From a virus: a stretch of DNA of 26,219 bases. The notes under the pieces are model-generated. The model was given only the letters and a program-made list of their open reading frames with translations. It ran no database searches and was not told the origin of the DNA. The translations under genes were made by a program, and so were the position numbers. Location of the stretch: positions 1 through 26,219 of IMG/VR virus record IMGVR_UViG_3300029910_000441; one strand, 5' to 3'. Shown here one piece after another: positions 1 to 26,219 of this stretch; within the stretch, counting starts at the first letter, position 1, and each line of letters begins with the position of its first letter.

Positions 1-1
1 C

Positions 2-238
2 CACAAGTACGAAATCTGTCCTCAGTGTCACGGCGAAATCCGCCGGCGCCCAGGCCCACGGTGCCGCGTGCGCGGCGAGCTAACCCGCGCGTACCTTTAT
101 GGCTGTCGCTGCGGCGAGCGATTCTTCTTGGTCGAGTGGCCTGTACTGTCTGGATGCTACGTGGTCGGCTCACACATGCCGTTGCCGGGTGATATGGAAA
201 CGGATGTGTCCCTGCCGCTGCGCGGCTTCGTTAGTTAG
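2..238 (+). CDS. partial zinc-ribbon protein (5' end outside window)
   Basis: An open frame runs from the window edge to a TAG stop at 236-238, giving the last 78 residues of a protein whose start is missing. It carries a CPQC pair near residues 6-9 of the visible part and a CRCG knuckle about 30 residues later, the spacing of a four-cysteine zinc ribbon. The rest is basic and then hydrophobic, with no recognised enzyme domain. Similar small zinc ribbons recur in this window (for example at 6889 and 14677). A nucleic-acid-binding or adaptor role is only a guess. The 255 bases that follow, up to the HNH gene, hold no supported gene. They include T-rich runs at about 450-475 that lack a strong preceding stem, so no terminator is called. 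Confidence 0.6.
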   Translation, partial: HKYEICPQCHGEIRRRPGPRCRVRGELTRAYLYGCRCGERFFLVEWPVLSGCYVVGSHMPLPGDMETDVSLPLRGFVS

Positions 239-493
239 ATGGTGATCGGCTCCGCCGCTCCCGGCGCGCGTTGCTTCCCCATCGCGTGTGCCTACTCTCC
301 GTCGTCGCTTGCGTCTGCTTGAGTGTGTGTGTCGCTCTCTAGGTGCGACGTGTGCGCGAAGGGGTTGAAGCCAGAAAACCACCGGCGATATGACAAACCC
401 GATAATGGAGCGGACTTGTATAGTTTTGGGAGGGGGTGCGCTCGTTGTTATTTTTTTTGTTGCAATTTTTTTTATTCCTGATATTTTGATTTT

Positions 494-1234
494 GTGGAAT
501 TGGCTTATAAGAGAGTGGCACATTTCAAGAGATCGGCAACGTTGGAGGAGCGGTATTGGAACCACGTAATCAAGAACGGGGAGGGGTGCTGGGGGTGGGT
601 GGGGAGCACGCGGCAGGGGTACGGGAAGTTCATGTACGAGGGAAAGTGGATTTACGCGAGCCGATTCAGTTTAGAGAGGAAACTTGGGAGGAGGTTGAGG
701 AAGGGGAAGTTGGCATTACACGAGTGCGATAATCCGCCGTGTTCGAAGCCTGAGCATTTGTACGAGGGGACGCACAAGAACAACGCGGATGATGCAATAA
801 AGCGGGGGCGCTGGTCGAGGAGAGCGAATTTGACCGAGAAGCAGGTTTTAGAGATTCGGAAGATGCGTAGTCAGGGGATGAGATCGATTGAGATTTCAAG
901 GGCGCTTGGGATTTCGTACGGGAATGTTTATGGTGTGGTGACAGGTCGGACGTGGAAGGAATTGGGACCGGTCAAGGCTGGAAAACGGAGATCGGTGGGC
1001 AAGAAATCAGAAACTAAATTTCGTTGTGTAGAGTGCGGAAAGATTTCTACTGGGAGGATACCGCACTCTGGTTGGATGCAGGGAGATTTGACTTTCCGAT
1101 ATCCGCGTCGGCATTTGGTGAATGGGGAACCGTGTCCGGGAATGTTGAAGGAGGCGGAGTGGGTAAGGGTAAGGGTTAGGGTGACGATCGAGATAAGAAA
1201 AGCGAAGAAAGGGGTGGTCGATGGAACCAAATGA
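494..1234 (+). CDS. HNH endonuclease with HTH and zinc-ribbon tail
   Basis: Probable homing-type HNH nuclease of 246 residues. Residues 30-97 carry an HNH_3-like core: CWGW at 32-35, then HECDNPPC at 76-83, PEHL at 86-89 and a final THKNN, which supply the metal-binding and catalytic His/Asn. Residues 112-155 resemble the helix-turn-helix tail common in phage HNH enzymes and probably position it on DNA. A CVEC pair at 178-181 and a later Cys suggest an extra zinc ribbon. The GTG at 494 has no visible ribosome binding site. A second in-frame GTG at 515 follows AAGAGA and is an equally good start. The stop overlaps the next gene by 14 bases. Free-standing HNH genes are usually selfish elements; a DNA-processing role for the phage is the alternative. 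Confidence 0.8.
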   Translation: MELAYKRVAHFKRSATLEERYWNHVIKNGEGCWGWVGSTRQGYGKFMYEGKWIYASRFSLERKLGRRLRKGKLALHECDNPPCSKPEHLYEGTHKNNADDAIKRGRWSRRANLTEKQVLEIRKMRSQGMRSIEISRALGISYGNVYGVVTGRTWKELGPVKAGKRRSVGKKSETKFRCVECGKISTGRIPHSGWMQGDLTFRYPRRHLVNGEPCPGMLKEAEWVRVRVRVTIEIRKAKKGVVDGTK

Positions 1235-1805
1235 ACGGGATTGGAAGACGGACGAGTTTGGCGGTGAGGAGATTTGCGGGGACGTTTGGGAGCCACCGGA
1301 TGGAAGGCAGCGCCGGGTGTGCAACTACAGGAAATTCCCTCGTCATGACTATCATAGTGATGACAACGGTAAAAACTTTTGGAAGAGCGGGATGCCCAAA
1401 GGTGGGCTTGCGACGGTTCTCGGAACGCCGAAAGATCCCAGCCTGATTCCCGGTGGCCACAAGATTTTGGTGATTGAAGCGGGGAAGCCGAAAGTTCTGA
1501 ATCTCGAGAATCCGATTCATGTTGGCACGGTGCAATCGGACGGGTCGTTCACGATCGAGTGCGGGGACGGGTACGATTATTTCGTGCTCGGGGACGGGTC
1601 GGTGAGTGGATGGGGGTACAACAAATACCGGGTTGGACGGGAAGAGGAAATGCAGTTGTTGCGGTCAGATGTGATGAGAGAGATGCGAATGATGGAGAAG
1701 ACCATCGACAATTTTGTGCGTGAGATGTATTTGGCGCGGAATAAGCCCACCTGGTGGTCGCGGCTGCGCGATAAGTTCGTCAAGTGGCGGGAGATGGCGG
1801 AATGA
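1221..1805 (+). CDS. hypothetical protein
   Basis: This 194-residue protein is not recognised. The N-terminal half is rich in Gly, Asp and Trp and looks like a small beta-rich domain. Residues about 139-190 are charged and helical, ending in Trp/Arg/Lys-rich sequence, possibly a coiled coil or amphipathic helix. The ATG at 1221 follows AAAGGGGTGG and overlaps the end of the HNH gene. Its own stop overlaps the start of the HTH gene in an ATGA, so it is probably translated as part of the same cassette as the HTH, ATPase and ASCH genes. No membrane segment or catalytic motif is evident. Confidence 0.75.
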   Translation: MEPNERDWKTDEFGGEEICGDVWEPPDGRQRRVCNYRKFPRHDYHSDDNGKNFWKSGMPKGGLATVLGTPKDPSLIPGGHKILVIEAGKPKVLNLENPIHVGTVQSDGSFTIECGDGYDYFVLGDGSVSGWGYNKYRVGREEEMQLLRSDVMREMRMMEKTIDNFVREMYLARNKPTWWSRLRDKFVKWREMAE

Positions 1806-1972
1806 CCAGAACGCTAAAGGAAATCATTAAGGAAGCGGTGATCGGCGCCATGCTCGACGCGGAAAACAACGTGGCCAAGGCTGCGCGGATCTTGGGGGTC
1901 GGCCGGGCGACCGTGTACCGGAGGCTCAAGGAATACGGGATGCTCAAAAGGAACGTGAGGTCGATTCGATAA
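1802..1972 (+). CDS. Fis-type helix-turn-helix DNA-binding protein
   Basis: A 56-residue protein that is essentially one HTH_8 (Fis C-terminal type) domain. The segment NVAKAARILGVGRATVYRRL has the Fis/NtrC pattern, with the recognition helix around GRATVYRRL. Such domains bind DNA as dimers. I chose the ATG at 1802 because it overlaps the upstream stop as ATGA; a GTG at 1784 in the same frame would add six residues. Its TAA overlaps the ATG of the HerA-like ATPase (TAATG), so the two proteins are likely made together. That suggests it either regulates this cassette or recruits the ATPase to DNA; neither is shown. Confidence 0.8.
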   Translation: MTRTLKEIIKEAVIGAMLDAENNVAKAARILGVGRATVYRRLKEYGMLKRNVRSIR

Positions 1973-3720
1973 TGAGTTACATCGTGCTCGGAAAATCGGG
2001 AGCGCATAACGCGAAGCTTGATATCGACATCTTGCTTCGCACGCGCCTTCTCATTCAGGCCAATTCCGGTGGTGGCAAATCCTATTTGCTGCGGAGAATT
2101 GCCGAGCAACTCTTCGGGAAAGTCCCCGTTATCATCATCGATCCGGAAGGTGAGTTCGCCACGCTGCGCGAGAAGTTTGGGTTTGTTTTGGTCGGCAAAG
2201 GTGGCGAGACACCGGCAGACCCGCGGTCCGCGGCGCTTGTAGCTCATAAGCTACTCGAGCTCCGCGCCTCCGCGGTGTGCGATTTGTACGAGATGAAGCC
2301 TTCGGAGCGGCATCGGTGGGTGCGATTGTTCGCTGAAGCGATTGTGGACGCACCAAAAAAGCTGTGGCGGCCGACGATTTTCATCGTGGATGAGGTTCAC
2401 ACGTTCGCTCCAGAGCGCGGCGCCGGCGAGAGTGAAGCGTCGGAAGCGCTAATTGGGATGGCCACGCGCGGCCGGAAACGGCGTTTTTGCTCGATTTGGG
2501 CTACGCAGAGGCTTGGGAAAGTCCGGAAGGACGCTACCGCGGAGTTCTTGAATCGCCTCGTTGGGTCGACGTTTGAGGACGTCGACTTGAAGCGTGCGGC
2601 TGAATTGCTGAGTATTCGTCCAGAAGATCGGCGCGAGTTCGATGCTGAGATGCGCGTGCTGGAGCCTGGCAATTTCTACGGGCTCGGTCGAGCGATCGCG
2701 AAAGAGCGGATTTTGATTCACATTGGCCCGGTTGAAACGAGCCATGAAGTTGAGGATGCGAAGTACGGCGATGCGCCGCCCCCGGCACCGGATGAAATCC
2801 AGAAGCTTTTGCCGAAGCTGGCGGACTTGCCGAAGGAAGCCGAGGAGAAGGCGAAGACCGAGGCGGAATTGCGTACAGAGATTCGATCTCTCAAAGCGCA
2901 GTTGCGTAGTCAGCCGACCCATAAAATTGAAACGAAGCAGCCTGACAATTCGCAGTGGAATGAAATACAAAGGTACAAGGCTGGCGAAGCTCATCACAAA
3001 AAAGAATTCGAGGATTTATTGAGCATCACGCGGCAAGTCGTAAACGGCGTGGGGCAACTTTCGGTGCTGGCAAGTGAATTGGCAAGAATGAGGATTCCTA
3101 AGAGGTTCAATATTCCCCGATCGTCAAATTTGCCGAAGGTAAGAGTTTCTAGTGATGATCCACCAAAGCCGTCGCCGCTTCCTCCGCTGCCGAAGCTTGA
3201 GAAGTTTCCGCCAATTGAGCGGGATGCGTCGAACGGAGATTTGGGTGGACCGGAGAAAAAGATTCTTCGCGCACTCTCCGAACTGCGCTCGATCGGGAAA
3301 GAAACTCCGCCGAAAGAAATGGTTGCAGCTTGGGCTTTGTATTCGCCGAACGGTGGGGCGTTTGTGAATCCGCTCGGGAAACTGCGGACACTCGGGCTTG
3401 TGGAGTATCCGGCGCCGGGAGTTGTTTCTCTTACAGCTAGCGGACTTTCCACCATCGGAGAGATTCCGCCGCCTGATTCCGAAGAGATTATGCGGAGGCT
3501 TCAGAGTATTTGCAGTGGCCCTGAGTGGAAAATCCTCTATGCGCTATTCAAGGAAAGTGGCCAAGAGGAAGTGTCGCGTGCGGATCTCGCGATGCGGAGC
3601 GGGTACGAAGTAAAAGGCGGAGCGTTCGTAAATCCTTTGGGCGCGTTGCGGACCAAGGGGATACTCGATTACCCGCGGCCGGGATTTGTGAAAGCCGCAG
3701 ATTGGATCTTCGTGGAATGA
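1972..3720 (+). CDS. HerA/FtsK-superfamily ATPase with duplicated C-terminal module
   Basis: A 582-residue P-loop ATPase. Walker A is NSGGGKSY at 31-38, a conserved IIIDPEGEF strand lies at 54-62, Walker B is IFIVDEVH at about 136-143, and ATQR at 177-180 fits the sensor region. This is the DUF87/HerA pattern of ring-forming DNA translocases. Residues about 280-310 are charged and helical, followed by a Pro-rich linker at about 385-410. The C-terminus contains two related copies of a GGAFVNPLG.LRT.G..(E/D)YP motif about 90 residues apart, which look like tandem winged-helix or DNA-end-binding modules. Start overlaps the HTH gene stop; its stop overlaps the ASCH start. HerA ATPases usually pair with a nuclease (NurA or similar). 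None is obvious here except the HNH enzyme upstream. It is not the packaging terminase, which is at 16634. Confidence 0.85.
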   Translation: MSYIVLGKSGAHNAKLDIDILLRTRLLIQANSGGGKSYLLRRIAEQLFGKVPVIIIDPEGEFATLREKFGFVLVGKGGETPADPRSAALVAHKLLELRASAVCDLYEMKPSERHRWVRLFAEAIVDAPKKLWRPTIFIVDEVHTFAPERGAGESEASEALIGMATRGRKRRFCSIWATQRLGKVRKDATAEFLNRLVGSTFEDVDLKRAAELLSIRPEDRREFDAEMRVLEPGNFYGLGRAIAKERILIHIGPVETSHEVEDAKYGDAPPPAPDEIQKLLPKLADLPKEAEEKAKTEAELRTEIRSLKAQLRSQPTHKIETKQPDNSQWNEIQRYKAGEAHHKKEFEDLLSITRQVVNGVGQLSVLASELARMRIPKRFNIPRSSNLPKVRVSSDDPPKPSPLPPLPKLEKFPPIERDASNGDLGGPEKKILRALSELRSIGKETPPKEMVAAWALYSPNGGAFVNPLGKLRTLGLVEYPAPGVVSLTASGLSTIGEIPPPDSEEIMRRLQSICSGPEWKILYALFKESGQEEVSRADLAMRSGYEVKGGAFVNPLGALRTKGILDYPRPGFVKAADWIFVE

Positions 3721-4127
3721 AAGCACTTTCTATGACGCAGCCGTGGGCATCGTTGGTAGCGCTCGAAGAAAAGCGAATCGAGACGCGCTCGTGGAAAACA
3801 CCGTACCGAGGGCCGTTGGCAATCCATGCGGCGAAAACGTATCCAGGATGGGCGAAGGAATGGTGCAAGGAACCCACGTTCGCTAAGGCGCTAGGCAATT
3901 GCTGCCCAGAACTCTATCGCGGCTCGATCGTGTGTGTGACGAGTTTGCTGGATTGTGTTCGGACAGAAGACATCCGTGACAAATTGGAGTCAAAGGAAAT
4001 AGCGTTTGGCGATTACGGGATGGCTCGGTGGGCATGGATTCTCGGTCCAGTGGTAAAGCGGTTTGGAAGCGTCGAGTTTCCGGCAACCGGGCATTTGGGA
4101 TTGTGGGAGTGGGACGAACGCTCGTAG
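3717..4127 (+). CDS. ASCH-domain (PUA-like) protein
   Basis: A 136-residue protein opening with the ASCH signature: SMTQPWASLVALEEKRIETR at about residues 5-24, then SWKTPYRGPLAIHAAKTYP. The ASCH fold is a PUA-like beta barrel, predicted to bind RNA or modified nucleotides; one bacterial member (YqfB) hydrolyses N4-acetylcytidine. The ATG at 3717 overlaps the ATPase stop as ATGA, so it is likely translationally coupled. The C-terminal GHLGLWEW is typical of phage ASCH proteins. Its role in phages is not established. Being next to a HerA-like ATPase, it could read modified DNA or RNA, but this is speculation. Confidence 0.85.
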   Translation: MKALSMTQPWASLVALEEKRIETRSWKTPYRGPLAIHAAKTYPGWAKEWCKEPTFAKALGNCCPELYRGSIVCVTSLLDCVRTEDIRDKLESKEIAFGDYGMARWAWILGPVVKRFGSVEFPATGHLGLWEWDERS

Positions 4128-4169
4128 TTTATTCTTGACTATATTTCTGGTCGGAGGTAGATTTCGAAC

Positions 4170-4700
4170 ATGCAACGGCTATCAGATGCGATTATGCTTG
4201 GATCAACGTTGAAAAAGCATGGGCGTAGAGGAATGTTGTTTGACGATGACGGTGGGGCTTGTGCGGTAGGAATGGCATATACCGCCATTGGTATGACGAG
4301 GGAAATTTATTTTGCTACTCCGCCAGAATACGTAACTAAATTTATAAGGAACCAGGGATGGTTTTGGTGTTTTGACAAAACTGCAATGCTTCCATCGTGG
4401 GCATTGAAATGGACGCCGGGTGAGGTGGAGGATTATCGCGTCTCTGACATCATTACCTATTTGTACGATCACTATGTTTCCACAGACAAGGCTACGCTCG
4501 AGATGCTGGTTGATTGGGTTCGCTCCGTCGAGGACGAGCTTGGCGTCTATGCAAATGGATCGTCCGAAGGTCTGGACGACAAGGTTCCTAGCGATAGTCC
4601 TAAATTGGACTGTTTGCCGGAAGAAGGTGCCGTAACATTGGGTACTGCGGGAAACTGTGTGGTGAACACGGCTCCTGCGTCAGTAACGCTAGTGACGTAA
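4170..4700 (+). CDS. hypothetical protein
   Basis: A 176-residue protein with a CGGAGG ribosome binding site 12 bases before the ATG. The N-terminal part, with a helix followed by DDDGGACAVGMAYTAIG, is faintly reminiscent of small phage proteins of the DUF6197 type, but I cannot confirm this. Residues about 60-80 are aromatic-rich. The last 40 residues are low-complexity Ser/Pro/Ala/Val and probably disordered. No membrane helix or catalytic motif is seen. It follows the ASCH gene after a 42-base gap and may share its transcript. Confidence 0.7.
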   Translation: MQRLSDAIMLGSTLKKHGRRGMLFDDDGGACAVGMAYTAIGMTREIYFATPPEYVTKFIRNQGWFWCFDKTAMLPSWALKWTPGEVEDYRVSDIITYLYDHYVSTDKATLEMLVDWVRSVEDELGVYANGSSEGLDDKVPSDSPKLDCLPEEGAVTLGTAGNCVVNTAPASVTLVT

Positions 4701-4776
4701 ACTCGCAGCGGCACCAAAAAGTTTGGTACAGAGCATCACCTGGTTGTAAAAATTTATCAAGAAAGGAGGACAACCG

Positions 4777-4896
4777 ATGGCTTTGAATTCAACCGAAACT
4801 GCTCGCCTTGCTGACCTGGTGAAAATTCCAGTGGCCCAGCGTACCCCAGCACAAACGAAAGAGATTTCGGATCTACAATCAAGACAGAATAGCTAA
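4777..4896 (+). CDS. short hypothetical protein (39 aa)
   Basis: A 39-codon frame behind one of the best ribosome binding sites in the window (AAAGGAGG at about 4762-4769, 7 bases from the ATG), which is the main reason to believe it. The peptide is hydrophilic, with alternating Leu/Val in the first half and Gln/Ser/Lys in the second. No family is recognised. It lies between two unknown genes on the same strand. Confidence 0.6.
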   Translation: MALNSTETARLADLVKIPVAQRTPAQTKEISDLQSRQNS

Positions 4897-4945
4897 GGTT
4901 TGCACGTCAGGTGATGTTCTGTACTTATGTAATTCCCTAAAGTTC

Positions 4946-4965
4946 GCCGTCCATATCTGGACGGC
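4946..4965 (+). repeat. palindromic hairpin repeat, copy 1 (extended stem)
   Basis: GCCGTCCATATCTGGACGGC is an 8-bp perfect stem around TATC. It ends directly before the AGGAG ribosome binding site of the gene at 4976. The core GTCCATATCTGGAC recurs at 8253 (opposite orientation), 12952, 16654 (shorter) and 22337. It could be a protein-binding operator or an RNA hairpin controlling translation. Confidence 0.75.
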
Positions 4966-4975
4966 AGGAGAAAAA

Positions 4976-5311
4976 ATGGAAACCCCGATGAATGAAAACG
5001 AGATCCAGATTCGTTCGCACGAATTGAGTCTTTTGGGCGATCACCTGACGCGCCACGGTTTGACCGATCCGGTCATTCGGAAGTATATCGACGACCGCGG
5101 GAAGGCGCTGCGTTACGTGGCGCCGGCCGAGAAGCGCGCGTTCGTGCGGCGCGAAGGCCCGGTTCCTGCGGACAAGATGTTCAAGCCGTATCCGCTTGCG
5201 GGCGGGCCGCGTGGCGGATCGCCGACACCGATTTCCGGAACTGGCGCAAAGCCGTTCACTCCGTATCCGGTCGCACCGGCCGCGCAACAGCCCGGAAAGA
5301 GCGCGCGATAA
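4976..5311 (+). CDS. hypothetical protein with Pro-rich tail
   Basis: A 111-residue protein. The ATG has AGGAG five bases upstream, and that site abuts the palindromic hairpin at 4946-4965. Residues 1-60 look helical and charged. Residues 65-111 are Pro/Gly/Ala-rich with two related motifs, FKPYPLAGGP and FTPYPVAPA, and end in basic residues, so the tail is probably disordered. The family is unknown. The first tRNA gene starts four bases after the stop. Confidence 0.7.
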   Translation: METPMNENEIQIRSHELSLLGDHLTRHGLTDPVIRKYIDDRGKALRYVAPAEKRAFVRREGPVPADKMFKPYPLAGGPRGGSPTPISGTGAKPFTPYPVAPAAQQPGKSAR

Positions 5312-5315
5312 TTTC

Positions 5316-5391
5316 GCCAGCGTAGTTCAACGGTAAGAACGCTTCTCTCATAAGGAAGAAATGCACGGTCCAATTCCGGCCGCTGGTACCA
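5316..5391 (+). tRNA. tRNA-Met (CAT)
   Basis: Acceptor GCCAGCG pairs with CGCTGGT, followed by A and an encoded CCA. D-stem GTTC/GAAC; anticodon stem CTTCT/GGAAG with loop CTCATAA, anticodon at 5349-5351. The T-arm is weak (only three good pairs) and its loop is TCCAATT, with C instead of U at position 55. A CAT anticodon could also be lysidine-modified Ile2. This is the first gene of the tRNA region. Confidence 0.85.
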
Positions 5392-5410
5392 CTAACCTCG
5401 AAAGGACACT

Positions 5411-5770
5411 ATGAAAGCTGAACAGGTTGCAAGGGTTTGCCATGAGGCCAATCGGGCCTACTGTGAGGCGATCGGCGATAACTCGCAGGTACGGTGGGAA
5501 GATGCTCCGACGTGGCAACGCCAGTCGGCCATCACTGGCGTTGAGTTCGTTTTAAAGTCGCTGAGAGAATCAAAAACACTTCCGAGCCCGAGCATGTCGC
5601 ACGAAAGTTGGTTGCGGGAGAAGACGAAGGATGGATGGAAATACGGGCCAGTGAAGGACGTCGAGAAGAAAGAGCATCCGTGTTTTGTTTCTTACGATCA
5701 ATTGCCGCCGCAGCAGCGCGCGAAAGATTTTCTGTTTCTGGCGGTCGTGGAAGCGTTGTACAATTTCTGA
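5411..5770 (+). CDS. RyR-domain protein
   Basis: A 119-residue protein that is essentially one RyR (ryanodine-receptor repeat) domain: ARVCHEANRAYCEA at about 7-20, WQRQSAITGVEF at 35-46, DGWKYGPVKD at 74-83, then HPC and the QRAKDFLFLAVV helix at about 102-113. These are the hallmark blocks of bacterial and phage RyR domains. Prokaryotic RyR domains have been proposed, from comparative genomics, to bind nucleotide ligands in conflict systems; no reaction is known. The start has GAAAGG upstream. The gene sits between two CAT-anticodon tRNAs, and the second begins on the base right after its TGA stop. Confidence 0.85.
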   Translation: MKAEQVARVCHEANRAYCEAIGDNSQVRWEDAPTWQRQSAITGVEFVLKSLRESKTLPSPSMSHESWLREKTKDGWKYGPVKDVEKKEHPCFVSYDQLPPQQRAKDFLFLAVVEALYNF

Positions 5771-5848
5771 CGCGGACATTGAGCTACGGTGCGCTCGCAT
5801 CTCTCATAAGGATGGCCTTATCTGGTTCAACTCCAGAGTCCGCAACCA
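5771..5848 (+). tRNA. tRNA-Met (CAT), initiator-like acceptor end
   Basis: Acceptor CGCGGAC pairs with GTCCGCA, leaving C1 opposite A72, the hallmark of bacterial initiator tRNA; A73 and CCA are encoded. D-stem GAGC/GCTC; anticodon stem CATCT/GGATG, loop CTCATAA, anticodon 5805-5807. It lacks the three G:C pairs usual in the initiator anticodon stem and has one extra base between acceptor and D-stem. It begins directly after the RyR gene stop. Confidence 0.88.
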
Positions 5849-5850
5849 AC

Positions 5851-5924
5851 TGGGAAGTCGGCCAAAGGTAGGCCGCTGGGCCTTGGACTCAGCTATCCAC
5901 GTTCGAGTCGTGGCTTCCCAGCCA
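5851..5924 (+). tRNA. tRNA-Gln (TTG), C33
   Basis: Acceptor TGGGAAG/CTTCCCA with G73 and encoded CCA; the U1:A72 pair and G73 are usual Gln features. D-stem GGCC/GGCC; anticodon stem CTGGG/CTCAG, loop CCTTGGA, anticodon 5883-5885. Position 33 (5882) is C rather than the near-universal U. T-loop TTCGAGT is normal. Confidence 0.9.
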
Positions 5925-5931
5925 AATTTTT

Positions 5932-6005
5932 GCGCAGTTAGGTCAGTGGTAGACCGCCCGCCTCCAAATCGGGAAACGGAAGTTCGATCCTTTCGCTGCG
6001 CGCCA
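5932..6005 (+). tRNA. tRNA-Trp (CCA)
   Basis: Acceptor GCGCAGT/GCTGCGC, G73, encoded CCA. D-stem GGTC/GACC; anticodon arm CCCGC-CTCCAAA-TCGGG with anticodon 5964-5966 and one C/T mismatch next to the loop. T-arm GGAAG/CTTTC with loop TTCGATC. Confidence 0.92.
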
Positions 6006-6006
6006 C

Positions 6007-6096
6007 GGAGAAATGCTCGAGAGGCTGAAGAGGTCCGACTGCTACTCGGACGTGCTGTAAAAGGCACCGTTGGTTCGAATCCAACTTTCTCCGCCA
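6007..6096 (+). tRNA. tRNA-Ser (GCT)
   Basis: Class II tRNA. Acceptor GGAGAAA/TTTCTCC, G73, encoded CCA. Anticodon stem TCCGA/TCGGA, loop CTGCTAC, anticodon 6041-6043. The long variable arm follows the anticodon stem. T-loop TTCGAAT. Confidence 0.94.
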
Positions 6097-6100
6097 GTTC

Positions 6101-6176
6101 GGTCCCGTAGCTCAATTGGAAAGAGTTCCAGATTACGAATCTGGCGATCGCGGTTCGAATCCGTGCGGGACCGCCA
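6101..6176 (+). tRNA. tRNA-Arg (ACG)
   Basis: Acceptor GGTCCCG/CGGGACC, G73, encoded CCA. D-stem GCTC/GAGT; anticodon stem CCAGA/TCTGG, loop TTACGAA, anticodon 6135-6137. A34 would be read as inosine if the host TadA modifies it. T-loop TTCGAAT. Confidence 0.94.
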
Positions 6177-6181
6177 AGTTT

Positions 6182-6269
6182 GGAGCAATGGCACAGCGGC
6201 AACTGCCCCGGACTGTAAATCCGGTGTCCCTTCGGGACTACGAAGGTTCGAGTCCTTCTTGCTCCACCA
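6182..6269 (+). tRNA. tRNA-Tyr (GTA)
   Basis: Class II tRNA. Acceptor GGAGCAA/TTGCTCC, A73, encoded CCA. D-stem GGCA/TGCC; anticodon stem CCGGA/TCCGG, loop CTGTAAA, anticodon 6215-6217. Long variable arm contains CCCTTCGGG. T-loop TTCGAGT. Confidence 0.94.
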
Positions 6270-6274
6270 TTTTC

Positions 6275-6350
6275 GGTTCCGTCGTCCAATTGCACAGGAC
6301 ACTACCCTCCGAAGGTAAAAATTCCGGTTGGAATCCGGACGGGACCGCCA
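6275..6350 (+). tRNA. tRNA-Arg (CCG), C19:G56 elbow
   Basis: Acceptor GGTTCCG/CGGGACC, G73, encoded CCA. D-stem GTCC/GGAC with loop AATTGCACA, so G18 is kept but position 19 (6293) is C. The T-arm TCCGG/CCGGA has loop TTGGAAT, so position 56 (6330) is G. The universal G19:C56 pair is thus replaced by C19:G56. Anticodon loop CTCCGAA, anticodon 6309-6311; the anticodon stem CTACC/GGTAA has one mismatch at its outer end. Confidence 0.9.
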
Positions 6351-6396
6351 AATAACTATTGCAAGCCTGAAGTCTTTCCTGTAAAACAGCAAGCGT

Positions 6397-6471
6397 GCTC
6401 TCGTGGCCGAATGGACTAGGCGCTCGAGTCCTAATCGAGTAACGCGAGTTCGAATCTCGCCGAGAGCTCCA
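6397..6471 (+). tRNA. tRNA-Arg (CCT)
   Basis: Acceptor GCTCTCG/CGAGAGC, T73, encoded CCA. D-stem GCC/GGC; anticodon stem CTCGA/TCGAG, loop GTCCTAA, anticodon 6430-6432. T-arm GCGAG/CTCGC with loop TTCGAAT. The 13 bases AAAACAGCAAGCG just upstream (6383-6395) recur before tRNA-Glu at 11282-11294. Confidence 0.92.
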
Positions 6472-6472
6472 T

Positions 6473-6549
6473 GCGAGCGTGGTGCAACTGGTAGACACGG
6501 TGACCCCAAAAGTCATTTTTTGCGAGTTCGAATCTCGCCGCTCGCACCA
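6473..6549 (+). tRNA. tRNA-Leu-like (CAA), C33, short variable loop
   Basis: Acceptor GCGAGCG/CGCTCGC, A73, encoded CCA. The D-arm (GTG/CAC with loop containing GGTAGA) is Leu-like. Anticodon stem GTGAC/GTCAT, loop CCCAAAA, anticodon 6507-6509, with C at position 33 (6506). Only TTTTT separates the anticodon stem from T-stem GCGAG, so the class II variable arm expected of Leu tRNA is absent. Charging identity is therefore uncertain. Confidence 0.8.
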
Positions 6550-6563
6550 ATATTGGAGGGGTG

Positions 6564-6704
6564 ATGGGAACTACTTGTAAGCACGGAACGGACAATATGT
6601 TTACGTGTCCTCATTGCCGAAAAGAATTTAAGGTTTCCGAAGCGATCAGGGAGCCGAGAAAAGAAGAGAAGTCGATGGAAGAGCAGCAACGAGAAGTTGA
6701 GTGA
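6564..6704 (+). CDS. small zinc-finger protein (46 aa)
   Basis: A 46-residue frame with a GGAGGGG ribosome binding site just before the ATG. C5-K-H7 followed by CPHC at 15-18 gives a plausible Cys/His zinc knuckle. The second half is highly charged (Glu/Lys/Arg). It lies between two Leu tRNA genes, and the next tRNA starts four bases after the stop. No specific family is recognised; a nucleic-acid-binding role is inferred only from the knuckle and charge. Confidence 0.65.
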   Translation: MGTTCKHGTDNMFTCPHCRKEFKVSEAIREPRKEEKSMEEQQREVE

Positions 6705-6708
6705 CATT

Positions 6709-6791
6709 GCGCGAGTGGTGGAATGCATACACATCAGCCTTAGAAGCTGACGCCTTCGGGATTGGGGGTTCGACTCCCTCCTCGCGCACCA
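6709..6791 (+). tRNA. tRNA-Leu (TAG)
   Basis: Class II tRNA. Acceptor GCGCGAG/CTCGCGC, A73, encoded CCA. Anticodon stem TCAGC/GCTGA, loop CTTAGAA, anticodon 6741-6743; long variable arm CGCCTTCGGG. The D-loop reads AATGCATA (G18, C19) while the T-loop is normal TTCGACT (C56), so the 19:56 pair appears to be lost here. Confidence 0.92.
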
Positions 6792-6801
6792 AATTTAGAA
6801 T

Positions 6802-6878
6802 GCGCCACTATCCCAACTGGAAGAGGACGTGGACTTAAAATCCACTAGATCGGAGTTCGAATCTCCGGTGGCGCACCA
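6802..6878 (+). tRNA. tRNA-Leu anticodon (TAA), class I shape
   Basis: Acceptor GCGCCAC/GTGGCGC, A73, encoded CCA. Anticodon stem GTGGA/TCCAC, loop CTTAAAA, anticodon 6836-6838, which reads UUA. The variable loop is only TAGAT, so this is not a class II tRNA although all usual Leu tRNAs are. T-arm CGGAG/CTCCG with loop TTCGAAT. Which synthetase charges it is unclear. Confidence 0.85.
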
Positions 6879-6888
6879 AAATCGTGCC

Positions 6889-7140
6889 ATGAAATCAGCG
6901 TGCCCAAATTGCTTAACTCCGAGCGATCTCCCGGTAAACATACGGCCGGATTGGTTCGTTCTCTGCTTTTCCTGCGCGTTCATTGGGGTTCTCGCGGCGG
7001 ATATGAGCGTGCGAGAGGCAACCGATAGGGATTTCGCCGAGGCGACCGAGTACGCTAGGGGCTGGATGTATCGCAAACAGAACCTCGTGTTGATAAATAT
7101 TTACAGAAAAAGGTTTGCACGGCACGCGGACATGAATTAA
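6889..7140 (+). CDS. small zinc-ribbon protein (83 aa)
   Basis: An 83-residue protein with CPNC at 5-8 and CFSC at 26-29, a compact four-cysteine zinc ribbon. The C-terminal half is helical and basic (YARGWMYRKQN and a final Arg/Lys/His-rich stretch). The frame opens further upstream inside tRNA-Leu, so the ATG at 6889, just after that tRNA, is the sensible start; no strong ribosome binding site is visible. Function unknown. It resembles the other ribbons of this window in layout rather than in sequence. Confidence 0.7.
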   Translation: MKSACPNCLTPSDLPVNIRPDWFVLCFSCAFIGVLAADMSVREATDRDFAEATEYARGWMYRKQNLVLINIYRKRFARHADMN

Positions 7141-7148
7141 ATTTCTTT

Positions 7149-7226
7149 GGGGCTGTGCGGTAAGGGACATCCGGCCCGTCTTCTAAGCGGGATAATTTGA
7201 GAGTTCGAATCTCTCCAGCCCCACCA
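7149..7226 (+). tRNA. tRNA-Arg (TCT)
   Basis: Acceptor GGGGCTG/CAGCCCC, A73, encoded CCA. D-stem CGG/CCG; anticodon stem CCCGT/GCGGG, loop CTTCTAA, anticodon 7182-7184. T-arm GAGAG/CTCTC with loop TTCGAAT. Confidence 0.92.
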
Positions 7227-7228
7227 GT

Positions 7229-7303
7229 GGCGCGGTAGCCAAGTGGGAAGGTTGGGGCCTGCAAAGTCCCGATGAGCGTGTTCGATTCACGCCCGCGCCT
7301 CCA
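7229..7303 (+). tRNA. tRNA-Cys (GCA)
   Basis: Acceptor GGCGCGG/CCGCGCC with U73 (a Cys identity base) and encoded CCA. D-stem GCC/GGT; anticodon stem GGGGC/GTCCC, loop CTGCAAA, anticodon 7261-7263. T-arm GCGTG/CACGC with loop TTCGATT. It starts three bases after the previous tRNA. Confidence 0.94.
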
Positions 7304-7327
7304 AGATTCGTAAGGGAGGAAAAAGTA

Positions 7328-7528
7328 ATGTTTTTGACTCCTGTAGTTACAGTGCTTGAAAAGATTGCCGTGTCGATCAACAGGCTTACAACTGCTGTCG
7401 ATACGAGAGGAGAACAGATTTCTAATGTTCTCGGTCAAATCTTGAAGGCACTTCAGAAGCAACCACAAGTACCTGGGGAGGCGGTTTCCCTGAAACTCAC
7501 CCTCGGTAAAGCAGTGCAACAGAAGTAA
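7328..7528 (+). CDS. small hypothetical protein (66 aa)
   Basis: A 66-residue protein with a GGGAGGA ribosome binding site before the ATG at 7328. Residues 1-45 form an amphipathic helix pattern (regular Val/Leu/Ile spacing with Lys/Glu/Asn), consistent with a short coiled coil. No domain recognised. It is followed 21 bases later by the Ig-like gene, so the two are probably co-transcribed. Confidence 0.65.
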   Translation: MFLTPVVTVLEKIAVSINRLTTAVDTRGEQISNVLGQILKALQKQPQVPGEAVSLKLTLGKAVQQK

Positions 7529-7549
7529 AATTCACGGAGGAAAAACGAA

Positions 7550-7930
7550 ATGGCAAACCCACAGATTGGAGATACCCAGCAGGCGCCTTATTCTGTAACC
7601 GGTTTGGACGCGGACGGACAGCCGGCGCAGCTTGAACCAGGTGATGTGGTAACTGTCACGTCTTCGGCCCCAGCATCGCTTTCGGTTGTTCCCGACGCAA
7701 CGCCGGCTCCGGGCTCGCTCGCTTCCGGTCAGTTGGTTGGCGGAACGACGCTTGCGGTTGGAGTGACGATCACGGCGGTCATCACGCACACGGACGGCAC
7801 TTCGGCAACGGCGACGGATACGATTGACGTCGTTTCCGGTGAGGCTGCAACGTTGGCAATCGGGCTCGGCGCACCTGTGTCGCAGACGCAGCCACCGGCG
7901 CCGGCTTCGGCTCGTCAGGCTGGTCGGTAA
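7550..7930 (+). CDS. Ig-like domain protein
   Basis: A 126-residue protein with a GGAGG ribosome binding site. The composition (Thr, Val, Ser, Gly, Ala, almost no Lys) and the alternating beta pattern, such as GDVVTVTSSAPASLSVVPD and VTITAVITHTDGTSATATD, match a single bacterial Ig-like (Big-type) beta-sandwich. The tail is Pro/Ala-rich. Single Ig-like proteins in phages often decorate the capsid or tail, but this one lies in the tRNA region far from the head genes, so its location in the particle is unproven. Confidence 0.65.
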   Translation: MANPQIGDTQQAPYSVTGLDADGQPAQLEPGDVVTVTSSAPASLSVVPDATPAPGSLASGQLVGGTTLAVGVTITAVITHTDGTSATATDTIDVVSGEAATLAIGLGAPVSQTQPPAPASARQAGR

Positions 7931-7951
7931 CATCGTTTCGTAGTTTGGGTT

Positions 7952-7992
7952 GGGGTACGCGAAGGGCAAGCCGTGTAGACGGCGCGTACCCC
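7952..7992 (+). ncRNA. structured RNA candidate A (bulged hairpin)
   Basis: GGGGTACGC (7952-7960) pairs perfectly with GCGTACCCC (7984-7992). Inside it, stacked directly on the 3' side, GCCGT (7970-7974) pairs with ACGGC (7979-7983) around GTAG. A 9-base bulge, GAAGGGCAA, remains on the 5' side. It lies in a 130-base stretch without a gene, between the Ig-like gene and a tRNA. No known RNA family is recognised. Confidence 0.4.
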
Positions 7993-8016
7993 GGCCATCA
8001 TTCAAGTTTGTTTTAA

Positions 8017-8047
8017 TAGGCCGATCCTTGTTAAAGGAAACGGCCTA
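8017..8047 (+). ncRNA. structured RNA candidate B (two-step hairpin)
   Basis: TAGGCCG (8017-8023) pairs with CGGCCTA (8041-8047), and inside it TCCTT (8025-8029) pairs with AAGGA (8034-8038) around GTTA. It stands just upstream of the unusual class II tRNA at 8061. Its 3' strand overlaps a TATAAT motif at 8046-8051. Confidence 0.35.
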
Positions 8048-8051
8048 TAAT
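8046..8051 (+). promoter_or_regulatory. possible -10 element (TATAAT)
   Basis: A perfect TATAAT lies about 10 bases before the tRNA gene at 8061, the right distance for transcription to start at or just before the tRNA. I find no convincing -35 hexamer at 16-18 bases, so this is tentative. Confidence 0.25.
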
Positions 8052-8060
8052 TTTAATATG

Positions 8061-8152
8061 GGTCGCCAGCACTGGGTGCGGGTTCGGCTTATACCCGAGC
8101 GAGATTCCCGGATTGGGGAGACGGCACGGATCGTAACCGTGGGCGACCACCA
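8061..8152 (+). tRNA. unusual class II tRNA, anticodon possibly TAT
   Basis: Acceptor GGTCGCC/GGCGACC is perfect, with A73 and encoded CCA. T-stem CACGG/CCGTG encloses loop ATCGTAA, in which the usual U54/A58 pair is exchanged to A54/U58. The best anticodon arm is TTCGG-CTTATAC-CCGAG, giving TAT (Ile, AUA) with a normal U33. The roughly 25-base region before the T-arm holds TCCC/GGGA and resembles a long variable arm. The D-arm is poor. It may be a real but divergent tRNA or a decayed one. Confidence 0.55.
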
Positions 8153-8154
8153 TC

Positions 8155-8242
8155 GGAAGGCACTGCTGCAAGGGCGGCAACTGGCCCTGAAAGCCAGGGC
8201 GTCTCCAACGGGACGGGGGTTCGAATCCTCTGCCTTCCGCCA
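8155..8242 (+). tRNA. tRNA-Ser (TGA), C33
   Basis: Class II tRNA. Acceptor GGAAGGC/GCCTTCC, G73, encoded CCA. Anticodon stem CTGGC/GCCAG, loop CCTGAAA, anticodon 8188-8190, with C at position 33 (8187). Variable arm GTCTC-CAAC-GGGAC. T-loop TTCGAAT. Starts three bases after the preceding tRNA. Confidence 0.92.
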
Positions 8243-8252
8243 AATTTCATTT

Positions 8253-8266
8253 GTCCAGATATGGAC
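8253..8266 (+). repeat. palindromic hairpin repeat, copy 2 (inverted orientation)
   Basis: GTCCAGATATGGAC is the exact reverse complement of the core of copy 1 (GTCCATATCTGGAC). It lies between tRNA-Ser and tRNA-Ile and ends four bases before the latter. Confidence 0.7.
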
Positions 8267-8270
8267 GAAT

Positions 8271-8344
8271 GGTGGCGTAGCTCAGTGGCAGAGCTCGCGG
8301 TCGATAACCGCGCGACGGGTGTTCGATTCACCACGTCACCACCA
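8271..8344 (+). tRNA. tRNA-Ile (GAT), C33
   Basis: Acceptor GGTGGCG/CGTCACC, A73, encoded CCA. D-stem GCTC/GAGC; anticodon stem CGCGG/CCGCG, loop TCGATAA, anticodon 8303-8305. Positions 32-33 read TC instead of the usual CT, so position 33 (8302) is C. T-loop TTCGATT, with one mismatch at the base of the T-stem. Confidence 0.92.
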
Positions 8345-8346
8345 AC

Positions 8347-8420
8347 GCTGACTTCGTACAATGGAAGTACTCTCGTTTGAAGCACGAGCAACGTCCGTTC
8401 GATTCGGACAGTCAGCGCCA
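8347..8420 (+). tRNA. tRNA-Phe (GAA)
   Basis: Acceptor GCTGACT/AGTCAGC, encoded CCA. Discriminator is G, whereas Phe tRNAs usually have A. D-stem GTAC/GTAC; anticodon stem CTCGT/ACGAG, loop TTGAAGC, anticodon 8379-8381. T-arm GTCCG/CGGAC, loop TTCGATT. Confidence 0.92.
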
Positions 8421-8435
8421 CTCTTAGGAGGAGCA

Positions 8436-8807
8436 ATGAAAAAGCCGTATGAGTATGCTGACGAATTGGTGACCACCGGTGGAAAGGATGCTCTTGAGCA
8501 CCTTGAAACGAATATCAAAACTCACACGACTCGTTTTCGCTTGTACACTGCAATTCACAGCTATTCAATTTCAATGATTCTCCCGTCGCCAGAGAAGCCA
8601 AACGGTTATATGGGTTGTATTGCATCTTGTCGCGCTCCGTATCCCGGAGAGACGCACACGCGAGGGAATGATTTGCCGGATGGGCCGTACAGCGATGAAA
8701 CGTGGCACGCAATCCTGGCTGCCATTGTGAGGTATGAGATTTTGCCGCTCTATCGGAGTTCTGGGTTTATTCCAGTGCGAAACACGGGTACTGAAGCGAA
8801 TGCTTGA
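8436..8807 (+). CDS. hypothetical protein
   Basis: A 123-residue protein with a strong AGGAGGA ribosome binding site before the ATG at 8436; the frame is open further upstream through tRNA-Phe, which I exclude. It looks like a compact alpha/beta protein with aromatic residues in the middle and a helix (WHAILAAIVRYEILPLY) near the C-terminus. No family is recognised. Its TGA overlaps a TTGACG hexamer that may be the -35 box of the promoter for the next tRNAs. Confidence 0.7.
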   Translation: MKKPYEYADELVTTGGKDALEHLETNIKTHTTRFRLYTAIHSYSISMILPSPEKPNGYMGCIASCRAPYPGETHTRGNDLPDGPYSDETWHAILAAIVRYEILPLYRSSGFIPVRNTGTEANA

Positions 8808-8832
8808 CGGTCGCTCGCTGTTTAGATACCAT
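8804..8832 (+). promoter_or_regulatory. possible sigma70-type promoter for tRNA-Val
   Basis: TTGACG (8804-8809), a 17-base spacer, then TACCAT (8827-8832). The predicted start, around 8839, coincides with the first base of tRNA-Val at 8840. The -10 box is weak (four of six). Confidence 0.35.
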
Positions 8833-8839
8833 TCATTTC

Positions 8840-8912
8840 GCCGGCCTTGTCGTCTGGTGACGGCCCTCCCCTTACAAGGGAGTTAAGCAGGATTCGATTT
8901 CCTGGGTCGGTA
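8840..8912 (+). tRNA. tRNA-Val (TAC), no encoded CCA
   Basis: Acceptor GCCGGCC/GGTCGGT (two G:U pairs), A73, then CGC instead of CCA, so the end must be added by the host enzyme. Anticodon stem CTCCC/GGGAG, loop CTTACAA, anticodon 8873-8875. T-arm CAGGA/TCCTG, loop TTCGATT. Confidence 0.9.
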
Positions 8913-8913
8913 C

Positions 8914-8984
8914 GCCGGCATAGCTTAGTGACAAAGCATCGCATCGGTAATGCGACGACCTGAGTTTGATTCTCAGTGCTGGCT
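8914..8984 (+). tRNA. tRNA-Thr (GGT), C33, A19:U56 elbow
   Basis: Acceptor GCCGGCA/TGCTGGC, T73; the next bases are CCG, so CCA is not encoded. D-stem GCTT/AAGC with loop AGTGACA (G18, A19 at 8931); T-arm CTGAG/CTCAG with loop TTTGATT (U56 at 8967). The elbow pair is therefore A19:U56. Anticodon stem TCGCA/TGCGA, loop TCGGTAA, anticodon 8946-8948, with C33 at 8945. It is one base after tRNA-Val. Confidence 0.9.
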
Positions 8985-8986
8985 CC

Positions 8987-9060
8987 GGGAGTGTAATTCA
9001 GTGGAAGAAGCCCTCTCTCTTAAAGAGGAAACGAGTGTTCGATTCACTCCACTCCCACCA
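8987..9060 (+). tRNA. tRNA-Lys (CTT)
   Basis: Acceptor GGGAGTG/CACTCCC, A73, encoded CCA. Anticodon stem CCTCT/AGAGG, loop CTCTTAA, anticodon 9019-9021. T-arm GAGTG/CACTC, loop TTCGATT. Its first base takes the place where the A of the previous tRNA's CCA would be. Confidence 0.93.
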
Positions 9061-9067
9061 AGTTTAT

Positions 9068-9143
9068 TGGGCAGTAGCATAATTGGTATTGCGTTCCGCT
9101 GTTACCGGAAAGGATGACCGTTCGAATCGGTCCTGCCCAGCCA
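9068..9143 (+). tRNA. tRNA-Asn (GTT)
   Basis: Acceptor TGGGCAG/CTGCCCA with G73 and encoded CCA. Anticodon stem TTCCG/CGGAA, loop CTGTTAC, anticodon 9101-9103. T-arm GACCG/CGGTC, loop TTCGAAT. Confidence 0.93.
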
Positions 9144-9172
9144 ATTTTGTTGATTGTGATCGAGGAGGAAAT

Positions 9173-9544
9173 ATGAAATCGAAATACAAGTCGTTGCTCG
9201 TGTTCTTCGGCTTCTTGCTGTTCGCAACGGTTTTGATGGCGCAGACAGCGCCATCGGCGCCGGCCGCTCCAACGCAGTCGATGGGCATTGCGCAGACTGT
9301 CATCGTTCTTGCTGGGGTGGTTGCCTCGATACTGCAAGGCGTGAAGCAACTGGTCCCGCAGATTAACGGGAAGGTTGCCATAGCCATCAGCATCGCCGCG
9401 TCGCTTGCATTGGCTTATGCCGCCGCGCAGCCTGGGCAGGTGATCAGCATTCAATTTCTTATCACCACGCTCGGCACGGCGTTAGGCTCTAACGGCATTT
9501 ACGATTTCTTGAAGAAACCAAAAGCGCCAGTACCAGCGGCGTAA
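9173..9544 (+). CDS. membrane protein, holin-like
   Basis: A 123-residue protein with a GAGGAGGAAAT ribosome binding site. Residues 1-25 are a basic start plus hydrophobic stretch (SLLVFFGFLLFATVLMA) ending in AQT, like a cleavable signal peptide. Two further hydrophobic segments follow, at about 40-56 and 67-82, then a Thr/Gly-rich segment and a Lys/Pro-rich cytoplasmic-looking tail. This is the general architecture of small phage holins, and a DUF3309-like membrane peptide follows 26 bases later. No endolysin is visible nearby, so the holin call is an inference; it could be another phage membrane protein. Confidence 0.5.
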   Translation: MKSKYKSLLVFFGFLLFATVLMAQTAPSAPAAPTQSMGIAQTVIVLAGVVASILQGVKQLVPQINGKVAIAISIAASLALAYAAAQPGQVISIQFLITTLGTALGSNGIYDFLKKPKAPVPAA

Positions 9545-9570
9545 CCGGAGGTAGTCATGAGAGGTGACCG

Positions 9571-9756
9571 ATGATTTTGCTTATCATTGTGCTGATTCTG
9601 GTGTTCGGTGTGGGCGGCGGTTATTACGGCAATAGCCGCTGGGGAGCGCAGGGCGGGTTCGGGATGGGGCTGGGCACGATCCTGATAATCCTTTTGATTC
9701 TGTATCTGCTAGGTGCCTTTGGCGGCGGTGGCTTCGGGCACGGCAGATTGTTCTAA
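9571..9756 (+). CDS. DUF3309-like small membrane protein
   Basis: A 61-residue peptide made of two hydrophobic helices (residues 2-13 and 35-49) joined by a Gly-rich loop containing GGGYYGNSRWGAQGG, the pattern of the DUF3309 family found in many proteobacteria and some phages. It ends in a Gly-rich, His/Arg-containing tail. GAGGTGACCG precedes the ATG. The family has no known function; membrane insertion is clear from the sequence. It lies 26 bases after the holin-like gene and is probably co-expressed with it. Confidence 0.75.
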   Translation: MILLIIVLILVFGVGGGYYGNSRWGAQGGFGMGLGTILIILLILYLLGAFGGGGFGHGRLF

Positions 9757-9777
9757 GAGTGGCGCGTTCCGCGTGTT

Positions 9778-9871
9778 GACCCGAGCGCGGATTCACCGCG
9801 GGCTTAACAGCCCACATCGGGTCCAGAACGGGAAGCAGCTACCAAAAGTGCTGCGATGCGGCTAATACCGC
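9778..9871 (+). ncRNA. structured RNA candidate C (three-way junction plus two hairpins)
   Basis: In the 131 bases between the DUF3309-like gene and tRNA-Lys, GACCCGA (9778-9784) pairs with TCGGGTC (9817-9823). It encloses CGCGG/CCGCG (9786-9790/9796-9800) and GGC/GCC (9801-9803/9810-9812), a three-way junction. Two hairpins follow: GCAGC/GCTGC (9835-9839/9850-9854) and GCGG/CCGC (9858-9861/9868-9871). No coding frame or known RNA family is seen. Confidence 0.45.
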
Positions 9872-9887
9872 CTAGCGGCGCGTCAAC

Positions 9888-9961
9888 GGGCGATTAATTT
9901 AGTGGGAAAAGATCGGGCTTTTACCCCGAGAACGAAGGTTCGATTCCTTCATCGCCCACCA
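9888..9961 (+). tRNA. tRNA-Lys (TTT)
   Basis: Acceptor GGGCGAT/ATCGCCC, A73, encoded CCA. Anticodon stem TCGGG/CCCGA, loop CTTTTAC, anticodon 9920-9922. T-arm GAAGG/CCTTC, loop TTCGATT. U33 and the Lys anticodon, the classic target of host anticodon nucleases, are unchanged here. Confidence 0.93.
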
Positions 9962-9962
9962 A

Positions 9963-10036
9963 GCGGGTGTCGTATAGTGGAATTACCCCTGTCTTCCAAA
10001 CAGGTGACGAGTGTTCGATTCACTCCATCCGCTCCA
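9963..10036 (+). tRNA. tRNA-Gly (TCC)
   Basis: Acceptor GCGGGTG/CATCCGC, U73, encoded CCA. D-stem GTAT/TTAC; anticodon stem CCTGT/ACAGG, loop CTTCCAA, anticodon 9995-9997. T-loop TTCGATT. Confidence 0.93.
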
Positions 10037-10040
10037 TTTC

Positions 10041-10114
10041 GCCGATGTCGTCCAGTGGGAAGACGTCGATCTCGTACATCGAAGACGACTGTTCGATTCA
10101 GTCCATCGGCTCCA
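10041..10114 (+). tRNA. tRNA-Thr (CGT)
   Basis: Acceptor GCCGATG/CATCGGC, T73, encoded CCA. Anticodon stem TCGAT/ATCGA, loop CTCGTAC, anticodon 10073-10075. T-arm GACTG/CAGTC, loop TTCGATT. Confidence 0.93.
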
Positions 10115-10132
10115 ATTTCAGAAAGGATCGCC

Positions 10133-10543
10133 ATGACCGAAGCTCAAATCGAAGATGTCGGCGAAGCTTTGAACCGGCGCGTTCCGAAAAAATATCACGA
10201 GGGAGCTCCTCATCCGCGTCCAATTGGCAGGCCGTTTTTCACGGGTTTCAAAACCAATGTTCCCGCACAGAATTTGTCGGAGGAAGAAAACGCGAAGTTG
10301 GTGGCGGCCGTAGAAAAGCCCGGCGATTTAGGGTATGTGGCGCAATTTGTTTTTTACGCAAAGATTGCGGGGGGGCCGTTCTTTTACGTGAATCTTCCTA
10401 ATATGAAGGGCGGCAGGTACGAGATCGGCGAAAGCTTCGACATCGGCGAGGAGCGAGTGCATTGCGATATCTCGCAGCGGGATTTAGAGTCGATGTTGGA
10501 AGCTGGCTACAAAAAGATTTGTGAGATTTCTGGGGTTGTCTGA
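10133..10543 (+). CDS. hypothetical protein
   Basis: A 136-residue protein starting at the ATG at 10133 behind GAAAGGATCGCC; the frame is open further upstream across three tRNA genes, which I exclude. It appears to be a soluble alpha/beta protein with aromatic strands (GYVAQFVFYAKIAGGPFFYV at about 68-87) and an acidic C-terminal part with the helix DLESMLEAGYKKI. No domain recognised. Its last four codons, including the TGA, overlap the first 12 bases of tRNA-Glu, so translation and tRNA maturation compete for the same RNA. Confidence 0.7.
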   Translation: MTEAQIEDVGEALNRRVPKKYHEGAPHPRPIGRPFFTGFKTNVPAQNLSEEENAKLVAAVEKPGDLGYVAQFVFYAKIAGGPFFYVNLPNMKGGRYEIGESFDIGEERVHCDISQRDLESMLEAGYKKICEISGVV

Positions 10544-10605
10544 CAGTGGAAGTCAATCTCCCTCTCGAGGAGAAAACGCGGGTTCGATTCCCGCCAACCC
10601 TACCA
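10532..10605 (+). tRNA. tRNA-Glu (CTC)
   Basis: Acceptor GGGGTTG/CAACCCT (G1:U72), A73, encoded CCA. D-stem TGAC/GTCA; anticodon stem TCTCC/GGAGA, loop CTCTCGA, anticodon 10564-10566. T-arm GCGGG/CCCGC, loop TTCGATT. The upstream gene's stop codon lies in its D-stem. Confidence 0.92.
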
Positions 10606-10608
10606 AGT

Positions 10609-10710
10609 TCGCGGCGAGGGGGATACCGTTTGAATATTTTTGGTGAATAAAACGGCCGCTTGGCGGATGTTACGGTCCAAGCGCGTACCGCCCTACTTAG
10701 CTCGCCGCGA
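10609..10710 (+). ncRNA. structured RNA candidate D (long closing stem, two inner hairpins)
   Basis: TCGCGGCGAG (10609-10618) pairs perfectly with CTCGCCGCGA (10701-10710) over 10 bp. Inside, CCGTTT (10626-10631) pairs with AAACGG (10650-10655), and CGCTTGG (10657-10663) with CCAAGCG (10677-10683). GGCGG (10662-10666) could alternatively pair with CCGCC (10688-10692), suggesting a switch or pseudoknot. It fills the space between tRNA-Glu and tRNA-Thr. No known RNA family is recognised. Confidence 0.5.
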
Positions 10711-10721
10711 TTTAATTTCAC

Positions 10722-10796
10722 GCCGCCATAGCTCAATTGGTAGAGCCTCTCACTTGTAACGAGAAGACGAGGGATCGTAACCTTCTGGCGGCTCCA
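10722..10796 (+). tRNA. tRNA-Thr (TGT), altered T-loop
   Basis: Acceptor GCCGCCA/TGGCGGC, T73, encoded CCA. D-stem GCTC/GAGC; anticodon stem TCTCA/CGAGA (one A/C mismatch at the loop), loop CTTGTAA, anticodon 10755-10757. T-stem GAGGG/CCTTC with loop ATCGTAA: A54 (10774) and U58 (10778) replace the usual U54 and A58. Confidence 0.9.
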
Positions 10797-10812
10797 GTTT
10801 TGAGGGGTTTAT

Positions 10813-11271
10813 ATGGCAGACGTAATTGAAATGCAGCCGAAACAAGAACGGCATTCGCTTGAGAAGAAACGGAATGACGGTTACGTGATCGTTGAGGAGG
10901 TCGTCGATGGTAAGACGACCGGCAAACGATTCCATTGCGAGCACAATGTCTTAGAAGTCGATGAGCGCCGCGGGGTGGTGATATGCAAGACCTGTGGTGA
11001 CGAAATGTCTCCGCTTGAAGCTCTAAAGCTTCTCTATCGCACGATTTGGTGGGAAGAGAACACGCGCGAGCGGCAAATTGAGTACGATCAAAAGCGCGTT
11101 TCGAAGGTTCAAGTCGCGGCGCTTATTTGTCTTTACGAGGCCGGTGTGACGCCAGAGAAGTACGCCGAGCGGTGGAACAAAGAACACGCGCGCCGCGCTA
11201 CGCTGGAAATTGCGAAGGTTGCGGAGAAGCAAGTGGCGATTGACGGCGGGTCAGAAAAGCCAGTAGCCTAA
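10813..11271 (+). CDS. zinc-ribbon hypothetical protein
   Basis: A 152-residue protein. C42-E-H44 and C58-K-T-C61 form a plausible zinc ribbon after a charged N-terminus. The rest, residues 65-140, is largely helical with many Glu, Arg and Lys, including an aromatic patch (YRTIWWEEN). GAGGGG lies about 9 bases before the ATG. Function unknown; the Cys/His pattern fits the family of small ribbons scattered through this genome. Confidence 0.7.
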   Translation: MADVIEMQPKQERHSLEKKRNDGYVIVEEVVDGKTTGKRFHCEHNVLEVDERRGVVICKTCGDEMSPLEALKLLYRTIWWEENTRERQIEYDQKRVSKVQVAALICLYEAGVTPEKYAERWNKEHARRATLEIAKVAEKQVAIDGGSEKPVA

Positions 11272-11312
11272 AAAAAGTTGCAAAACAGCAAGCGCTGTGC
11301 AATTCTCTTTTC

Positions 11313-11389
11313 GGGGTTATCGTCTAGACGGCCCAGGATCCAAGATTTTCACTCTTGAGACGCCGGTTCGAATCCGGCTAACCCTGCCA
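11313..11389 (+). tRNA. tRNA-Glu (TTC)
   Basis: Acceptor GGGGTTA/TAACCCT (G1:U72), G73, encoded CCA. The D-arm matches the usual Glu form (TCGTCTAGA...GCCCAGGA). Anticodon stem CAAGA/TCTTG, loop TTTTCAC, anticodon 11348-11350. T-arm GCCGG/CCGGC, loop TTCGAAT. The AAAACAGCAAGCG motif shared with tRNA-Arg(CCT) lies upstream at 11282-11294. Confidence 0.93.
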
Positions 11390-11391
11390 AT

Positions 11392-11466
11392 GGGGGCGTA
11401 GTGACAAAGTGAACACGGCTCGCTTGCACCGAGCAAAAGCCCGTTAGAATCGGGTCGCCTCCACCA
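11392..11466 (+). tRNA. tRNA-Ala (TGC), U19:A56 elbow
   Basis: Acceptor GGGGGCG/CGCCTCC contains G3:U70, the alanine identity pair; A73 and CCA are encoded. D-stem GTG/CAC with loop ACAAAGTGAA, so G18 is followed by U19 (11410). T-arm GCCCG/CGGGT has loop TTAGAAT with A56 (11446). G19:C56 is thus replaced by U19:A56. Anticodon stem GCTCG/CGAGC, loop CTTGCAC, anticodon 11425-11427. Confidence 0.92.
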
Positions 11467-11471
11467 AGATC

Positions 11472-11574
11472 GACGCAGTATTTAGCGTCAACGAGCGAGG
11501 TCAAGTGCGATGGTCGGGCGCGCACAGGGACCAATTTATCCGCTTCGGCCCGCTAGATTGTAGAAGGGGCGGAT
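11472..11574 (+). ncRNA. structured leader candidate E upstream of the Acb2-like gene
   Basis: Three hairpins fill the 108-base gap before the gene at 11575: GACGC/GCGTC (11472-11476/11485-11489), TGGTC/GACCA (11511-11515/11529-11533) and ATCCGC/GCGGAT (11538-11543/11569-11574). The last hairpin's 3' arm touches the AAGGGG ribosome binding site and ends at the base before the ATG, so it could mask translation. Confidence 0.4.
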
Positions 11575-11838
11575 ATGACAAATCTGAAGGGAGCTTTGCC
11601 GATGCCAGCGCCAGGATTTCAGGGAATCACGGAACAAAATTTGAAGAACTGGTTTACGTACCACAAGCCCACCGAGGGGCAGAACGAACAGTACCTTGCC
11701 ATCCGCGAAGCGGCGCTTATTTTCGCGCGCACGATCGTGGCGAACACGCCAGTGAGCGCGGACCAGTCTTCTGCGATTCGGCATGTTCGTATGGCGACGA
11801 TGGAAGCGAATCAATCGATCGCTTGTGGCGGACACTAA
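11575..11838 (+). CDS. Acb2/Tad1-like cyclic-nucleotide sponge (anti-CBASS candidate)
   Basis: An 87-residue helical protein with the Acb2/Tad1 hairpin-domain pattern: WFTYHKPTEGQNEQY at 26-40, then IREAALIFARTI, the NTPVSADQSSAI turn at about 57-68, and MATMEANQSIA at 73-83. Members of this family in phages form oligomers that bind and sequester cyclic di- or trinucleotide signals of CBASS (and, for Tad1, Thoeris signals), so host abortive infection is not triggered. Here the aromatic YH-P motif, the P.S...S helix start and the ANxxIA end are present. An internal ATG at codon 10 is an alternative start. A stem overlapping the ribosome binding site may regulate it. It lies between tRNA-Ala and tRNA-Asp. 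Ligand preference cannot be told from sequence. Confidence 0.8.
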   Translation: MTNLKGALPMPAPGFQGITEQNLKNWFTYHKPTEGQNEQYLAIREAALIFARTIVANTPVSADQSSAIRHVRMATMEANQSIACGGH

Positions 11839-11845
11839 AAAGTTC

Positions 11846-11922
11846 GGAGGCGTAGAGGAGTGGCCGTCCTCGGCTCACTGTCTATGAGCAAACCGTGGGT
11901 TCGAATCCCATCGTCTCCGCCA
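11846..11922 (+). tRNA. tRNA-Asp (GTC)
   Basis: Acceptor GGAGGCG/CGTCTCC, G73 (Asp identity), encoded CCA. D-stem GAGG/CCTC; anticodon stem GCTCA/TGAGC, loop CTGTCTA, anticodon 11880-11882. T-arm GTGGG/CCCAT, loop TTCGAAT. Confidence 0.93.
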
Positions 11923-11924
11923 AT

Positions 11925-12000
11925 GGTAGATGAAGCCAAACGGTGCGGCGCCTGATTGTGGATCAGGTTCTAGTGGGTCCGACTCCCATCTTCTACCCCA
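11925..12000 (+). tRNA. tRNA-His (GTG)
   Basis: The extra 5' G (position -1, 11925) faces C73, the histidine hallmark; CCA is encoded. Acceptor GTAGATG/CTTCTAC has one T/T mismatch. D-stem GCC/GGC; anticodon stem CCTGA/TCAGG, loop TTGTGGA, anticodon 11958-11960. T-loop is TCCGACT, with C instead of U at position 55. Confidence 0.92.
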
Positions 12001-12006
12001 AGTTTC

Positions 12007-12082
12007 GGCGGAGTAGGGTAACGGCTATCCCACCTGCTTTGGGAGCAGGGAACTGCGAGTTCGAATCTCGCCTCTGCCACCA
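12007..12082 (+). tRNA. tRNA-Pro (TGG)
   Basis: Acceptor GGCGGAG/CTCTGCC, A73, encoded CCA. Anticodon stem CCTGC/GCAGG, loop TTTGGGA, anticodon 12040-12042. T-arm GCGAG/CTCGC, loop TTCGAAT. Confidence 0.93.
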
Positions 12083-12110
12083 ATTTCCACATACCACACA
12101 GAGAGGGGCA

Positions 12111-12182
12111 GGGAGGCGTAAAACCGCGGGCGAGAACCGAGGCGAAAGCCAAAGTACACCTGTTGGGTAGTGCGCGCCTCCC
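12111..12182 (+). ncRNA. structured RNA candidate F (closing stem with GAAA hairpin)
   Basis: GGGAGGCG (12111-12118) pairs perfectly with CGCCTCCC (12175-12182). Inside is GGC-GAAA-GCC (12141-12150), a GNRA-type hairpin, and a weaker ACC-TGTT-GGT. It occupies most of the 117-base gap between the two tRNA-Pro genes. No coding frame or known family. Confidence 0.45.
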
Positions 12183-12199
12183 CAGTCCCGTTTAAGATT

Positions 12200-12274
12200 C
12201 GAGGCGTAGCGAAGAGGAAACGCGCAGCTTTCGGGAAGCTGAGATCGCCAGTTCGAGTCTGGCCGCCTCGACCA
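12200..12274 (+). tRNA. tRNA-Pro (CGG)
   Basis: Acceptor CGAGGCG/CGCCTCG with the C1:G72 pair typical of bacterial Pro, A73, encoded CCA. D-stem GCG/CGC; anticodon stem CAGCT/AGCTG, loop TTCGGGA, anticodon 12232-12234. T-arm GCCAG/CTGGC, loop TTCGAGT. Confidence 0.94.
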
Positions 12275-12293
12275 AATTGGAGGTTTCGATGTC

Positions 12294-12722
12294 ATGGCTT
12301 TTACGCGCAAAGAAATCCAGCTGAGATATAGACTCAGGCATCCTGGTTATTGGAAGAAAGATGCGGCGCGTGCGGCAAAATGGGCGCGAGACAATCCGGA
12401 ATGGTTTAAAAACTATCGAAATACCCATAGAATTAAATTTCGCGAGTGGAGACGTAACAGTAAGATTAAACGAAAATACGGCATCAGTGCGGCTGAATAT
12501 GGTTCTTTGTTGAAAGCGCAGAATAATATTTGCGCAGTATGTAAGAAGCCATTTGCAGGTAATCTTCGATGTGGCACCGATCCAGTTCTTGATCATCGGC
12601 ATGGTGGCAAGATAAGAGAATTCATCCATCGCAAGTGCAATGTGGCGATTGGGTTTTTGTGTGATGATCCAGTGTTGTGTCGTTTGGCCGCTGAATATCT
12701 GGAAAAGCACGCTAGCTTTTGA
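12294..12722 (+). CDS. endonuclease VII-like HNH nuclease
   Basis: A 142-residue protein. The N-terminal 60 residues are very basic and helical and likely contact DNA. The C-terminal half is an Endonuclease_7-type domain: YGISAAEYGSLLKAQNNIC at about 62-80, C-AVC-K zinc ligands, LDHRH with catalytic Asp/His at about 100-104, then IHRKCNVAIGFLCDD. T4 gp49 of this family resolves branched DNA before packaging; many phage paralogs are free-standing homing nucleases. A GGAGG site is 10 bases before the ATG. Its position inside a tRNA array favours a mobile nuclease, but a resolvase role is possible. A 142-base gap with two hairpins follows. Confidence 0.85.
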   Translation: MAFTRKEIQLRYRLRHPGYWKKDAARAAKWARDNPEWFKNYRNTHRIKFREWRRNSKIKRKYGISAAEYGSLLKAQNNICAVCKKPFAGNLRCGTDPVLDHRHGGKIREFIHRKCNVAIGFLCDDPVLCRLAAEYLEKHASF

Positions 12723-12805
12723 TGATTTCATGGGGTATCCCCCAGTCGAGCCAATGCTGTTGCGGTTGTAAAACAAAAAGAACTGACAACAAAATGGAAC
12801 TACCT

Positions 12806-12828
12806 CTCGCGGCCTAACGGCTAGCGAG
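12806..12828 (+). ncRNA. hairpin with TAAC loop
   Basis: CTCGC/GCGAG (12806-12810/12824-12828) stacked on GGCC/GGCT (12811-12814/12819-12822) around TAAC, with a one-base bulge. It stands just before the terminator-like hairpin at 12835 in the gap after the endonuclease VII-like gene. Confidence 0.35.
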
Positions 12829-12834
12829 GCGCTT

Positions 12835-12860
12835 CCCGGTGAGCGAAATCACCGGGTTTT
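12835..12860 (+). terminator. possible intrinsic terminator
   Basis: CCCGGTGA (12835-12842) pairs perfectly with TCACCGGG (12849-12856) around GCGAAA and is followed by TTTT. The stem is strong but the T-run is short. It would end the transcript carrying the endonuclease VII-like gene, five bases before tRNA-Gln. Confidence 0.5.
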
Positions 12861-12864
12861 CAAT

Positions 12865-12940
12865 TCCGGGGTCGTCTAATTCGACAGGATAATCGCCTCT
12901 GAAGCGATCGATAAAGGTTTGAATCCTTTCCCCGGAGCCA
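12865..12940 (+). tRNA. tRNA-Gln (CTG), A19:U56 elbow
   Basis: Acceptor TCCGGGG/CCCCGGA (U1:A72), G73, encoded CCA, as expected for Gln. D-stem GTCT/GGAT with loop AATTCGACA (G18, A19 at 12884). T-arm AAAGG/CCTTT with loop TTTGAAT (U56 at 12920), so the elbow pair is A19:U56. Anticodon stem ATCGC/GCGAT, loop CTCTGAA, anticodon 12899-12901. Last tRNA of the region. Confidence 0.92.
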
Positions 12941-12951
12941 AATCCCTTGCT

Positions 12952-12965
12952 GTCCATATATGGAC
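12952..12965 (+). repeat. palindromic hairpin repeat, copy 3
   Basis: GTCCATATATGGAC, a perfect 14-base palindrome (16 with flanking T and A), differs from copy 1 at one base. It lies 17 bases before the gene at 12983 and right after the last tRNA. Confidence 0.7.
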
Positions 12966-12982
12966 AAGCGTAAACTCGCCGT

Positions 12983-13276
12983 ATGGCAGACCCAGTAATT
13001 GGCCAGCAGATCCCGAATACACCGCAGCAGCGTGAGTACACTCAGCCTGGCGGCATAGGTACTCCGACCTTCCCGCAGCAAACCACCGACGAAATGAACG
13101 GCCGGTATTATCCCGGCTGCGGCCATTCCATCACGGCGTACGATGTGCGCCAGCAAGGGATTGGCGACCCTCCTGTTTCTTCCGCGCTCGCGTGTTGTCC
13201 ACTTTGCGGTTTCCTTCAGACGATCATCACACCGTATTCCGATTTCATTAACAGCGACACCATCTTTCTCGCATGA
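12983..13276 (+). CDS. zinc-ribbon hypothetical protein
   Basis: A 97-residue protein. The first 40 residues are Gln/Pro/Thr-rich and probably disordered. Then CGH at 46-48 and CCPLC at 71-75 give a possible zinc site. The C-terminus is hydrophobic. No good ribosome binding site is seen before the ATG; the palindrome at 12952-12965 is just upstream. Its TGA overlaps the next ATG (ATGA), so the two genes are coupled. Function unknown. Confidence 0.65.
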   Translation: MADPVIGQQIPNTPQQREYTQPGGIGTPTFPQQTTDEMNGRYYPGCGHSITAYDVRQQGIGDPPVSSALACCPLCGFLQTIITPYSDFINSDTIFLA

Positions 13277-13449
13277 GCGAAATTTGCAAATGCGGGCATC
13301 ACGTCGACGACCATTTTGGAATGTGTGCGGTTCTTGGATGTCTGTGCGAGGAGTTTGATGCCTCTGACGGTTCTACCGAGGATGCGCGTATCGCTCTCGC
13401 GATTTCTGAGCAAGAAGAGCAATACTGGAAAGCTTGGCTGCGTGGCTAA
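13273..13449 (+). CDS. small Cys-rich protein (58 aa)
   Basis: A 58-residue frame beginning in an ATGA overlap with the upstream gene. It is Cys/His-rich at the N-terminus (C5-K-C7-G-H9-H10, then C18, C23, C25), a likely zinc site, and acidic at the C-terminus (EQEEQYW). No family recognised. The tight coupling supports it as a real gene. Confidence 0.65.
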   Translation: MSEICKCGHHVDDHFGMCAVLGCLCEEFDASDGSTEDARIALAISEQEEQYWKAWLRG

Positions 13450-13475
13450 GATTTCCAGGGCAGAGGGAAGGGAGT

Positions 13476-14102
13476 GTGGATCCGGCTGAACGTGAAGTGG
13501 TGCGGTGTCGGCTTTGCAAGTTGAACCAGTTCAAGCTCAATAGTGGGAAGTGTCGCCGCTGCAATTGCGTGCTTGTGCTGCCCGTTGTTACGCTCGCGGA
13601 GCGGGTGATTCGGAAGCATATTTTCCCGTTGCAGTACGGGGATGCTGTTCGGCGAGTCACTTCGAATCTTAGAATAATTTTCTATATGTACGGCCTGGGA
13701 ATGAACGGAGCGGCTTCGCTGATTGGAGTGAAGCGCAATTACGTTTATCGGGTCGAGAAGGGCTATTACAAGCTAAGGCTCGATTTTCTGTTCAAGGTGG
13801 CTGACGCCCTCGGGATCACAGTTCACGATATTTTGACGCTAAACATGTGCATCGTGAAAAACGATGAGTTCATGCGCGAGGTCGCCGGGCTGATACACAG
13901 AGTCGATCCGGCACAGTTCGTGAACATTCTCCGGTGTATGGACGACCTTCGGCAATTAGAAGGGCCGCGAAAGAGGAATACGCTTGCTGTTTTAAGGTTC
14001 CGTGTGTTAGAAAAGACGAAGGCCAATGAGCAAGCCAATTTCTCCCAAACACTTCCAGTCCAAATGCGAGCTCGCCGCGTCAGTGCTGCGGGACGAACCT
14101 GA
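13476..14102 (+). CDS. XRE-family HTH regulator with N-terminal zinc ribbon
   Basis: A 208-residue protein. C11-RL-C14 and C26-RR-C29 (plus C31) form a zinc ribbon. Residues about 60-125 match an XRE/Cro-type helix-turn-helix: GLGMNGAASLIGVKRNYVYRVE followed by LRLDFLFKVADALGITVHDIL, the usual five-helix pattern. I chose the GTG at 13476 because GAAGGGAGT precedes it; a TTG at 13434 in frame would overlap the preceding gene. The C-terminal 26 codons overlap the next gene in another frame over 77 bases. It is the best candidate in the window for a repressor-type regulator and might act on the palindromes, but nothing shows that directly. Confidence 0.75.
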   Translation: MDPAEREVVRCRLCKLNQFKLNSGKCRRCNCVLVLPVVTLAERVIRKHIFPLQYGDAVRRVTSNLRIIFYMYGLGMNGAASLIGVKRNYVYRVEKGYYKLRLDFLFKVADALGITVHDILTLNMCIVKNDEFMREVAGLIHRVDPAQFVNILRCMDDLRQLEGPRKRNTLAVLRFRVLEKTKANEQANFSQTLPVQMRARRVSAAGRT

Positions 14103-14343
14103 TATTACCTTCATCGTCTGCGCGTTTCCGAACGTGGAAGACAAGGGCAAACAATTCTCAATTGGCGGTATCTACACGAATTTGCATCGGCATACGGAGG
14201 ACGAAGAGACGGGGAAGTTGAAAATCGAGCCAGCGACGATCGGCGATTTTGTGGATTTGATGATTCGTTGTCGGCATCAGATTAAGCCGCAGGAAATAAA
14301 CGTCGAGGAGTTTCGAGATCCTGAGTCAAAATTGAAACAGTGA
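14026..14343 (+). CDS. hypothetical protein
   Basis: A 105-residue protein with GAAGG four bases before the ATG. The start lies 77 bases inside the end of the XRE-type gene, an unusually long overlap. The sequence is a mixed alpha/beta soluble protein with a charged middle (HRHTEDEETGKLKIEPAT) and a DFVDLMIRCRHQI helix. No family recognised. An alternative is that the upstream gene ends earlier by frameshift in this sequence, but both frames look clean. Confidence 0.7.
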   Translation: MSKPISPKHFQSKCELAASVLRDEPDITFIVCAFPNVEDKGKQFSIGGIYTNLHRHTEDEETGKLKIEPATIGDFVDLMIRCRHQIKPQEINVEEFRDPESKLKQ

Positions 14344-14353
14344 AAGGGGAATT

Positions 14354-14668
14354 ATGTGGGATCAACAGATCCGATCAGTTGTTTGCAGTAATGTCGGGCA
14401 TAAGTTTGAGACATTCGCCACTCATGTTTGGGATTCGAAGGCTGGATGTCTTGTTCCGACCGACCAGAAAATCATGTGTACGGCGTGCGGCGGAACACTT
14501 GAGGAATTGATCAGGCCACTGAAGAAAACTCGCGTGGCGAAGCCGAGGACGACCGCGGTGCCAGCACAACAGGAAGCCCAGCCAGAAAACCAAGAAGCTC
14601 AAAGTTCATTCGTCGCCCCACCGCCGTCCGGAACGGAAGAAAATCTCGAACAGCTTGACCAAAGTTAG
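14354..14668 (+). CDS. zinc-ribbon hypothetical protein
   Basis: A 104-residue protein with AAAGGGG before the ATG. C11/H16 and C42-TA-C45 could form a zinc site in the first 50 residues. Residues 55-104 are Lys/Arg-rich and then Gln/Pro/Ser/Glu-rich, probably disordered. It is followed after 8 bases by another zinc ribbon gene. Function unknown. Confidence 0.68.
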   Translation: MWDQQIRSVVCSNVGHKFETFATHVWDSKAGCLVPTDQKIMCTACGGTLEELIRPLKKTRVAKPRTTAVPAQQEAQPENQEAQSSFVAPPPSGTEENLEQLDQS

Positions 14669-14676
14669 GAGATCCA

Positions 14677-14988
14677 ATGTCCAAGGCTCCAGGTTTTGCC
14701 CCGATCAAGGTGCCGCTGATGATTTGCAGCGAGTGTGGCGATCAGATGCGGCTCGAGATCGAGTGTCAGAAGAACGGGAAAATTGTAGGCACAAAATATT
14801 ACTGCGATGCGTGTGAGTACTGTTTTGTGGCCAGTTTCGATTACGCTTACGGCAGTACGTTCACGAATTTGTATCGGAAGCCACCAGAAGGATACAAGGC
14901 GCCGAATTTGCCGTGGATCCGGAAGGTGGATATCAGCGTCAGCCAGAAAGATGACAAGAAGGCGCTGGCCACAGTCCAGTCGAAGTAA
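14677..14988 (+). CDS. zinc-ribbon hypothetical protein
   Basis: A 103-residue protein with TAGGAGA before the ATG. C17-SE-C20 and C43-DA-C46 (plus C49) are a textbook four-cysteine zinc ribbon separated by two strands. The C-terminal part is aromatic and basic. Its stop overlaps the next start as TAATG. Phages often carry such proteins as transcription or RNA-binding accessories, but no specific role can be assigned. Confidence 0.72.
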   Translation: MSKAPGFAPIKVPLMICSECGDQMRLEIECQKNGKIVGTKYYCDACEYCFVASFDYAYGSTFTNLYRKPPEGYKAPNLPWIRKVDISVSQKDDKKALATVQSK

Positions 14989-15257
14989 TGCTCGGTCTGG
15001 ACATTCTCGATGAGGACATCCATAACTTCAAGCGTGAGGGCGGCGCTGTTTTGATCATCGAGTCGGCTTTGGGTCGCGTGGCGATCGTTCCGGAACGTCG
15101 GCCGAAGCCGTTTTTCTTGGAAGCGGTCGAGTATGTTCCAGAGGAAGTGCGCGCGCTGCTTGATTTCGAGAGCCCGGACGTCGAGAAAGTTCATCGTTTC
15201 AAGGCCGTGTTTGGCGGCTGTTTAAGGCGGAAGGGAGAAGAAAGTGCCTCTCTGTGA
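14988..15257 (+). CDS. hypothetical protein
   Basis: An 89-residue alpha/beta protein starting in a TAATG overlap. It has beta strands GAVLIIES and GRVAIVP and an acidic helix EEVRALLDFESPDVEKV that may fold together. No motif recognised. The end overlaps the next gene by 14 bases, so it belongs to a coupled string of small genes leading to the terminase. Confidence 0.68.
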   Translation: MLGLDILDEDIHNFKREGGAVLIIESALGRVAIVPERRPKPFFLEAVEYVPEEVRALLDFESPDVEKVHRFKAVFGGCLRRKGEESASL

Positions 15258-15522
15258 CAGGAAGGGCCGGCCGTTCAAGGTTGGCCGGAAGGTTGTTCTT
15301 CACATCAATCGATCGATCGAGGCCGAGATTACGGCCGTACATAATAGCGAAGGGCTTGTGATTCAGCGTGGCGACGATCAGGTTTTGCAGATCGCCAACA
15401 TCATCATTCGGCCGAACGACATCATTTGTCCGCAGACGAATCCAGCTAGCCCGGTTTTCGACGGAATGTGGATTGTTGAAGATCCGGACAATCCCATTGT
15501 TCCGGCCAAGAAGGAAGGTTAA
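15244..15522 (+). CDS. hypothetical protein
   Basis: A 92-residue protein starting at a GTG preceded by GGGAGAAG. The pattern of short strands (KVVLHI, AEITAVH, GLVIQRG, VLQIANIII) with Gly turns suggests a small beta-barrel of the SH3 or KOW kind. The C-terminus is Pro/Asp-rich. Its stop overlaps the next ATG as TAATG. Function unknown. Confidence 0.66.
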   Translation: MPLCDRKGRPFKVGRKVVLHINRSIEAEITAVHNSEGLVIQRGDDQVLQIANIIIRPNDIICPQTNPASPVFDGMWIVEDPDNPIVPAKKEG

Positions 15523-16013
15523 TGGAAACCGCTCTTGGGGTTCTGCTTGGTTTTTGTATTGCCGCGCTCACGGCTTTCTGCGTGATTACGCTTCTTCAAT
15601 TCAGTGCTGCGCGGAAGCAGATGGCTGTTCTCGCCGAGGAAACCAAGAAGACCAGAGAATCCCTTGAGGTTTTGCAACAAATTCCCGCAGCGGTTTCGAC
15701 GTTACAGCAATCCATTGCGCAGCTTTCGAGAGCCTTTGCTGCGTGCGAAAAGATGATCCCGCTTGGCGAGAAGATGTTTATTCAGATGGGGATTCTCGCC
15801 CAAGTGACCGGGAAATTCTATCTTGCTGTCGTCAAGGACGCTGGCGCCAAAAACGGCGGCGGAGATCAAAGCGATTTCCTTGCGTACGATGAAGCTAACG
15901 CTTACAGGAAAGAAGTGGAAGAGCTCGCCAAGAAAATGGGAGTCAAAGTCAACGAGGAGCCCGGCGAAGAAATTCCCTTGGAGAGCATGAAGGGCGCCGG
16001 CGAGTCATCGTAG
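15522..16013 (+). CDS. membrane-anchored coiled-coil protein
   Basis: A 163-residue protein with AAGGAAGG before its TAATG start. Residues 4-27 form one transmembrane helix (LGVLLGFCIAALTAFCVITLL). Residues 30-75 are a heptad-like coiled coil (Gln, Lys, Leu-rich). The rest is a helical, acidic cytoplasmic-type domain. Spanin or lysis-inhibition roles would be guesses; no lipobox is present. It directly precedes the terminase genes. Confidence 0.7.
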   Translation: METALGVLLGFCIAALTAFCVITLLQFSAARKQMAVLAEETKKTRESLEVLQQIPAAVSTLQQSIAQLSRAFAACEKMIPLGEKMFIQMGILAQVTGKFYLAVVKDAGAKNGGGDQSDFLAYDEANAYRKEVEELAKKMGVKVNEEPGEEIPLESMKGAGESS

Positions 16014-16634
16014 ATGCGAGGAAAGGGCAGAACCGCGGTTACGACGAAGCGCGATGCGCTTGCGGTTCGTGACAAGATTCGCAACGTCGACAAAGAGCCG
16101 ATTCATCGTTATCGGTTGACGCGCTTTCGGAATGGTTCGAAGCTCGACGCGATCGCCACGGAAGATAACTGTTCCATGGAGGATGTCAAGAAGTCGATCG
16201 CCATGGTGCAGACGCACGACGCGATATTCAGCGTTCCAGCGCTCGAGAATGCCGAAGTGAAGATGTTTTTGGATGTTTTGGAGTTGGAGCGCAAGGCGCT
16301 CGAGGGCGCGCTCACGGCCACAAAGAAGGTATTTGCGGAAGTCAGCGATCCGGATACAGGTGAAAAGACGTTGGAACTGGCGAGCGAGGAGCCAGATTAC
16401 GATACTCAGCTTCGGTGTTTCGAGGCTAATACTGGTCGGATTGCCTCCATCATGGGGAAGAAGGACAAGGGGGCGCCGATCAATTTGGGCATTGGGGTGA
16501 CGGTCAACAACGAATCTTCATCTTCGAGAGACAGTTTCGAAAGCCGCTTGCGCGATATTCAGGCTCGACGTGCTGGCGGCGGAACTGTCATCGAAGCTAC
16601 TGCGGTGGAGGGGGACGGCAACGAGTCTCCCTAG
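16014..16634 (+). CDS. terminase small subunit candidate
   Basis: A 206-residue protein starting at the codon after the upstream stop and ending in a TAGTG overlap with the large terminase. The basic N-terminus is followed by a likely helix-turn-helix (RFRNGSKLDAIATEDNCSME at about 37-56), then a long central helix at about 70-105 suited to oligomerisation, and a Ser/Gly-rich, acidic tail. DNA-binding N-domain plus oligomerising core plus flexible tail is the normal small terminase plan, and the position immediately before TerL supports it. Sequence alone does not match a named family that I can recognise. Confidence 0.65.
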   Translation: MRGKGRTAVTTKRDALAVRDKIRNVDKEPIHRYRLTRFRNGSKLDAIATEDNCSMEDVKKSIAMVQTHDAIFSVPALENAEVKMFLDVLELERKALEGALTATKKVFAEVSDPDTGEKTLELASEEPDYDTQLRCFEANTGRIASIMGKKDKGAPINLGIGVTVNNESSSSRDSFESRLRDIQARRAGGGTVIEATAVEGDGNESP

Positions 16635-18670
16635 TGCGCCTTAATCGCAAAGATCCATATCTGGACGATGCGCTCGAATTGCTGGATCGCCATATCGAGA
16701 AGGCCAATGGCGATTTCCGGCTGGCGTATACCTTTCTTACTCCGCACGAATTAGTTTTCATCGACGGCGAGATTGAGAAATGTGTTTCAAACTTCCGCTA
16801 CTACGCTGAAAATTACCACGTTATCGCTTCGGAATATGAAGGCCACAAAGTTCTCCATCCTTGGTGGGATAGTCAAGAAATCTTCTATGAAAAAGTTTTC
16901 GAGATTCAAATTGCAGGGAAACCGGTTCGCATTATCGTTCTGAAAGCGCGTCAGCTTGGCCTGTCCACAATTTGCCAAGCGCTTACTTTCCACAAAACGA
17001 TTTTCACGCCTAGTTGTAATACTTTGATCATCGCGCAGGATCCTGGACAAGCCGACTATCTCTTTAGCATGTCTCGTACGGCGTACGAAAGTTTGCCGTG
17101 GTGGATGCGGCCAGAAACCCGTTACGAAGCCAAGTCAAGGTATATGGTCTTCGATCGCAAGGATCCTACTGAGCGCATGATGAGTCCTGGATTGCGATCG
17201 CAGATTTTCGTCGATGCGGCCAACAAAATGACTGGTGCTGCCGTTGGAAAAACTATCCGTGCGGTTCACATGAGCGAGTTGAGTGAATGGGACAATGCCT
17301 CGATTTTGACCGAGAACCTTTTCCCGACCATGAACGCACCTGATGAATTGGCAATCATGGAGTCTACGGCGCGCGGAACCGTTGGTTTTTGGTACAGGTT
17401 TTGGAAGTCGGCGATGGAGGGAAAGACCGACTGGCAACCAGTTTTCATTGAGTTTTTCCGGGTTAAGAAATATTCGACTTCAATTCCGGCCGGCGAGAAA
17501 TTTGAGCTTACGCCGGAAGAGGTTGCGCTTCGCGGGAAGGTTAAGAAAGAAGCAAACTTTGATTTGGCTGACGAGCAACTCAAGTGGCGTCGAGACAAGA
17601 TCAACGAGTTCATTGCGGCTGATGGGGAAGAATGGGGATTCTATCAGGAGTATCCGGGCGCCACATGGCTCGAGGCGTTTCAGGGCAGTGGTTTGTGTGC
17701 TTTTGACAAAAGGAAGCTTCAGACAATGCTCGAGACGCAGTGTTGCCCTCCGATTTTGTTTGGTGAAATTGATTTGGACCGAGAAAAAGACGGAAAGCTT
17801 CGGCCTCACCTAAAGGCCATGCGCAAGGTTGACAGGAACACGCTTATTCCGCCGCAAGAAAACTACGGATCAAGGCTTCACATCTGGGAGAAACCGATAG
17901 CTGGGGAAAGATATTCTATCGGAGCCGACGTCGCCCAGGGAATTCTGGGTGGCAATTATTCTTGTGCCCAGGTTTTCAAGATCGGCAAAGGAATGAAAAA
18001 AGACGAACAGGTCGCCGAATGGCATGGGTTAATCAACCCAACGCCGTACGCTTCCGTTCTTGCTGGGCTTGGTTTTTATTACAACACCGCTGAAATCGCC
18101 GTCGAGTGCAACAACGACGTTGGCGGAACGACCAACAACCAATTGTTGCGTGTGATCGAATACCCGAATATGTTCCGGTGGAAGCACTACGACAAGATCA
18201 AGAATTACTTCTCCGACTTCATGGGCTGGTACACCAATTCCAAGACTCGCGGTCAGATCATCACAAAGATGCGGGAGAGCATCAGCGACGGGACGATTAT
18301 AATTCGCAGCGAGGCTATGATTGAGGAAATGCGGAACTTCGCTAGGGAAGAGGGAGAGCGAAGGTATGAGGGTCAGGGGACCGACGACGACCGTGTAATG
18401 TCCGGGATGATTTGTATTTTCTGCCCGCACGATATGGATTGGGGCGTGGACAAGACCGAATCGGAGGAAGAGGACGAAGAGACGATCCGGAAAAGGAAGA
18501 GAGAGGATTACATCAACACCGATTACGCGCCGGCTTTCGAGGGGTCGAGGAAGAAGAACCTTCCGCCAGGGAAAGCACAGTTGCCCAGCGAGCTTGGTTT
18601 GCCGACAGATATGACCACTTCGCAGATTCGTTCCGATGTGCCCGAAGAAGATCAGTGGAAGCTTCTTTAG
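16634..18670 (+). CDS. terL: terminase large subunit
   Basis: A 678-residue packaging motor with ATPase and nuclease domains. The Walker A-like loop KARQLGLST lies at 104-112; IIAQDPGQA at 132-140 follows; the Walker B-like strand is RAVHMSELSEW at 209-219 with the catalytic Glu; a STARG coupling motif is at 244-248. In the RNase H-like nuclease domain, acidic residues D432 (GADVAQG), E491 (AVECNN) and D585/D586 (GTDDDRV) fit the metal triad. The tail is acidic and basic mixed. The start is a GTG overlapping the upstream TAG; one copy of the palindromic repeat lies 20 bases inside the gene. It pumps DNA through the portal and cuts concatemers. Confidence 0.95.
   Translation: MRLNRKDPYLDDALELLDRHIEKANGDFRLAYTFLTPHELVFIDGEIEKCVSNFRYYAENYHVIASEYEGHKVLHPWWDSQEIFYEKVFEIQIAGKPVRIIVLKARQLGLSTICQALTFHKTIFTPSCNTLIIAQDPGQADYLFSMSRTAYESLPWWMRPETRYEAKSRYMVFDRKDPTERMMSPGLRSQIFVDAANKMTGAAVGKTIRAVHMSELSEWDNASILTENLFPTMNAPDELAIMESTARGTVGFWYRFWKSAMEGKTDWQPVFIEFFRVKKYSTSIPAGEKFELTPEEVALRGKVKKEANFDLADEQLKWRRDKINEFIAADGEEWGFYQEYPGATWLEAFQGSGLCAFDKRKLQTMLETQCCPPILFGEIDLDREKDGKLRPHLKAMRKVDRNTLIPPQENYGSRLHIWEKPIAGERYSIGADVAQGILGGNYSCAQVFKIGKGMKKDEQVAEWHGLINPTPYASVLAGLGFYYNTAEIAVECNNDVGGTTNNQLLRVIEYPNMFRWKHYDKIKNYFSDFMGWYTNSKTRGQIITKMRESISDGTIIIRSEAMIEEMRNFAREEGERRYEGQGTDDDRVMSGMICIFCPHDMDWGVDKTESEEEDEETIRKRKREDYINTDYAPAFEGSRKKNLPPGKAQLPSELGLPTDMTTSQIRSDVPEEDQWKLL
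16654..16665 (+). repeat. palindromic hairpin repeat, copy 4 (inside terL start)
   Basis: TCCATATCTGGA, the inner 12 bases of the repeated palindrome, lies 20 bases after the terL start codon and encodes part of DPYLDD. The outer pair is lost (A instead of G on the left), so it could be chance or a constrained copy. Confidence 0.45.
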
Positions 18671-18682
18671 AAAGGAAATCTC

Positions 18683-19315
18683 ATGCCTGAAGTAGTGACG
18701 AGCAATTTGGAGTGCCCGGAGTGCGCGAAAAGGGGGGTTGAAGGTATTCGCCTCAAAAACGTACAGGGGCGAAACGAGTATTACTGTGATGCCGGGGGGC
18801 ACAAGTTTCGGGATACCGAAGAATTGATGGCAATGAAGCCACGGATGCTGACTTTTATTCCGCCTGTCAAGAGGCCGCCAGAAGGCGCCGCAACGCTCAC
18901 GATTCCGATCAACGGAGAAGCGCTGACAAAACTTCGAGAAAGGTTTGGCGTAAAGCTTGAGGGGGCTGTCGTTTCCGTGATGGGGAGTCTCTTGGAGCCT
19001 GACTCTTTTGTTGTGGATCACCGAGCGGCAAAGAAGATGGAGGACGTTTTTGGTAAGAAGCCTCGTTACTCCGATGAGTTAGCTGGGATGGTTTTCGCTT
19101 TGAACGTGGAGAAGGTTCAAGCACTATCGGACCTGAAGGACGCGCGTGCCGCGGCTGGCGGTGGTGGTCAGCAAGTTGTGATTGGTGGAATCACTTTGGC
19201 TTTTGAGCCCGAAATAGTCGCAAAGCTTGTCGAGAGGGCGACTTTCAACGGCAAGAAAGTTGTGCCGTATTTGCAGGAAACCATTCTTTATGCGTTAGAG
19301 CAGGGCTGGTTCTAA
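18683..19315 (+). CDS. zinc-ribbon protein between terminase and portal
   Basis: A 210-residue protein with AAAGGAAA before the ATG. C11-PE-C14 and C35/H40 form an N-terminal zinc ribbon. Residues about 70-210 are alpha/beta, with Gly-rich loop AAAGGGGQQ at about 154-162 separating two parts. The C-terminal helix VVPYLQETILYALEQGWF is strongly amphipathic. The family is not recognised. Its place between TerL and portal suggests a packaging or head accessory role, by context only. Confidence 0.7.
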   Translation: MPEVVTSNLECPECAKRGVEGIRLKNVQGRNEYYCDAGGHKFRDTEELMAMKPRMLTFIPPVKRPPEGAATLTIPINGEALTKLRERFGVKLEGAVVSVMGSLLEPDSFVVDHRAAKKMEDVFGKKPRYSDELAGMVFALNVEKVQALSDLKDARAAAGGGGQQVVIGGITLAFEPEIVAKLVERATFNGKKVVPYLQETILYALEQGWF

Positions 19316-19318
19316 AAC

Positions 19319-21262
19319 ATGGCTTCGAATTTCCTTCCTCGAGAACTGACGCCGAATATCGCCGACGCTGGCGGAGAGCAGATCATCCACGGTACCGGCG
19401 ACAAGGTTAACGATTACCGGCAACAGATTGGATATTGGTTGAGCGGCGCTTACGAGGAAGCGAAGTTCGACATGAACCAGAACGACGATATCCGCCGTGG
19501 TTGTCAGTACATTGAGTACATTACCGGAAAGCAGTGGCCGGGAGCTCGTCCTTCCTATCGCACATCTCCTGTAAACAACCGCATCTGGCGCCTCGTTTGG
19601 GAATTGGTTGCCACTCTCACCGACATCCGGCCGGTCTTTGAAATCAAAGCCACGAATCCGGATTACGACAAGCACGCCAATATGATCAACAAGGTCACGC
19701 GGGCGTGGTGGACGGAATCGAATTGCGAATCTAGCTTGGCGATGATCATCCTGTATTCGATTCTCTGTACGGGGTACGGAAAGCTTCAATGGAATCCGGA
19801 GTTGCGCGGCGGAGAAGGTGATTTTGAGATTTTGTATCTTGGTCCGACTGAGGTTTTGCCGTTAAAGCCGACGACGGATCTTCAGTCTTCGCAGATGGTG
19901 ATTTTGGAGCAAGCGAAGCCGTTGAGTTGGTTCCGTAGGAAATTCCCCCTTGTTGGCTCGATGGTTAAAGCCGACATGGATCTCTCGCGTTATTCGCTTC
20001 CTTCCCAGGCGCCGGGTCACATCCCACAGGTTCTTTTTGAGGTTCTTTCTCCGCAGATGCAGCGCATGGTAGGACGTCCAGAGAAATCCTTTCAGACCGT
20101 GTTTCCAGTCGCTCGCTATCGCGAGTTTTGGTTCAAGGATTGGACTGTTAACGCGTCGAATGTGCCTGTTGTGATGGGCGATCCGACAACGAATTGGTCT
20201 TACATAGCGCAGCCGAATGAACTTCTTTATCCTCGCGGGCGCGTGATTTGTACGGGCGGAGAAAAGAATTACGTCGTTTACGACGGTCCAAACCCTTATT
20301 GGCACGGGATGTATCCGTTCGAAGCCCTTCGTTTGAATGCGGTGCCGTGGCAATTCTTGGGAGTGTCCGAACTTCGGCCGCTGATTCCGTTGCAGGACAT
20401 CATCAACAACACTTTGGCTGGCATCTTGGACATGATCAAGAAGGCCGTGAACCCAGGATTCTTGGCGCCGAAGAACGCTTTTAGCGATGCGCACTTGAAC
20501 AGCATCGACTGGTCGATGCCTGGCGCGAAAGGCGTTTATAGCGCGCTTTCACCGCACCAGCCGCAGTTTGTTCCCCAGCCTCAGTTGCCATCGTTCGTCC
20601 TGCAAGTTTTGCTTATGGCTGCGCGGGAAATGGATCAATCTTCCGGCATTGCGGCCGTCGACGAAGCGGTAAGAAAGAATCAGGTTCCGAGCGGAGACAC
20701 GCTCGACCAAATTAAAGATTCGAAGCAAACCCCGTTGCGGCTGAAGGGAAAGAATATCGAGGGGTTTTTGCGCACCCTTGGACAGCAAACGATCTCCAAC
20801 GTTTTCCAGTTTTACAGCATGAAGCGCAGAATGTTCATGGTCGGTAAAGAAGCGCTCACGTTCGAAGATTTCGATTGGAATCCAGGAAGTGTTATCCCTC
20901 AAGGTACGAAACCAGAAGAGTTCGCGCGCCGATTTGTGTTCCTGATTCAGAGCGGCTCGCTGCTAAACATCAATCGCGTGGAGCGCGCGGCCACATTGCA
21001 GCGTTTGCGCATGATGAAGGACATCGATCGCCGCACGTTGATCGAGGGGTTGGATATGGGCATTAACATCCCTGAAGTCGAGATGCGGCTGAAGAAAGAA
21101 GCGATGGACCAGGCTGACACGGCAGCAAAGCAGCGTACGATCTTAATGGCTGCACAAGCGATGCTTCAGCAGCAGCAAAATCCTTTCGCGCAGATGATTG
21201 TTAAATTGCTGTCGAGCGACCAGAATCCACCGGAAGGAACGGCGCAATTGACCAATGCCTAG
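19319..21262 (+). CDS. portal protein (P22-like)
   Basis: A 647-residue protein, close to the usual size of P22-type portals. The N-terminal region has the typical NDDIRRGCQYIEYITGKQWP and an acidic helix leading into the wing domain; GVSELRPLIPLQDIINNTLA at about 350-370 followed by a long helix fits the stem and clip region; the C-terminus is helical and Gln-rich (MLQQQQNPFAQM), like the barrel of P22-type portals. Twelve copies form the DNA entry ring at the capsid vertex and dock the terminase. It sits between the terminase and capsid genes. The ribosome binding site is weak, but the frame is unbroken and the identity follows from length, pattern and order. Confidence 0.88.
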   Translation: MASNFLPRELTPNIADAGGEQIIHGTGDKVNDYRQQIGYWLSGAYEEAKFDMNQNDDIRRGCQYIEYITGKQWPGARPSYRTSPVNNRIWRLVWELVATLTDIRPVFEIKATNPDYDKHANMINKVTRAWWTESNCESSLAMIILYSILCTGYGKLQWNPELRGGEGDFEILYLGPTEVLPLKPTTDLQSSQMVILEQAKPLSWFRRKFPLVGSMVKADMDLSRYSLPSQAPGHIPQVLFEVLSPQMQRMVGRPEKSFQTVFPVARYREFWFKDWTVNASNVPVVMGDPTTNWSYIAQPNELLYPRGRVICTGGEKNYVVYDGPNPYWHGMYPFEALRLNAVPWQFLGVSELRPLIPLQDIINNTLAGILDMIKKAVNPGFLAPKNAFSDAHLNSIDWSMPGAKGVYSALSPHQPQFVPQPQLPSFVLQVLLMAAREMDQSSGIAAVDEAVRKNQVPSGDTLDQIKDSKQTPLRLKGKNIEGFLRTLGQQTISNVFQFYSMKRRMFMVGKEALTFEDFDWNPGSVIPQGTKPEEFARRFVFLIQSGSLLNINRVERAATLQRLRMMKDIDRRTLIEGLDMGINIPEVEMRLKKEAMDQADTAAKQRTILMAAQAMLQQQQNPFAQMIVKLLSSDQNPPEGTAQLTNA

Positions 21263-21452
21263 CATAAAGCCGATGCCGGCGAAATTGTCTTTGGATGGAG
21301 TTGATATCGAACTTCCGCGCGAGGCTTTTGAGTGCGCGTTTTTCTTGATTGGTGATACTCAAGGCACAAAAAAGTCTGGATCTTTGACGATTCATTTCCG
21401 CGACGGGGTTCCTGTTGGCGTCGACTCGGTTACAAAAAAGGTCTATAAGTGA
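21255..21452 (+). CDS. small hypothetical protein (65 aa)
   Basis: A 65-residue protein whose ATG overlaps the portal gene end by 8 bases, so it is probably coupled. A compact beta pattern (KLSLDGVDIELP, ECAFFLIGD, GSLTIHFRDGVPVGVDS) suggests a small all-beta fold. No family recognised. It is followed by the structured gap and terminator at 21549-21583. Confidence 0.65.
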   Translation: MPSIKPMPAKLSLDGVDIELPREAFECAFFLIGDTQGTKKSGSLTIHFRDGVPVGVDSVTKKVYK

Positions 21453-21517
21453 TTTTAGTTGTTGACGTTTAATCTGTACGTTCTGCAAGATGAACGCGAC
21501 CTGGTAATTTGAGCTCG

Positions 21518-21546
21518 GATTGAAGTCCCGAAAGGGCCGACTTCAA
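21518..21546 (+). ncRNA. hairpin with GAAA loop upstream of terminator
   Basis: ATTGAAGTC pairs with GACTTCAAT (9 bp) and encloses CCC-GAAA-GGG. It sits three bases before the intrinsic terminator, in the 144-base gap after the gene at 21255. It may be part of a short RNA or an attenuator. Confidence 0.45.
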
Positions 21547-21548
21547 TG

Positions 21549-21583
21549 GCTCGCTAACAGAAGATTGTTGGCGGGCTTTTTTT
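21549..21583 (+). terminator. intrinsic terminator
   Basis: GCTCGCTAACA (21549-21559) pairs with TGTTGGCGGGC (21566-21576) over 11 bp (three G:U pairs) around GAAGAT and is followed by seven T. This is the clearest rho-independent terminator in the window and would end the terminase-portal transcript, or attenuate it before the small genes and capsid genes. Confidence 0.85.
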
Positions 21584-21596
21584 ATTTGGAGACGAC

Positions 21597-21803
21597 ATGG
21601 CTGAAAGGCACAAAGATTTTAAGCCTGTCAAACGGCCGGGGGCGCTTACCAAGAAAGCCAATCGTGCTGGCGAGAGTAATCAAGAATTTGCCAGTAAGCA
21701 TTACAACGATAGTGGGCTTACTGGTGAGCAAGCGCGCTTCGCGAAGATTGCCAAGACCTGGCGCCACAAGGGTCGGGAATCAAAGCGAGGCGGTGGTCGC
21801 TGA
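21597..21803 (+). CDS. small basic protein (68 aa)
   Basis: A 68-residue, Lys/Arg-rich protein (more than a quarter basic) ending in RGGGR. Middle segment NQEFASKHYNDSGLTGEQARFA is the only ordered-looking part. The ATG follows GGAGACGAC soon after the terminator. Its TGA is immediately followed by the next ATG. It looks like a small nucleic-acid-associated phage protein; function unknown. Confidence 0.65.
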   Translation: MAERHKDFKPVKRPGALTKKANRAGESNQEFASKHYNDSGLTGEQARFAKIAKTWRHKGRESKRGGGR

Positions 21804-21962
21804 ATGCCGCTAACGCCGGGAAATTCGAGAGCAGCCGTCAGTAGCAATATTTCGCAACTTGTAAAAGAGGGAAGACCACAAAAGCAAGCTGTGGCGATTT
21901 CTCTTAGCAACGCGCGCAGGAAAGGCCGTTCGAGGTCCGGACGGAAAACTTCTGGGAGGTAA
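21804..21962 (+). CDS. small basic protein resembling DUF6496
   Basis: A 52-residue protein starting right after the upstream stop. Pattern PGNSRAAVSSNISQLVKEGR then PQKQAVAISLSNARRK matches the short DUF6496-type proteins of phages and bacteria (Ser/Asn-helix, then QAVAIAL-like helix, basic tail). These are of unknown function. The final bases CTGGGAGG also serve as the ribosome binding site for the next small gene. Confidence 0.7.
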   Translation: MPLTPGNSRAAVSSNISQLVKEGRPQKQAVAISLSNARRKGRSRSGRKTSGR

Positions 21963-21967
21963 TTGAA

Positions 21968-22099
21968 ATGGCACACGAAGAAGAGAAGCGCGAAGAGAAG
22001 AAAGAGCACAAGCGCGAAGAGAAGAAAGAGCACAAGCGCCACGGCAAGCGTGAGCGCTCTCTTCACCGCGGCGAGAAGGGTCGTAAGGAAAGCCGCTAA
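21968..22099 (+). CDS. Lys/Glu-rich repeat peptide (43 aa)
   Basis: A 43-residue peptide with GGGAGG eight bases upstream. It contains two tandem copies of a KREEKKEH octapeptide-like repeat (24-base DNA duplication at about 21989-22036) and a basic tail. It is almost entirely charged, likely a single helix. No family can be assigned; the strong ribosome binding site supports expression. Confidence 0.6.
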   Translation: MAHEEEKREEKKEHKREEKKEHKRHGKRERSLHRGEKGRKESR

Positions 22100-22145
22100 C
22101 TCTGTGCGTTTTGGCTTTTAGGATCCCAGTTTTTGGAGGTAACAA

Positions 22146-22334
22146 ATGGCTACAAAGAAAACACCGATGAGCAAGGAATACGAAGGCCACGGCGAAGATA
22201 GCAAGGTGGTTTTCGGCGTTTCGAAGGGCGAGTACATACAGGTTGGAACCGTTGCCCCGCTTACTACCGATAACGGCACGAGCGTGAATACGAAGACGCC
22301 GCGGGAAGATCACGGCGCCGGTGAGAAAATCTAA
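22146..22334 (+). CDS. small hypothetical protein (62 aa)
   Basis: A 62-residue protein with a TTTGGAGGT ribosome binding site. Charged N-terminus, then a short beta pattern (SKVVFGVSKGEYIQVGTVAP) and a Thr/Asn/Gly-rich tail. Function unknown. A copy of the palindromic repeat lies directly after the stop. Confidence 0.66.
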   Translation: MATKKTPMSKEYEGHGEDSKVVFGVSKGEYIQVGTVAPLTTDNGTSVNTKTPREDHGAGEKI

Positions 22335-22336
22335 CC

Positions 22337-22350
22337 GTCCATATCTGGAC
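22337..22350 (+). repeat. palindromic hairpin repeat, copy 5
   Basis: GTCCATATCTGGAC, identical to the core of copy 1 and extended by one C:G pair. It lies between two head-region genes and ends four bases before the GAGGG ribosome binding site of the gene at 22363. Confidence 0.75.
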
Positions 22351-22362
22351 GTTTGAGGGTCA

Positions 22363-22806
22363 ATGGCAAGTCCAGCTTCACCGATGGTTGGCGGTCCACC
22401 GCCACAACCGCCGAGCGTTACCGGTCAGCAAGGCGCTCCCTTGGCAAGTGTCGCTCAGGGGATTGCCGCGCGCGCCGCACAGGGCGGTGGTGGTACGCCG
22501 GGCGTGGACGACCAGAGCAAGAACGCGATCGACAAGAGCTATGCAGCCCATCCTAAAGGCGCCTTCCTGGCGCAGACCGAAATCTTGAGAAAATCGCTCG
22601 AGCAAATCGGCAAGACCGAAGAGGCTTTTGCCCCATTTGCGCAGCGCATGATCGAGATTATGCGGATGGGCGTCGATCAGGTCGCGAAGAGTAATCCCGA
22701 TGCAGGGCCGCCTGCAGGCGCCGGCCAAACGGCCGGTGGGCCAGTGGCGACCAAGCCTCCGGATGGAAGTCAGGTGGGTGCTACGGCGCCCGGTTTCCCT
22801 GGGTAG
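22363..22806 (+). CDS. hypothetical head-region protein
   Basis: A 147-residue protein with GAGGG four bases before the ATG. The N-terminal 50 residues and C-terminal 40 residues are Pro/Gly/Ala-rich and likely disordered. The middle (about 55-108) is helical: GAFLAQTEILRKSLEQIGKT then FAQRMIEIMRMGVDQV. The position before the scaffold-like gene suggests a head-assembly or internal protein, by context only. A 73-base gap with a weak CCCC/GGGG hairpin follows. Confidence 0.66.
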   Translation: MASPASPMVGGPPPQPPSVTGQQGAPLASVAQGIAARAAQGGGGTPGVDDQSKNAIDKSYAAHPKGAFLAQTEILRKSLEQIGKTEEAFAPFAQRMIEIMRMGVDQVAKSNPDAGPPAGAGQTAGGPVATKPPDGSQVGATAPGFPG

Positions 22807-22879
22807 TAACTCCATGAAGGTGAGGCGCAGCCCCAGCACTTCGGGGAAGCCAACCGCAGCCTGGAGAAAGGACAAGTAA

Positions 22880-23809
22880 ATGCCAGATGCTTTTGACGAA
22901 TTGATTGCGACGATCACGGACGAGGGAGACAGGAATTCCCTGCTCGCCATGTCCACGCGGCACAAGATTCTTCGAGAGGGATACCTTCGCCAGTCCGATT
23001 ACGATCGGATGATGAACGAGGCCAAAAAAGCTAACGATAAATTGAAGGCCGATTACGACGCGAAGGTTAAGGCGGCTGATGACAAAACCAAAGAGGCCAC
23101 TGAGCTAGTGGACAAGAACAAGAAGTGGTGGGCAGAAACGGAACCGATTTTCACAAAGGCAAAAACCACTCAAGCGGAGCGGGACAGTCTCTTCGAAGAA
23201 AAGAAGAAGCTCGAAGCCAAAATTACCGAATTGTCCGCGGCTGCGGCTAGCGGCAAGGGGAGCGAGGGTAGCGTCGTGGACCAGGCCGAACTTGCAAAAG
23301 CGGTGGAAGAGCGCGTGAAGGGCATGGGGTTCGTGTCCGAATCGAAGCTGATGGAAATCGTTTTGCAGGAAGCTGGCAAACAGCGCGACACCTTCCTTAA
23401 GGAAACCCTTCCGGCCACGATGGAATACATTTTCAGCGTGAACGATATCGCAATGCGGCACCGCGAGGAGTTCCACGAGCCGTTCGATCGCGTGGCTTAT
23501 TTGAAGTTCATTCACGAGAACCAGCTTGGCAATTTGCTCCCGGACAAGGCTTACGACCAGTACATCTCCGAAAAGCGCGGGAAGAACAACGAAGCCAAGA
23601 TGCGCGAGGAGATCGAGAAAGACATCCGTACCAAGATGTCGATCCCCGGAACCGGAACCGTTACCGGGCCGCCGACTGGTTCGATCCCGGAAGAAGGCAG
23701 CGCGCTTGTCGAGTACATCAAGGCCACCGCTGCGAAGGACGACGGCGGAACGATGTCCGGAGCGATGGCAGCCGCGGCCGAGTTGAGGAAAGAAGGCAAG
23801 GCCGCATAA
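22880..23809 (+). CDS. scaffolding protein candidate
   Basis: A 309-residue, highly charged, mostly helical protein. Residues 40-130 are a Lys/Glu/Ala-rich coiled coil; 140-180 and 200-250 are further helices; the C-terminal 50 residues are Gly/Pro-rich and end in a short basic helix (AAAAELRKEGKAA). A coiled coil with a basic C-terminal helix, directly before the major capsid gene, is the standard scaffold plan: it would guide procapsid assembly and then leave. No protease domain is visible, so cleavage is not implied. GAAAGGACAAGT precedes the ATG. Confidence 0.7.
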   Translation: MPDAFDELIATITDEGDRNSLLAMSTRHKILREGYLRQSDYDRMMNEAKKANDKLKADYDAKVKAADDKTKEATELVDKNKKWWAETEPIFTKAKTTQAERDSLFEEKKKLEAKITELSAAAASGKGSEGSVVDQAELAKAVEERVKGMGFVSESKLMEIVLQEAGKQRDTFLKETLPATMEYIFSVNDIAMRHREEFHEPFDRVAYLKFIHENQLGNLLPDKAYDQYISEKRGKNNEAKMREEIEKDIRTKMSIPGTGTVTGPPTGSIPEEGSALVEYIKATAAKDDGGTMSGAMAAAAELRKEGKAA

Positions 23810-23817
23810 CAAGTTTC

Positions 23818-23856
23818 GGCTTTACCGGAAGGGGAAACCCGCAGTCGGTAAGAGCC
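23818..23856 (+). promoter_or_regulatory. structured leader of the major capsid gene
   Basis: GGCTTTACCG (23818-23827) pairs with CGGTAAGAGCC (23846-23856) with one bulge and encloses GGG-GAAA-CCC. It lies in the 133-base gap before the capsid gene and may stabilise or regulate that highly translated mRNA. Confidence 0.45.
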
Positions 23857-23942
23857 AGTGGATGTGAAGACTGAAGGGAAGCCGAGTGGCGCAGCCTGAA
23901 GGTCTGGGGTTGTTGAATTAAATTCAGCGGAGGAACGAGAAA

Positions 23943-24905
23943 ATGGCCCTTACGTACGATGACATCACCTCTAAAACAAACAAGTTCATCGTTCCGCGCC
24001 TAGTTGACAACGTTTACAAGTCTTCCCCAATCTTCACTAGGCTGCGCACGAAGAACGCAGAAAAGTTCGAGGGTGGCACGACGATTCGGCACCCGATCAT
24101 GTATGCCGCGTTGAAGGGCGGTCCCTTCACTCGCGGTGCAACGTTTGACATCACGTACGTGCAGACGGACACCGCACTCGAGGTGAACGTCAAGTACTAC
24201 TACGTGAACATCACTCTCTACGGCACGGATAACGTGCTCAACCGCGGCCCCGAGGCCGCAATGTCGTACGTCGAATCCAAGATGGTGAACGCTGCCGGCC
24301 GGATGGCGCAATTGCTCGGCACCGATCTCTTCTTGGACGGCCAGGGCACGCTTAGTCCAACGATTTCGTTGGACGGCTTGACCGCGGCCGTGGACGACGG
24401 AACGAACTACGCCACCTACGGTGGCATCACCCGGACGGACATCGCCACGGGCGACAACGTGGGAATCAACGGCTATTACGCAAGCGTTCCAACGCTTTCG
24501 TTGGCGGCCGTGCAAACGGCGTTCGGCGCAACCTGGTTCGGAAACGAACGCACGGACTTGATGCCGACCGACCAAAACACCTGGAACATTCTGTGGAACA
24601 AGATCCAGCCGCAACAGCGGTTCAACGAGACGTCTTCGGACGTCGCGAAGATCGGCTTCCAGTCGTTGCAGTACAACGGCGCGCAGGTCGTGGTTGACCA
24701 GTACGCCCCGGCTGGCGTGCTCTGGTTCTTGAACACGAAGTACATCCAGTTCTGGATCTCCACCATGCGGAAATACCAATTCGGTTTCACCGGATGGAAA
24801 GAGGCCCAGAACACAGACGACGTTGCCGGTCAGTACATGTTCGGCGGCAACTTGCTCGTGGTAGCGCCACGTTTGATGGGGCGCATCGCGGGCATCACCG
24901 GCTAA
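23943..24905 (+). CDS. major capsid protein
   Basis: A 320-residue protein with a GGAGG ribosome binding site after a structured leader. Start MALTYDDITSKTNKFIVPRL, a G-rich, Thr-rich E-loop-like region at about 45-75, a spine helix around YVESKMVNAAGRMAQLLG at 109-126, and C-terminal beta strands with GQYMFGGNLLVVAPRL match the HK97-fold capsid proteins of phages with P22-like portals. Codon choice is more GC-rich and uniform than upstream genes, as expected for a highly expressed gene. It forms the icosahedral shell with the scaffold candidate upstream. Confidence 0.88.
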   Translation: MALTYDDITSKTNKFIVPRLVDNVYKSSPIFTRLRTKNAEKFEGGTTIRHPIMYAALKGGPFTRGATFDITYVQTDTALEVNVKYYYVNITLYGTDNVLNRGPEAAMSYVESKMVNAAGRMAQLLGTDLFLDGQGTLSPTISLDGLTAAVDDGTNYATYGGITRTDIATGDNVGINGYYASVPTLSLAAVQTAFGATWFGNERTDLMPTDQNTWNILWNKIQPQQRFNETSSDVAKIGFQSLQYNGAQVVVDQYAPAGVLWFLNTKYIQFWISTMRKYQFGFTGWKEAQNTDDVAGQYMFGGNLLVVAPRLMGRIAGITG

Positions 24906-24920
24906 GGGGGAGGAACTCAC

Positions 24921-25502
24921 ATGGCCTTCGCGATACCAAGCGATTACGCAACATCAGTACAAACCGCCGAAGTGTACACGGGCGCTTTCTCGACCGTGAA
25001 CGACGCCTACATCGCTTCTCCGGGCTTGTCCCAGGGAGCGATTGGGCTTACCAACGGCGCGCGCAACCCTCTTGGCCGAACGGTGTACTCAACCGATTTG
25101 ACAACCGGACGTCGTTTCAAAAACAAGTACGTCCGGTTGAATTCGACCACCACGGCAACTCTCATCGTCGGTCCTGTGTATTACAAGGACGAAACGTTTG
25201 AAGTTGTCACCATCCAATCCAGCGAATCGCAGTTCGGAGTCAACGGCATCGCCGGCATCTTGTTGAACGTCAACGCCACAAACGGGAATTACGTTTACAT
25301 TCTCACGAACGGAATTCTCGCGGGCGTGGCGGTTCCGGCTTCAACAGCGGCAGGTGACTGCTTGATCGGTGCAGCCGGCGCGCAGGCACTTGCCCGCGTG
25401 GCGGCAAACACCGCTCCGACCAACCGGAAGTGCGCTTGGGCGCTCACTGCGGTTGCAAGCGGCGTTTCGGATATCTACGTCGAAGTCGACGACCTCGGCT
25501 AA
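24921..25502 (+). CDS. head decoration or capsid-associated protein candidate
   Basis: A 193-residue protein with GGGGGAGGAA before the ATG, 15 bases after the capsid gene. It is rich in Thr, Ala, Val, Asn and Gly with regular beta strands and few charges. The middle (KNKYVRLNSTTTATLIVGPVY) and end (SDIYVEVDDL) look like a beta-sandwich. Small beta proteins right after the capsid gene are commonly decoration proteins; identity is by position and composition. Confidence 0.6.
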   Translation: MAFAIPSDYATSVQTAEVYTGAFSTVNDAYIASPGLSQGAIGLTNGARNPLGRTVYSTDLTTGRRFKNKYVRLNSTTTATLIVGPVYYKDETFEVVTIQSSESQFGVNGIAGILLNVNATNGNYVYILTNGILAGVAVPASTAAGDCLIGAAGAQALARVAANTAPTNRKCAWALTAVASGVSDIYVEVDDLG

Positions 25503-25516
25503 AAGGGGAGGACAGC

Positions 25517-25852
25517 ATGGCGATCGGAATAACTCTAATAGCCGATGGAAACGATGTTTGGGGAAGGACCAGGATTCAGCAATTCCTGGCGGCTCTCGAC
25601 ACTTCGTATCCGACTGGCGGGTATCCAATCACGCCCGCGCAACTTGCGTTGCGAACCATCTTGGGCATTATCGTTCGTGCGGTGAATACCGGATTCGTGA
25701 CTAATTCGGCGACGTTTGCCGGGTTAATTCCGGTCTGGAATACCACCACCGGGAAGCTGCAACTTATTGTGGCTTCAACCGGCGCGGAGTTGGCTAACGC
25801 CTCGAACGTAAGCGCAACAGTTCTTACCTTGGAAGCTGCCGGTCCTGGGTAA
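25517..25852 (+). CDS. small structural protein candidate
   Basis: A 111-residue protein with AAAAGGGGAGG before the ATG at 25517, 14 bases after the preceding stop. The N-terminal 60 residues are mixed (GITLIADGNDVWGRTRIQQF), the rest is Thr/Ala/Val/Asn-rich beta sequence ending in GPG. It is probably a head-surface or head-completion protein, judged by its place after the capsid genes. No family recognised. Confidence 0.6.
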   Translation: MAIGITLIADGNDVWGRTRIQQFLAALDTSYPTGGYPITPAQLALRTILGIIVRAVNTGFVTNSATFAGLIPVWNTTTGKLQLIVASTGAELANASNVSATVLTLEAAGPG

Positions 25853-25907
25853 AGAAAAGATCTTTCGGGGCGCACGCAACGGCCCGGAAGTAGAGACACC
25901 GGATTTG

Positions 25908-25940
25908 GCGGACCATCTGCACTGCCCGCAGATGGTCCGC
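25908..25940 (+). promoter_or_regulatory. strong 13-bp hairpin between structural genes
   Basis: GCGGACCATCTGC (25908-25920) pairs perfectly with GCAGATGGTCCGC (25928-25940) around ACTGCCC. No T-run follows, so it is not a standard terminator; it may stabilise the upstream mRNA or be bound by a protein. It lies 19 bases before the next start codon. Confidence 0.6.
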
Positions 25941-25959
25941 TGTAATCCTGGAGGTTCCC

Positions 25960-26219
25960 ATGGGCGGTTTTGACCCTTCTGCTGGTCTTGATCCATCGGC
26001 GCTTGCAAGCAGCATTTCCGGATCTCCGTCCGGAGCTATGGGCGGTGATTCTGCGGCCGTTAGTTCCGGCCGGAACGCTCAGATGACCGATCGAATGCTC
26101 CCGAGGATGCCGGGCGCGCGCGCTCGAGCTCCGAAGGGACCGTCTTCAAAGCCTCGATCGAAAAATCCTGGGGCTTCCATGCGTGGAGCGATCAAGAGGA
26201 TCGGTAAGCCGCGACGCCG
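25960..26219 (+). CDS. partial hypothetical protein (3' end outside window)
   Basis: An open frame from an ATG with CTGGAGG five bases upstream to the window end, 86 complete codons and a partial one. The visible part starts MGGFDPSAGLDPSALASSI, is Ser/Gly/Ala/Pro-rich, contains the second Met-rich segment MTDRMLPRMPG, and becomes very basic (SSKPRSKNPGASMRG...). It resembles a disordered basic phage protein; family unknown. Its real length cannot be judged. Confidence 0.65.
   Translation, partial: MGGFDPSAGLDPSALASSISGSPSGAMGGDSAAVSSGRNAQMTDRMLPRMPGARARAPKGPSSKPRSKNPGASMRGAIKRIGKPRR

Follow-up and report, generated by a model that had tools for sequence, protein, structure and literature searches.

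Two reviews describe the G19:C56 pair of the tRNA elbow as conserved (PMC7912444 and PMC7609411), and a 2023 structural paper states that it is present in all canonical tRNAs (PMC10412605). The window, by which we mean the whole stretch of 26,219 nucleotides analysed here (IMG/VR record IMGVR_UViG_3300029910_000441), is a tailed-phage contig with a tRNA array in which four genes carry other letters at both positions. This raises the question of whether the altered letters still pair, whether the tRNAs that carry them could work, and how such pairs may have arisen.

The tRNA array and its four swapped pairs

The array (positions 5316-12940, plus strand) holds 34 tRNA genes with small ORFs interspersed. 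ARAGORN called 33 of these, all on the plus strand, and Rfam added one more at 11926-11999, whose anticodon was read by eye as His(GTG); provided that this is a His tRNA, the specificities of the array cover all 20 amino acids. Positions were numbered from the stems without regard to the bases, with 54-60 placed from the 3' end of the acceptor stem and the D loop from the anticodon. By this base-blind numbering, 27 of the 33 ARAGORN tRNAs have G19:C56 and four have a Watson-Crick swap. The remaining two are Leu(TAG), with C19/C56, and Ile(TAT), whose degenerate D arm is not numberable.

The four swapped genes all lie on the plus strand. tRNA-Arg(CCG) (6275-6350) has C19 (6293) opposite G56 (6330), with D loop AATTGCACA and T loop TTGGAAT, and tRNA-Thr(GGT) (8914-8986) has A19 (8931) opposite U56 (8967), with D loop AGTGACA and T loop TTTGATT. 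U19 (11410) faces A56 (11446) in tRNA-Ala(TGC) (11392-11466; D loop CAAAGTGA, T loop TTAGAAT); no second Ala tRNA was found in the array. A19 (12884) faces U56 (12920) in tRNA-Gln(CTG) (12865-12940; D loop AATTCGACA, T loop TTTGAAT). All eight letters stand where a preliminary description of this DNA had placed them, and it was also right that all four Watson-Crick pairs occur within one genome (27 G:C together with C:G, two A:U and U:A) and that G18 stays constant, as it does in all four swapped tRNAs. Since U55 is retained as well, the 18:55 and 19:56 pairs can both form, and the absence of the canonical letters G19:C56 makes this a variant elbow. In each of the four, the acceptor stem (7/7) and T stem (5/5) are fully paired; the D stem has 4/4 pairs in Arg(CCG), Thr(GGT), and Gln(CTG) and 3/4 in Ala(TGC), and the anticodon stem has 5/5 in Thr(GGT), Ala(TGC), and Gln(CTG) and 4/5 in Arg(CCG). 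Their Rfam scores are 47.9-58.7 bits (cut-off 29). CCA is encoded in three of them, and Thr(GGT) ends in TCC right before the next tRNA. Changes at 19 and 56 coincide among the 32 numbered tRNAs of the window (Fisher p = 1.4e-4, a value that counts the co-occurrence of changes and does not yet require the correct partner base).

Misnumbering was rejected for Arg(CCG), Thr(GGT), and Gln(CTG) on the strength of the base-blind numbering, with Ala(TGC) slightly less secure. The last has a C at the expected A14, which leaves its D loop the least secure of the four; its G-T step fits U19. An assembly error is unlikely, as four other contig records agree with the window wherever they overlap it. Letter-identical copies of all four swapped tRNAs are found in IMGVR_UViG_3300028780_000007, of Ala(TGC) and Gln(CTG) in 3300030617_000464, and of Gln(CTG) only in 3300029943_000018 and 3300047576_000053, where the other three fall outside the pieces.

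Relatives were surveyed through 68 head-protein loci, with ARAGORN run on all 76 loci once terminase and array loci were included, and for 49 loci the tRNA search took in the entire underlying record. The nearest family tRNAs of Arg(CCG), Thr(GGT), and Ala(TGC) are those of the same anticodon in locus L081 (70%, 76%, and 71%), each with GG in the D loop and C56. Gln(CTG) was parsed in six related loci, all with GG and C56, and a nearest-sequence search with the swapped Gln(CTG) singled out no Gln tRNA. The parsed same-anticodon tRNAs of related phages thus keep G19:C56, so the swaps look lineage-specific. A near-match search of the array DNA against 50,697 phage records returned none. BLAST with one swapped Val tRNA returned distant tRNAs only and led to the phages SCTP-2, Phosso, Eos, and Atuin.

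Three other genes of the array are unusual. tRNA-Leu(TAG) (6709-6791, plus strand) has D loop AATGCAT and T loop TTCGACT, which gives either a C19/C56 mismatch or a loop that has lost one G of G18G19. The AATGCA form also occurs in Leu(CAA) of L079 and L081/L094, and the Leu tRNAs of L082 and L085 read AATGGCAG where Leu(TAG) has AATGCAT. The earlier claim that this tRNA breaks the pairing rule stands as a reading of the letters C19/C56, but as an exception it is ambiguous, because its 'C19' may reflect the loss of a G and not a base change. tRNA-Thr(TGT) (10722-10796, plus strand) has a normal G19:C56, and its T loop ATCGTAA carries A54/U58 in place of U54/A58, a replacement that recurs in relatives. 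The Ile(TAT)-like gene (8061-8152, plus strand) has the same T loop and a degenerate D arm without G18G19. It is absent from the Rfam tRNA matches of the array, and its status as a normal tRNA is doubtful.

Matched changes in viral and cellular tRNAs

To read the pair in both directions, two viral pattern scans were made, each with at least 120 matches, and 191 loci were read; rows with poor stems (7 of 110 in the scan with 19 changed, 7 of 107 in that with 56 changed) were removed before counting. Where base 19 was changed and 56 left free, the Watson-Crick partner was found in 89 of 102 distinct stem-checked viral tRNAs among the matches listed (71 A:U, 10 U:A, and 8 C:G; 11 of the unmatched keep C56 and 2 are other), and where 56 was changed and 19 left free, it was found in 90 of 100 (7 G:U and 3 other), again among the matches listed and with only identical copies collapsed, so that related tRNAs are counted separately and independence is overstated. 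The covariation of 19:56, which the preliminary description had put forward from four genes, is general and far above chance, and pairing counts for more than the letters. In an earlier 19:56 scan (80 of at least 120 viral loci read), one of three non-pairing rows was a misregistered GG D loop.

Matched changes were also found in related and other phages. Swaps make up 7 of 197 tRNAs in the family of the window, and they occur in four of nine named phages (SCTP-2, Phosso, Eos, Atuin, KVP40, Myrna, CcrColossus, G, and GAP32), with all three alternative pairs represented; the nine are a non-random sample, four of them suggested by BLAST, and were covered in tRNA-rich stretches only. Among the carriers are Phosso (Thr CGU and Met CAU) and phage G (Glu UUC). 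No tRNA was found in Tunturi_1. Among unmatched tRNAs, five without GG keep U55-C56 in a set of 118 viral loci (of at least 120), one being a clear A19/C56 (Gly of L629) and the rest hard to number; in the window family, the unmatched are Leu(TAG) of the window and the Leu(CAA) tRNAs of L079 and L081.

A similar pattern was seen at 18:55. In a scan with at least 120 loci, of which 120 were read and 2 of 106 rows removed, G55 accompanies A18-G19 in 101 of 104 viral tRNAs among the matches listed. The A18:G55 replacement is recurrent in viral tRNAs, as is A54:U58, and A18/G55 is a second elbow covariation through a non-Watson-Crick contact. The Steinberg group has reportedly worked on 54:58 and 18:55 by suppressor-tRNA selection.

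Swaps are present in cells as well. A tRNA-Gly(UCC) with A19:U56, presumably a core tRNA, was found in Bacteroidales genomes in the cluster Thr-Tyr-Gly-Thr-EF-Tu (80 of at least 118 loci read in the bacterial scan, with one contig-edge hit and one hit with a poor acceptor stem omitted). Further fixed swaps among the matches listed are those of Saccharibacteria Ala and Gly and Fructobacillus Thr. With swaps in many viruses and some bacterial chromosomes, to call G19:C56 nearly universal, as had been done for this locus, is too strong. In 99 genomes from the phylum of an Acidobacteriaceae genome, a strict D-arm pattern gave 534 canonical tRNAs and one swapped, which sits in an 11-tRNA phage-like array; the same pattern gave 15 canonical and 0 swapped in phage loci and 129 and 0 in 118 viral loci (of at least 120). 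From this pattern we do not claim a higher swap rate in phages than in cells, given that the strict-pattern sets gave no viral swaps and the sets are unlike. A cell sample of 126 tRNAs neighbouring swapped genes, mostly from Bacteroidales and similar, is biased and indicative only.

How the pairs may have changed

We consider, with a probability of about 80%, that these are working phage tRNAs in which 19:56 drifted through compensatory double mutation. The translation machinery would need a Watson-Crick 19:56 pair as the flat, stacked outer face of the elbow, whichever letters form it. A first mutation would leave a weakened pair, G:U or A:C and less often another mismatch, and as phage tRNAs supplement the host pool, relaxed selection may tolerate that pair until a second mutation restores pairing. 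We infer that these tRNAs are produced and aminoacylated in the cell. Given the covariation and the swaps shared by named phages and bacterial genomes, they are very probably functional, in line with the earlier suggestion. The reading of the swapped tRNAs as pseudogenes with accidental matches is highly improbable for these four genes and is refuted in general by the covariation that links 19 with 56. The array does hold at least one aberrant gene, Ile(TAT), and phage tRNA genes can be dispensable, yet the change is matched in nine tenths or nearly so of the tRNAs in both viral scans, the stems and Rfam scores are intact, and identical copies are carried by other contigs. It is also quite improbable that the phage acquired its swapped tRNAs as such from hosts already using the swapped pair. 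Cells with fixed swaps do exist in the Bacteroidales, Saccharibacteria, and Fructobacillus, but the closest family tRNAs of Arg, Thr, and Ala share the anticodon and have G19:C56, and the single swapped tRNA of the 99 genomes is itself in a phage-like array, although the true hosts of this phage may lie outside that sample.

The preliminary description had offered, as a possible reason, escape from a host nuclease, toxin, or modification enzyme directed at the elbow; in this adaptive reading, an enzyme that depends on G19:C56 would no longer recognise the phage tRNA, with pairing kept for translation. We regard this as unlikely, and equally so the wider version in which phages were selected to re-letter both 19:56 and 18:55, hiding their tRNAs from a host factor that reads the G18G19/U55C56 face; such a factor would be a nuclease, toxin, quality-control, or modification enzyme, ribosome use would be kept, and an excess of Arg tRNAs would point to the preferred target. 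There is such an excess, with swaps in 12 of 80 Arg tRNAs against 34 of 951 others (p = 9e-5, on contigs that are mostly swap-selected and with related copies counted), but the 46 swaps are spread over 16 isotypes. Swaps are more frequent in the window than in the nine named phages (4/32 against 5/224, p = 0.016); clustering in particular genomes was not significant over 17 genomes (permutation p = 0.09). Phage tRNAs have been argued to evade anticodon nucleases by loop mutations (PMC10264068). PADLOC on ten ORFs of the window returned one weak restriction-enzyme match and no tRNA-directed system, and the literature searched, mostly as listings and abstract openings, named no elbow-reading defence or 19:56-reading nuclease. 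The presence of the swap in bacterial genomes also argues against escape, as does the excess of A:U, because a route through G:U or A:C would yield A:U most often, and U:A and C:G less often.

The next conserved pair, 53:61, serves as a comparison. In sets not selected for the pair, 53:61 swaps number 9 of 211 in the family (p = 0.80 against 19:56), 4 of 247 in the named phages (p = 0.74), and 2 of 543 in the 118 viral loci of at least 120 listed (p = 0.27, against 5 of 509 for 19:56). Pooled, the three sets give 17/930 for 19:56 and 15/1001 for 53:61 (p = 0.60), and A54:U58 is found in 6/211, 5/247, and 8/543 tRNAs, respectively. The family set came from 243 tRNAs after removal of 21 duplicates and 11 with poor stems, and of a further 14 by the D stem; in the nine-phage set, 15 of 262 were removed and a further 23 by the D arm; in the 118-locus set, 59 of 602 were dropped, followed by 34 more on account of the D stem. 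Only among the co-resident tRNAs of swap-selected contigs, where the choice of contigs biases towards 19:56, did its rate exceed that of 53:61 (39/834 against 19/945, p = 0.002). The swap looks like a tolerated repair by a second mutation and not a special weapon.

Relation to known elbows and uses of the swapped tRNAs

Like the canonical elbow as covered in PMC7912444 and PMC7609411, the swapped elbows have a Watson-Crick 19:56 pair beside G18:U55 in an intact cloverleaf, but their letters are C:G, A:U, or U:A; the main texts of both reviews contain no occurrence of 'phage'. The closest parallel is in human mt-tRNA-Ser(UGA), where the charging lost through G19C returns with A19:U56 or C19:G56 (PMC10412605). 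The same replacements rescue function there, so geometry and not identity matters, although that work concerns engineered mutants of a single mitochondrial charging system, whereas the swaps here are natural and occur in many phage and bacterial tRNAs. The anticodon-loop variants of PMC10264068 likewise are phage tRNAs that differ at a conserved site from the tRNAs of their hosts, but in a different loop and with a link to cleavage, while the elbow swaps are known from sequence. Neither its text nor that of PMC12851939 contains elbow, D-loop, or T-loop, and the open-access literature searched, mostly as listings and abstract openings, yielded no description of natural 19:56 swaps.

In ordinary tRNA alignments the tertiary contacts 19:56 and 18:55 show next to no variation, and these tRNAs supply covariation evidence from nature for both. 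When fast-evolving tRNAs are read in large numbers, 19:56 behaves as any Watson-Crick pair, and 18:55 covaries likewise. Natural test molecules are available in phages of culturable hosts, namely Bacillus phage G, Sinorhizobium phage Phosso, Salicola phage SCTP-2, and Cronobacter phage GAP32, and they allow one to ask which machines read the letters of the elbow and which its shape alone. Candidate machines are RNase P, the ribosomal L1 stalk, TruB, TrmA, and EF-Tu. The swapped loops also suggest that some phage tRNAs may go undetected by search programs tuned to G18G19 and TTCG.

Matched swaps in the window and in other viruses

Window tRNAs were numbered blind to the bases in question, with positions 54-60 placed from the acceptor and T stems and the D loop placed from the anticodon. 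Under this numbering, 27 tRNAs have the canonical G19:C56 pair at the elbow, four have another Watson-Crick pair (a swap), Leu(TAG) has C opposite C, and the D arm of Ile(TAT) is too degenerate to number. The four swaps, C19:G56 in Arg(CCG), A19:U56 in Thr(GGT) and Gln(CTG), and U19:A56 in Ala(TGC), agree exactly with the preliminary description in letters and coordinates. These tRNAs are intact apart from 19:56; all four are unchanged in one other contig record, and one or two of them in three more that are shorter over the array. Changes at 19 and 56 were found to co-occur among the 32 numbered window tRNAs (Fisher p = 1.4e-4).

Leu(TAG) had been described as breaking the rule. Its D-loop form, AATGCA-, is common to Leu(CAA) of viral loci L079 and L081/L094; Leu tRNAs of loci L082 and L085 carry the form AATGGCAG, which is longer by one base. 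It can be read either as C19 opposite C56, or as the loss of one G with G19:C56 retained and position 18 altered. The tRNA is not a clean counter-example.

For a family sample, 68 related viral loci were found from the head protein, and the tRNA-bearing stretches of their records were used. Swaps were observed in 7/197 numberable tRNAs. Four are the window's own, and the other three are Val(TAC) of L081 plus His(GTG) and Pro(CGG) of L084. The position-numbered tabulation of related phages proposed earlier yields matched changes. The swapped isotypes vary from genome to genome in this family. Where tRNAs with the anticodons of the window's four swapped ones could be parsed in relatives, they keep G:C.

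Viral contigs were also scanned with patterns that left 19 or 56 open, counting distinct, stem-checked tRNAs. Among the matches listed, 89/102 tRNAs with 19 changed and 56 free are paired (71 A:U, 10 U:A, and 8 C:G), 11 keep C56, and 2 do neither, while with 56 changed and 19 free, 90/100 are paired, 7 are G:U, and 3 are other. A looser pattern with both sides changed gave 67 paired tRNAs of 70 among the matches listed; of the remaining three, one had been read in the wrong register. Of 509 tRNAs in 118 viral loci that had not been selected for 19:56, five are swapped and paired. Five further tRNAs without GG retain U55-C56; A19/C56 is clear in one of them, and the rest are difficult to number. 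Nine named phages have 5/224 swapped (Glu A:U in G, Met U:A in GAP32, His A:U in SCTP-2, and Thr A:U and Met C:G in Phosso), with no unmatched changes among the numbered tRNAs. Because matched swaps recur across the family, the viral scans, and the named phages, the window's four belong to a widespread pattern, and the covariation first claimed for this genome holds well beyond it.

Probable drift, proposed escape and the neighbouring contacts

Compensatory drift, by which a swap would arise through two successive mutations, probably explains these pairs (probability about 0.8). The predominance of A:U, together with the single-change states observed in the viral scans (7 G:U, 5 A:C, and 6 U:C among the matches listed), fits two-step compensatory mutation, and 46 swaps are spread over 16 isotypes. 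The preliminary description had suggested escape, in which the elbow is altered so that a host factor reading G19:C56 misses the phage tRNA; if so, 19:56 should vary more than neighbouring pairs. We found no such excess over the next pair, 53:61, in three sets not selected for 19:56: swap rates at 53:61 and 19:56 were 9/211 vs 7/197 in the family (p = 0.80), 4/247 vs 5/224 in the named phages (p = 0.74), and 2/543 vs 5/509 in the 118 viral loci (p = 0.27), or 15/1001 vs 17/930 pooled (p = 0.60). Co-resident tRNAs on contigs selected for a 19:56 swap did favor 19:56 (39/834 vs 19/945, p = 0.002), an excess that the selection itself would cause. Against pure neutrality stand an excess of Arg swaps, 12/80 vs 34/951 in the family and co-resident viral loci (non-independent, partly related copies), and the window's richness in swaps (p = 0.016; p = 0.09 when tested as clustering across 17 genomes). 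Escape is unlikely.

The 54:58 contact has turned A:U in 6/211 family tRNAs, 5/247 in named phages, and 8/543 in the 118 loci, and U58 is accompanied by A54 in 30/33 cases from two viral tables. T loops with A54 and U58 in place of U54 and A58 (ATCGTAA and similar) were seen in different tRNAs, at 10722-10796 and 8061-8152 in the window and in loci L078, L079, L084, L544, L545, L551, and L552.

A second covariation was first noticed among co-resident tRNAs, where those with G55 for U55 tend to carry A18-G19 for G18-G19. With G55 and C56 fixed and the D loop free, A18-G19 was found in 101/104 distinct, stem-checked viral tRNAs among the matches listed. Such tRNAs occur in viral loci L404-L523, at L544:9924 and L079:5858, in Lys(TTT) of phage SCTP-2, and in 5/509 tRNAs of the 118 loci. 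As G55 goes with A18-G19, G18:U55 and A18:G55 look like alternative solutions of one contact. 'A18-G55' was not found described in the open-access literature searched; suppressor-tRNA selection experiments may bear on the 18:55 contact.

Swaps in cellular genomes and prior knowledge

The looser both-sides pattern was run over bacterial and archaeal genomes, and 80 loci were read among the matches listed; 51/53 distinct, stem-checked matches pair and two are A:A. Many Bacteroidales have A19:U56 in Gly(UCC), and Fructobacillus has it in Thr(AGT). Saccharibacteria have it in Ala(CGC), as do some Alphaproteobacteria, and also show U19:A56 in Gly(GCC). In 5/8 Bacteroidales loci examined, the swapped Gly(UCC) lies in a chromosomal Thr-Tyr-Gly-Thr cluster directly before an ORF with an EF-Tu G1 motif (L229:5096, on a 5.26-Mb contig of Bacteroides bouchesdurhonensis; L224:6218; L219:2715; L235:3696; L266:6379). 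This swap stands in a cellular, presumably essential setting, and in these five loci the 'universal' G19:C56 is missing from a presumably core tRNA of the cell.

The A:A matches, on L222 (a contig with 27 tRNAs) and L290 (an Acidobacteriaceae contig with no ARAGORN tRNA call), may be phage-borne or decayed. L222 is 6.8 kb long, is filed under an Elusimicrobia genome, and has several tRNAs with swapped 19:56; it is probably phage DNA binned with that genome. When 99 genomes from the same phylum as the Acidobacteriaceae genome were scanned with a strict fixed-length pattern, 534 matches were canonical and one was swapped. That lone match lies in a 3-kb stretch (L554, 1-3054) with 11 tRNAs, three of them A19:U56 (Val, Ala, and Lys), adjoined by an HNH-type endonuclease ORF identified by eye; the stretch looks like a phage array.

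The 19:56 pair was already known, as were its role and the fact that other pairs can replace it in one mitochondrial tRNA. In human mitochondrial tRNA-Ser(UGA), charging was lost with G19C and restored by A19:U56 or C19:G56, pairing and not letters being decisive (PMC10412605). Natural covariation carries this rule to many tRNAs, and we infer that the swapped phage tRNAs are expressed and charged. Two reviews term the elbow nucleotides conserved and, in their main texts, leave phages unmentioned (PMC7912444, PMC7609411). Broad natural replacement of 19:56 in phage tRNAs and its fixation in bacterial genomes appear to be new here, neither being found described in the open-access literature (most subscription papers lay outside the search).

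The phage and its tRNA array

The window, a 26.2-kb IMG/VR virus record, has genes for a P22/SU10-type portal, a terminase-like protein, and a major head protein, and therefore belongs to a tailed phage. Its tRNA array (5316-12940; 33 tRNAs by ARAGORN and one more by Rfam) lies upstream of these genes. Beside or inside the array are, in order, genes for an ASCH-domain protein (3525-4127), a RyR-domain protein (5411-5770), and an endonuclease VII family protein (12294-12722). At 1972-3720, Pfam matches a HerA-type ATPase domain (DUF87), while the PHROGs label is terminase. The Ile(TAT)-like gene at 8061-8152 has a tiny D arm, a long variable region, and ATCGTAA as its T loop; it may have decayed, may encode an unusual tRNA, or may have been called falsely. 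C1 facing A72 is typical of bacterial initiator tRNA. tRNA-Met(CAT), at 5771-5848, has C1 opposite A72, and an initiator tRNA in a phage, if this is one, would be notable.
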